From positions 1,550,001-1,614,000 of the forward strand of contig NEEC01000012.1 in NCBI GenBank assembly GCA_002189035.1: a stretch of 64,000 nucleotides of DNA, written 5' to 3'. Source of the stretch: Utricularia gibba (taxonomy: Eukaryota > Streptophyta > Magnoliopsida > Lamiales > Lentibulariaceae). A program made the translations under genes and the position numbers. The notes beneath the pieces are model-generated. The model did not search any database. It was not told the DNA's origin and saw only the letters and a list, made by a program, of their open reading frames with translations. The stretch's first letter is position 1; every line of letters starts with the position of its first letter. This document shows, one piece after another, positions 1-64,000 of this stretch.

Positions 1-3000
1 CATCTCCTAACCTTGTCAAATTGATCTAAAACAGCAGATGGAGGCGGGATTCTCTTATCGATGGCAAAGTTAAATTCTTGAGGTACGGTAAGCTGCTTCT
101 TCATGTGGCAGATCATTCCCATGTCTCCCTTACTTTCAAAAATCTGCGTGAGTTGAAAAATAGAGATTAAAGAACAGTCTACATTTAGAGTATCATCAGC
201 AGTCTGCATACCTTTCGATTCAATGGTCTTGCCTTGAACTGTGGAATACTCGCAAGCTCCTCGGTCTCTACTTCATCAGAACTCTTGATCTTGGGAGGTC
301 TTGCCCGGAGAGATGTTCGAAGAGCAGGCGACCTTGGTGCAGTTAGATGAGGCTTCCACTGAGAGCTCTGGAAATAACCACATGCAAATCCCCAATATGA
401 ATATGACAAGCTGGTAGAATTCCATCTTCAATATGATCCAGACGTTGTTACTTTAGCTCTAGACATACATACCTTAACCTCGGTAGATTCTGTTGACGCT
501 ACAGTGGATGTGTCGGAATTGTAATTGGCCTTTGCCATTGTCTGCAAATGGAACTCCTGTGGAAGTAGCAAATGTCTCAAACCAAAAGAACAAAAAGGAA
601 ATAGAAGACAATGAATGCATACCCGAAATTCAGGGGCATGTGGAGTACTCCTGGGTAATGGTGGCAGCGTAGGTGCCTCAAAAATCTGGGACAACAAGCG
701 TAAGGGACCCAAGTCCAGAAGTTTATAGGAACCAGAGTATGGGAACAGCTATGTCTACCTTCTTATTTAAGGGGCGAGCCTTAAATTTTGGTATTTTAGC
801 CATCATTTCTTCTTCCAATTCAGCTGTACTCTTGATTTTGATAAACCGCACACGTTGTGATGTCTCAAATTCAGGTGTCTTTGGCCTTGTCAGTGTAAGT
901 TTAGGTTTTCCGTGCATTGCCCCATCAGCATTTTCCTGATAATAAATTGATTGAAGATGATCAAAACAAGTACCACCTTCATATTTGAAGGGGAAAATAC
1001 AGAAGCTATTCATGAATTACCTGTGAAAGAGTGCCATTGCGAGGCAAGGAAAGATCTCGTGTTCCCGACTGGAACTTCCTCATGATTTCTGCAGCAGAAA
1101 CAAAGGGTGCGACAGGAGGTTCTCTTACGTAAATCTGAAACATGGGAAATGGAGTTATCTTTCACAAAAATTCTAACTAAAGGATCATGCTCAGTAGCTA
1201 ATGCTGACCTTTCTTTCTTCTTTACTGGTTTTCGTATTCGTGATGCTGAATTTAGTACTACTGTTGATAATACCAGCCTTTGTTTTGTGAGGTAGATTAG
1301 GAGCTTTAGTGACGGTTAGAATCTGAGAAAAAACAGATATTCGATAAAACCATCCATCGGATGTGAAATTACTAACAACATGTGAGCAATGGTAACAAGG
1401 TATGAAAAAACTGAGAAAGGAATGCACCTGGCGAGATTTACCCCCTTCCAACTTTTGTCTCTTGATCGCTTGGTTTTCATGGGCAAAGTTTGAAGCGCCG
1501 GAACTCTTCTGAATATTTGTATCTCTGAGAAAAGTTAGGAGTATCTTTTCAATGAACAAAAAAAGGTACTTTGATTTCACAACGGAAAATTGATGCACAA
1601 TTGACCCACCTCCTAATACTCCCTGGCTTGGTGTTGCTTTTGGCTTGTGATTTTTGCATCTGTTTCCTTGAGTTGAGGGATGAAGGGTTGTGAAGCACAC
1701 TCGCAATCTTTTTAGCTGCCTCATTTTTCACTTGGGCAGGGGTGCAGACTGAAAAGCATAAATTTTGCGGATATGTGATTTTCAAAGGTCATTGCAATTG
1801 CAAGTAAAACAATATTATGAGCACAGATATGAACTTGACCTTGAGCAGCTTCCATATGAAGGGAAGAGGATGTCTTTGTTGCAACACAACTGTGTATTAA
1901 CAATGTAGATAGTTATGTATCTGAAATGGTTTACGTATTCAACAACAACAGAGTGTATGTGAAAAAGAGCATACTTTCCATTTTCTATGGAACTCGCCTC
2001 AGACTTGGTAACTTTCTCGAGTTGAGTATCCTGCCAATGCAGCAAAGCATCACGAATGGACAAAGCAAAAATAACATAAAACAAGTTCGGAAAGAAACAC
2101 TACATTACCCACCTTCAGCTCACTCTCACAAGGAATTAGCTCAGTTTCTATAACATTTATTTCCGTAATCTCCCTCCGGGCGAGTTGGTAGCGTTCTCAA
2201 CTTCAATATCCTGTAATTGCAACAAAGCATTACGAGTGGAAAAAGCGAAAGGAACAGAAAATAGGTTCAGATAAAAACATCATATTATCCACCTTCCGCT
2301 CATTCTCACAAGGAATTATCCCAGTTTTCACAAGATTTGTTTCTGTCGTTTCCCCTGGAAGCACCTCTTTTCCAGGCCTGTAACACGCAGAGCGCATCGT
2401 TTAATAAATTTATCGTAAAAAAAGAGTTGTATTCAACTGTTAATGGTGCGAAGAAGCTAGCTGACATTGACTCTTCTAGTCGTTTAGCTTCTGATGATTG
2501 CAAAGAATCAGATGCAGCAGGTACTTCCCGGACTGTATCATGCAACTTTTGCTCATCATCACCAAAATTGCAGAGAATTTGTGGCTGAATTGCTCTGCTT
2601 GCCTTTACCCTGACCATGAAGGCTGCAAATACACGAAGATGAAACATTAATAACAGGTATTGGTTTTTCTTGCGCAACATCAGATTACAAACTCACACGT
2701 TTGAGTTAGAAATTTAATCTAGTAAATGGAGTAGAAATCTAAATAAAGGAGTTCCCAACGGACTTCAGAATACACGAGAAATCAAGAACCGCACTTCCCA
2801 ACCGGCAAAAAAGAAAAGCACAATCCATTAACCAAAATAGTTGAAAGGGAACCCACGTGATGGAGCATAAGGCACAGTTTTCTCAAACCAAAGCTCTGCG
2901 CGGCGAAGATCTTCATCAGTCTCCCCTACCATGAAATCGAAATAACGAGGCGCCGAGAACTCGTAATCCTCATCGATCATGAACAAATTATCCGTAGATA

Positions 3001-3016
3001 CCTCCGCCGCAGCCAT
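1..3016 (-). CDS. TPX2: TPX2 spindle assembly factor, 5' part of the gene
   Basis: TPX2 activates and targets Aurora kinase and nucleates microtubules in the spindle. The first exon begins at the ATG at 3016 and encodes MAAAEVSTDNLFMIDEDYEF, followed by the FDFMVGETDEDLRRAELWFE stretch typical of plant TPX2 N-termini (Aurora-binding end). Further exons on the minus strand follow: about 2622-2300; about 1740-1615 (AKKIASVLHNPSSLNSRK); 1530-1432; 1320-1020; 1010-760 with the conserved central block KPKLTLTRPKTPEFETSQR and IPKFKARPLNKK; 710-620; 545-480; 370-200 with a second FKARPLNRK; and 120-1 with PQEFNFAIDKRIPPP. Acceptors such as TTGCAG at 2623 support the splicing. The C-terminal exons lie outside the window. 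The exon between 2300 and 1940 is uncertain because that stretch contains 180-bp tandem copies. Family assignment is strong; exact exon borders are not. Confidence 0.9.
1935..2345 (-). repeat. 180-bp tandem duplication inside TPX2
   Basis: Two neighbouring stretches are similar at a fixed offset of 180 bp: the motif at 2291-2340 recurs at 2111-2160 (both contain TCTCACAAGGAATTA), and GCAACAAAGCATTACGAGTGG-like sequence at 2219-2239 recurs at 2039-2059. Each unit holds a possible exon plus intron. The 2300s copy reads openly (GIIPCENERKV) and the middle copy has the related IETELIPCESELKV, but with the obvious acceptor CAG at about 2211 all frames of the middle copy meet a stop, so its use as an exon is doubtful. 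Confidence 0.7.
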
Positions 3017-3450
3017 GATTCTCAATCCAGCGAAGATGAATCTAAATTCTGAATCGAGAGGGCGATTAGGAGAAACTCTTCGAAGAAGAAATCAAAAAGC
3101 AGGCGAATCGGAAATGTCGAGGCTCTTCTCTTCCTCCTCTGGTAATAACGCTTCGGTTTACAACGGTCGGATAATTTAAAAATTAAGATGAGTGGCCAAC
3201 TGCCTGTCGTAACGGCTAGTCGGTCGTCTCGGTTTCTCAATACGTCGTCGTTTGGAATCATCTGTGGCCCCACCCATTAATTCCATTAAAATAGCATATA
3301 TTAAATAATATTTTTTGCAACAAAACTGATTAACATCCCCGTGCCTTCAGACTCGGCGACGGAGGAGGATTCCGGAGCTCCGGAGCTGCTGCAGTCTCCG
3401 TCTGCAACCCCAAACTGTAGATGCCAGGACTGAATCTTGACGACGGAGAA

Positions 3451-4134
3451 CTAAACGCAATTCCTCTTTCTCTTCTTCTTCAACACAAAAACATCTGCTT
3501 CTTCGTAGGCGTACTCTGAGTGCAGATGCTCGTGGGGCACCTTGTTAACCTCAAATGCTTCTTCGCACATTTCCCAGAAGAGTTTATCGGCTTCAGGGGA
3601 TCTCAATTGGTAACCCAACAAAACGACGCCGTCGTCGCCCACCAAACTCTCCATCGCTTGAATCAACGGCGCCACCGTCTTCTCAATGTACACCACATCC
3701 GTCGCGATCACAAGATCGAACGGCGGTTTAAGCGATTTCAATTGATCGCTGTTCTCCCAATAGAGTTGCGCAACTTTTAGGGTTTTATTCAACGCCGATT
3801 TGTTCCGTTTCAGATTGTGCTTCAGCGCCGGCATCACGGGGGCGATGTCCGTCAGAACGATGTCGTGCAAGCCAAGCAGGTAAAGCCCCATCCCGGCGAC
3901 GCCGCATCCGGATCCTAATTCGATCCCCCGTTTACCTGTGAAATTCAACAATTCGGAATAGGGGTTCTCGACAGCGGCGCATTTTAGAGGATGCCACCGC
4001 TCGGCGAACTTGGTAAGCACCAGGGAGCACGGCCACACGGAAGTTCCGACGTGCATCGAGCCGTTATCCTGTTGGACGGAGAGGCGCGTGTCGTTCACGG
4101 TCAGATCGATCACCGGCGAGGCTGTGAACTTCAT
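3451..4134 (-). CDS. METTL21-type protein-lysine methyltransferase
   Basis: This is a single-exon frame of 227 residues, a usual length for the METTL21/MTF16 family of SAM-dependent methyltransferases, which modify lysines of chaperones or translation factors. Visible motifs are GTSVWPCSLVLTKF before the core, the SAM-binding loop IELGSGCGVAGMGL (motif I, about residue 80), LTDIAPVMPALKHN (acidic residue after strand 2), and DLVIATDVVY, the D-x-x-Y hallmark of this family. The C-terminus is basic (KKKRKRN). The open frame extends 44 codons further upstream, but alignment to the family starts at MKFTASPVIDLTV, so the ATG at 4134 was chosen. It is transcribed away from the CER16-like gene, sharing a 730-bp upstream region. 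The exact substrate cannot be told. Confidence 0.85.
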   Translation of the reverse strand: MKFTASPVIDLTVNDTRLSVQQDNGSMHVGTSVWPCSLVLTKFAERWHPLKCAAVENPYSELLNFTGKRGIELGSGCGVAGMGLYLLGLHDIVLTDIAPVMPALKHNLKRNKSALNKTLKVAQLYWENSDQLKSLKPPFDLVIATDVVYIEKTVAPLIQAMESLVGDDGVVLLGYQLRSPEADKLFWEMCEEAFEVNKVPHEHLHSEYAYEEADVFVLKKKRKRNCV

Positions 4135-4863
4135 CTTGGGCTTCCTAATCCTAACAGACAAACAAGCTTCTTTTCTACCCCTAGCTTTAGCAGCTCCTGC
4201 AAAATATTGGGCCCAATATTTGTTGGGCTCATTGAATTTTTTGAAGCCCGATATACCTGGGCCCAAATTGTCTTTACCTTCTTTTGTAAGATGCCCATCG
4301 TAGATCCTGCTGTTTTTGTGCGGGTAAAGATAACGAGGCTGATTTCTGAAGTTGATGTCTGTGTTTCGAAATCTTTATCAGACATGCAATTCTGTTGAGT
4401 GAGTGTTCTTGTACGTAGTCGAGATTTGACCCTTCCAGGAATTTTCTTTTTTTTTTGGTGGGCGGAATTTGGCGTTGGAAAACAAGTCATCTACAAAAGT
4501 AGATCTTTCTCTTCATTTTGCGTTTCCAGGGCTGGAAATGTCCATAGAAATCGTTGGCAGAGAATTGGGTCGAAACCCTTCATTTGAAAATACTTCCTTT
4601 TGCTATTTTGGCTGATTTTGGCAAGCTTTAAGCCCCCTTCTGATTAGTAGAAAGACTGTTTTTTTTTTAATGTTTGCGGTTGTATCTGTTTGAAAAGGAG
4701 TAAGGCAATTCTGGTTTCATATAGGCTTTATCTGAGAATGTGGAAATTATTTCCGGAAAGGGACTTCGACAGAGCTTTTGTTATTTTTGAATGCTTTAGA
4801 TAGATGTTCATACTTTGATGTATTTCGTCTGTGTGCTGTTTAACCCTGCAGACCTTGGTGAAA

Positions 4864-6470
4864 ATGGATGTGAAGGCATTAGCAAAATCAAAGAGAGCTC
4901 ATTCATTGCATCATACTAAAAAGCGCCATCCCCATTCACCAGCTAAAGCACCTCAGGTTGTATCGGATGACAAGACGCTGACTGGAAAACAAGCGAAAGA
5001 GAAACTGCCGCGGGCGCTTGAGTCCAGGCCTCTCCCTCAAACTGGGACCGATATGATGATGCCTCGGGTTTGGCTTCAGAAGAAGCTCCATCCAGCTCTG
5101 CCCTCCTTCTGAGATGGTTGCACCAAAAAGCAAGGGTGCTGATTACGCCTGCCTGATTTCAGAGGCAAAAGAAGCTCGAACCCACAAAACTTCGTTTCCT
5201 CATCCCTTCGCGGATGATATTACCTATGGTATTCCCTTGCACTGGAAACCAGCTGACCTCTTTATTGATTGTAACTGCTGTGTAGCATTATATGCGTGAG
5301 CCCAAACTAGTTCCATTGTATCTTATGCACGACTAGGTGCTGCTAGTGTTGCAAGGTCATCCACTTTATTGAGAAGTGTGATTGTCTTACATGGTTTCAC
5401 TGTAGATTATGGCCCGATGCTCCTCAGCAGGGGGCAGAGCATACTTTCTTGGGTTGAAGATGATAACTTTGAGCTAGATGGAGAAGGGAGCTCTAGTTTT
5501 CAGGTGTCAATTCGTCTTGTTTATTTTTCAATATTTCAGGATCGAATCGTTTCTCATTTGAGGCGTTGTTTCATTTCTGAAAATCTCTATTTATTTACTT
5601 GTCTTTGACGGGCAGATTCCCTTCCTGACGCTCAATTTGGATACCCTTGCAAAGCAACTTGCTAGAACAAAGCCATCCACTAGATGGTTCATTGAGCCTG
5701 ATGGATTTCCCTCAGAGCTGGTACCTATTTTTACTTGAGAACTTCCATGTTTTTACATGAGGGGAATCGACATTAATAGCTGCAAAACTTGCCAGTTAGA
5801 CGACGAACTGCAGGCGGGTGCAGAAGTCCAGTATGATGATGAAACTCTCAAAAATGATGTCAAACACGATTCCAGTGCCCGGGATCCCATCATTTACAGA
5901 AGTAGTTTGCAGTTTCAGACGCCGCCTGTTGGAACATCAGGCAAGGAGACGATCATGGATTCGAAGGGAAGTGGTGAAACAGCTGCCCACAAGCTAATTT
6001 CACGGAAAATGGAGCATGCTGCTGCTGAGAAGCCGTCGTCTGGCTTCGAGGCTGTAACTGCAGAAGCAGAACTTGATTTGCTGCTGAATTCCTTCAGTGA
6101 GACCAAGATCACGGATTTGAAGGGAAGCGGTGAAACAGGTACCCACAAGCCTGGTTCACGGCAAATGGAGCATGCTGCCCCTGGGTTCGAGGCTGTAACA
6201 GCAGAAGCAGAACTTGATATGCTTCTGAATTCCTTCAGTGAAACCAAGATCTCCGGCTCGCCAACGAATGCTGCTGCAAGAATCGTTCCGAATTTAATCG
6301 AAACCACCAAGAAGAAAGGGACAACCCCAGCATTCAGCGATGCTGATGTTGATAAGCTGCTACAGGAAACGTCTGGTTCAACTGCAACCGAGGAGGAGCC
6401 TTCTAGCCGTGGCTCCGTGCCAAGGTTTCAGGTTATGGAAGATTTCGACTCCTGGTTGGATTCCATTTGA
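4864..6470 (+). CDS. CER16/RIPR-like protein (RST1-interacting), with two apparent frameshifts
   Basis: The product resembles Arabidopsis At5g44150 (CER16/RIPR), which partners RST1 to link the cytoplasmic exosome and Ski complex and so protects wax-synthesis transcripts from silencing. The start MDVKALAKSKRAHSLHHTKK, the PKSKGADY block, ILSWVEDDNFE, LNLDTLAKQLA and the C-terminal MEDFDSWLDSI all match that family. Proposed exons are 4864-5228, 5406-5503, 5616-5720 and 5796-6470, with GT/AG borders in phase; a CAG acceptor at about 4850 suggests an intron in the 5' leader. In exon 1 the frame must slip by one base near 5037 (before SNWDRYDD) and again near 5105 (before EMVAPKSKG). These are either real damage or base-call errors. 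The last exon has an internal duplication. Confidence 0.75.
5960..6255 (+). repeat. Internal tandem duplication in the CER16-like last exon
   Basis: Two adjacent copies of about 156 and 141 bp encode nearly the same peptide: KGSGET..HK..SR.MEHAA, then GFEAVTAEAELDLLLNSFSE in copy 1 and the same block with M for L in copy 2. Copy 2 lacks five codons after MEHAA. A weaker third relative (DADVDKLLQETSG) follows near 6340. The frame is kept throughout, so the unit looks coding and functional as an acidic helical motif. Confidence 0.9.
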
Positions 6471-6599
6471 ACCGTATTCGAATTCACTATGTAAAAATGG
6501 GACACCCCGTGGTGAAGAGCAACGTGAAAATGGGAAAATCCATCCCTTGGAACAAGAATTTCAGCCATTATCAATGGCAATTGGCAACAGCATCCATTA

Positions 6600-7020
6600 A
6601 CATCACCGTTGTCGTTTTCTGTGTACGAAAAAGGCGTTAGTTCACTTTTAAGGCACCCAACGTTGTTTAGACTTTCAGCGAACTGAAAATGGAAAATTGA
6701 GTGAGGGGGGATTTCAAAATCCGTCGCAGAGTACGGAGGGGCCGGGCAGAATTTGCAATATGGCACTGACACAAAATTTTTTTATTAAATACCAATGGTT
6801 TGTTTTTATTTGTGTCGTATCACTGATATTAGAGAATATTTATAATATGACATTAATATATACATGGTATATCTAAATATCTTACATATTCTTATAAAAT
6901 TTTTAATTTCTAATGAGCCATCCAATTTATTTTCTATGTGAAGAAAAAACTTACTAACACACTTACTAAATATTATATTTTGATTGTGCCACTAAATTTA
7001 TTTGAAATAAATAAATATAT
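6600..7020. other. Intergenic, AT-rich
   Basis: This holds the 3' flank of the CER16-like gene and AT-rich sequence. No coding or repeat signal was seen. Confidence 0.6.
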
Positions 7021-7027
7021 TAATTAC

Positions 7028-7128
7028 AATTGATCATCAACTCCCAACAAAGCTAAGGTTTTGTTGGCATACTCCCACGGAACATCTCCCACAAGCATGC
7101 AATCTCCATCTTTATCCTCATATGTAAG
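7028..7128 (-). pseudogene. Aux/IAA gene fragment (domain III/IV, PB1)
   Basis: Read on the minus strand, the sequence encodes LTYEDKDGDCMLVGDVPWE, a near-perfect match to the Aux/IAA signature TYEDKDGDWMLVGDVPWE of auxin transcriptional repressors, with Trp changed to Cys. The frame stays open for a further 14 codons of unrelated residues. Only about 100 bp are recognisable; no upstream domains I/II were found. It abuts a plastid-derived segment, so it is a stranded fragment, not a gene. Confidence 0.8.
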
Positions 7129-7139
7129 AGAGGGGAAAA

Positions 7140-7558
7140 TAGTAAATTCTGAAAGAACTTCTTGTCAACCTATTTTAGATATGAACTATCCGATTCAAAA
7201 GGAAATAACTTACATCAGTATCTCAATTCAAATATAGGTTTGATTCACCTTCCATATTCTAAGAAACATTTACCATTCGAAAAGAGGAAAAAACGGAGTC
7301 TTTATCTAAATAAATGCATTGAGAAAAGGTAAATATATCAAAACTTTCAAGGAAATAGTATTTTTTTTAACTCTCTCAAAATGGAATCTATTCCAAACAT
7401 ATATGCCATTATTCCTTATTTCGACAAGATACAAATATCTAAAATTTCTATTTTTAGATACTTTTTCATACCTATTGCCAATATTAAATAGCAATAAAAA
7501 ATTTATCCATATTTCATGATATCATGCATGGATCAGGTATATTGTGTCGAATTCTTCT
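7140..7558 (+). pseudogene. Decayed nuclear copy of plastid ycf2
   Basis: The plus strand matches an internal part of chloroplast Ycf2: [22 protein letters not shown] and DIMHG are readable, and the preceding stretch matches after frame changes ([20 protein letters not shown]). Several indels and stops are present. Both ends stop abruptly (left next to an Aux/IAA fragment, right near 7558), as expected for a nuclear plastid DNA insert (NUPT). The divergence suggests an old insertion. Confidence 0.85.
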
Positions 7559-7559
7559 C

Positions 7560-8100
7560 CTAATTGAATCAATATCATACTGGTTCCATATTTTAGGAAT
7601 GTTATGTGAAAACTTTGTTTATGAAACAACTTAATTATAATGTATCACACTTTATTTTCATTTTTTAATTGATTTCTATAAATAAATAAATTTGTATATA
7701 TATAATATTTATAATGTATTTTTTAACATAAAAATTAAAGTACTATTTATAAAAATTTTCTAAATAACCCTGTTTTATTTTAATAAATTATTTTTCTTGT
7801 CATGTTTTTTGTATATAATAAAATATTTTTATATGTTTTACAATGAATTATATAAAAAGATTAATAATAAAGAAATATACATTTAATTCAAGCTATAATA
7901 TAATATAATATAAATAACTATATTGATAATTAGATATATGTAAATACTTGTTTGAATTTTACAAATATAATAAAAGATAATAACTGATTTGAATTATAAA
8001 AACTCATGACATATTTATAATATAGTAAGTGTATTTTTAATATAATATATTAAAAATAATTAAATTTATTCATGTTAAAGAAAAATTAAATTCAGAAAAA
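7560..8100. other. AT-rich intergenic DNA
   Basis: Very AT-rich with short TATAA runs such as the repeated TATAA at about 7900. No genes were seen. Confidence 0.6.
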
Positions 8101-9840
8101 ACTAAATCAGAAATTATCATTAAATAAGTTTGTAGAAATAATAATTAGTATGATTATTTTATTTTTATTTATTTATTTTTCTAAAAAAATATTTTTTAGT
8201 TATTAAAAATTGAATGCATTACCTATATATTAAAGAATTTCGTAATACAATGTAAAAAATTGATACATAACAATTAAGATCACCTATAAAATAAATAATT
8301 TGATAACAATCTCACGTTCTTGTGTTATACATAAACTATGTTGGTGTGTGTGTGTGTCACATGGGTGTAGGTTATACATAACTCATGCTCATGTGACTTT
8401 CTAATATTATACAAGTGTGTTTTATATTTTTACAATAAATTTCTTTAATGATGTAAAAGTTATAATAAAAATTAGTATGAAAATAGTAAGTTTTATTTAC
8501 AAAAGTGTCAGAATCCACCAAACATTTTTGTTAAAATAGAAATTGTATGGTGCAGAGATTATGGATTATACATTACTGTTTCCGTTCTTGATTGTGAACT
8601 ATCATATAAATTAGATATTAAGTGTCTACTTCAAATTGTCAAGAGGTTGATTACATGCATTTTCCTTTAATAAGAATCAAATTGTTTATATGTTAGAGTG
8701 TCTTCTATATTATCTTGTAGCATCAACAAAGTGTGTCGTCTTTCAAGCCTCTCACTTGTAATTTTTTTAATGATTTTTTTAAAATAATGAATGTCAAATT
8801 AAATTATAAATTAATAAAACAAACAACTTATATGCATAAGTACAATGTGTTTACTAAATTATTTTGGCGACTCCTACAATAAATAATGTTATGTATATAT
8901 CATCCCAAATTTGATATTGGAAGTATATTAAAAAAATAGGAATATATTAACTATTTAATTTACTTTAAACTCTAAAACCATAAAACTCTAACTTATATTT
9001 AATATATACCTCAAACTTAAAATTTATAGTTGTTTTATATATAAATGTTCCTCAATAATGACGTTTATCATCAGTAATGTTGTGTATGTTGAGTATTCAA
9101 GTTGGATTATAAGTATATTATATTTCAAATGTTTTACTTTATGAAACCTCACAACATTTTATATTAATTTAGACAACACTTTACATTCCTATCAAAATTT
9201 TTTTAAGTGATTATTTTTAAATTTTAATGTGATTAAATTGTATGTCAATAACATATTTATAATTTTTTGTTTTGATTTTAAATTATTTAAAATAATTATT
9301 CATGAAAAATTATTTTGATATAATGGACGTCAATTTTATTTCTAAATCATTTAATAAATAATTCATATTTGTAAGCACATTTTACGATTTTTGATAAATT
9401 TTTTGTGATCAATAAAATATATATTTATATATGTTCCGTTCTTACAATTAATAAATTGATGCAATCTAGTAAGATATTTTTTTCAATATTATCTTGAAAA
9501 ATTTAATAATGTAAAATTCTCACAACTTTTAAAATGTTTGGTATGTGGTAGACGTTGTATAGTGATTTAATTTGATATTTTTCAATCACATATTTTTTTT
9601 AAAAATAATATTTAAAATTAAATTATAATGTCTTTCAACATTGAAATCATCTTAATATAAAATTGTTATGTGTCATTCATTTGATGAAATTCTATTACAA
9701 AATCCCCTAATATATAGATAATGCATTCAATTTTTTATAACCAAAAATACTTTTTTGTAGAAATATAAAAAATTTAAAAGAAAAACAACAATACTAATTA
9801 TTATTCTACAAACTTATTTATTAATTTTCTTGAAAATGAA
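8100..9840. mobile_element. Inverted-repeat (foldback-like) element
   Basis: About 175 bp at 8110-8280 is the imperfect reverse complement of 9660-9835. Both arms share TAAGTTTGTAGAA, TAATAATTAGTAT, ATTGAATGCATTA and CATAACAATT. The ~1.4 kb between the arms is AT-rich with no coding sequence and includes a short GT run at 8343. This geometry fits a non-autonomous DNA transposon or foldback element, but no target duplication was identified. Confidence 0.55.
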
Positions 9841-10259
9841 TAAATTTAATTATTTTATAATATTATAATTATTTCAATTTATATTAGAAATTGTAAATAA
9901 ATAATTGAAATAATAAATACAAACTACGGATTTTGATATGCAAATCATTTTATTAAATTATTTTTATTTTGAAAAAATATAAAAATTTGTAATTATATGA
10001 AATTGTATTATGTTATACAAAATAATTTAAAAAGTAATTAAATATTAATGTTTTCTGTATTTAAATGATTTATGGTTGTTATGAAATAAATAGTCTCTAT
10101 TATAATTAATAAAACATAGTTTTGAATTGTTAATTAAAAAATGAAATAATGAAAACAATCAGAATTGAATGAATGAGTAAAATAATTATCAAAATTATTT
10201 TAATTTTTATGGCATGTGTTAATTTGAAAAGAATATTCAATCCATTAGTATATATTAAA

Positions 10260-10590
10260 GGGCTACGTTTTGTTTTAATACAAATGTTTGAAAAAAAAAC
10301 GTACAATTCTATACTAACGTTTGTATAATGTGATTTTTGGTACATACGTTATCTAATTTTATAGATTTTACATACAAACGTTTTCAAAATATTTTTTTTG
10401 AAACTAATATTTTGAAAAATAATATATCTTCAATACCAACGTTTTTTTGAAATTTTTTTTGATACATATGTTTATAATTTATCTTTTAAATAAAAACACA
10501 CTTTTTAATACCTATATTATGAGAACAAATGTTTACTTATGAGCTTTTATTTTAGTACATACATTTAACTGACTCATTCTCAAATTGAGA
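10260..10590. repeat. Cluster of ATACNAACGTTT-like repeats
   Basis: At least seven degenerate copies of a unit around ATACAAACGTTT/ATACTAACGTTT/ATACCAACGTTT occur at about 35-60 bp spacing, mixed with T-runs. They lie about 330 bp before the MULE transposase reading frame, so they may be subterminal repeats of that element. No matching cluster was found on the other side. Confidence 0.6.
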
Positions 10591-10913
10591 AATGTAATAT
10601 TATTAGGTTTCAGTTATTGCTAGTCACTATAATAAAATCCTTTGATTTTTATTAGCCATCACAATCCATCACAAGCCACCTTGATTGTTGACCCATCATC
10701 CTCTTGACCCATCATGATCGTCCTTATTTAGTAGCCCATCGCTCTCTTGACTTTGAGTCGGTGTTCTCAGATTCTGGGTTTTATTGATGGTAATTTTATA
10801 TTCATTTTCTTATATCATTCTTCTTTGAATTGTAAGTTTATTAGATAGATGTAGAATCATATCGATTTAATTTACTATAGCTTTTCAATTGTTTTGGTGT
10901 CATAGGTTCTAAC

Positions 10914-12872
10914 CATGAGTGATTCGGATACTACGGAATCATACATTTATTTGGAGGAGGAGTTTCAATATGAATCTAGTGGGTTGCGACCTTTGTGCTC
11001 ATTCGATGTTGAACCGATGTCTAAAATTGAGTGAAAGGAAGAATGCATACTTCAAGCACATGAGGCTGCTACTCAATACATTGAGTTATATGATCATGAG
11101 GATGAAGAAATGATATATTATAACTCGAAAAAGGGATGGAAAGGATTAAATCTTAGGTAAATCTTATACTATTTTTTATTAATAATAATAATAGTTAGGG
11201 GTTAATCTTTAATTATTTCTTTGAGTACCAATAATTCATCACATCTAATTTTTAGATGTGATTGATATATGTTATGTTTATAATTATTATGAATTTTACT
11301 TATAATGCGTATGAATTGGTTCCTATGTGTATTTATCTGGGGTTTTTATTTATTATTCATAAAAGTCTTTTTATTATGATGTAGGGAAGGAATATTATTT
11401 GGTAGCAAAATAGCAGTACAGGATGTCATCGTTGCTTATTGTATTCAGGAACGAATTCAGTGGAAATTTCAGAACAATGACAACATATACATCTGTGTTG
11501 TGTGTGAAGGGGGTCGGGACGAAAGGTGTAGTTGGGGTGTAACCATCTCAGGTCCCCATTCAAATCGAGATTAGCAAGTATCTAAGTATTATAGTGAGCA
11601 TTGTAGTTCATGTAATAAGGAGTTGACTGAAAATAAGTCTTTAAAACCCAAGCATCTAGTGAGACTTTTTGAGGATAAGTTATTAGGTGAGCCAGACATC
11701 ACCACACGTGATTTTAGGCATCACATCAACTTAACAACATCCATGTGGGTGAATCCTATGCAAGCACATGTGGTACGGAAGAAGGTATTGGGAGATAGTG
11801 ATGGAAAGCTAGCAACGGAGTATTCGATGATTGGTCGGTATTGTGCACAATTAGTTCTATCCAATCCTAGAACTACTATTGACCTAGTCCTCTCACCTCC
11901 AAACATCAACAACACTTATCGACGATTTGAAAAACTCTACATTTGTTTGGATGCATGTAAAATGGGTTGGAGGCATTATCGACCATTTGTTGGTGTTGAT
12001 GGTTGTCATGTTAAATGTAGAGGGGGTGGTCAAAATTTGAGTACATGCACATTTGATGCTGATGAACACATTTTACCACTAGCATACGCAGTTGTGGATA
12101 CTGAGAGTGAGGACACATGGATGTGGTTTTTAAGCCTTCTTAAGGTTGATTTGGATATTACAGAGGATAATATGCACAAGTTCACATTCATGACAGATAG
12201 GGGCTCGGGACTAAAGTCTGCCATGCATATTGTACTACCTTCAATACATGTAAGACTTTATTTTATATGTATGGTTAATTAAACATATGTGATATTTAAC
12301 TAATTTAAAGTGTATGGTGATTTATGTAGTTGCGGGATTGTATTAGACATCTACAAGAGAATGTAGGTGTACAATCAGATACTGTCAAGACTCAAGTTTG
12401 GAAGTGTGCAACATCATCCATGCCAGCTACTTGGAGAATGGAAATGGATGCCCTTGGTCGGTTGAACAGCAATGCATACAGTAGGCTAAATAAACTAAAT
12501 TTTTCTAGGTGGACGCATGCATACTTCACTGAGGATGCCAAATGTGGAGCTTTAACAAATAACATTTTGGAATCTTGGAATGCCTCCTTACTTGATGCAC
12601 GGCGATTATCGATACTACGGATGCTAGAAGAGATCAGATGGATCATTGCCGACCGATTTAACAAACAACGTGCAGAAGCATCCAAATGGAAATATAGGTA
12701 CTCCCCATTATCCATGCAAACTATAAAAAACAACTCCACACCAAAGGCTGGTGTGGAGATCAGATCTACGGATGAATGGCATTGGGAATGGGTCAAGGGA
12801 TTGCATCGTTACTACGTTAATCTCCGGGACTCCACGTGTTCTTGTCAGATGTGGCAACTAACTGGTAAGTGA
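10914..12872 (+). pseudogene. MULE (Mutator-like) transposase, broken
   Basis: Mutator-like transposases cut and paste DNA with a DDE core. The pieces in order are: an N-terminal frame MSDSDTTESYIYLEEEF from 10914 with an early stop; a MuDR-type DNA-binding block at 11395-11570 (KIAVQDVIVAYCIQERIQWK, CSWGVTISG) ending in a stop; the MULE catalytic block at 11623-12282 (FVGVDGCHVKCRGGG with the first catalytic Asp, LPLAYAVVDTESEDTWMWFL, FMTDRGSGLKSA with the second); and 12330-12872, ending in a SWIM zinc finger (YYVNLRDSTCSCQMWQLTG). Some gaps are introns (GT/AG near 11158 and 12250), but the stops make the gene inactive. The Ulp1-like segment downstream probably belongs to the same element. 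Confidence 0.85.
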
Positions 12873-12929
12873 TTATGTTTAGTCACAAATTATGATTGCT
12901 TTCTTACTGGATAAATTGTAAGTATACCA

Positions 12930-13345
12930 TGCAAACATGCGGTGCAAATTATACAAACTAAGCGTGATAATCCGAGGGATTACATACATGATTGGTATAA
13001 CGACACGCACTTTAGGTAAACATACACTCACTCCATTCATGGTAATGAACATGAAAAAAGTTTTTGTTGTTAATTATTGTCTTCACTTTTTCAACTTTTG
13101 TTTGGTAGGTATGCCGGATAATAAGGAATGGCCAATGTTGAACAAGAGCAACATACTACCTCCGATATTTCATACGACACCTCGTGGTAGACCCAAGAAG
13201 CATCGAAAAAGGCCACCTTATGAAAAACAATCACCTCATAAGAAACAGAAGAAAGCTGGAACAAGACAATTACAATTTTATTGTGCATGTGGATACACAG
13301 GGCACAATGTACTGACATGTGAGCTAAACTCCAAAAAAAAAAGGT
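12930..13345 (+). pseudogene. MULE transposase C-terminal region with zinc knuckle
   Basis: The frame from about 13110 reads MPDNKEWPMLNKSNILPP, then a basic RGRPKKHRKRP block and a cysteine cluster CACGYTGHNVLTC of CCHC-knuckle type. This is the usual tail of plant MULE transposases after the SWIM finger. An intron with an acceptor TAG near 13108 separates it from the preceding exon. Confidence 0.7.
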
Positions 13346-13612
13346 AGTCTGTTATATTGGATCATAGGTTTGTTCCATATGGTGTGATATTATTTGTTAT
13401 CAAGATGTATTGTTTCCTTGTTATAGGAAAAAGAAGATTGTGGAAAAAATGAAGAAAATGAACAAGGAACACAAGAACCATCTACAGGAACAGAGCCAAA
13501 GGTCACCTCTGATCAACCCCAAAATTCAGCTACTTCCAAGGGAAACACATACATGCCAAACAAAGATGAAAATGTATAATATTTTTAATCATTGTTTCAT
13601 CTTTGAGCTCAT

Positions 13613-14710
13613 GTGTTTAGTTTGTTGAAATCAAAGTCTACAAGTGAAACAAGAGAAGACTTTGAGTGGGGAGAATTCTCACCCCCTACAATGGCAGGAC
13701 AGTGGTTTGTCAATATCCAAAATGCCATTCTTTCGTCTGAAAATTCCACTATTGTGAACGATGGTGTATCGAAACAAAAGACGAAGGATTGCAAGAAGAA
13801 GAAGCGTCTTCCTGGTTTTTGTAAGTATGAAATTCTTAGTGATTATAATTTTAAAGAAGTGTTACGTCATATTAAAGGTGAGATTCCAGAAGAGCGATTG
13901 AACATTTTTGATTTCATTGACCCTCTATATTTCAATGAATGGATTGGTAATGAGGATAGAGTTTGTAGAATATTTCCCCATCGACTAGCCTTCCTTACTT
14001 GTCCATACGTGATGTGGCATATTGTTTATCGATAAGCTACACTTTGTTTTATATTTGAATATTATATACAATGCGTTTAACTTGTTATGTTCTACAACTA
14101 GAGGTCATTGAGTGGTGACGGTATGCTGTAACTTTGGAAATGCTCGCAATAGAATGATCCTTGTCTTAGATTCTTTGGGTGCAGGAGATGCATTATGTCC
14201 AACGGAAGAAGATTTGTATAGGTACTAAAAATGATTATATTACATTAATCAATAAATTAGCTATGACTAAATCACTACTTTACTTGTGTAGGTGTATGAA
14301 ATACATACTAGGATATGCGGCACCTTCTTTCGATATTAATGAGTTGGATTCTGTGCCTATTCGCTTTCCTGAGGTACACACAATGCAACTCAATAAATAG
14401 CATAATACAAACACTTATAACAAATTGAGTTTTAAAATTATTCTTTTTATAGGTTCCACTACAAATTGGACCAACTGAATGTGGATTATATGCTTTATAT
14501 TCGGTGAGGCTCCTCATGCAGAATGCACCACCAATTTTCTTTCCTTCTAAGTATTCATCATTTGTAAACCTCTAACCATTCAAATTTGTTAAATACAATA
14601 AATGGAATACTACTAACTTTGGTCATTTTGTAGCTTACAAGAAGTTGGAATACGAGTTATGATGTATTATAGTTCGCTCCAACATGTGGATTGCCAAATG
14701 TGATGATGGG
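13613..14710 (+). pseudogene. Ulp1-like (C48) protease remnant carried by the MULE
   Basis: This region encodes parts of a protein like the Ulp1 proteases found in Kaonashi-type MULEs. Readable blocks are GFCKYEILSDYNFKEVLRHI and WIGNEDRVCRIF at 13800-13970, MWHIVYR at about 14010, and, after an intron, PLQIGPTECGLYALYSVRLL at about 14456-14515, where Q-x5-C-G is the form of the oxyanion Gln and catalytic Cys of C48 peptidases. Stops and frame changes interrupt it between 14035 and 14290. It lies in the same orientation as the transposase and about 300 bp after it. Confidence 0.65.
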
Positions 14711-14719
14711 TGGACGTTG

Positions 14720-15390
14720 GCGATTCCCCTGAAATCAAATACATATAGCATGTAGGGATGAACTGATTAGTTTGATATAGGTGATTCCCAAACTTCAATA
14801 GCTATATTGATGTTCTTTTGATTAGCATACTTATCATTTAGTTTAATTTGATGGATAACATGATATTTAAATATTTCGATGATTCCAAAAAATGTTTAAT
14901 TATCTAATATTTAGTTTTCATTTTATCTAAATCAATAGGAATATTTAATTAATGTTATGTATCATTTTATAAAAAATTGATTAATCAACTTAAAATACAC
15001 TAAGTTTATTATGATAGATTCAAATTATTAAATGTTGGAATAGATATTTACAATTATATTATTTATAAAATTAATATATTTTTTATATTTTTTTTAATTA
15101 TTAGAAAAAGTTTTCGGATATTGTTGTAAATTTTAAAAAACTTATAAATATGAATATAATATAATAGTAATCACACCGACCAAAAGTATAATATAATAGT
15201 AATGTACGTGCTAACGACCAAAAGTATGGAAACAAATCGAAGGTAAAATAGACATGAAACACAGCGAAGGCAGAGTCAAACACCATACGACCAAATGAAG
15301 CTGATAGAGAGACCCGTGCGTCGCAAGGAACAAATTCAAGGTGTAAATACCTATACCCAGAGGGAAGATGGTGCCCTTGGCTGTAGTAAT
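14720..15390. other. Intergenic with a short tandem duplication
   Basis: AT-rich. Near 15140-15230 a unit of about 45 bp (TATAATATAATAGTAAT ... GACCAAAAGTAT) occurs twice. Otherwise nothing was seen. Confidence 0.6.
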
Positions 15391-15398
15391 CTTCAGCT

Positions 15399-16251
15399 TC
15401 ACGCGACACTAGAACTTGCCTCCATCTCCAGGGAGCAGCCACACAACTTTCTCCTCAAGTCAACCACCCACCTTCCTCTACATTTGCAGATGAGAACAGA
15501 AACAAAAATAGACCCTACTACTCCAACTCCGATGATGAGAAATCGTAGGATCACACCCAACCCCTTGCCACGGTTCCCGCGAGGGATTTCACTTGGATCG
15601 AATTCCGAATCAAAGTACCAGCTGTGAACTGAGAGGTGGGCCATCGTGCTCCCCGCAGTAAGCCCCACGAACGCCGATTCGCTTTGATAGAAGTTGCCGA
15701 GGGAAATCTTTGTCGATATAAAAGCTTCCTGAGGCTTAGAAGTTGCGTAACTCAGTACACATTCAATTCTCCGGTGGAGCCGAAGTATTCGATCCAGGTG
15801 TTGGTCGGCAACCCACTCTGCTGATCAACTCCGATGATGCTTAGGTCCCTTCCAAAGGAGGCTGCGGAGGACATGGAACCAAGATTAAGCCATACGCAAT
15901 TACTGTTCAAGAGGTTATCCATTAAGCTGCCGAATTCCACGGCCATCAATCCGATCCCCCGGCTGGAGAGTTGGCAATCAGACGAAAGGACGAAAGCAAC
16001 ACCGCCAGGGCTGGAGCTGTTGTTGTCGAATGAGAATGAAAAGGCTGTGATAAAGCTCTTGAACCCACCGCTTGGACGACGTTCGATGGGGTCGCAGTAA
16101 GCATCTCCCCGGTACCGGAAAAAAGTGCGTCGCCGTCGCTGATATTGGCGCCCTCAAGGAGCTTCATACACTCGCCAAACTCGAATCCGATCGTAGGAAA
16201 ACTCGTCAGCATAAACGTGAAGATCGGAATCGACAATGCTTTGAACGCCAT
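15399..16251 (-). pseudogene. Legume-lectin-like membrane protein, frameshifted copy
   Basis: This is a damaged paralogue of the intact gene at 19930-20889. The start MAFKALSIPIFTFML (signal peptide) at 16251, the ISDGDALFSG region, ITAFSFSF, GVDQQSGLPTNTWIEYFGST, HLSVHSWYFDS, the membrane segment FLIIGVGVVGSIFVSVLICK and the tail VVDLRRKLCGCSLEME are all recognisable but lie in different frames. At least three frame changes are needed, and the product would be shorter than its partner. Both copies are on the minus strand, about 3.7 kb apart, so this is a local tandem duplication with one copy decaying. Confidence 0.85.
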
Positions 16252-16259
16252 TGTACTGC

Positions 16260-17880
16260 TCAATCAGATGGAAAGCACTGAAGCATTAGTCCCATTTATA
16301 AGAGGGCTGATACCCAGGCGTGTTCATACCTTCAGAATTAGAAAATTCCGACGTGAGACTAACTCATTCTTCTAGAGTCCGGTCATTTCCTTCATTATAA
16401 TATATATATAATAATTATAAACTTTTATTAAAATGAACTGATAATAATACTATTAAGTTTTATATATAACTCGAATTTCATAAATTCTAATTTTTCAAAA
16501 ATGCATATTTTGTGATACTTATTTATATTGATGTATTATAGAATATATCATAAAATGTTTATTAAATAGAATAGAAAATCATAAAAAATATTCCTTTCTT
16601 GCTTCTTTTAATTAAAGAACGACCAATTTTTGTAATCAAACAAAATATGCTCTTTTCACATATATACGTGAGACTGTGTTTATTTATGTAATATAACCAT
16701 CACCATGTTGTATTTATAGCTCCCATCACAGTGTTTAATGTGCATATTTTTGTAAGTCCCAATATAAAATTAAACAATTTTATCAGTTAATTTTATTTAT
16801 TCATTTCATTTTGGAATTATATTTGAATTTTTTTAATAATTTGATTTTTTTATCATTCAAAATCAAATGGTTTTCTTTAACCGTCGATTCAATGTTTTAG
16901 AAAGTCTTCGCCATCACATGGATGACTGCATCTCTGAGCAGTCAACATACGCATCCTCTTAGGGTACGCAAATCATGTCTGTTTTCCAGGTCCACAACAT
17001 GCATATGGGGCTGTAAATGTCACATGTCACCCTAATAATACATGTTACGCGTACTTTATAATTATATTATTAATGATCATGATAACATGTAAACCTTGTT
17101 TGATATGAAAGATGAAAGTATAAGATTGATTTATGATAGTTTTAATAAAGTATTATCGCTTTGAAAGTAGTTGCTTAGGGAAGGATATAAAGGTTCCCTT
17201 GGGCTTGGAGGTTGTGTCAAGGTAACTCACTGACACACCAGGCAATGGTGGGGCCACGGTCATCAAACAACAATTTTATAATCCATTAGTTGAATAATGC
17301 ATGTTTTAAAATCATTTATCAAACAGTATTTTAATGAATTCTTTCAAATCAAACGATATATATTAATTTTTTTATTGATTTTAAAGATATATAAAAATAT
17401 ATATTAATTAATACATATGTTTTAATTAAATCAATATATATTTTTTAATCAGAAAAAGTTCATAAAAATATTATTTAATAAATACTTTTCAAATATGTAA
17501 TATTCAACGAATTAATTTTTTTATTATTTGACTAATTTACTCCTATGAATAGACCATGCCCAATTTCTCTGTTCGCAAGACTTTTTTCATCGTGCTGGCC
17601 AATTTGTCTGTTAGCATTATTAAAATGACTGCTGATGTATTATTGGTATTGTCAAACTAGGTGACATTAATGCCCGGTCCTACTGAGAGAGAATCATGCC
17701 CGACCCCACAGCCAGATGGATCACCGACTTTTCAAATCTGGCTATCCATTGACATTCGTGGAGGATCAGGATACACCATTCCTGGAACTCGACACTTCTG
17801 CCCCTACACGACATTTTCAATTTCGGGTTTCACCTATTCTGAAAAGCAGCCATCCGTACCCCACAAGCCAGGTGGTTTTT
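16260..17880. other. AT-rich intergenic DNA
   Basis: No gene was recognised. An open frame at 17661-17885 (74 residues) has no known family and is probably chance. Confidence 0.5.
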
Positions 17881-17883
17881 TAT

Positions 17884-18270
17884 AACTCTAAAATAATAAG
17901 TAAATTATAGAACAAATAATTACTCTATTCAAAATGTTCCAAATAATTCAAATAATACATAAAGATAGATTGATAATATAAATTTAAACTAAAAAAATAT
18001 ATAATCAATCTAAATAACACCTTAAGATCGATTGATAATATATATTTAAAATAAAAAACATTAGATCTATCCATATACCAAAATAATCAACCCCTAGTCT
18101 ATACATCTAGCATGCAGTCACGCCTCTTACTGCCTAGCATCCCTCACCACCATATGGTAATTCTATGGTGCATGCCAACATGAAGCTTAATTGAACAATA
18201 TTTGTTCAATGATTATTGTAGCTTAATTGAACATGCATTAGTTTATAAACTACATGGTTATTGATTCCTG
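17884..18270. repeat. Dispersed repeat, copy 1 (inverted partner at 28.2-28.9 kb)
   Basis: The plus strand matches the reverse complement of 28240-28937, including TAAGTAAATTATAGAACAAA, AGATTGATAATATAAATTTA, ACTGCCTAGCATCCCTCACC and TATAAACTACATGGTTAT. Inside are two ~60-bp tandem units starting AGAT(A/C)GATTGATAATAT. No coding sequence was seen. Copy 2 has an extra ~240 bp in the middle. The element type is unknown. Confidence 0.8.
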
Positions 18271-19365
18271 AAATTCATAACACAAAATAGCTATATTTTA
18301 TTATGGTTTAGATTAGATAAATATGATTTTTCATGTTTTATTGGTGTTTATGTTAATCTTAGGGGATTATGTTAAAAATTGGACTAAATCCTTTGATTTA
18401 GTCCACAATTTATGTTACTAATGTTTCAGTAAGTTTAGTAGAGAGATGAACCGAAAATCAAACTTGCAAGCGTGTAAAACAAGCAAAAAATGGTGCAAAA
18501 TCCGGAGAAGGATAAAGAACATTGTTCTGCCACCATCGCAGTTTGCAAGTTCAGGCCAGAAGCAGTATTGGAGATCAGAAACAGTATTGGCATTAATGCA
18601 CAATGCAATGAAATGAAACAAAAGGGAAAATTATTTCGAAAGGAGGGAGAACATGGCTGAGAGAGGCGAACAGAAGGGGATGTAAGGGATTTTCTTCCCC
18701 AACGGGGAAAAACACCAACCAGAAGGGGGAAGGGAGGCCTCCATCATCAAGAACAACACCAGAGCCCAGTCCAGCGCTACTGTTCCGAGCTGTGAATAGT
18801 AGCTAGCGGGCGAAAAAACATTTTTTATTTACTTTCCGTTTTCTGAACATTTCAAGTTTCTGCGTTTGACTTATTTACAATGTTCCTGCTATTTTGGCAA
18901 CTTATATGAATGAAATCGTGTTTTATTTCCCAAGCATAAGTGGCTAGAATCTTAGGAATGCCTTAATGAGAAGTGGGTGGTATGTATTTAAGTTGATGAT
19001 GAAATTTCGTTGTTTTCCTTAACTCTTGTTTCTAACAAACTATGGGTAGACCTAAGAAGGGAAACAAGTAGTTTCACAACTCGGATACTTGGTTTAGAGG
19101 TAGATCAACAAACCAAAACGGGTGCAGTTGATGTTAGTTCATGGTAGAACCAGTAGAACCAAGTAGACTTAGTTCTATATACTTTGCATGCAGGTAGACC
19201 TAATTGCAAGGTTGGTTATGATATTGAGGACTAATTTACCCAAAAATATGATGAATAACATGGGTAAACTTAAGTTATTTAATGTTGTAAGTGTAGAGAT
19301 ATGGTAAATTAAGTTAGAAATCGTAGCATAACACTACCTACAGATCCTTAAGGCGTTTTCGTAGT
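18270..19365. other. Intergenic, possible retroelement leader
   Basis: A 10-bp stem, 4-nt loop hairpin (GGACTAAATC/GATTTAGTCC) occurs at 18381-18404. A GC-richer stretch at 18640-18800 may be retroelement sequence, but I could not define ends. Confidence 0.4.
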
Positions 19366-19480
19366 AGTTTGAGTCAAAATCAGTACCTGTTACCTTAACG
19401 TCAAGTCCATAGAGCCACTTCAAAGCTCGTTCGGTAAGACTGAAAGGAAACACTCTAAGTTTGACTTGATGCCACCAGCA
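19365..19480 (-). pseudogene. Ty3/gypsy gag fragment
   Basis: On the minus strand the sequence encodes WHQVKLRVFPFSLTERALKW, the conserved capsid-core motif of plant Ty3/gypsy gag. Only about 40 residues are recognisable, with stops on both sides. Confidence 0.7.
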
Positions 19481-19929
19481 GAACAATTATGGAAATAAAC
19501 CAAGCTAAAATACAAGGTATCACATCAAGCGCAAGTTAGAGTGCAACTCCGATCTCTAAAATCCACACGGGTTTTCGATTATTTCTCCATCGTAAGTTCA
19601 CCTCTAATCGATACACACTAAATCTTCCTAGTGTCCCCATGCGAGACACCATCTGTGGGGCAGATTATTCATTTAGAGAGCTATGCTACACATCTACAGA
19701 TCTGACATGTTGAACCCCAGTGGCAGAGCGATGAGAACATGTGTAATAGATATAAACTTGCAGTAGAAATACCATCACGGCACACTCTAACATAGAACAA
19801 AACCCATACGACTAAACGAAGGTGAATAGAGAGTCGGGAGGACAGCAAAACTTTCAAGGTGTAAATACGCATACGCAAAGGGAAATCGGTGCACTTGACT
19901 GGCAAACTGCAGCTGCAACTGGAATCGCT

Positions 19930-20889
19930 TCACCCGACACTGGCACTTGCCTCCATGTCCACGGAGCAGCCACAGAATTTTCTCCTCAGGTCAACCACAC
20001 AATATCCCTTACATTTGCAGATGCAAACAAGACCAATAAAGCCTAAGCCTACTGCAACAACAGCTCGAAGGATGCTGCCTATGATTACACCGAACAACTT
20101 GTCGCGCTTACCACGGGGGATTTCAGTGGGATTAAATTCTGCCAAATTCATAGAATTATCGGGAGCTGCGCGTGGTTGTTGATTGGCATTGGGACCTAGT
20201 GAGTAAAAGCTCCAGCTGTAGACTCTGAGGTGGGCCGCTGTACTACTACTACGCATGTATCCTGCAATTCCCACGTACGCCGAGTCTTTTTGAATGTATT
20301 TTCCGAGCGAAAACTTTGCCGATATAAAAGCTTCCTTTGGCTTCGAGGTTGCGTAGCTTACAGACACATTCAATTCTGCGGTGGAGTCGGAGTATTCTAT
20401 CCAGGTGTTGATCGGAGACCCGCTCTTCAGATCAATTCCGACGAGACCTAAGTCCCTTGCCACGGAGGATGCGGATGACGCGGAGCCAAGATTAATCTGT
20501 GCCTCATTAACGTTGACGTGGTTATCCGTTACGCAGCCGTACTCTACAGCCACCACTCCCATCCCAAAGTCGATGCTGGAGAGTTGGCTATCGGACGAGA
20601 CCACGAAAGCAACACCGCCGCAGCTCGAGTCCTGGCTGTTCAATGAGAATGAGAAGGCTGTGATAAAGCTTTTAAACCCACCGTTTTGACTGCGTTCAAT
20701 CTGCTCGCAGTAAAGTATCTTCCCTTCCGCGGAAGAAACTGCGCTGACTCCATTGTTGATGATAATGTCTCCGTCGCTGAGATGGGCATCCCCAACAAGC
20801 TTCATACACTTCCCAAACTCGAATCCAATCGTAGGAAAACCCGCCTGCATAAACGTAAAGATCAGAATCGGCAATCCTTTGAACGCCAT
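19930..20889 (-). CDS. Membrane-anchored legume-lectin-like protein
   Basis: This intact single exon of 319 residues encodes a secreted L-type lectin fold on a membrane anchor, without a kinase. It has a signal peptide (MAFKGLPILIFTFMQAG), lectin strands ITAFSFSLNS, GGVAFVVSSD, GVVAVEYG...TDNHVNVNEA, SGSPINTWIEYSDST, SAYVGIAGYM and HLRVYSWSF, a transmembrane helix (about residues 263-285) and a short tail rich in Cys and basic residues (CICKCKGYCVVDLRRKFCGC). Known legume lectins bind Ca/Mn through a DT-x-D-x-N-x-NHVG loop. Here the loop is shortened to YGCVTDNHVNV and the DT pair is lost, so sugar binding may be lost. The start at 20889 is preferred over upstream ATGs because the broken copy is conserved from there. 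A role as a receptor-like protein is inference. Confidence 0.85.
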   Translation of the reverse strand: MAFKGLPILIFTFMQAGFPTIGFEFGKCMKLVGDAHLSDGDIIINNGVSAVSSAEGKILYCEQIERSQNGGFKSFITAFSFSLNSQDSSCGGVAFVVSSDSQLSSIDFGMGVVAVEYGCVTDNHVNVNEAQINLGSASSASSVARDLGLVGIDLKSGSPINTWIEYSDSTAELNVSVSYATSKPKEAFISAKFSLGKYIQKDSAYVGIAGYMRSSSTAAHLRVYSWSFYSLGPNANQQPRAAPDNSMNLAEFNPTEIPRGKRDKLFGVIIGSILRAVVAVGLGFIGLVCICKCKGYCVVDLRRKFCGCSVDMEASASVG

Positions 20890-20989
20890 TAGCTCAATGA
20901 GATGCATGATGCTGAACCAGGAGGTCTGTATATAATAAAAAAGGTGAGACAAGTTGAAAGAAAGTCCATCTCTCTCCGCGTTAATGAGG

Positions 20990-21765
20990 CCAGAAATGAA
21001 TCTCATTTCTTTCACGGGTCGGGGTCAATTTGAAGAATGGCCATCTCTCTCCTCCTAAAGGTACGAACACCAGGAGGTGGGCGACCTAGCGGGAGCAGGG
21101 TTGAGTGTGAACTCGGGGGAATCAGTGATCAATACAGACTTGATAATGATAGATATGGTACAGTTCGTCGTCATACTCGGGATGGACTGGTTGAGTGCGC
21201 CGGCCGCACGCATCAGATGTGGTACGAAGACCATCGATTGGCAAGACGAACAATGGGAGTATGATGCGCGCACCGGCATACGCCGAGATGGGGAACTAAC
21301 ATCCACGAGGACCACATATGGCCTACGCCACCTCGACACGACAGGCACCAACGAACGAATCAAAGATTTATAGGAAGAGTATGGGGACGTATTTCCCAAC
21401 GAGGTGCCAGGTATGCCCCACCCGTGAGAACACGCTTGGGCAGCTTACGAGAAAGTCGTTGGTCGCAAGGTGAAGGGCATAGAGCTTGGTAATGGAGCTG
21501 CGTGAGCCGCTGGCAGAAATGGACCGGGGGTGGGGGGCGGGTGGCGAGGGAGGTTGAAGATGGGAACCACCATGATTCCCACTTTTGCTTTTAGTATTTT
21601 AGTTTTCGGTGTTATGGCGATGAGGCTAGAACCACCGTCCCTACTTCGCCCGCCTCCCCAACAGTGCTGCCCTCCTATATTTGACTATCCGAGGAGAGTA
21701 GAGAGAGGGCCATTCTTCAAATTGATCAGTGAAAGAAATGAGATTCACTTCTGGCCTCACTATGT
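20990..21765. repeat. Inverted repeat flanking a Ty3/gypsy fragment
   Basis: About 65 bp at 20990-21055 is the reverse complement of 21690-21757: both contain GAGGCCAGAA, GAATCTCATTTCTTTCAC and CAATTTGAAGAATGGCC. The left arm lies about 100 bp upstream of the lectin start, in its promoter or 5' leader. Between the arms is gypsy-derived sequence. Confidence 0.8.
21085..21480 (+). pseudogene. Ty3/gypsy protease-RT junction fragment
   Basis: The frame encodes VNTDLIMIDMVQFVVILGMDWLS, the end of the gypsy aspartic protease region (usual form F-D-V-I-L-G-M-D-W-L), and, after a stop, EYGDVFPNEVPGMP, the usual N-terminal lead-in to reverse transcriptase. The rest of pol is absent. Confidence 0.75.
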
Positions 21766-24700
21766 CGTTCCGACCACATTGTCCAATGGATGGTTTGATT
21801 AGGACAGTATATTCATGAGGTGGTTCATCAAACTTATTAGAACAAACATTATCACATAAATGAAATTAAGATACTTGAGTATATACAAGATTATAAATCA
21901 ATAATAATAAATTTGATTTAATTTCTTTTAATGTAATTTATATTTATTATGTTTACAAAATATGATTCCGCAACACCACAAGCACACCCGCCTTTCTTGT
22001 TACCTTCACCTTATCTCACTCACACTAAGTAAAAATTTCAACATTAAGAGTGATCACTTTTCTAACACAGTACGAATGCAATGACCAGATTTCCAAATCA
22101 CCACGACACAATAATAGGGTTGGAGGATGCCGAGTAGATTTATGTTTGGAATTTGAAAAAATATAATAAAAACAGTTTTTATTATCAAATATGACAAAAA
22201 AAAGTTTAGAAATATTTTGATTTTATTTAAAATCATAAAAATGACTTCAGAGCATTAGTTAGTGAACTTTGGCACTTAATTGCATGCTGCAATTATTAAT
22301 TAATCAGCATCATATTCTTGCTTTATTCAACGCATGCCTCCTTTAGTCAATAATAAAATTATTTATATATTTGCAATCTTGGAAAAATCCAATATATTCC
22401 TCATTTTTAGACGACTTCACGCGGACTCCTAGGGCCTCTAGTCAATTCACCTTATGCGGACTAGTCAATGGTGGGAATTATTGGACCGTATGAATCCTCA
22501 ATGGCAATGATGAAGTCTAAATCCACATCACTGTCTATCTCAGTCAACTCAGTCACCCAAGTCAACCATGCATGGGTGACATTAATACCCGTCCTTGTGA
22601 CATTAATGCCAACTCGTGATATTAATTCATGTTTGGATCGACTTGTTGTGTTGTAGCTTGTGTATTTCGCACTGCGAGAAGTTAAACTCATCTTTGTGTA
22701 GTTTTTTTTTTCTTTTTGTCTGAACACGAAGGATATATTATTGGGTCAAAAATAGCATAATTTCTATGTTTCTCCAGCCATAGCACTGTAGCTATCAGCT
22801 GCTTTTACTTCAGGGTGTACGGATCTAATTTGTTTTTCAATGTAGAGTTCACAAGGTTATTTCAGCTAACTCTGTGCTTTCTTAACTCTTTTTTTTTCGG
22901 GGTATGTGTTCTTTCTTGGATTAGCTGAAGAGAAGTATGCAGCAGCTTTTAATTAATTTCTACTAACATATATAAATAATATAATATAATTATTTTTAAC
23001 TTTTAAAATATAAATGATTATATTTTTAAAATTTATTCAATGTTCAATACATTTATAAGGAATAAATTTATTTTGTACAAAAAAATAAAAATATTTATTG
23101 ATCATTTAGTATAATCTAAGGAATAATGGATGAGCTGAAAAATTACACTCGTGATTAGTTTTTATTTAGTAACATACCTTTATTTCATATTTCATTTGCA
23201 AATTAGTTATCTTAGATTATTTTATTTCTAAATTACCTTATCTTTTCAGTTTTTAAAATATTTTATTATACATATAATTTAAAGATTGTTTTTAAATATA
23301 ATAAGATATTTCTATTCTAACATATTTTCATTAACAAAGAAAATCGATTTTCCTTTATTAATAATTTTCTATTTAATATATCTATTATATATGAAACATA
23401 TAAAATTAAATATTTTTAAAAAATTCGAAATAAAAAAAATTTTTAATTTTTTTTTATTTACAATGGAATTTGATTATTTTTTTAAAATGAATAAATAAAA
23501 TCTAAAAAATTATATACAACATATTTAAAAACTAAATCATTTCACTTAATTTGTAAATTTTACTTCATAACAAAAATGATTATTATTATTGGTGATTAAA
23601 AATATATAACATATTTACAAATATCCACAATCGTTATTATCATTTATAATTTATAATTTTCATATAATAAATTAAATTTTAATGAACATAAGCATAAGTG
23701 CTTATAAAGAAAAAAAAGATTCATTATAAAATTTAAATATTTCGAGTTATAATATGATAAATAAAATATATTATCAATTTTGATTTAACACGTGATTTTA
23801 ATTATTTTTCATAATCAAAATTAAATATGAATAAATTATGTTTTACTTCAATTTTAAGTAAAAAATAGATAATTTGATATAACAATAAGTTATAATCATA
23901 AATAAATTAAAATAATGAAAAGAAAATTAATTCGAATATGAAACATGATTTTAACATAAAGTATAAATGATGTAATACGAATAATAGTATTCAAAAGATC
24001 AAAATTAATATCTAGTTTTTTAAAAAAAACAACAACAATCAATATATATAGCGTTCAATAATACATTTATAAATTTGGCAATGTGGATCAATCTCATCAA
24101 TTGGCTTTTGACCGAACTGGAATTCGCTACGTAACTTCCTACATCATTCGCATCTATAACATCCTGAAAGAACAAATAGAAGACATTGTAGGGCACATGC
24201 AAATTGTATGTATATTCAGTGCAATCCCATGATATAGGAAATATTGCATTGTTAACCTACAAAAATTGTATTAGAGAGATTTATAGAAAAAAATCAAGAA
24301 TAAAGAAAATTAATAAATAATTTAAAATTAGTAATCGAGTTTAAAATCGATTTATATGGAAAGTAATCCACTAGCAATGTGTTGGTAGAGTTGTATTTGA
24401 CTTCAAATACTTCATTCTCCCAAATAGAAAGTTTTTAAGTTCATGGTATCAAATGCGTTGTCGATCCACCTCTCGAAATTGATTATACAATTGGTTTAAT
24501 ACCATAAAAAAACCAAATTGTCCTTAGATATTATCTCCAAGAATGTATGCTACCAATGGTTTGAATATATTACTGTCATAAAAAATACAAAATAAATCAA
24601 TTTACTTTTATAATACAATATTTGAAAACAACTAATATTCTTTTTGATGACCATATTTTTACATCAAAATTTACCTACACCACTCTAAAAAAGATTAAAA

Positions 24701-25615
24701 TATGGTCGTAAATACATTGAAAACAAAAATGATTAATCTTAGATGTAATTTAAAAAAATGAAATAAGTAAATATATTAACATTCTCATCCTTTAATTATA
24801 ATAGGAGGCGTAAGACCTCGTGTATTTTTATAATATATGAAATCAGCTAAGTTGTACAATCAACCTTCCAACTCATTCTTCGCATTTAAGAACTGTACTA
24901 GTCAATCTTTCTATCTCTAATTGTACCTTCAATAACTCTAATTGTAATCTTTGTAGTTACATATAAAATAGAAAATATGAGAAAAAAATATGTAATTTGT
25001 ATAAATCATTTAAAAATAAGTAACATATCATCTTGGGTAAGGCATCAACATGTGATAAAAATGAAGTATCCTAAGACTACGTAATGTCTCGTGACACATT
25101 TTAAACATTTGAATTTCCAAAGATTATTGTCGTCGAGATACACTACTTTTAGTACCATACCAAATACGTCTAGTATTTCAAATACCCATAAATGGTGGCT
25201 TAACTATTGACCATTTCAATTGTCTACTCTAAACCCTAAACTAATCAAGGAAACTTTTTATATTTCATCTAACTAATTGATAATTTCATAAAAATAAATA
25301 TGGTAAATTTAACTAATAAAAATCAATAAAAATATAAAAAATTAACCAAAATTTTTAAAAAAATACTATAATCAATTAAAACATACCTTCAATAATTCTG
25401 ATCGAATCCAGGTCTTCAATTATTCCTTTAGGGATTTTAATTGATGGTATTATTTATATGAAACTCATCCACCATACATCATAAGTGTTAAGTGTCATTT
25501 TCTAGTTATTTATTAAATATTGTTATTTATTAATCTAGTGTTAAGTTATCCAATTTAAGATGTATATTAATAAATATTATATTTCCTTAGAAAACTCATA
25601 TTTTTCTATTTTGTA
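21765..25615. other. AT-rich, gene-poor region
   Basis: No credible genes. 22980-23105 is the inverted partner of 29150-29285. Near 22560-22625 the phrase TGACATTAAT recurs three times. At 24445 the string ATGGTATCAAATGC resembles an initiator-tRNA-Met primer site, but no LTR was defined around it. Confidence 0.5.
22980..23105. repeat. Dispersed AT-rich repeat, copy 1
   Basis: It matches the reverse complement of 29150-29285, including TTTTAAAATATAAAT, ATTCAATGTTCA and ATACATTTATAAG. No coding content. Type unknown. Confidence 0.6.
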
Positions 25616-25619
25616 TATA

Positions 25620-26230
25620 TTTTTTGTCTTTTTTTGTGCACTTTGAGTGAGACATGTTAGGAGACTGTCGTAGAGTGTTGCAGTAGGTCAAATTCTGGCT
25701 TTTCATGCCTTGTACGCGACTTAGAATAACTGTGGACGGAAGACTGACACTGGTTAAGGCCCCTGACTTACGGCATGTCAGAGTTTGCAGAAATGATTGG
25801 GCTCTAACTTGCACGCATAGGAAAGTTGGTAACGCATGCAAGACAGAAGGAATGATGGGAAGAGGATCATAAAGAGTTAATGTACGTGGAGAGTGATATA
25901 AAAGCAACTTGAAGCACTTATCTTGAGACTTTTGATCTTTAGACTATGGACATCTTTCTTTTGAGTTCTTCCTCTCCCATAAGAGAGGAAGAACACTTAG
26001 TTTTCAATTTTGTTTTGTATTCATGGTACTTTGTTGCTAAAATCCTTTAGTTTCTAGAAAGTAGATGAAGTTTCCTTCTATGCCCTGAGCAATACACTCG
26101 GTTCTTTGCTGAATTAATTTTGGATTTCGCATATATCTACGCATCTTGTTGTAGTTTTTCTATAACGACTCCTAATCAAGGTTCGTGAGTAGCAGGCCAC
26201 TCCTTCGACCTCCCTAGTAGCGCGTCATTG
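25620..26230 (+). mobile_element. Possible retrotransposon LTR or leader
   Basis: A GC-richer island in AT-rich DNA. It has a TATA-like box GATATAAAAGCAAC at about 25897, followed by a transcribed-looking leader (TTTGATCTTTAGACTATGG) and a later GC-rich stretch ending near 26230. The layout fits an LTR with U3/R/U5, but no second copy, target duplication or pol gene is in the window. Confidence 0.3.
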
Positions 26231-26239
26231 GCAATAGTT

Positions 26240-28235
26240 GGGCACATGTGCGCAATTTGGTTTTGAAGACAATCGATGGCAATCCTCTTGTCTTCTTGAT
26301 TGTCCAAGAGGGGAATCACATGAGGCTATTCTCGTGCCTCCTTGTCAATCAGAGTGTAAAGGAGAGTAGGCTATTCCTTGTTCCTATAACCAACTATTTG
26401 GAAGAAATTAGTGAAAATCGAGTCAATGACATACAAAGAATAGGAAATGGAATCTCATTCCCAGGAATTACATTCCACAAATCTCTTTTACAAAACCGTG
26501 ACATTTTGTAGAAATTTCTTACAAAACACTTTTCACAAAAAACAATTTCTTGAGATTGATAGTCATACTACGCTTTCTTGTATTTTACGTTTTAAATATT
26601 TAAAATTTGTTGAGGAAACGACACGCACGATAAATACTTGTAATCCTTCCATAATAATAGAAAAATCTTACTTGCACGTGATAGAAAATCTGTTCGAATT
26701 TGTAACTCACTTGCAAATGATTGGATTGAAGAATACACTTAATGAACATGGAAATCCATCTAATTAAAAAATATAGGCAAAGTCCAATATGTTTGCAATT
26801 GATGATGATATCACATATGTCAATAGAAGCTTCAATTTTCGTAACATTTTTACTACAAAAGGATGAATCGTAAATCATAGATCACATAGAAAATGTTCAG
26901 TGTTAACAGCAAATCCATTATTTTCGATTCTTTCAGGAGCTAAATCTATGATTTGTTGACCATCAATTTTATCCACTTTAACATAGTGTTCCGGAACACA
27001 GTAACAGATACGAATCTTCTCCGCAATGTTCATATGAAATTCCATATCAACTAAATTATAAAAAAATTCAGACATTGTTTTAAATGAAAAAAAAAGAATT
27101 CATTCCATGCAATTCAAATACACAATGAAATGTTTGGAAGTAATATGTAAAAAATAATTGAAAAAAAAATTATTTCCAAACATTCCATCATATGCTAATA
27201 GTGTTTGGAACGCACTACAAACATGTGATGCAATGTTTGGAAATAATATGTAAAACCAAATGAGAAAATATTTCGAGACACTACTAGCATGCGATGCAAT
27301 GCCAGAAAATAATATTTCATGTTCTTCTGAAAATTCTGGTCGTCCTCTACTACTCTTGACCCTGACTTGTAGACTGCCGCCATGACAGTGTACTCATTAC
27401 CCCCTACAACCTGGTGACTTACACGAAATCCAAATTTCTTCCTTGACTTTCGGGTTGTTGCTAGACTCCAAAATCGGGTTAGCCCACTAATCCTTTGATT
27501 TAGCCCACTAATATACCAAAAATCATATTTTCTCTAATTAAATAAAAATACTTTAAAATATAAAATTAACACTTAAACATAATTAAAAATTTATGATTTT
27601 TCATATCCTAAAACATGAAAATCTGTGTGTTTTCAAGAATCCATTTGTGATGCAATAAAAAATTATTGTGTGATATCTTACAGGTTCCTTTAAATAATCA
27701 CAAAAATTCAAAACTTTTTTTGGTATTTAAGAAAATGAAAATTCTTTACCTATAAATTAGAAAAATTACTTAGTATGAGAGAAAAACATAAAATTCTAAT
27801 ATCTTAATTATTCAATTACTTTATTAAAATAAATAGAATGATATGTGTAGAGTTAAGAGACAGTCAATTATATAATTAAATAATGGATGTTGGTGTAGTG
27901 TTAATATCATTGAAAATCCATTTATGTTATATCAATAAAAAATGGTATATAATATATTACTAATTTTACTTTCAAAAAATTACATAATATGAAAGAAAAT
28001 CATAAAATTATATTTATATAAATATAAATATGTATATATACATAATCTCAAATTTAATTAAAATAATATTAAACAAATATTAAAAAACAATGTATAATTT
28101 TTGAATTAAGGTTTTTTGTATAATTTTAATATTAAAAAACAAATATTAAAAAAGTAACAAATATATTTTTTGATTATATTTTTAATTAATTTAATTTTTT
28201 AAAAAATATATATAATCTGTAATAAAAAAGATATG
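26240..28235. other. AT-rich region with short direct repeats
   Basis: AATGTTTGGAARTAATATGTAAAA occurs near 27125 and again near 27230. A minus-strand frame at 26875-27075 (66 residues) has no known family and is listed only as open sequence. No gene was recognised. Confidence 0.45.
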
Positions 28236-28239
28236 AACC

Positions 28240-28937
28240 TATAACCATGTAGTTTATAAAATAATCCAAGTTCAATTAAACTACAAATAATCATTAAACA
28301 AGTATTATTCAATTAAGCTTCATGCTGGCACGCAGCACGGAGTTACCATGTGGTGGTGAGGGATGCTAGGCAGTGAGAGAGCGTAGGTGTGTGATGGACG
28401 AGAGGCTAGAGGCTGATTATTTTGGGGCATGGCTAGCATGTTTTGGGGTTATGCTTGATGTTACTAGTTTGCACAAACATTTTGTGGTTTTCGGCCATGT
28501 CCATGATATGTGATTACCTCTTTATTGTTGAAACTTACTTACCTTTATGTTGCTAAATGATTGAGATTGGCTGTCTAGTAATCCAACCCCTAGATGCATA
28601 GGGCAACCGAGGGTAGGATCCGACTAGGGTTTGGACGGGATAAGAATAACCAATGCCGTTGCACATATAAAAAGGAACCTGTTTGCTCCATAGATATTAT
28701 TTGGATAGATTGTATATATATATTTTTAAATATATAATATCAATCGATCTTTAGATGTTATTTAGATTGAATGTATATTTTTTAGTTTAAATTTATATTA
28801 TCAATCTATTCTTATGTATTATTTGAATTGTATATGTATGTATATAATTTAAATTTATATTTTGTATTATTTAATTGTTTTGAATATTTTGAATCGATTA
28901 ATTATTTGTTCTATATTTTACTTATTATATTAGAATT
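28240..28937. repeat. Dispersed repeat, copy 2 (inverted relative to 17.9-18.3 kb)
   Basis: This is the reverse complement of 17884-18270 with about 240 bp extra at 28440-28680. It contains GGTGAGGGATGCTAGGCAGT and the ~60-bp tandem units with ATCGATCTTTAGATG. Its type is unknown. Confidence 0.8.
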
Positions 28938-29149
28938 AAACTGTAATTCATGATAATATAAAATTTTGTACGCTGTAATAAAATTAAATACTAATACACA
29001 AAATCCCATATAGCTATTAGATTAATTATTAAATCAAAAGAAGATCTCTAAGATTAATTTTATCAAACAAGATTTTAGTTAATTAAATTCATAAATACAC
29101 TTATTTATTTAATAAGTATAATAAATGAATATTATTTCTTAGATTCTAC

Positions 29150-29285
29150 TAAATAATAAATAAATATTTTTTGTATAAAATAAATTTATTTCTTATAAAT
29201 GTAATGAACATTGAGTAAATGTTAAAAATACAATAATTTATATTTTAAAACTTAAAATTATCTACATTTTATTGGTTATATATGT
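29150..29285. repeat. Dispersed AT-rich repeat, copy 2
   Basis: This is the inverted partner of 22980-23105. Confidence 0.6.
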
Positions 29286-29479
29286 AACTAGAAATTTTTA
29301 TAAAAAAAAACACATGAATTGTATTTATTGAATTTAGAATTTAATATATAATGATTAATATTTAATAAATTAAAAGAGATGGTTAGTTTTCAAATAGGTA
29401 AAAGAGAGTATGGTTACTTTCCCAAAAAACCCTTCAATCAGGCCTTTTGTTGGGGGTGTGGTGTGTCACTATTTTGAGC

Positions 29480-29833
29480 GTTTTTACCTAAATAGGACTT
29501 CTGATTGTATGAGACTCCGATGGGTGTGGAATTGACAATAGAGGAGAGGAAATAAGTCTTAGTGGGCTATAAGAATGTAGTTGGATCTCAAAGAGCTTCC
29601 TAGAGAATAATGTCATCCATTGAGCTCAAGGAAGAATCTAGAGGAAATGTGTAGCACGCTAAACAAATCAAAGAGTATTGATATGAGAGTCCTATACTAA
29701 CTTGAGGTTAGATTCTGAAATTGTAGCCTTGAATTTGGGGTTAACTGTTGTTTTTCTTATTGGTTTGATTCTGAATTCAAGACTCAGTAATAATAGGAAG
29801 AAGGTGCCTATTCTGTCAAAGGAAGCTTATGAG
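29480..29833 (+). pseudogene. 14-3-3 pseudogene, left half
   Basis: The sequence matches the intact 14-3-3 gene at 51.0-52.6 kb (opposite strand), including introns, so it is a DNA-level duplicate and not a retrocopy. It covers intron 1 (GGACTTCTGAT), part of exon 2 ([18 protein letters not shown], RASxRIMSSIE, KEESRGN), intron 2 (GAGAGTCCTATACTAA) and part of exon 3 (EFKTxNxRK...KEAYE). Internal stops (TAA in EER-K, TAG in RAS and before HAKQIKEY) and three deletions make it non-functional. It ends at CTTATGAG, where the hAT element begins, and resumes at 43784. Confidence 0.92.
29826..29833. repeat. 8-bp target site duplication, left
   Basis: CTTATGAG immediately before the hAT left end; the identical octamer follows the right end at 43784-43791. 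The empty site exists once in the intact 14-3-3 gene, at 51543-51550 (minus strand). Confidence 0.95.
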
Positions 29834-30300
29834 TAGAGTTGGGCACGCGTCCAATTCGGCAGGTCATGAGTTGAACCTGTCGAGTAAAAAATGAATTATC
29901 TTACTCGGCGGGTACGGGTTGATAGGTTGGATAGACAGACCTATCTTGAGTCTCAAGTTGACACGGGTTGGTATTTTTTAATAAAATTTAATAATATTAG
30001 ATATGTTTATTGAAACTCTATCACTTTAATGAAAACATACACTTTTCATCCACAATAACACACATTGCACCTCGCTGCTCGACACACTGCAATCGTCGCG
30101 ATAATGTCCTAGAATGGTTGAAGACGCAAGTTGGCAAGGAGTTGAGAAAATATTTGTGAGGTGGTTTTTTAGATTTTGAAGCAGCGGTACACACACCTGA
30201 GACAATGTGGACATCGATTAAGTTGAGGATGTGGTTCATAATATAGATAGGTTCTTCCTATAAGCTAAACAGTTAATGCTCAAATTGGACATGTAAAAAC

Positions 30301-31645
30301 TTGGACTTAAAGTGGCAGCCAGTATGGCATGCATTCTTCACTGGGTCGTCAGTGAAGGACAGTAGCAAGAAAAAGGATACACTTTCTGACCGGCAGTCTG
30401 GAAAGCAGGTTCAGAAGCTTTTGAAGAGCTGGACATTATGGAATGTAAAACAAGACGCGCACCTGACCCTTATCTTCTACCAGAAACAACTGCAAGAAGT
30501 GATCAAGAAAAACTGAACATCCATCAGATTAAATTCTCAAAATTAAGATTGTAGCATCGAACACTGTCGAGTAAAAGGGGAGTACAAGCAAGAAAAAGCC
30601 ATATTTCTGCACACAGAAAACATGAACCATTTCAGAAGCCATTATGCCAAAAGAATGGAAAACCGATTGACCATTTTGAAAGTGACTATGAAAGTTCCTC
30701 TGTGATTCTTAATACTTCGGATGATAAACTGCAAAATAAGATCAGAATCCATAAACTCAGGCAAGACTCGAATATGATGTCCTGTCATTATAAAAAGATT
30801 CAGAATTTCGACGCCTTCATGGCCATTTCCCGTGATAATCAAAACATCTATGAAACTAGACCAGGAAAATCAAGGCATTGCCAATAAAGACAAGGTACAG
30901 ATCATCAAAAGGACTGTGGCATTCATTTGGACAACCTCTCTCAGAAGAAGATGAGATCCAAGATCTATCCAAAAAGCTTTTAATTCAACGAAGAATCAAG
31001 CAAGAAGATGGATCTAAAATCGCCACCAATGAAAAAAAACCCAGTTAAGAAGCTTCACAAAAGCATCTTTTTCTCTTTCCCAAACTTCTTTCTTCGCAGA
31101 GAAACGACCCCGAAACCAACAATAAAGAGTCAGAAGGACAAAAGTGTAGTAGCATCAGAGCTGGCAGCAAATGGGACTAGAGATAAAAAAGAGAAATTTC
31201 AGTAGGACAACATCAGGGTCAGTGGTTCAGTGCATCCAATTCATTAAACCATATACGTGGTTTGGTGGGTTTTTTTTACTCCCACAACCTTTTTCAGTTC
31301 ACGTTCACTACTCCTTCACAACATCCACAAAGGGAAGAGAAGGGAATATCCGTTGAAGGTAGAAAGACTCGATCCGGGCGTTACATTGGTAATGGTGGGG
31401 GCAACTCCCACACAAGCTGCTTTTTTCTCCTTTATTGTCCTCTTTTCAGTTACAAGATGTTTCATTTCAATCTCATCAAGATCACAGTTTGTGCAAAACA
31501 TCAATGATTCGAATCATTACGCTCTTAAAGCTACAAATTTTGAAACTTTCTCCTCCATGAAATTCCCAAACCAACCTACCATTTTCTTTGGAGGTTCCAA
31601 CTCTGTAATCCAATTGGTCAGAATAGATGCCACAAAGGAATAATT
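30301..31645 (+). other. Unidentified cargo region with several open stretches
   Basis: Base composition is clearly less AT-rich and more codon-like than the flanks. Successive plus-strand stretches read like one decayed or intron-containing gene: WQPVWHAFFTGSSVKDSSKK at 30307, CKTRRAPDPYLLPETT at about 30438 in another frame, HFESDYESSSVILNTSDDK at 30672, MKKNPVKKLHKSIFFSFPNF at 31028. They are Lys/Ser-rich. I do not recognise the family. It could be a further captured gene fragment. Confidence 0.35.
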
Positions 31646-31649
31646 TTTT

Positions 31650-33050
31650 TAAAAAAGGCAACTACAACGAAATGACAGACTACGGTCAGAAAACATTAAA
31701 ATATAATCACATAAGCATAGCATCATATTCAATAAAATTAAATATGAGTAGATGGAAGTTGATAGTTGTGATGAAGATCTTCCAGGTAGGTAGATGTTAC
31801 TTTAGAAAGGGAATAGAAAATTGACACAAGGATCAATTCACCAAACTCAGACGTGTATATGCATTTGGTACTTTAAAAACCTTTAAATAAATTATATTAT
31901 ATGGAACGGATCCAAGAACTCACCTTTTGACAGACATTTCACCCTAAAAAAATTAAAGTGTGTTCTAAGAATGAAAAATAAAAATCAAATGAAAATTCGT
32001 ATTTTGTCATTTAAAGAAATAGAAATTGTATTTTTTTTAGAAATAAAATTTAATTAGTTTTTGAAAAATCATTAATTTCTATTTTTTATAATGAGAAATA
32101 ATAAGAAATAAGAAATGTTTCTGAATGTATGTTCTTATTAGAGTAAAAATTAATTATTTTTTATAACAAAACTAATTTTAAAATACATTTTTATAACTTA
32201 TATTGTCAGAAAAACATTTTAAAAACAATTTTATTACTAAAATAATAACTTCAAATCACCTTCTTGAATTTTTAATTTTTCAATTTTCAATTATTTTTAA
32301 AAAATATAGAAATTTACTTTCTATTTTCCTAAAAATACTTCTTGAAATGTATTTTTCAAAATAGAATCAAATAGAACCTATTTTATTCAATAGTTGATAG
32401 TTAGTCTTGAAGAATGATTTATTTGGAATAAATATTTGGTAAAAAGTTTTATTGTAAACATATAAAAAAAATTAATTTTAAATAATATCACGTGAATGGA
32501 AAAACATAAGATTATTTTATTTCAGACCTTAAATATAATTTAAAAATACAATACATGCATAAATATAAAAACTTTAACATAATTAAATTCGTCTATCAAA
32601 TATATTTAAAATCTAAATCTATAAATTTTATTTTTATTTTAAATTATGTAACTTAACTTTTAAATAAACTAAAAAAGGTGCCTTTAATATTTGATGTGCA
32701 TAGATGATGTATGAAATATGAGATGTTACACCTACCGCATTATTACAATTGATTTTGGTACCAGGCTCAATTCAATATATTGGCTCTGTATTGAGATTAT
32801 TATTAAAAATATACTTGAGAATAATGGAAAAAAAAGCCGAAAAAATCAATAATTGAACCAATCCGAAATTATTTCGCTTTTTTTTCGGTAGATTCTGCTA
32901 TTTGGTTAAATTGAATGATTTTAAATTTTTAATAAAATAGAATATTAATAGAAAATGATTTTTTTTAAAAAAAATACATTAAATTTCAGTTTTCAATTAT
33001 ATTACTTTTATAAGGCGTAATTGGAAAGAGCAAATCAGCCTTCTTAGTGA
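31650..33050. other. AT-rich spacer inside the hAT element
   Basis: No coding sequence was seen. Confidence 0.5.
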
Positions 33051-33054
33051 TGTG

Positions 33055-33130
33055 GGTTTTTCATGGGCCAAAGCGCAATTTAAGTTTCACGGCCCACGGT
33101 TACTTCGCCACCGTCGTGTTTTTTCGACTC
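33055..33130 (+). promoter_or_regulatory. Site II-like promoter elements upstream of RRP43
   Basis: TGGGCC at 33065 and GGCCCA at 33090, about 30 bp apart, match the plant Site II element TGGGCY common in promoters of growth and RNA-processing genes. They lie some 750 bp before the coding start, which fits the presence of a long 5' leader intron ending at the CAG near 33858. The copy therefore carries its own promoter. Confidence 0.5.
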
Positions 33131-33850
33131 CGGCGCCGTCCTCACTGCTATCGCAGCGAAGCGAAGTGGAAGTCTTGGGGATTAGTAGTCACTTTTAAGT
33201 TGCCGAGCGGCCGACATTCATAGATTGAATTGGAGAAGTTTTCAATCAAAGTCGTTGGGATCAAGCGGAGGTGGCGACGCGACCGGTGGTTTTAGGATTT
33301 TCTTGGGAGAGTGGCTCGTGAGAAACGTTTTTTAGGAGAGTTGACGACTTCAGAAACTTTTCTTACTAGGTACATCAGCTCGAACTGCTGGGTTTGATGT
33401 CGATGGTTTTGTGGATGTTGGTGTAGCTAGTGTTAGGGTGAAAAAGCTTTCTCCTTGGATTTTTTTTAGATATGGGTTTTGGCTGGGAATTGTCTGGTTG
33501 TGCTGCTCATAGTCAGTTAACGAAGTTCAGTGTGATTGTGTTTTTCCCTTTGTAACTTGTTATTTTTGTGTCTCGGGTATTGATGGACATTCATATACTC
33601 ATCGAACTCGCATTTCGTGGGTTGATGATGCATCTATCAATTTGTAATCTTTTTTGATGGCTTGCGCCTATGTAAAGCCCCGCTGGCATATGTAGTCATT
33701 ATCTGATTCTGCTAGGTTTTCCCAAGATTTGTAGTTCACACGAAATTTCTTTTGTAAGCATCAGAAAATGCTGCTATCCTGTAATTTTTTTTTATTTCCG
33801 TTCTGCAAAAAGGATCAAATGAAAGGCAGTTCCTATAAGATACAATTTGA

Positions 33851-35574
33851 ATGTTGCAGAGGTCGCCGGAAATAGCTGCTACTAGCGGAGCAAGCGATTT
33901 GTCTTCAGAGATTGAAGTGGATTCTTTCAGACGTCTTTTCCCTCTGCAGTTTCACGAGCGCCATCTAGTTGAATCAATAAGGCCTGATGGGCGCCCTCTT
34001 GGAAAAGCTAGAGACACTACCGTTATGCTTGGTGAACATTATTTTCTTATTTTTTCTGTTTTATTTTTGAGTAGGCGCATTGTCACTAGAAATCTCGCAA
34101 TCATGTTTCTAGGAGCTGTAGCATCTACTAACGGATCAGCATTGGTAAAGATAGGGTCAACTGTAAGTCCCTTTTTCGGTGGCTGCTGATGGGTATGAAG
34201 AACCTTTTATGTTAGGGAATAATGACAGCTGTGTTTACTATCCTCAGACAATGTTAGCTGCCATCAAGTTGGAAATCATGACTCCGACTGCAGAGGCTCC
34301 GAATAGGGGATCCTTAGTTAGGAATATATATATATATATATGGATATATATATTTTGCGTAGGTAACCTAAAATTTAATCTTCCTCTTTACGTATTTAAT
34401 GGTTCTAATATTTTTACAGAAATTGATTTTCACATGCCTGCTATATGCTCTCTGCTGGTTCGCCCTGGCAGGCCTGCGGAAATAGCTCCTGTAATATCAA
34501 AACAATTATCCGATGCCATTTTGAGGTTAGGGGTTTTTGGTTTTCTTTGGGTATTGCCCTACGCCCCTTCGTTGACACTGATCTGTTAGGATTGGTATTG
34601 TTCTTTCAGTTTTTTGTATTGTCTGCTTGCTAACTTAAACTCGCTGAACATTCAAGTTGGTAGTTGATACTTGCTTCTTATTTCACTAGCATACTATTCC
34701 TCTGAAATACTGCTGCAGTTCTGGCATGATTAACATGGATGATCTATGTTTAGTCAGCGGTAAAGCTGCTTGGATGGCCTTTTTGGTAATGAATATTGCA
34801 TCCCCTACACCCACAAAGATTCCTGCTATCGGCATAATGAATAAATAAAGATTGTTGCAGGATGTGTACTGTTTGGATGCTGATGGTGCCCTTTTCGATG
34901 CAGCTATGCTAGCCGTTGTGGCTGCCTTCTCCTCTTGTATATATCTTCTTCATTTTACTCCTAAATTCACTGTTTGTTTACCCAGCCTTCCAGATTGATG
35001 CATAAAGAATTGTCTCGCAGTGGAGATACCAGTTGTTTCGCTGAACGATGATGGAAGGATAGTTCTTGTACCTGAGGTGAGTCCTGGGGAGATGACTGTC
35101 AAGGAGCCTATCAACGTAGAAAAGAAGAAGCTGAAACTCAATACTCTGCCATTTTCACTTACGTGCTTGCTTCACAAGAACTACATCCTGGCTGATCCCA
35201 CATCCGAGGAAGAGTCCATTATGGAGACATGCCAAACGGTGGTGCTGGACTCTTCATATCGCCTGGTTTGGCTTAATAAGCCTGGTGGTTCATGTCTTGC
35301 ACCCACACCAGCAATCAGGGTAACTTTCTTGTCAATGTTACCATTAGTAATTGACTCTGCTGCCCATTCATATGTTTGATTGTCCATTGACTCTTTGTAT
35401 ATTTGATTGTCAGTAGCTTGTGTGATTATGCAAATATGTCTAATTCTTCATGACTGTAGAGCCACGTTGAACGTTTCTTTTTGTGTGAAATGTATGCTTT
35501 GCATGCAGGAATGCATAAAACTGGCGCGACAACGGGTAAAAGAACTCAGGAAGATCTTGAGTGAGGCCATTTAG
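33851..35574 (+). CDS. RRP43: Exosome core subunit RRP43 (RNase PH-like), cargo of the hAT
   Basis: RRP43 is one of the RNase PH-fold ring subunits of the RNA exosome (3'-5' RNA decay). Exons: 33851-34031 (EVDSFRRLFPLQFHERHLVE, SIRPDGRPLGKARDT), 34113-34162, 34248-34317, 34420-34525 (IDFHMPAICS, VRPGRPAEIAPVISKQLSD), 34719-34785, 34861-34936 (VYCLDADGALFDAAMLAVVA), 35021-35319 (EIPVVSLNDDGRIVLV, PFSLTCLLHKNYILADPTSE, EESIMET) and 35509-35574 (LARQRVKELRKILSEAI). Nearly all borders are GT/AG and in phase over the full family length. The third intron is odd: phase requires the exon to end at 34317, but the following bases are TTAGGA, not GT, as if one G were lost. The start codon is uncertain because a CAG acceptor lies inside the first codons. 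Confidence 0.85.
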
Positions 35575-35579
35575 CCTTT

Positions 35580-36205
35580 TCTCTTCCATCATGAAAATTC
35601 ATTCAAGCCACTTGAAAAGATTTTGTTAAGCTAAACCTTCAATTTTTTTTGTTTGGTATAGGATTCAGTTGGTTTTCTAGTTTATCGGTTGCACTTTAAT
35701 TTGCTTTTTTTAAAAAAAAAAATGAACGAGTAACAATAGTTTTGATTCATATGTTTAGGTTTGTTATATTAACTGAAATCGATTAAAAATTGATGGATAT
35801 TAGTTTGCTTCAGCTTTTGTTTCTGGTTTTGGATTATCATCCTTGAATTAACATGTTCTGAGCAACCACTCAAAGCATGCGTTATGTAAAGAATTTCTAT
35901 TGCATAGAGTAGAAGACATTGTGATTAACTGAAGGGCTGTTAAAAATTGTGTGTTTACATTTCACAGTGGAGAGAAATGAATGCCCTTGAAGCTTTTAAT
36001 TGGACAGTTAATCACTCCAACCCGTTAGTCCTGTGTCATACAACAGTGAGGAATAACTACAGAAATCCATAACCTATATGCAAACCTTAATATACACACA
36101 TTCCTAATAAGTTTGCAGGAAACAGCTCTATTAAGCTTCAATGACCATACAGAATGTTGATGATCTGCTTCTCAAAGGAAACTGTCTTATCCTTATGAGC
36201 CGGCT
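35580..36205. other. Spacer between convergent RRP43 and MED15-like genes
   Basis: Contains the 3' flanks of both genes. 36151-36238 is a duplicate of 36429-36515 (see the MED15-like entry). No gene of its own. Confidence 0.6.
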
Positions 36206-36516
36206 GAATTTCATTCTTGGAAATTCTCAGAGACTGAACCTTGTCCATTCAGAGACTGCATCTGAGAATTCATTTGACCTTCATTTGTCTGCATCTGAGA
36301 ATTCATTTGACCTTCATTTGTCTGCATCTGAGAAATTTGAGGCTGTTGCTGCTGAGGTTGCTGTGCAGCAAGCATGTGTTGTCCTTTCTGCAATGAAGAC
36401 ACAGGCTTTCGAGGCCCATTTGAATTCAGAATGTGGATGATCTGCTTCTCAACCTGAACTGTCTTATCCTTAAGAGCCGGTTGAATTTCATTCTTGGAAA
36501 TTCTCAGAAATGAAAG
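36150..36516. repeat. Repeats at the 3' end of the MED15-like gene
   Basis: Two levels are seen. 36151-36238 repeats 36429-36515 at an offset of 278 bp (both contain GATGATCTGCTTCTCAA and TTTCATTCTTGGAAATTCTC). Between them a 33-bp unit starting TCTGCATCTGAGAATTCA occurs about 2.7 times. The larger duplication puts a second, out-of-frame copy of exon sequence just beyond the stop. Confidence 0.85.
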
Positions 36517-38496
36517 CAATCGCTCCAACATTCCCTTGAAAAAGTAGAGCTTATCAAATTGGTCACCCTTTGGCATGAGGAATCGAATCATGCTGCAAAA
36601 GCAGAAGTAAAGTCAGTCGAAAATAAAAATGTTGATAATCAAAGTGAATTTTCAAAGATAAATCTGGCCTTTTATAAATAATTTGTTTGAAGAGAGACTA
36701 GTTTGCAGTGCATTAAGGTGAAATTTTATGTGCTTTATATGCCTCATTAAGAAGTAGATTATAGGCATTGTGCTTGGTCGTATAAGTAATTAAATGAATA
36801 ATCTCATTTACCCCTATTTAACAGTTATTTACTCACCTTATTCGAAATACCCATTTAAAAAAAAAGAAAAAAGAAATCAACGATTTCAGTTGTAGAATCC
36901 TACAGATATTACTGTTACCTGACGTGAATAATGCTCAGCATCCCTTGTCATGGACGCTACTTGAACTCTCATCTCCTGGAATTCCACCTAAAAGAGCCGC
37001 ATACATTTAGTACAAATTTCCCATTAAATACTTCCCCCCTAGATAATTCCTTCCATGAACTAGTAGGAACAAATAATTAGTATTTTTGAAGTTTATCTTC
37101 ATTGATGTATGGGCTAAACTATTTATCGCTGAAGATAATTTATTGAGCAGAAGATAGAACATATACCTCCATTAATGAAAGTTTACTTTCAGCCTCAGGA
37201 TTTATTGGTAAAGCTTGATGAAACGTTAAAATGATGAAAAGAAGTATAAGAAAGTGGGAATAAAAATTTGATACACGGCAATAGAAATTGAATGATACAG
37301 AGTTGGAAGGAAATGTATTCTTAAAAAAAAAAAAAGAACCAGACGTCATACGTCAAATCGATTTAAGTGATGGATTATACACGCGTGATTACTTTCTATC
37401 AACAAAACCTACATCAGCTTTCAAATTTAAATAACCACAGATTGTGAAGCACAAAACACACCAATCAACCACTTGATCAAAGGTGACCAATTAGAGTACA
37501 ATGAAAATCAAACAGTAGCTCACCTGCTGCAACTTTGCAACAAGTCTATGGTATGCTTCGTTTAATTCAGAATAATACATCTCATTCATGGATTTGATCT
37601 GCAATCAGCCCAAAAGTTAGGAAGACTAAAGTGGAGCTTCACACAGAAAACGCACACGCGACTGGTCACAGTTGCCAATCTCCACCTAGATGTAATACCT
37701 TTTGATACGTTTCTTCTTGCCAATCTCCGCCTGAATTTCCCATCTGTGACGAGGGATCTGGAGATGCTAAGTTTTCAAAGTGTTAGATTAAGCAAAAGAG
37801 AACCATGCTGAAAAGCAGTAAATGAATTATACGGCACAATCCAGACAAGGAAAGAACATTCAATTTTTGAATCCATGGCCTGCACTAATAGCTGAGCCTC
37901 ATTATAAAGGGGATGGTCTGCCGGTGAGAATATATCGAGCCCAAATGCCACAAGAGCAAGGAGAGTCACCTTCTCAATGGCAACAACTAAAAAAAAAAAA
38001 GAACTCTTTTCATATACTTCAGCGATATTCTGTACCTGGGTCCTGCGAATTACTTCCACCACCAGGCTGCATAGAATCCGGATTCTGAGACTTTGTCTCC
38101 GCAGTTAACATCTTCATAGATATTTCTCTTAGATAATCTGACTGTATGTCCAATTAAAAGACAACAGGAACGGTCATTATACATGTAACGCTCAGCGTGT
38201 ATGCAGGAGGAAACAGGGGAAAATTCATTTAAACCTGGCTTGTTGCTGCGATGTATTTCTTCTCCTCAAGCCTGACAGCGATTTTTTTGAGTTCTTGCAA
38301 TCCCTCTGGTCCAGAATAAGGAAGATGCCTCTTCAGCGTCTCCATTCTGCAATCGAAAGCATCATAATTGATACTTATCTCAAAATCTTAAAAGACACTC
38401 CTCCACCTAAACTTAAAACCTAATTCTTACATTTTATTCACAATTCTCTCCCTAGAATCTTGTTGCAGGTGACCCCTCCAATCACCGCCTTCCATT
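36211..38496 (-). CDS. Short MED15-like mediator protein with KIX domain, cargo of the hAT
   Basis: MED15 is a Mediator tail subunit whose N-terminal KIX domain binds activators. Exons on the minus strand: about 38496-38439 (MEGGDWRGHLQQDSRERIVN), 38343-38236 (METLKRHLPYSGPEGLQELK, KIAVRLEEKKY; KIX helices), about 38155-38046 (SDYLREISMKMLTAETKSQN), about 37760-37698, 37605-37527 (IKSMNEMYYSELNEAYHRLV), a possible exon near 37000-36920, and 36594-36211 (DQFDKLYFFKGMLERLLSFL, VEKQIIHILNS, then a Gln-rich tail). Full-length plant MED15a exceeds 1,000 residues; this one ends after about 300. The tail has 33-bp repeats encoding MQTNEGQMNSQ. It is likely a truncated capture or a short KIX paralogue; expression is unknown. 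Confidence 0.7.
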
Positions 38497-38759
38497 CCCG
38501 CGTTTGCCACCGGCTCAGCACCCACGACCTGACCAGGAATTTGAACATGGGCATGCGTTCCTCAAATCGTTAAAAAAAAAAAAAACGCACATAACCTTAT
38601 ACAAAAAGAAGATGATGCACTGAAACTTTTCGCTTCCAAAATCAACTTTACGACGAAGAAAGAAAAAAAAAGGCAACTACAATCAGGTTGGAAACGAAAC
38701 AAAGGGATCAGGAATTTTGACCTAACGGATTGGAATGCTTGTTCAGACAGCAGCCGTCA

Positions 38760-39395
38760 CGAAAATATAGCGATTTTCTTTTCATTTTTTTTAAATTATT
38801 AATTATATTTTCAAATAATACCATAAGCAATCTATAAATTTAATTGTATTTAATTTTTCATTTTTTAAATTCAGTGCAAAAGCTATTATTTCATATATAG
38901 TATCAAATGATATATATAATTAAATATTTATTTTCATCCTTTAAAATGATCCACACCATACACACAACAATTTTAAAAATAGAAATATATATTAAATATA
39001 TAATTTAGTATTGAATATAATGAATTATATTCAAATATTTTTTAAATTAAAAAAATTAAATCTAGTTTTTTTCCTATATATCAAGTATATTGAATTAAAA
39101 ATGATATGGTCAAATGAGATTATATTAATATTTGATATTATTCAAAAACTTAGAATATAATCTACATGACTTATTTCATAATTTTCATTTAATTTATAAA
39201 TATAATTTATTAAATGAGTAAAACCTAAATAAGTAGTTGTTGTGTGCACAACATTTGAAAAAATTGATGACTTATTTTGATAAGTAAACAAAGGTAACTT
39301 ACAAAATAAGCTGGATTTTGAGTAGAAATGTAAAGAAATTTAAAATAAGTAAAAATTAAGTGAAAGTTTGAATAGAAATTATAAATAATTAAAAA
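38760..39395. other. AT-rich spacer inside the hAT element
   Basis: No coding sequence was seen. Confidence 0.6.
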
Positions 39396-39399
39396 TTAA

Positions 39400-39920
39400 A
39401 ATAATATATAATAATTTATTTTAAGGAAAATATTATTTTTTAAATCATAATATTTGATTTATTTTTATTTTACAATCAAATACTTTATCTTGTATAAAAT
39501 CTTAATAAAAAATTTACCAATAAATTTATTTTATGCCATTACAACCAAAAACTCATGGTAACTAACTATCACGATTATCATTTGCACTACTTTCTTTTTT
39601 TGATTCAATAATTATGTATTTTTTTCAAATAATTTCCCATAATTTTTAATAATTGTGCTGAAAAATAATAATTAAATCAATTATAACTTCAAATTTTTTT
39701 CGATTTATTTGAAAAATACATAATTATTGAATAAAAAAAGAAAATAGTGCAAATGACAATCGTGATAGTTAATTCCCACAAATTTTTGATCAAGATATCA
39801 TAAAATGAGTTTATTGGTAAGTTTATTAATTGGATTTTATATAATATAAATTGTTTAACTGTAAAATAAAAAAATTCAAACATTGTAATTTAAAAAATAA
39901 TTTTCCTCTAATTTTAATAT
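39400..39920. mobile_element. Foldback MITE-like element nested in the hAT
   Basis: The left arm (39400-39635) is the reverse complement of 39695-39920, with strong matches such as AACTATCACGATT, TCATTTGCACTA, TTCAATAATTATGTATTTTT and TTTACCAATAAA. The loop is about 60 bp. There is no coding capacity. A clear target duplication was not found. Confidence 0.7.
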
Positions 39921-40120
39921 ATACTTTAAATTACAAGTAAAAAAATAAATCATACATATTATATTCTTAGATTAATAATATTAAAAAAATCGACATTTCT
40001 CTATTTGATTAATTGATGGATTAAAAATGATGTGATGTAATTTTATTTTTTTAAAATAAGTAGTAAAAAATAAAATGCGCTCCCCCGTTCTTCCATCAGG
40101 TTCACTAGTTTGGTCGTCCA

Positions 40121-40890
40121 TCAATGCCTGAAGTGCCTTACTTGGGTGAAGACGAGCGCAACTCCGTACTTGTTGCAGCAGTCCACCGCGTCGGGATCCC
40201 TCAGGCTGCCGCCCGGCTCTGCGATCACGCCGACGCCGCTTCGACACGCTTCCTCCACGGCGTCGTTCCAAGCTGCGACGATGCACCACAACACAAAACT
40301 AAGAGGTGATGGAGGATTCCAAGCACGCCTTCTAGAAGGAAAATGTACCGAATGGGAAGAACTCATCGCTGGCCAGAGCAGCTCCCCTGATGTCATCCCC
40401 TGCCTTCTTCATCGCAATCCTCAAGCTCTCGAGACGGTTCGGCTGGCCGCATCCCATACCGAGCATGCACTTGTTCTGTCCAAAATAAACTTGCTGCAGT
40501 GAAAACTAGTGAAGTGTGCAGGAAGTCAGGGGAAATGCAGACCTTGGCTATGACAATGGCGTTGCTCTTCACATGTTTTACGCAGAGCCATGCGAATTTG
40601 GCGTCGTCGAGTTCATTTTCCTGTGGGGATTTCTCTGAGCGGACACTGAACTGGATATCCTCCAGGCTTAGCTGATCTGCCTCCTGAACCAACCAGCCAC
40701 CGCTGACTTGCCTCAGTGCAATCTTTCCTCCTGTGCTTTTGGTTGCCTGGAGGATTCTCAAGTTCTTGGACTTCCCTCGGAGTATTTCGAGGCCCTTTTC
40801 GGAGTACTTGGGAGCGATGATGATCTCATAGAACATGCGGGTTTCTCCATCAGTTGGACTCCTGAATTCTCTTATGTCTCTAGCTAAATC
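40121..40890 (-). pseudogene. 3' end of PURH (AICAR transformylase/IMP cyclohydrolase), cargo of the hAT
   Basis: PURH performs the last two steps of IMP synthesis. Three exons in phase encode its C-terminus: 40890-40543 (EIIIAPKYSEKGLEILRGKS, GGWLVQEADQL, DAKFAWLCVKHVKSNAIVIA), 40475-40349 ([20 protein letters not shown], then [12 protein letters not shown]) and 40272-40121 (AWNDAVEEACRSGVGVIAEP, then CCNKYGV and the terminal RHFRH stop). The KHVKSNAIV and PNR blocks are transformylase active-site regions. All three exons are undamaged, but everything upstream of the first (the cyclohydrolase domain and most of the transformylase) is missing, so it cannot make a complete enzyme. The GC-rich third exon contrasts with the AT-rich transposon around it. 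Confidence 0.92.
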
Positions 40891-40989
40891 CTGAGAAGCA
40901 AATAGGATGAACACATTAAGAGGCCTGAGGATTTTGCAACGATCAAAGTTACCATATGCCCACGACATGTTCATTTCCAAAGTCACACC

Positions 40990-41850
40990 ATGAGTTATTG
41001 ATTATTCTACGAAAGTTACCATATTGAATATTTTAATGTTCATAGGACTTTGGCATGTAGGTGACTCCAAACCCTTGCTTATATGGTTGATTCTTGGACT
41101 TATGAGCAATTTTTGAAATTCCTAATTTTGGAGCTTGGTGCGGCTTGAATGCATCTGCAATCTTTGTGTGAAAATGAAAATTAGGACCTAATTTTCAGCC
41201 TTTGTGATTAAAGTTTTTTTTTCAAATATTGATTTCAGCTTTCTGCACCTCTGTACTTGATGTTGCAGAAATTTGTTGAATTCTCTGTGTTAGAATTTTT
41301 TTTTCTAAAATACCTGTTGTTTTTTTTATTCATCAAAATGACTTTGGTTTGACATTTAATGCTTGTCTCGTGTTTTTTTTTAACATTGCCTGTTGTTTTG
41401 TTGCCTCATGATATTTTGACTCATCAAAATATCTTTTATTTTTATTTTAATCAAATATTTTATTACCAAAAAAACTTTTCAAAATATTATTATTCAATTT
41501 CATGATTTTTTTTAATTCTATTCACATCTATATTAGAAATATGGAAAATTTCAGATTTAGAATTAGATTTAAAAATAGAAATTTTAGGGAAATTGAAAAA
41601 GAATGTAATGTATTTTAAAACCAAAAATTCAAAATATTAATAAAGATACATTTTGAAGAGTTTTTTCTCAAATATAATTGAATTTTATTCTATTAATACT
41701 AAAATTTTTGAATAGTATTACATTTTTAAGAAATATAAAGATTTAACTTCTGTTTTATTAGATTATTTTTCAAAAAAAATTAACTTAATAGATTTACATA
41801 ATTCAGATTAGGGTAAAAAATCTAAAATTTAGGGTTTAGGGTTTACATAA
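40990..41850. other. AT-rich spacer inside the hAT element, with telomere-like repeats
   Basis: At 41828-41845 TTTAGGGTTTAGGGTTT gives two to three plant telomere units. There is no coding sequence. Confidence 0.6.
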
Positions 41851-41859
41851 TTCAAAGGT

Positions 41860-43224
41860 ATACATTTTTTTTTGCATCTGGTCGAATATTAGGAAGTCCA
41901 AGAAATGTAAAATAATCACAAAACAAATTTAAACCGGTTGACTTCACCCTAGAATCAAGCATGTTTACTAGAATATCAAAGACTATGGAAACCAAGGCAG
42001 ACAACACAACATGTGTGATAGGATAGTAAACATCATTAAATAATCTAGTGTATTTATGAAAAATAAAAAGCAAGTCAACTAATATGTCAAATTTAACATA
42101 CACATCATCATCAATCATAATATTTAGATCGGTATGCGTAGTTAAAAACAATGAAATAACTTCTCTATAAGGAATAAAAGATTGAAGCATGAAAACATAG
42201 AATTCCATCGTGTTGACAAATCTTTTTTTAGAGTTCGAAAGGATAGACCCTTTAACTCATATAGATGCTTAAAAGATACTCTTTTTGTGCTAAACATCTT
42301 CATATGATAAACTATCCTACACACATGCTAGACAAAACAGCCTCATTATCATTTTCATTTAGTGCATCTTGTATATATAAATTAAAAATATGACAAATGC
42401 ATCTTGATCTAAATAAACACCAACCTAAAATAATATTCATGGATGATTTCAATATGGATGTCACAACAGTATTATTTGGAGCATTATCAAGATGTATATT
42501 AAATATACGATCAACAATTACATATTCAATACATATAGAAGTAACAAATTCAGCAATTTATGCCCCCGTGTGTGGAGAATCCAAAGGTCTAAATCCAAAG
42601 ATTCTCTTTTGTATAAATCATTTGCAATCAATTCAATGAACAATTACAACTACATAATTCTCACCATTAATACCATGTCAATCATCACAAGTCAAACCAA
42701 ATTTACATTTCATAGATTGAAAATCAAAGATCAAACGTGATTTTTTTTTTGAATTGTTTTAATGCAATTCTAACTACTTTTCTTCGAGACATGGGAGCGA
42801 ATCTAGGTTGCAATCTAGATTAATAAAAATTTCTAAAAATTGGATTTTCTACTTCTACAAAAGGCTTTTCACTAGCAATCAATGTAAGTACATAATCAAT
42901 TTGGGTAGCATCAAGATCAAATGAAAAGCTCAAAACATGACCACACATAAAATTTATAGTAGGTTGTCTCAATGAAGTACATATCTCATTTATATGCTTA
43001 TTTCTAATGTGACGAATGAAATTAGAAGTTGAATCATGTTTACCATGGTCATACACGATTCCACAATATTTATAACATACCTTTTTGGCCTCCTTATCAC
43101 AATTGAAATGTTCATGCCAATTGATGCATGAAGCATCTTGTTTTTTTGAGGTGAAAGAGACATCTTCCCCATCGCTCGACACCTCAATATCACACTCGAG
43201 ATGTTGTTCGTGTGAACGTATCAC
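41860..43224 (-). pseudogene. Decayed hAT transposase
   Basis: The frame starts at 43224 with an acidic lead, then a BED-type zinc finger (VCYKYCGIVYDHGKHDSTSN, FIRHIRNKH; the first Cys pair is C-x3-C instead of C-x2-C) and FVEVENPIFRNFY. After stops and frame changes come the hAT core LDNAPNNTVVTSIL and RCICHIFNLYIQDALNE near 42500-42320, then DLSTRWNSMFSCFNLL near 42230 (the usual D-x-x-T-R-W-N-S motif) and the C-terminal part to about 41860. It is read inward from the right end of the element. It cannot encode an active enzyme, so any recent movement needed a helper element. Confidence 0.85.
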
Positions 43225-43783
43225 ACTTTGATGTGATTCTTCAATATTTAGTTATCTGAAACACAATTGAGAGAAACAAATCACTCCCAAACCTTACATA
43301 AATAACTATAAGCCGCAGATACACACGTCCATTTCTCTTTGGATAGTTGCGCACATACCTTTTGGAAGGTCTCCAAACACCGCAAAGCATGTGGGTTCTA
43401 GAGATTCAGATCCAATTGTTGTCCGACAGCCTTCAAAAATTCAGAATTCAGCTCCTAAATGCGCAATGAACAACACAAGCGTTTGAATATTTTCTTGTAT
43501 TTAAGCAAAAGGGTACAAGCGTTTCATAATCATGTTATGAGCTGCCCATGTATTTATATTCTTGTGAATTGGGACTTTGTAACATCATATACATAAAATA
43601 GATTGAAGTCCAACAATTAAGCAGCCCAACACTTCTTAATACACTACACTATAGGTCCATTTTGGCTAACCCATCAGGTCGACCTGTATTGGTGTACATT
43701 GACCCATCCCATATCTATTTTCGATGGTTACGAGTAACAGATCAGACCCCTCACGGGTCAACCTGTATCCATGCCCAGTTCTA

Positions 43784-43791
43784 CTTATGAG
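43784..43791. repeat. 8-bp target site duplication, right
   Basis: CTTATGAG directly after the right end of the hAT, identical to 29826-29833. Confidence 0.95.
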
Positions 43792-44014
43792 GTATATACT
43801 GCACCACTTGGCATTCTTAATGACCATATAAATTGTTTATTGTATGTTTGCTGCATATGATTGGAAGCTCTATGCTATTTAATCCTTTTGAATGGTCAAT
43901 GAGTTTCAGATTTTTGATTAGTCTAATTGATTCATATTTTTTTATCCACTAAAAAACCGGCCTTTTGCATTTTTGCTTTCTAATTGACGACTAAAAAAGC
44001 AGTTGAGGCAGATT
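43784..44014 (+). pseudogene. 14-3-3 pseudogene, right half
   Basis: The pseudogene resumes here with intron 3 of the 14-3-3 gene (GTATATACTGCACC; GTTTGCTGCATATG; TAGTCTAATTGAT; TTTTTTTATCCACT) and the first bases of exon 4 (AAAGCAGTTGAGGCAG), matching 51542-51330 on the minus strand. Similarity stops at about 44014, after which unrelated sequence begins. Confidence 0.92.
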
Positions 44015-44019
44015 TGTGG

Positions 44020-45930
44020 CTCTACTCCATTCTTCCTGCCCACAACTTCTGTTGAAACTTAGAAGAGGCTTCAAGGATGAGCTGAGTGGAGCTTTGGTCG
44101 TCTCCACCAAGTCAAGAAGGATAATTGTGACGTCACTGAATCATCTACAAAAAGCTTTGGCAGATTTCTTGTGTTAACTTCTTGCATACAGCTGATTGAT
44201 GATGGTTTAGTTTGGCTGGGATGAGCATGTCATGTGCAATTTGGATTTATGTCATTTTTTCTTATTCAGAATATGCTTTCAAGGCAATCAAGGGTGCTTG
44301 AATCACCTCGATTGTGGGTGTTCACCTAGCTTCAGATACTTACTTGCATTTAATTTTGACCGGTTGAGCTTTTGGATTAGACAAGTCTTTCCTAGTTGTT
44401 TTGGATTATCAAGTACCTTGGTTTTTTGGCCATTGGAAGGACGTATATGCTCATTGTAGTATACCTACCCTTTTATGTCTTCAATCCGATGCTTTTCAGA
44501 AGCATTTGACTTCTCTCTGGTTGTTATTTTATTGATTGTGGAACCTCATAGTAAGAAAACTATTCTTGCCATTCTTCGTTCGTGTGTAATTCACATTGGC
44601 TTGTCTCTTGGTTGTACCTAATGAAAGGATTCTTGTTTAGCAAGTGAGTAATTAAGCAATGGAGTTCTGTTTTCCTTATGGCCATGAAATACCTGTTGAT
44701 GTGGTGGCAAGATGGTAGATGTCGAATTGTTCATCATTTTTCTGGTGGTTCGGTTCATTCACATGTTTTTCATCTCTGTATCAAAAGTATTATTTATTAT
44801 TTATTCATTCTTGTTTGGTAGTCTTGTATGCAGGATTCATGACCAATCTTAGGTCACATGAGACCTCTTAGTGTTTGGTGTGGATGTTCGTATATGTGCC
44901 CACAAAGTTGCTATGCTCCTTGGCATTGATGAGCAAAAAGGCTCTCACTCCTTCCAAGTGTGATTCTGCTGGTCATTGCTTTTTCTATGTAAGCATTCAT
45001 CTGGTCAAAAGATCAAGAGGCCATCAACTTTCTAGAGAAGAAGATGAAAAATGATCATGTATTCAGATACCATGAAACTATGCAAGTAACATCAAAATGC
45101 TTCTTCTTTTAAGGGTAGGAAGGAACCCACCGTTCACTGGTGCTACCTGTTGCGTTTTGTAGGAAATGGAGGAGAGATTCATAAAGAAGATGAAGAATAT
45201 AAGGGAGTAAGAAAACAGAATTCTCATTGCCCAACCAAATGAAGTATAGAGTTGGTTTTTTTACTAAACAACATATTTCACAAAAAGATCAAGTATTTCT
45301 GATTAGTGAGACAAAAGGAGACTACACAATAATAAAAACTCTAGGATGGTCTTTAGTCAATGATTCTTGGAGGTGCCTATTGAATAGATTTGGATTGGAT
45401 TGCTTGATATATCACTTGATGCCTTCTATGGTAGGAGATGTGGTACTGTCTTACTAGGAATCAGAACCAGTCAGTCATCTTTGCTCATTGCTTTCATATC
45501 TTTCTTATTTTAGACAACATTCAGTCTTACAAGAGGATTTCAAGGCTGGTGAGGTCGTATTGCTATTCATTCAAATGCCCATCTACGTTGGCATCGTGCA
45601 AAAGGATGATATAGCAAGCGATGATCATATTTTGTGTGAAAAAAAAACGATCATTTTTTTATCTTCATGTATATGATAGAAATACAAGATAAGTATTTTT
45701 CAAAATGATTTATGTCAAAGGCTTCATACATCATGCTCAAATCATGTATGTAGTTTTCAAGATCATTTTATGTACTTCAAATGAAATTAGCTAATTGTTT
45801 ATTTTATTTAAATTCAATTTTTAATTCATCATGAGATGAGTTTTTTTTATGTAATTGACTATCAAATGTGAATTAATAAAAAATTAGATTATATTAAAAT
45901 AATCTAACAGGCTTAAGGTGTTATGACTCA
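44020..45930. other. Unassigned region
   Basis: Moderate GC, no credible gene. Short frames near 45227 and 45488 have no recognisable family. It might be decayed gene or transposon sequence. Confidence 0.45.
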
Positions 45931-45939
45931 TTATAATAT

Positions 45940-46860
45940 TGTCCATTTTGAACACCCAACCCTTATGGTTTTATGTTATCTTCTTTTGGAGAAAAAACAT
46001 CATATAAGATTAAGATGATATCTCTATTTAAACACGTCTTTTTCCTCGTTTATAACTAATGTAGAATATAATAACCATCACAAAGAACTTTACATTTGAT
46101 GCGATCTAAATCGACTACTAAAAGGAGCTAAAAGATGCCCTAATAAACTGGCACAGGTCGACAGATCGACAAGTATCATAGTTTGCCAGTAATGGTCATT
46201 TTGGATAGTCTGAAAAGTAACCAAATTACGACAATGTAAGAATAGTCGACAATTATCCGATTATAGGACTATGATACGGTTGGCAGACGTAGAAAATAGT
46301 TGACATCTATAAGATTCAAAATTCGATCGAATTAGGCTCCTTTATAAATATAAAAAACCCTAAGGAAGAAAGAGTTAAACTCCCAGCTTTTTAATTTGTA
46401 TCTTTTCTCTACCTCTGTCTGATAAACCATCTTCCGACGAGCTCCAACAATTTTATGGTTTTTCCATTCTTTGACGGTTTCTACGTTAAAATCCCAATCT
46501 ATTTTCATTCCTATCATCCGCATCGTTTCATCCAAAACGCTTACATTCAAATCCGATCCAACACGTGCACCTTCGCCCGTAACCCAGAAATCAATCCCGC
46601 CTCATTGTCAATTTTCAATCACAACAACATTATATTTATTCCCTTCTTATCTTTGAGTATCACCTCATTTCACCATTAGCATGATCTTAGGTTTAACATC
46701 CACTTAAAATATTTAATCCTTACGATTTTATGTTATTCATCTAAAAAAAATATTTCATGTAATATTAAAAGGATACTTCTATTTAAACACGTTTTTCTTT
46801 TTTATATGTGACCAATATGATATACCATAATCATCAAAGACCTTGGATTTACATAAGGAA
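45940..46860. repeat. Pair of ~165-bp direct repeats
   Basis: 45940-46100 and 46690-46860 share TTTTATGTTAT, a TCTATTTAAACACGT core and ATAATCATCA/ATAACCATCA motifs in the same order and orientation. Spacing is about 740 bp. The 590 bp between them has no open gene. It could be a small LTR-type element (TRIM-like) or a simple duplication. Confidence 0.55.
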
Positions 46861-47129
46861 AAATGTTTTAATTTGTTGATTAATCCATTTTTATTTAAAA
46901 TTAAAATAAATTGTTAATGATAACAGAAGATAGACGCGTTCAATCGACGAGTGCGGCTCTTCCGATGTGCCCGTTACGATTTTCTTTTTAATATGTGTAA
47001 TGTAGAATAATATATATTTTTTGGACGGCATTTTTCACGTATGTTCCACGTCTTTTAACGGCTACTCCGTAGCTGATCGATCCTTTTGTCAATTTTCTTC
47101 ATCGTTCAGTAACTTACCCACTGCAGTAA

Positions 47130-47794
47130 ATGGGATCGCTACTATTCGCCGCCGGTTACCTTTTGCTCGTCTTCTGGCTCTCTTGTTCACCATCGGCAGC
47201 CCAGGGAGGAGCCGTCGCGGCGGGAAGGAAGCTGTGGTGTGTCGCTAAGAACAACGCCGCGGACGCCGCTCTCCAATCGGCGATCGACTGGGCTTGCAGC
47301 GCTGGCGGAGCCGATTGCAGTCCCATCCAACTCGGTGGCGCTTGCTACGATGCTTACGACATCCGTCGCACGGCGTCGTTCGTCTTCAACGATTATTTCC
47401 TCAAGCACGGCCCCTCCGACGAGAACTGCAATTTCGCCAACACTGCGGCGCTCACGTCCCTCAACCCGAGTAATCACAACTTCCGACAAACCCTAGTCCA
47501 TTTCAATTTGTGAATCGATTTGTTCAATTAACAGATCTGCATCTCGATGTAGGTCACAATAATTGCAGATATCCACCAAGGTGAGACGATTTTGCTTCCG
47601 AATTACACTCTGTTCATCGATCTTACATTCAGGTGTGCAGCAGCCTGAACTCCGACGACGGAAGCGTGAATGGATCGGTGACGGTGTACTCCGACGCCCA
47701 AGATTTCAGCACCAGTGGATCGATATCGCGGAATCGGTACTGGCGATCATCTGAAATTCTTCTTTTTGGAGCGATAGCCTTGGTGATGCTATGA
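47130..47794 (+). CDS. Plasmodesmata callose-binding (PDCB-like) X8-domain protein
   Basis: PDCB proteins bind callose through an X8 (CBM43) domain and sit at plasmodesmata through a GPI anchor. Exons 47130-47469, 47553-47580 and 47644-47794 join in phase to 172 residues. There is a signal peptide (MGSLLFAAGYLLLVFWLSC), then an X8 domain with KLWCVAKNNAADAALQSAID, WACSAGGADCSPI, GGACYDAYDIRRTASFVFND and C-x-F at the end of exon 1, and HNNCRYPPS in exon 2. The six cysteines of X8 are present. Exon 3 encodes a Ser/Asn/Gly-rich linker and a short hydrophobic tail ILLFGAIALVML, as expected for GPI attachment. The third-exon acceptor (CAG at 47641-47643) was chosen because it alone keeps this tail in frame. 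Confidence 0.85.
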
Positions 47795-48026
47795 GGTAAT
47801 CCGAATTTTTGGCCGGTGATGGCGAGACGTACATGATATCTGTATCTATCCCGCAGAGATCTAGGGTTTGATTTCATCGAATCTAGTGCTAATAATTATT
47901 TGAATTACACCTACCACCCTCTACTTTCCAATAATTCCAATTTACTCCTGGTTGAAGGATAACTAGAATAATTCTTTATTCTAAATAGTCTGAAAAATAA
48001 TAAAAATACAGAGCATGAATTACTTA

Positions 48027-49844
48027 CTACTCCTCATGGAAGAAGGATTTGCATACTTTATGTGAAAATGCAGATAACTTCAATGCAGCTTCAGCACTCC
48101 ATTTGTCTTCCTCAACAATGTCAATGCTCTGCACTCCATTGCCCTAAACAAACCTCACCACTCAGGAACTGGAACACAGCAGCCAAAAGTGGAAGATTTG
48201 GAACACAACCATACCGCAGTGATGGATCTCTTGAGGTACCCAGTGATCACCATTTGAGTAGTCTTCTTGTTGTCATCGATTTCGTCTAAAACACATGTTT
48301 GCTGGAAGTAGGATGAATTAGAGATTGAGCTTGAAATATATGGTATTTCTATAACCAAGCACTCACTATTCTTCTCTTGGAGCCACCGCAGCAACTATGG
48401 CTAAAGCCAATGCTTATTACTGATTTGGAGACCCTTGAGCCTTCAAACTTTACCCAGCCAACATGCAGTCCCCAGATTTGTTCAGGAAGTGACAGTTCAT
48501 TATCTGGAGGAGGAAATGACAACCAGCAAAAGGGAATGGCTGCTTAAAATGCTCTTGAACCTCAAGCTTTTAGGAGTGTCATGCACTAGAAATCTATGCA
48601 GATCAAACCTGAGTGATGGTGGAAAAGCCCTTTGCTGAATGCTCCAAAGAGATGAATTGGTTCAATAGGCAAAGCATCATCAATCCCTGCAACGAGGATG
48701 GCATTCCCATCAATAACTCACCGGTGGTAAGAAAAAAGCGGTGAGTGATCTTTGAAAGATGAATGAGCAGCATAATACAGTCATCAAATTGTGGGAGACC
48801 CCATTGCGCAGGATCGAACTGTAGGAGTGAGTGAAGTACAGAATCAGCAATCAAATATGAATCGGAGTCCGTCCAAAGCGACGGCACGGCTACGACCTTC
48901 ATTCCAGCTGCCTTTCCGGCCCTCACACCAACACTGCACACAAAAGATGATCCCATCATGAGTAACCTCATCAGATTCTTGAAGGCTTCCTGTCATCTTA
49001 CATGGAGTCCTCGATCACCAGGCTATGAAATGGATCCATTCCCATTGTCTTCGCAGCCTCCAGAAATCTGAACATGCAGAGAAGCACATTAGACTGGATT
49101 GCCAAACTGTGGACACAGAGAGATGGATGGCTACATGTCCGGAGAAGGTTTCCCTGATTTCACTTGATCACTCCCGAGAATCACAGCAAACCTTTCACTC
49201 CAACCTAAGGGAATCCAGAGCACGACATTCAAGTGCCTGAAGCTCAAACATCAGAGTTGAAAGCAAGCAAGCCTGCAGGTAACTTACCAGTATGATGAGA
49301 AATCTTCCCATCGATATTCCTCCGCAGGGAATTGGAAGCAAGCGCAAATGGAATCCCATGCTTCTGAAGATGAACCATGAGACGGTTTGCACCGGGGAGT
49401 GCTTTGGCCAGTACCCACCTTGCATACAAAAGAAGAGTGCAGAGTTCCAGTCACAAGATCAAACTCCTCCATCGTAGCAGCTAACTGAATTCTACAATGC
49501 AGAAGAAGGAGGCTTACTTCCCCTGGTAGAGAGGGATTATCTCCTGCATATATTCTTCCGGCGTCAATGGAAGATCATAGTCATTCACGATCGACACAGC
49601 GGACTCATTGAAAGTCATACCCAGCCTCCTCTTCTCCTTCTCAGGATCCTGCACTTTCCCATATCTACCCAACAGCTCCTTCACGACATGCTTCGTCACC
49701 TGCTCTGTGGAAAACACACACAAACACACGATTTGGTCGCAGCCCAGTTCGAAAAACCAACAACCCAGATAGCTAGTTACCTGTGTTCACAAGTGTCCCA
49801 TCCAAATCAAAGATAACTGCCGATATCTCAGCCGAATTCTCCAT
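48027..49844 (-). CDS. FMN phosphatase/riboflavin kinase-like (HAD) protein
   Basis: It resembles plant bifunctional FMN hydrolase/riboflavin kinase (AtFMN/FHY), which interconverts riboflavin and FMN. The N-terminal HAD phosphatase domain starts at 49844 with AVIFDLDGTLVNT (nucleophile D-x-D), then EQVTKHVVKELLGRYGK, YDLPLTPEEYMQEIIPLYQG, LPGANRLMVHLQKHGIPFAL-ASNS, KSGKPSPD, SLVIEDS and AGKAAGMKVVAVPSL, all in exons with GT/AG borders. Downstream exons give WGLPQFDD, LPIEPIHLFGAFSKG, EQIWGLHVGWVKFEGSRV, VISIGFSHSCCGGSKRR and VITGYLKR, weakly matching the riboflavin kinase domain, and the end IDIVEEDKWSAEAALKLSAF before the stop at 48027. The kinase G-x-G-R-G/PTANL signature was not found, so kinase activity is doubtful. 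Some exon borders are uncertain. Confidence 0.7.
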
Positions 49845-50019
49845 GGCGGAGGCAACGACAAGTTCCTGGGAGTGCGCAGGAAACCTGGGAAACCTTGTCA
49901 ATCAATATATAGGGAAGGGGATTGATTCCCCGCCAATGAAAGCGGGAAAAAAAGGGGTTGTTTATCTTTTGTTCGTGCAACAGAACAATTATTCTTTTTC
50001 AGGGAAGACGCGGCCCTGA

Positions 50020-51010
50020 TGGCAGCATCGGGAATTGGAAGCTTCCGTTAGACGGGGGATGATTCTGGGATATGCGGTCTCTACCTGATGACGAGTCAAG
50101 ACAATGGAGCACCCAAATGTACGGATTTCTTGAATATGTTCTCTCACAGATTTCATCCTCCTATACATGATCCTCTTTTCATATTCAAAATATTTAGTAA
50201 TAAAAACTTACCATCATAATCCATTAGTGCTTTGAATCTAGGCCACACATAAAATTAATACCCCAAAAATCCAGAAACCAATCAAACCGATAGATTTTCC
50301 TTCAACGGATTAACCGATCGGATTCAATTTTCCGGTGAAAACTGAAGCGTTGAGCACCACAGATACGCATACAGAATGGTTATGAGCATTTGGGAACAAT
50401 TCCAAACCGAATAAAGGAAGGTGCCGAAGGGGAAGAAGATATGGAGAAAATGCTATGCTCTCTCCCTGACAAACAGGCACCACAACATGAATCAGGAATC
50501 GGAATAGGAATAGGATACTGGGGATACATATAATATGTATTTGACGTAGAGCAAACCAGGAGACTGGTACACCACAAGGGGAATGCAAAGCCTCTGGCAA
50601 AGGCAGTCGCTAAAATAAAACCACCTATGAGCCACACACTAGGACAAATGCAAAAACAAACCGGGGTTCTTCTTAAAGAAATAAGACAGACGATGGAATC
50701 GATGGAGAGCGGAATGGCAGGAAAACCAACATGGGATGATGAACGGTTCAGAAGAAAACCTTGGACTCCACCATGGGTACTGGAGGCCATTGTCATGATG
50801 GTAAGCACGTGCTACTTCACTGCAAAAGTGCCAGAAGAGTTACTCTATACTGGTTTGGTAACTATGAAGGCTTTTGAGAGTGTATTATGGTACCACGGCG
50901 CCGTCTTTGGTGGCAGTATCTGACTTTTGGGGTTCATCTGCAGATATGTATGTGTTTTAGTTTTCAAGTGATTGCGGTGGTGGGAGAAGGAAGGTGCAAT
51001 TGGAAATTTG
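50020..51010. other. Downstream flank of 14-3-3, unassigned
   Basis: Contains the probable 3' UTR of 14-3-3 near its right end. Overlapping frames of 96-142 residues on both strands at 50310-50923 show no known family. No gene is claimed. Confidence 0.4.
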
Positions 51011-51014
51011 AATT

Positions 51015-52568
51015 TAACCTGCTTCATCTGTGATGTCAGAGGTCCACAGCGTCAGATTGTCCCTAAGGAGTTGCATGATCAAGGTGCTATCTTTGTATGA
51101 TTCCTCACCCAAGGTATCAAGCTCAGAAACTGCTTCATCAAATGCTTGCTTTGCAAGGTGGCATGCCCTGAAAAGAGAGTGGAGTGAGTTTAAAAGCTAA
51201 GAAAAGAGAATCGTTTTCATAAATTGGCAGCAAGACAAACCTTTCAGGAGAATACAAGATTTCATAGTAGAACACTGAATAATTTAAAGCCAAACCCAAG
51301 CGGATTGGGTGGGTTGGTGGAAGCTCTGCCTCAGCTGCTTTCGTTGCATTCTATCAGCAAGGACAAATGCAAAGCCGGTTTTTCAGTGGATAAAAAAATA
51401 TACGGATCAATTAGACTAAAAAGTCTAAAATTCATTGACAATTCAAGATGATTAAATAGCATGAATTTTCAAACCATATGCAGCAAACACACAGCGAACA
51501 ATTTCTATAGCCATTAAGCATGCAAACGGGCGCAGCATATACCTCATAAGCTTCCTGTGACAGATCAGCCACCTCCTTCCTATCATTACGGGTCTTGAAT
51601 TCAGCAAGGTACCTATAGTAATCTCCTTTCCTAACAAACCAAAAAAAAAAAAAAAAAAAGTTAACACGAAATCAGGCAGAATCAAGCGTTACATTAGTAT
51701 AGGACTCTCACATCTTGTAGTAAAACACAGTGGATTCACCAGTTGTGCAAGCAGGAATAAGATGTCCATCAATAAGCGTCATTATTTCACTGCAGATATT
51801 GGTGAGCTCTGCCTCCACCTTATGGCGATACTCTTTGATCTGTTTGACGTGTTGCTCATTTCCTCTAGATTCCTCCTTGTGCTCAATGGATGACAATATT
51901 CTCCAAGACGCCCTTCGAGACCCAACTACATTCTTATAGCCCACTGAGAGCAAGTTCCTCTCCTCTACTGTCAATTCCACACCCATCTGAGCCACCACTT
52001 TCATAGTCTCAACCATTTCTGCAACATGAAATCCAATTCTCATAGTATCAGAAGTCCTGCTTAGGCGATCAGTTTTCTAGGAAAAATAAAAGCTACTGCA
52101 TACTTCTCTTCAGGTAATTCAAGAAGGAACATATACCCTTAACAAAATATGAGTTAAGAAAGAATACATACTGAAGTAAAAGCATCTGATAGCTGCAGTG
52201 TTTTGGCTTGAAAAACATGGAAGTAATGCTATTTTTTACCCAATAATATATCCTTCCTCTTCAGACAAAAAGGAAAAAAAAAACACTACACAACGATGAG
52301 TTTAACTTACTTCTCGCAGTGCGAAATACACAAGCTACCACACAACAAATTGATCCAAATATGAGATATCTCACGACTTCGCTCATTCATAATTTCCCCA
52401 AAGATCAGAATAAATAATTAACACTAAAATGAAAAAAGAAAACCACATCAAATCAAAAACACCAGAAGACAGAGTTCAAAAGGCATAAATTTCACCATCA
52501 TATCGCTCCGCTTGCTCGGCAAGTCTAGCGAGGTACACGGCGGTTTCCCGATCCATGGAAGGTGCCAT
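51015..52568 (-). CDS. 14-3-3 phosphopeptide-binding protein
   Basis: 14-3-3 proteins dimerise and bind phosphorylated Ser/Thr motifs in many signalling proteins. Five exons on the minus strand: 52568-52496 ([20 protein letters not shown]), 52018-about 51721 ([40 protein letters not shown]), about 51629-51543 ([20 protein letters not shown], ending EAYE), about 51352-51246 ([20 protein letters not shown]) and about 51171-51015 ([38 protein letters not shown]). The conserved Lys, Arg and Tyr residues of the phosphate pocket are present. The C-terminal tail is very short; GCAGGTTAA at the end could also be a donor to a further exon. Its exon 3-intron 3 junction is the undisturbed copy of the hAT insertion site. 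Confidence 0.93.
51637..51659. repeat. Poly(A) run in a 14-3-3 intron
   Basis: About 20 consecutive A on the plus strand (T in the transcript) just before the exon 3 acceptor, serving as a long polypyrimidine tract and prone to length errors. Confidence 0.8.
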
Positions 52569-52899
52569 CGGCGATCCAAGAGACAATCGCAGGATTCCGG
52601 ATTCCGACAGCTACTGAAATTTCGAGAATCAGAAAAACAAAATGAAGTAGGGAAGGAGAAAAAGGTCGCACCTGGCAAGTCTCTTCCCCACCGGCGAATG
52701 TGAGAGTCCAAGCAAAGGCATAAAAAGCAAATTGCCAAAGTTGAGGTCCGTAATTTCCAATAGTTGAGAGGTTTGACAGAAGATTTTGAGAGTTTCTGGG
52801 TCCAAATGAAAGTAATGAAAACTGGGAAACAATTTCATGGGTTTCAGAGCAATTGTTTTTTCCCCCAAATTACTTGTACCAGCGCATAATCAATATACA

Positions 52900-54400
52900 T
52901 ATTATTCAAATTAAAACTTTTAAAATTCAGATATTAGTAAATCAATCTCTTTCTAATAACACGTTTTTTATAATAATTAAATACTCAAGTTAAATGTTTA
53001 TTGTATGACACAAGTCAAAATTATTAGGATGCGTTTGATAGGATGTGAAAGATGGTTTTATAATAAATAACAAATCTTAATAATATACCACATCATGAAT
53101 TGGATATCTCGCCAATTTTTTTATTTAACTTTTCATTTATAATAAAATACAAACTCATATATGGGGTGATTTTAGGATATTATATTTTTTTTCAATCATA
53201 TAATAAATAGTTAATTATATGTATTTTAATAATATTACCTGTAAATTTTAATTATAAATATTTATATCAAACACATGATAAATAATAATGTATTATTTAT
53301 GATTATTTGGATTTAAAATAATTATATAATTGATAGATATATTTATTTATATTATTTAATTTACATTCGTTAATTTATATTAAAAAAACAAACAAACATA
53401 CGGCCGGCGGGCAACAGGTGGGTAGAACGGTCACGCAGCCGCATGTTTGTCTAAACCTTCTTTAAATTAAACACCAATTTGATCATAATAAATTATATAT
53501 TTTTAAAATTATTTGATAAATTATATTAAATTCGACTAAAATATTGTAATAATCATTACTAAATTATTTTAATTATTGAACAGAATTTTGTAAGCCATTT
53601 CATGAAATCTTCTTTTTATATTTTTAGTTTTTCAAAAAATTGAATTTTGGACTTAGACATTTTAAATATAAAATCGATAACTAAAAAAAGTGTGCATGTT
53701 TTTTCCTCTCAAAAAAAAAAAAACCTAGCGCATAATGAGATTTTTCATTTAGCGTGACACCAATTGAGAATATAATAAAGTTGGTGGCCAGAATCAGTAT
53801 TTTTCTCAACTTTGTATAATAAAATAATACTTTCCCTATGAGGAAAAAACGTGTGGTTATAAAACAATTTCTCATGCGTTCTTTTTACTTTTTGACTGCG
53901 ACTCCATATGGTTCATTGGATCATATTATATTTTATTTCTATTTATTGCATTATTTAAAAAAATGATATTTTTTCAAAAAAATTCAACAACCTTATTTCT
54001 TTAATTCACTTGAGATCGAGTTTTTTTTCCAAGAGATTGAGGCCTATGGGTTGTTTTGTAATTTGTGGATTGTTGAAGGGGGACTTGGATCATTATAGAT
54101 TTTATTTATGGAAAAATAAAATTACGTGGGATGTTATATTTTGCACGTGATTCAATGATTGTTGTCGGAGGATGGGGTCTCGAGTAGAGAAGGGGAAGAA
54201 AAGGAGGAGTAAGGGGGGAAATGGGCACAGATTTGAGGCGAAAGGGAAATTGTTTCAAAGAGGAGGACTAGAAACGAAAATATTAAAGTGCAGGGGGGAA
54301 AAAGAAAATAATTCGAATTGCTGATTTAATTAACCCTTCGCCGGGGTTGTTCCCTGAAGCCGGTCCTCCAATTTCCAAAGCGGTCACCACGGCCGCAAAA
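52900..54400. other. AT-rich intergenic DNA and ASIL2 promoter
   Basis: Mostly AT-rich. A short GC-rich patch lies at 53401-53445. 54170-54407, purine-rich then GC-rich, is the likely promoter and leader of the trihelix gene. Confidence 0.6.
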
Positions 54401-54407
54401 CAACGAC

Positions 54408-55517
54408 ATGTCTTCTCGAGCCCTAGCGACTCCTTCTTCGACGGAGTCCGCCTCTCCGTCGCCGGAACGCCGAATCTCCGGCGAAGGGAAGGTGGCTCCA
54501 TCGCCACCAGAGTCTCCACCGGAAAACGACGTTTCGCCGGAAGAGCAGCCGGCTTCCGTTCGGAATCCCGGTTTTCCTAATCGCGAAGATTGCTGGTCGG
54601 AGGACGCTACTAGAACGCTGATTGATGCATGGGGTTCACACTATCTGCAACTCAACAGGGGAAACCTCCGGCAAAAGCACTGGCAAGCGGTTTCCGACGC
54701 CGTCAACGCTCGTCACGCCGCGACAGCGAAGCTGAAACGCACCGATGTCCAGTGCAAGAACCGAATCGACACAATCAAGAAGAAGTACAAGATCGAGAAG
54801 TCTAAGGTTGCTCAATCCAGCGGCCGGTACATCTCCACGTGGCCCCACTTTCAGATCCTTGACTCCTTCATCGGCCACTCCTTCTCAAAGGTTAACGGCA
54901 ACACCGCTGATGCCAATGGTCATTCAGGGAAACTTCGCCGGAGAGACTCGTCATCATCGGAAAAATCGTCATCTCCCTCCACAGTGGATCGGCACGGCCC
55001 TAAGTCTCCGATTAGTAATCACCGTCGAAAAGATCCGGTCGCAAACCATCTCCCTCACTGGTCGGTGCCGGTTGGGCCAAGGTCAAAGAGGGCTGGGCCT
55101 GGAATTGTCACGGAAAGAAATTTCTCTGTCATGGCAGCAGCGGCAGCGGCTATGGAGGCTGAAGAGGAAGACGAATATTACGACGATGGGGAGGAGAATG
55201 AAGAGGAAGAGCACAATTCCAGTTCATGGCGACGTCCTCCGACGCTGCCGCCGGCGACTTCTTCCGGTATGAAAAGATCAAGGCCTTCACATGAAGAGGG
55301 GTCATCGGTTGGAGAAGGATATGCCAAATTGGCGGAATCGATATCCAAATTGGCGCAGATATATGAAAAGGTCGAAGAAGCTAAGCAGCGGCAGATGGTG
55401 GAGATGGAGAAACAGAGGATTCAGTTCACTAAAGACTTGGAGCTGCAGAGAATGCAAATGTTTGTTGAATGCCAAGTCCGGCTTGAGAAGCTAAAGCGTG
55501 CCAAACCCAGCTCCTGA
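54408..55517 (+). CDS. ASIL2-like trihelix transcription factor
   Basis: This is a single exon of 369 residues. It matches the plant SIP1/ASIL clade of trihelix factors, which repress embryo-maturation genes in seedlings. A Ser/Pro-rich start is followed by the trihelix (SANT-like) DNA-binding domain at about residues 62-150: DCWSEDATRTLIDAWGSHYL, LRQKHWQAVSDAVNARH, VQCKNRIDTIKKKYKIEKSK and WPHFQILDSFIG. The Trp residues are spaced as usual for the family. The middle is Ser-rich and then strongly acidic (EEEDEYYDDGEENEEEEH). The C-terminal 65 residues form a coiled coil for dimerisation (LAESISKLAQIYEKVEEAKQ, QRIQFTKDLELQRMQMFVEC). Start context and length agree with the family. Confidence 0.93.
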   Translation: MSSRALATPSSTESASPSPERRISGEGKVAPSPPESPPENDVSPEEQPASVRNPGFPNREDCWSEDATRTLIDAWGSHYLQLNRGNLRQKHWQAVSDAVNARHAATAKLKRTDVQCKNRIDTIKKKYKIEKSKVAQSSGRYISTWPHFQILDSFIGHSFSKVNGNTADANGHSGKLRRRDSSSSEKSSSPSTVDRHGPKSPISNHRRKDPVANHLPHWSVPVGPRSKRAGPGIVTERNFSVMAAAAAAMEAEEEDEYYDDGEENEEEEHNSSSWRRPPTLPPATSSGMKRSRPSHEEGSSVGEGYAKLAESISKLAQIYEKVEEAKQRQMVEMEKQRIQFTKDLELQRMQMFVECQVRLEKLKRAKPSS

Positions 55518-55519
55518 AA

Positions 55520-56690
55520 TGGTGAGTATCCATCAAATTTATCTGTACTTTAGCTTTCTGCAGTTGCTGCTGAGTCTTCTTGATTCAGCTAAATCTTACA
55601 TGATCTGCTCATTTTTTTCAAGTTTTAGTAGACGATTATGGCTTGCTTTACTATAACATAATACTGTGAAGAATTTGAATGCTTATGAGCAAGGAGCATG
55701 CTGAAATCCAGTTGGAGTGAATCTTGATAAACAAAAATAGGGGATGTGATTGTCATTGAGCAAATTGCAATTTTGTGATCCATTTTGTTCTTGGCATCAC
55801 ACTGTTGAGTACTCCACATTGATGTGTCTTTACTACAGCAAACACAAGGCTTTTGTCCTTTAAATTACCTCACCCCACCGCACCCTGAAGTTCATCTTGA
55901 TCTGATAAGCCTGTAAACAGTGTGCAGAAGAATGTGCTTTCAGGTCTCAAAATGATACTTTTTTGCCTTGTTCCAGGCAGCAGGAACTAACCGTAGATGG
56001 AAGGAAAGGGAAGCCTTGCAACTGTGCAGGTGATGCTTTACGAAAGGGCTTTAGTTAGCTACCACTTTTATAGGTGATGTCTTGCAAGAGCAGAGGCGCT
56101 GGCTCTCAGTCTCTTGAACCTGTTACATGGGTTTTGCTCCTTAATTATGCTGGTGTGTAGCGGTGAAGTCTTTTAGAAACTGTTGATATGATTAAATTCC
56201 AGAGAAAATGTTCTTAAACACACACACACACACTCTTTCCAGCAGCAGCTCGATCCTCCAGTTCGGCTTGGGGTTCAGATTTGGGCTACAGTAGGCGTGT
56301 TTGGCCCACACGAAGCCAGTTTTTGAGCCCAACAGAAAAGGTGCATGGTTTTCCATCATTCCATGCACCTTTTCAGGACGAGGAAAGTTCATGGAAGGCG
56401 GGTGAAATATATCTGTGGTCAGCGGTGTGGGTAAATGTGATTATTTCTGAAATGAGCAGGAAAATGGAGGTTTGGTCTCCAAGGTTCTGAAAACAGAAAA
56501 GGTGAAGGGAGGATGAAAATGCGCAGAGCTGCACAAAGACTGATAAGGGCGAGCGGGGATCCATGGCCCATTTGTTGTCAACTCACCTTCTTCCTGTTCG
56601 TCTGCATCTTGACAATTTGCCTGTTTGCCCTATTCTCTCCTGTTCCTCTCATCTCCGGGCCATCAGATCCACTCATCAGCCTCCCATCTA
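55520..56690. other. Intergenic, with a hairpin and an AC repeat
   Basis: A (CA)n run lies at 56219-56233. A perfect 13-bp stem with a 12-nt loop occurs at 56336-56373 (AAAAGGTGCATGG / CCATGCACCTTTT). TTGGGCC-like motifs near 56281-56310 may belong to the ALOG promoter. Confidence 0.6.
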
Positions 56691-56693
56691 CCC

Positions 56694-57242
56694 ATGGCCG
56701 AGTCTCCGGTTCTCCTCCCCGTCTCCGAGTCCGGTCCACCGGCGCCGAGCCGCTACGAGTCGCAGAAACGCCGTGACTGGAATACTTTCAATCAGTTCCT
56801 CCGGAACCAGCGCCCCCCGGTGGCCCTGTATCACTGCACCAGCGCCCACGTCCTCGAGTTCCTCCAGTATTTGGACCAGTTCGGGAAAACTAAGGTTCAT
56901 TACCAAGGGTGTATCTTCTTCGGACACCCGGAGCCGCCGGCGCCGTGTCCGTGTCCGCTCCGACAGGCTTGGGGGAGCCTCGACGCCCTGATCGGGAGGC
57001 TACGCGCCGCCTACGAGGAGAACGGGGGATCGGCGGAGACCAACCCGTTTGCTAATGGGCACATAAAGAATCATCTGAAGCAGGTGAAGGAGCATCAGGG
57101 GAAGGCTAGAGGAGTGCCGTACGATAAAAAGAAGAAGAAGGCGAGCAAAAATGATGATGGGGGTGATAGCAGTTTATATCGATGTGTGAGGGTTGTAGAA
57201 CAGATATATTTTCATGTTATGCAAGAGTACACATATTTATAG
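56694..57242 (+). CDS. ALOG/LSH-family protein, C-terminal tail replaced by copia LTR sequence
   Basis: ALOG (LIGHT-DEPENDENT SHORT HYPOCOTYLS) proteins are nuclear DNA-binding regulators of organ boundaries and light growth. The 182-residue frame starts at [16 protein letters not shown] (56694) and contains the full ALOG domain at about residues 20-145: [40 protein letters not shown], then the zinc-ribbon-like insertion [38 protein letters not shown] and [20 protein letters not shown], followed by the nuclear signal KKKKK. From codon 157 (57164) the frame runs into the left LTR of a copia element and ends at 57242 with about 25 foreign residues. Only about eight native residues appear lost. 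The DNA-binding part is intact, but the native 3' UTR is now 5 kb away, so transcript ending is probably altered. Confidence 0.9.
57159..57163. repeat. Copia target site duplication, left (GGGGG)
   Basis: Five G before the left LTR; the same five follow the right LTR at 62511-62515. Confidence 0.85.
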
Positions 57243-57553
57243 TTCTTTAGCAACGGTCGCCTACTTCTAGGGATTAGCCGTTGCTCACTACGACTTCCAA
57301 CAATATTGACTTCAGCACGTTGGGCCATATCATCATGTTGGGCCATTTTCTTGAAGTGGATGAGTAGCAAGATCTTTGTTGGTGGCCCATCTTCTGATCT
57401 TGCTGTCCAGTATAATCAGTCCGAGTTGCTGACAGACCTTCTTCTTCTTCCTCCCGTTATCTCTCAACACATTCGTATTTTCCTGTTCTGGGTCCTCCAC
57501 ATTTCTCACAGTTTGCTGCTGGTTTATCTCATATTCGTCCTCACTCGACATCA
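57164..57553 (-). repeat. Copia 3' LTR (390 bp)
   Basis: Begins TGATAGCAG and ends CGACATCA (TG...CA on both strands). I could find no difference from the LTR at 62121-62510. It holds the last ~73 codons of gag-pol. A purine tract (AAGGAGGAA on the minus strand) lies just inside at 57554-57563. Confidence 0.95.
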
Positions 57554-60500
57554 TTCCTCCTTGAGGAAGAACATGAGATGAGGCAGCAGTAATCAAGGGA
57601 TTTCTGCGCAGCCCTAATAGCTCACGGATTTGAGAGAAATGACTTGGAAAGAGGGCTTTGGTGAGAATGTCTGCGGCTTGTCTTTCTGATGGTAAATACT
57701 CCAATTTTATGCTTCCTTCTTTGATGTATTCCCTAAGAACATGGTATTTGATTTTGATATGCTTCGTCTTCCCAAACATGACCGGATTTTGAGCTATACT
57801 TATGGCTGATTTGCTGTCAATTTTCAGAATGAGTGGCTTGTTAATCTTGATCTGTAAATCTTCACATAATTTCAGGAGCCATTGAGCGTGATTTGCAGCA
57901 CAAGCTCCAGCCATGTATTCTGCTTCGGCTGAGGATTGAGCTACTAAGGTCTGTTTTCTGCTGTTCCAAGCAAATGCAGCAGAGCCCAGAGTAAACAAAT
58001 AACCAGTGGTGGATTTAAGATCAGATTCGTCACCTGCGAAATCAGAGTCTACGAACCCTTGAAGAGATAGGTCAGTATGCCTTTTGAAGTATAAACCCAT
58101 AGTTTTTGTAGCATTCAGATATTTGAATATTTGTTTAGCTATTCTAAGGTGTAAAGCAAGAGGGTGATGCATAAACCTGGATAGAAACGTTACAGCGAAT
58201 GTAATGTCCGGTCGAGTTGAGGTGAGGTATAGTAGGGCACCAACAGTCTTCTGATATTCTCGTATGTTCACTGAATTTTCTTGAGGATCTTGTGGCCCTG
58301 AATCGGCAGAATTTAATTCTTTCAGATAGTTGTTTGCCTTGTTCTTCAGGTATGGAGTGAAAGGCGTAGTTGCTTCTTTTGCATTGTCCATCCCAAATTT
58401 TTTTAGTAAGTCTTCAGTGTATTTTTGCTGGCTGAGAAATATAAAATTGGGATCTTGTATTATCTCTAGTCCAAGAATATATCTTGCTGGCCCTAGATCA
58501 GTCAATTCGAACCGTTGTTTGAGCCTTGATTTTTGATCTGCTATCAATGTCTCGTTATTTCCTGTTAGTAAGATGTCATCAACGTATAAAGATATGATGA
58601 CCTTTCCAGTTTGATTGTTGAGGGTGTATAGAGTAGGGTCGTTCTTGCTTCTGATATAACCCATTTGACCAAAGTATGAATCTATGGTTGAATACCATTC
58701 CTTGGGCGCTTGTTTAAGCCCGTAGAGAGCCTTTTGGAGTTTTAACACCTTATTTGAGCCATCCTTTAGTGTAAAACCGGGAGGATTTTCAACATATATG
58801 TCTTCTTTCAAGTCTCCATTCAGAAACGCATTCTTTATGTCTAAATGGTGCAGGATCCAACCTTGACTGGCGGCTAATGCGATAATCAATTTTATTGTAT
58901 CCAGACGAGCTACCGGTGCGAAAGTCTCCCAGTAGTCTATACCTTCCTTTTGAAGATATCCTTTTGCAACCAGCCTAGACTTTAACTTATTTACTGAGCC
59001 GTCTGGATTTAGCTTTGTGCGATAAATCCATTTTAATCCCAACGGTTTAATATTGAGAGGTTTATCCACCGCTGTCCACACTTGATGCTCTGCTATGGCC
59101 TGTAACTCATTATCCATTGAGGTTTTCCATGCAGGATCATTGAGAGCTTCGAAGGGAGAGGTAGGTTCACAAATCATAAGCGATCTGTCATAGACTTCAG
59201 TAAGAGGACAGTAACCTCTAGCAGGCTCTTCATCTATGAGATGATCGGCTGACTGCAGCATAAAGTGATGTGTATAGGAATTGTAGTTGTTTGCTGAATC
59301 TTCTGAGATATTTTCTGTGTTATCATGTCTTTCAGATATAATTTGCTCAGAGTTTTGGAAGTGAGATGTATTTTCCTCCTGTTCTTGTAATGAAGAGAAT
59401 TGATATTCTGATTCTCTGCTTTCTCCATGTTGAGGCTGTTGCGACGAAGTAGGATATGGCATATGATCATTACTTTGCATGTCTTGATTCCTTTCTGAGT
59501 GATGTCTGAAATAATTGTTGTCCTCTGTTTCTGCACCAACAAGATTGGAATTATTCGTAATAGTGGTATTAGTTTCAGGAAGTTCATTGACAAGATTCTC
59601 TTCGTGCATTTCAGTAAGATTTTCAGATGCATTGATAGGAAATAGGAGTTGCATGTCTCTGGAATATTCAGCTTCGTTTTCAGGAGTAGAAGAGATATTA
59701 TGCCAGTCATAGGTCAGACTTTCTTCAACCACAACATCAGCACATCTTTGAACTTCTATACATTGTTTGGATGGAATAAATATTCTGTAAATTTGAGAGG
59801 AGTCCGAATATCCCATAAAGACCCCCATTTGAGCATGATTCTCTAACTTTCTGCGTTTTTCTTTAGATATATGGACATAGCAGAGGGATCCGAAGATTTT
59901 CAGATTCTGTAGATCTGGGACTTTTCCATACCACAGTTCATGTGGAGTTTTTCCTTCAGGTATTCCTTTGGTGGGAAGTCGATTTAATAGGAATACCGCT
60001 GTGTTAACAGCTTCTCCCCAAAAGCGCAATGGTAAGTTGTGTTCCAATAACAAGCAACGAGCCATATTCATAATCGTTTGATTTTTCCTTTCACAAACAC
60101 CATTTTGTTGAGGGGTATATGGAACGGTAAACCGATGAACTATACCACTTGCATTGCAGATGTCTCGGAGTTCGGATGATTTGTATTCCCCGCCATTGTC
60201 TGAATGCAAAGTAAGTATTCTACAATTGCTTTGTAATTCTGCCATCATCTTGAACTGCTTGAAGTATTTAGTCACTTCAGACTTTTGCTTAAGAAAATAT
60301 ACCCACATATGCTTGGTGTAGTCATCAATAAATAGGACATAGAATTTCTTTCCACCAGGTGTCTCAACATGCATAGGTCCGCATACGTCAGAGACTACTA
60401 GCTGTAGTTTAGAGTCGGATACTTCAGTACGATTCTTGAATGGCTTCTTGTGCATTTTCCCAAATAGACAGGTGCTGCACGGGAAATTCCAGTCCTTTAA

Positions 60501-61988
60501 TTGAGGTACGCCATGTATAACTCCTTGGGTTTGCGCTGTTCTGAGTTGGCTTGCATGATAGTGACCTAATCTTTTGTGCCATAGGAAAGAGGTATTTACA
60601 GCTGCAAGACAGAAATTACTATTAGTTGTCATGCAGTTAACTGGAAAGAGGCGATTTACCATGGGCACTTTTAGTACAATATTGTGAGCATAATCCTTCA
60701 ACAAGCACATATTGTTCTCTATATTCAACTCATATCCACATTCTGCTAGTTGTCCTGCACTCAGTAAGTTGTGAGAAGCCTTTGGTACATAGAATACATT
60801 AGTAATCTTGATGAGTTTTTGTTCAGTTTCCAGACAGATTGATCCAACACCTTCAACTGCAATGAGCGTTCCATCAGCAATGGTGAGAGTTTTTCCTGAT
60901 ATTGGGGTATATGTTGTGAATATAGACTTGTTGTTGGTCAAGTGATTACTGCAGGCGCAATCAATGAACCAGATTGTGTTGTGTCGTAGATCAGTGAAAT
61001 CAGAGAGAGTAGTCTTGCTGCACAAGATATAAACTGAAGACTTCACTTTCATATTTGAATCATCAGGAGATACATGAATTGATTTGTTTTTTGAATGTTC
61101 AGAAGATGCAGCAACAACATAAGTAGAGGCATATGATTTCTTGGTGGGACACACACGCTCCACATGGCCTTTGGTTGAACAGATTGCGCAATGAGCCTCA
61201 GGATGCCAAAAACAGTTCGTTGGAATGTGGTTTTTCTGTGCGCAATATGGGCAAGGAGGATGTGGCCCCTTTTTCTCTTTCTTGACAGGTAGGAAACTTG
61301 GTGCAGAATATTGTTGTGTCCCATTTTCTCCTTTAGGACCTGCTATAGTAAGTGATGCTTTGAAGGCAGCTTCTAATAGATTTTCTTCATTGCGAGATTT
61401 ACGTCTGCTGTCCACATTTTTGAAGTGTTGGAGCAGTTGCTGCAGACTCAGAGTTTCTAGAAATCCGGTTGCTTCCAAGGATTCAACGACAGCATCATAA
61501 TCTGCCGGAGCACTATGAATGATCCTGGCCTTAAGCTTGCGCTCTTCACGGGAGTCAACTTCTTCTCCAAGGCGCTTTAGTTTTTCCAGGTTTTTGAGAA
61601 GTTGTTCTGCATTGGTGGCTACCTCGCCATCTCTAATTTTGAAGTTGTAAACTTCATTCCATAGTTTCTGTATCTCCCTGTGCTTGTCTTCCTTTGTTTC
61701 TTCAAAGGTTTTCTCGAGCATAAGCCACGCCTCTCTTGGAGACCTTCGAGTTATACACCTGTAAGCATCTCCAACCACTGCTGTGGCTAGCACAGCTGCA
61801 GCCTGAATTTCTTTGTCTCTATAAGCTTTTTCAGCTGCAGTTTTTTCTTCAGGTGTTCCTTCAAAAACTGGATCAGTGGCTATTATTTTCCAGAGCCCAT
61901 GAAGTTGGAGATATATCTCCATTTTTGGCGCCCAAATATCGTATTCCTTTCCGTCAAAAATGGGAGGTAATATGTTTGTTACAGACAT
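57333..61988 (-). CDS. Copia gag-pol polyprotein, intact
   Basis: The frame encodes 1,551 residues from MSVTNILPPIFDGKEYDIW (61988; the frame is open 33 codons further up, but gag homology starts here). In order: UBN2-type gag; two zinc knuckles (C-x2-C-x4-H-x4-C) at about 243-280; a protease motif with D-C-A-C-S in place of the usual D-S/T-G-A-S at about 340; GAG-pre-integrase WHKRLGHYH; the integrase core with SDVCGPM, HSDNGGEY and QQNGVCERKN (about 525-635); copia reverse transcriptase WKTSMDNEL...YVDDILLTG (about 960-1140); and RNase H DSDFAGDESDLKSTTGYLF...SSAEAEYMAG (about 1315-1360). The reading frame does not stop before the polypurine tract but runs some 73 codons into the LTR. All core blocks look intact, apart from the unusual protease motif. 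Confidence 0.93.
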   Translation of the reverse strand: MSVTNILPPIFDGKEYDIWAPKMEIYLQLHGLWKIIATDPVFEGTPEEKTAAEKAYRDKEIQAAAVLATAVVGDAYRCITRRSPREAWLMLEKTFEETKEDKHREIQKLWNEVYNFKIRDGEVATNAEQLLKNLEKLKRLGEEVDSREERKLKARIIHSAPADYDAVVESLEATGFLETLSLQQLLQHFKNVDSRRKSRNEENLLEAAFKASLTIAGPKGENGTQQYSAPSFLPVKKEKKGPHPPCPYCAQKNHIPTNCFWHPEAHCAICSTKGHVERVCPTKKSYASTYVVAASSEHSKNKSIHVSPDDSNMKVKSSVYILCSKTTLSDFTDLRHNTIWFIDCACSNHLTNNKSIFTTYTPISGKTLTIADGTLIAVEGVGSICLETEQKLIKITNVFYVPKASHNLLSAGQLAECGYELNIENNMCLLKDYAHNIVLKVPMVNRLFPVNCMTTNSNFCLAAVNTSFLWHKRLGHYHASQLRTAQTQGVIHGVPQLKDWNFPCSTCLFGKMHKKPFKNRTEVSDSKLQLVVSDVCGPMHVETPGGKKFYVLFIDDYTKHMWVYFLKQKSEVTKYFKQFKMMAELQSNCRILTLHSDNGGEYKSSELRDICNASGIVHRFTVPYTPQQNGVCERKNQTIMNMARCLLLEHNLPLRFWGEAVNTAVFLLNRLPTKGIPEGKTPHELWYGKVPDLQNLKIFGSLCYVHISKEKRRKLENHAQMGVFMGYSDSSQIYRIFIPSKQCIEVQRCADVVVEESLTYDWHNISSTPENEAEYSRDMQLLFPINASENLTEMHEENLVNELPETNTTITNNSNLVGAETEDNNYFRHHSERNQDMQSNDHMPYPTSSQQPQHGESRESEYQFSSLQEQEENTSHFQNSEQIISERHDNTENISEDSANNYNSYTHHFMLQSADHLIDEEPARGYCPLTEVYDRSLMICEPTSPFEALNDPAWKTSMDNELQAIAEHQVWTAVDKPLNIKPLGLKWIYRTKLNPDGSVNKLKSRLVAKGYLQKEGIDYWETFAPVARLDTIKLIIALAASQGWILHHLDIKNAFLNGDLKEDIYVENPPGFTLKDGSNKVLKLQKALYGLKQAPKEWYSTIDSYFGQMGYIRSKNDPTLYTLNNQTGKVIISLYVDDILLTGNNETLIADQKSRLKQRFELTDLGPARYILGLEIIQDPNFIFLSQQKYTEDLLKKFGMDNAKEATTPFTPYLKNKANNYLKELNSADSGPQDPQENSVNIREYQKTVGALLYLTSTRPDITFAVTFLSRFMHHPLALHLRIAKQIFKYLNATKTMGLYFKRHTDLSLQGFVDSDFAGDESDLKSTTGYLFTLGSAAFAWNSRKQTLVAQSSAEAEYMAGACAANHAQWLLKLCEDLQIKINKPLILKIDSKSAISIAQNPVMFGKTKHIKIKYHVLREYIKEGSIKLEYLPSERQAADILTKALFPSHFSQIRELLGLRRNPLITAASSHVLPQGGMMSSEDEYEINQQQTVRNVEDPEQENTNVLRDNGRKKKKVCQQLGLIILDSKIRRWATNKDLATHPLQENGPT

Positions 61989-62102
61989 GATGACACTCTT
62001 TTGAGAACCTGCGATAGAATATAGAGTAAGGTAAGAAGCCTTTAGATGTAGTGTTTGAGTGGCAAACCGTGTTTGGAAGGATAGCAATGTTGAGCTGCTT
62101 GT

Positions 62103-62120
62103 TTCACGTCGGGTTCACCA
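62103..62120 (-). other. Copia primer-binding site, tRNA-Trp type
   Basis: Minus strand TGGTGAACCCGACGTGAA lies directly next to the 5' LTR. From general knowledge of plant tRNA-Trp (3' end TTCACGTCGGGTTCA plus CCA), all 18 bases pair. Confidence 0.8.
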
Positions 62121-62510
62121 TGATAGCAGTTTATATCGATGTGTGAGGGTTGTAGAACAGATATATTTTCATGTTATGCAAGAGTACACATATTTATAGT
62201 TCTTTAGCAACGGTCGCCTACTTCTAGGGATTAGCCGTTGCTCACTACGACTTCCAACAATATTGACTTCAGCACGTTGGGCCATATCATCATGTTGGGC
62301 CATTTTCTTGAAGTGGATGAGTAGCAAGATCTTTGTTGGTGGCCCATCTTCTGATCTTGCTGTCCAGTATAATCAGTCCGAGTTGCTGACAGACCTTCTT
62401 CTTCTTCCTCCCGTTATCTCTCAACACATTCGTATTTTCCTGTTCTGGGTCCTCCACATTTCTCACAGTTTGCTGCTGGTTTATCTCATATTCGTCCTCA
62501 CTCGACATCA
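62121..62510 (-). repeat. Copia 5' LTR (390 bp)
   Basis: Same sequence as 57164-57553 as far as I can see by eye. Followed by GGGGG. Confidence 0.95.
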
Positions 62511-63700
62511 GGGGGACCTTCTTCCTCTTCTCCCTTTCCATGATTTGCTGGACATTTTGGTAAACTAAGAATCCCACCAGCTCTCTCCATCTTGCCCTTT
62601 CTTCCTCTTTTTCTTCTGTATCTGTAAAATTAGTGATTGCGTATTCGAATTCATGGTGTTACTCATGGATCACATGACTATGAATCTCAAGAACAGTATG
62701 AATCACACTGTACTGTAAAGTTCTAGGGAAACCCCAGCTCAGCACTTTATCAAGCTTAGAGAATGATCACAAGCTCTAGATTCAATCGCCTGCTTCTTTA
62801 TTATCTCATCTGAGAAAGAAAAACTCAATTCCTGCCTAGGAACTGGTCAGCGGCTCAGGGCGGCTGTGCTCCAAGAGTCCTTTACTTTCTGCCTTTTGCA
62901 ACGCCCCATCAACCACCGATCGAGCACAGTCAGCACAGTGGAACCAGTCCTTTATAGATCTAAAACTCCTTCATTTAAGCTTTGTTTCAATGGAGTCTTC
63001 ATTAGCAGATCGACTCCATTTTCTAGAAAATGAATTTGATCCCACTATCAAAAGAGTAAGGTTTTGTGAGTGTTTATGTAAACCCTAAACCGCATTCGTT
63101 CATGATTTACAGGCATTAACACTCAGAACAGCTCTAGGGTTTTTGGCTGTGGGCATTACGATGAAAAAGCACAGTACCTGTGTCTAAGAAAGAGAAAGAA
63201 TTTGTCCAATTTACAAAACACGCATGAGGTAATGCTGCTGTTTCTGTTCATGGCTTAAAGAAAGGCCGACACTTTAGGGTTCTAAACTGAAACGACTTTA
63301 ATGTGACAAAGCAACCAGAAAAATCACCCCTCCCTGGCTGGTAAAAGTGCTTTTACTCTTTGGAAATTGAAGCTTGTCCGCAGTAGAAATCTGACGGTAA
63401 GAAAATGTCGAAACCTTATATCGACTCCACTGATTAAGCCCATGGGTTTTGTTTGTTCTTGAAAATGGATCAGCTCAAACAAACTAATTTAATGGTGGAC
63501 ATTTTTTCGATGAAATGAACCTGAACCTGAACCTACCCCTTTTTGAGTCGGCTCGAGAACCCAGAAGGAGCTCCGGACATGCCCGCCTTGGTTGGGCTGA
63601 GTGTAGTTGTCGTGGGGCATTAGCTCCACAGTACGATTGTCCTAAAAAAATGAATTCTTTGGGGCAGAGGCCGAGGGGTAGTCAAGAGAAGCGATTTCAA
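62511..63700. other. Stranded 3' end of the ALOG gene and intergenic DNA
   Basis: 62516 onward continues the ALOG reading frame for a few Ser/Pro codons to a stop at about 62540, then its former 3' UTR. The rest, to about 63700, has no recognisable gene. Confidence 0.6.
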
Positions 63701-63706
63701 CCACAA

Positions 63707-64000
63707 TGAATGCTGCTGCATCGTCCTTCGCATCTTTTGATGTCTGCGTGAACAGATTCTCTCGGGCATCTCCTCCTCCTCCTTCTCCTCCTTCATCCTT
63801 CAACGACTCTTTCGGGATCGCTGTGCTGTGCTGTGCTGCTGTGCTCCGCATTGTCTCCAGGAAGCGCATACTCTCACTTCCAAGTGGGAAGGGCACTACC
63901 TGCGGATCGTTCCAGAAATGTGAACTGTCTTCTTCCTTCTCCACTGGAAGTACTGCTCATCGTTGCTGCACAGTTTTAGGTTTTAGGTTATGGCTTTCAG
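63707..64000 (+). CDS. Unidentified open frame running off the right edge
   Basis: From ATG 63707 the frame is open to the end of the window (98 codons). It starts MNAAASSFASFDVCVNRFSR and continues with a Pro/Ser-rich stretch and basic, Ser-rich residues, as in an organelle-targeting peptide. The opposite strand is also open (63944-63642, 100 residues, Glu/Gly-rich), so coding direction is not certain. No family is recognised. Confidence 0.25.

Follow-up and report, generated by a model that had tools for sequence, protein, structure and literature searches.

A 13,950-bp non-autonomous element at positions 29834-43783 of the window, the 64-kb stretch of Utricularia gibba DNA analysed here (C244:1550001-1614000), is a large Pack-type hAT. 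The best explanation, which we consider very probable, is that a single non-autonomous hAT, located in a degenerate copy of a 14-3-3 gene, exchanged its interior for ~11.6 kb of mostly host DNA. The way in which cut-and-paste transposons acquire genes of their plant hosts is a matter of debate, and in the present case one genome shows the empty site, the donors, the break points and cargo-free relatives alike. Searches were run against the 100-Mb genome, and since this assembly may be incomplete, absences are weak evidence. Positions given without a contig refer to the window.

Borders, empty site and hAT relatives

A sequence-only reading of this DNA had proposed a hAT of ~14 kb with exact borders, inverted ends and identical 8-bp duplications, and the borders were confirmed to the base. 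The left terminal inverted repeat (TIR), TAGAgtTGGGCAcG (29834), agrees at 11 of 14 bases with the reverse-complemented right end TAGAacTGGGCAtG (43783), and CTTATGAG lies on both sides. As in other hATs, the short TIRs start with TAG/CAG and are common to the family (14-bp ends, ~20 places), and the 8-bp target-site duplication that flanks the element is present once in the empty site, with 8-bp duplications also in the relatives. In an end scan of the whole 64-kb window, no sites besides the element's two matched the family ends with fewer than three mismatches; the element thus has a single pair of ends and none in its interior. The framework of the element and its target is as follows.

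29826-29833, no strand: left 8-bp target-site duplication CTTATGAG
29834-30261, plus strand: hAT left end, TIR and subterminal region (428 bp), 73-75% identity to two relatives over its full length
41853-43783, minus strand: hAT right part, TIR and decayed N-terminal and middle transposase, with identity to relatives
43784-43791, no strand: right 8-bp target-site duplication CTTATGAG
51325-51991, minus strand: related empty site, a 14-3-3 paralog with a 14-3-3 domain and one CTTATGAG at 51543-51550

The hAT interrupts a degenerate copy of a 14-3-3 gene whose paralog lacks the insertion at the corresponding site. In a self-comparison of the window, both flanks matched one stretch on the opposite strand, 29771-29833 corresponding to 51604-51543 and 43784-44012 to 51550-51325. 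When the flanks were joined and aligned to 51604-51325 (minus strand), one uninterrupted alignment ran over the junction with a single CTTATGAG, and hence the entire 13,950 bp is missing at the related site. The empty-site stretch (51.3-52.1 kb in the window) is a 14-3-3 gene (PF00244, E 1.3e-50), and the copy interrupted by the element is decayed, with in-frame stops.

The genome search with the first and last 300 bp, proposed earlier as a way to find sister elements, returned ~20 relatives that share its ends. The first 300 bp matched 21 other places at 71-80% identity, mostly from base 1. The last 300 bp matched 18 other stretches: the second haplotype (C247) accounts for one, and the others are relatives, some of them split in several. 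Many of the ~20 end-sharing places carry both the ends and the duplications, which are perfect in many of the short ones. The short relatives measure ~0.35-0.67 kb, while complete long ones measure 4.9-5.7 kb, or 7.3 kb with a probable nested transposon; this type of hAT is normally ~5 kb long in Utricularia gibba. Three long relatives are listed below.

C451:4971186-4976072: long relative, 4,887 bp
C402:1730682-1736332: long relative S4, 5,651 bp
C451:5063328-5070616: long relative S5, 7,289 bp

The surplus length of S5 is a 4.1-kb segment (C451:5063512-5067597), apparently a nested PIF/Harbinger-type transposon in which DDE_Tnp_4 was found at E 0.00018, below the Pfam cut-off. S5 as a second cargo-bearing element is disfavoured by the appearance of this extra segment.

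The right hAT part (1.93 kb) shows 81-88% identity to relatives over its main stretch and lower identity toward the end, and it is on this DNA identity that the putative affiliation of the element to hAT transposases rests. Its transposase has no dimerisation part, and zf-BED was found at E 0.0028, below the cut-off. In the transposase of the relatives, PF14372 (RNase-H-like) and PF05699 (dimerisation) both scored above the cut-off. Several relatives (on C402, C414, C451, C510 and C409) have in common a 1.8-kb coding-like segment (C402:1731064-1732854) that S5 does not have. One reading frame of this segment matches Transposase_28, and the segment is possibly an earlier gene capture. A by-eye likeness to a piece of an FCP1-type phosphatase found no support in Pfam, NCBIfam or structure sequences.

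Cargo segments and their donors

Most of the 11.6-kb filling is DNA from at least four unrelated plant genes: RRP43, a MED15-like gene, the gene of a golgin-5-like exon, and PURH. Its segments are arranged from left to right as follows.

30261-36144, plus strand: segment A, copy of C244:2200984-2206980, 1.1-1.6% substitutions
33872-35574, plus strand: RRP43 copy, 8 of 8 coding exons with introns
36147-36894, minus strand: segment B, 3' part of a MED15-like (KIX) gene, C244:1999634-1999005, 2.2% substitutions over 36289-36890
36891-37196, minus strand: segment C, 306 bp, one golgin-5/TMF-like exon, C505:2853618-2853923, 98.0% identity
37197-37905, minus strand: segment D, MED15-like gene, C244:1998992-1998284, 2.4% substitutions
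37887-40975, minus strand: segment E, 5' part of a MED15-like gene (KIX domain) and a PURH fragment, homology to three C244 copies
40976-41852, no strand: filling of mixed origin, with a repeat at ~41258-41781

The decayed hAT transposase, RRP43 on the plus strand, and MED15-like and PURH on the minus strand had all been named from the letters, and all are present. The earlier cargo list was right about its three genes, but it took RRP43 for a gene part when it is a copy of the complete gene, and it overlooked the golgin exon at 36891-37196. Nor did that reading name the empty site, the 14-3-3 target or the donors.

Segment A comprises RRP43 and ~3.6 kb of DNA upstream from the coding exons. 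Its donor is an intact gene, with 297 amino acids, GT-AG at all introns and a match to human RRP43 (E 2e-54). The copy in the element is broken and decaying: its start codon has changed from ATG to ATA and the splice donor of exon 3 from GT to TT, and it differs from the donor by seven amino-acid changes and no silent ones. A plant hAT can therefore hold a copy of a complete intron-containing gene together with its upstream region.

Within segment B, 33 bp are duplicated in tandem, and an additional exon piece of 85 bp (36147-36231) lies beside the main copy (36233-36894). Between B and D, segment C takes the place of 12 bp of the MED15-like donor; no match to it was found in the genome besides C505:2853618-2853923. 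The exon encodes VEFQ(E/K)MRVQVASMTRDAEHYSRQ, and a Pfam search for its golgin identity gave no clear match; the coiled-coil exons that neighbour its donor on C505 resemble what we take to be a golgin-5/TMF gene.

Both domains of segment E were recognised (KIX_2, E 3.7e-10; AICARFT_IMPCHas, E 2.2e-27, also a purH match). Its homologues are C244:1943865-1946909, C244:1988783-1990874 and C244:1993828-1996124, none of which is clearly closest. The genic parts differ from these copies by 1.3-3% substitutions in most 300-bp blocks and the AT-rich spacer by 5-14%. A foldback of ~520 bp (39402-39923 in the window, 76% self-complementary) is found in the donors too and was copied along with the cargo. 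The region C244:1942365-2001111 holds three related copies of the MED15-like/PURH block in both orientations, and a second contig, C246, spaces these blocks differently, which suggests structural variation between haplotypes. In the filling of mixed origin, the repeat at ~41258-41781 is present in at least ten other places, and the genome search returned no donor for most of 40976-41257 and 41782-41852.

The identified gene donors lie 0.35-0.62 Mb from the element on the same contig, with the exception of the golgin exon on C505. Homologues of the MED15-like gene and of the RRP43-upstream region are ~0.21 Mb apart on C213, a spacing similar to that of the C244 donors, and no hAT ends were found at the donor borders. 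By these two observations, the element is the derivative and the donors, whose positions on C244 look native, are the source. The possibility that the cargo consists of native loci was rejected, as the donors are elsewhere on C244 and two have homologues at similar spacing on C213. Native RRP43, MED15 and PURH loci, which the sequence-only reading had suggested looking for, were thus located elsewhere on C244; that reading would have failed had the ends been unique and the cargo genes been the native loci, but relatives share the ends and the donors lie apart from the element.

Replacement of the interior and rival origins

Between the two hAT break points the relatives hold 0.7-3.2 kb (3.19 kb in S4; 0.73 kb in S5, from which the 1.8-kb segment present in three other relatives is absent) and the element holds none. 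The filling of ~11.6 kb has therefore replaced the hAT interior together with the C-terminal part of the transposase, and with it the dimerisation region was lost. Plain nesting of an insert in a complete hAT would not account for the missing interior, although a separate deletion could.

The junctions overlap by 1 bp (hAT-A), 1 bp (B-C), 0 bp (C-D) and 4 bp (D-E, CTCA), and five unmatched bases lie between A and B; these values were read by eye from alignments. Overlaps of 0-4 bp fit template switching during gap repair. The second haplotype contig, C247, shows the element only from 41188 rightwards, at 99.7-99.9% identity; for the left and central junctions there is a single assembled haplotype. 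Their presence in a single contig would be compatible with a chimeric assembly, but every segment differs from its donor by ~1-5% substitutions and not by 0%, and the right hAT junction and right border recur in the second haplotype at the identity given above, which makes an artefact extremely improbable.

Helitrons and Pack-MULEs gather several intron-bearing gene pieces. It could be argued from this general knowledge, and from the occurrence of the ~41258-41781 repeat elsewhere, that an ordinary hAT came first and that the composite entered it later as a nested mobile element such as a gene-collecting Helitron or Pack-MULE. For a nested Helitron, the host sequence should be continuous around the insert, but the hAT is not continuous over the filling and the 0.7-3.2 kb of the relatives is missing. 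Moreover, the left break joins the hAT directly to donor DNA with the 1-bp overlap, the repeat search saw no long inverted arms around the filling, and no other copy of the composite was found in the 100-Mb genome. We consider this origin very unlikely. The same missing DNA at the break points disfavours the alternative offered earlier, an empty hAT that received later insertions. Macrotransposons are known for linked Ds elements in maize. With this precedent, cited in PMC3260210, and with a comparable origin of Pack-TYPE elements, proposed in PMC8903248 as tandem insertion followed by re-mobilisation, two neighbouring hATs might have used their outer ends and taken along the native DNA between them. 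The absence of internal hAT ends speaks against such a fusion, as do the left and right hAT parts, which are complementary parts of one element, and the cargo, a set of copies with native loci in other places, none of them bordered by hAT ends. As both internal terminal repeats and native adjacency of the cargo genes are absent, we rejected this origin, whose probability we put close to nil.

Assembly, timing and known systems

The element is non-autonomous and contains host gene DNA within intact ends and duplications; the donors are elsewhere, the introns are kept, and the same ends do not flank the donors, all of which places it among the Pack-TYPE elements as a Pack-hAT. The earlier reading of Pack-type gene capture is in this way borne out by donors elsewhere, copied cargo, a replaced interior and a related empty site. 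The element was probably assembled by template-switching gap repair. A double-strand break in the element, most simply from its own excision, would have set off repair synthesis that first copied DNA into the element and afterwards switched from one template to the next, usually within the same contig, at microhomologies of 0-4 bp, until repair ended by joining the remaining hAT end. The captured genes would be passive passengers that then decay. Because both ends are kept, the element might still be moved by the transposase of a relative.

Divergence between cargo and donors is alike in every traced genic part, at roughly 1-3%, which is compatible with a single event or a few in quick succession. 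Acquisition of the cargo may have taken place on the spot, after insertion at the 14-3-3 site. A compatible variant of gap repair, somewhat unlikely in our judgement, is that the composite arose by template switching elsewhere in the genome and that the 14-kb element, cargo included, transposed into the 14-3-3 copy afterwards; the FoSTeST model describes a similar course for multicopy Pack-TIRs. In favour of this variant, the target duplication has remained perfect and cargo and donors differ by no more than ~1.1-2.5%, so that capture and insertion could be of similar age. The composite, however, is single-copy in the genome searched, eight duplicated bases cannot date an insertion, and for single-copy Pack-TIRs of animals in-place gap filling is in most cases the explanation (PMC8277862). 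Capture could have come before or after the insertion, and this single site in related plants could separate in-place gap filling from capture before transposition. It is rather doubtful that the family captures genes repeatedly and that this copy also moved as a complete 14-kb multi-gene unit. The 1.8-kb coding-like segment already shared by several relatives and absent from one could stem from a previous capture, and if the whole claim were true, a plant hAT would be able to carry an entire gene with ~3.6 kb of upstream DNA.

Such elements had been called little described in plants, which is only partly right, since Hatvine-6, maize Ds elements and Pack-hATs are published. Plant hATs with gene pieces are already known; unusual here are the size, the at least four gene sources and the completeness of the history. 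Hatvine-6 of grapevine is a hAT with shared ends and transposase whose variable region frequently corresponds to exons, introns and non-genic DNA of the host, and it is similar in showing transduplication by a plant hAT; it differs in its variable length and in a target duplication of 9 bp (8 bp here), and the available part of that report contains no example of a 14-kb element with several donors for which a donor map or an empty site is given (PMC2528002). Maize Ds2 and Ds-l4, in the part of the source available, are non-autonomous hATs with gene fragments and, as here, filler DNA including some intron-bearing host gene pieces with identified donors. The modal length of Ds-l4 is ~1 kb, its two mapped examples have one gene piece each, and the compound Ds-l4-483 measures 7,344 bp; no element that combines a complete gene with three further sources is described in that part (PMC3260210).

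The Pack-hAT class of Pack-TYPE elements, identified automatically in rice and maize, likewise combines terminal repeats and an 8-bp duplication with host coding DNA, sometimes from several loci, whose number rises with element length; the present element does not fit the proposal made for them, in which tandem insertion is followed by re-mobilisation (PMC8903248). Animal Pack-TIRs are mostly hAT and Tc/mariner, mostly single copy, and have nearby donors, with a median microhomology of 2 bp at the breaks of single-copy cases. The present element resembles them in being single copy and filled from nearby loci with short microhomology, and differs in captured length (median 224 bp versus ~11.6 kb here) and in the gap (median 4.6% of the host element versus a much larger loss here) (PMC8277862). 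ToxhAT of wheat-pathogenic fungi is, according to the available part of its description, also a cargo-carrying element of ~14 kb named as a hAT, but it is fungal and moved between species with a gene important to its host (PMC12506042), whereas the cargo here is copied from housekeeping genes and is decaying in at least one case.

Two further features were observed in the window. A young LTR retrotransposon (57164-62510) has two 390-bp direct repeats that are 100% identical, TG...CA ends, GGGGG on both sides and a minus-strand open frame of 1,584 amino acids that spans most of the element. Direct repeats of 70-75% identity lie at 15277-16270 and 19798-20904.
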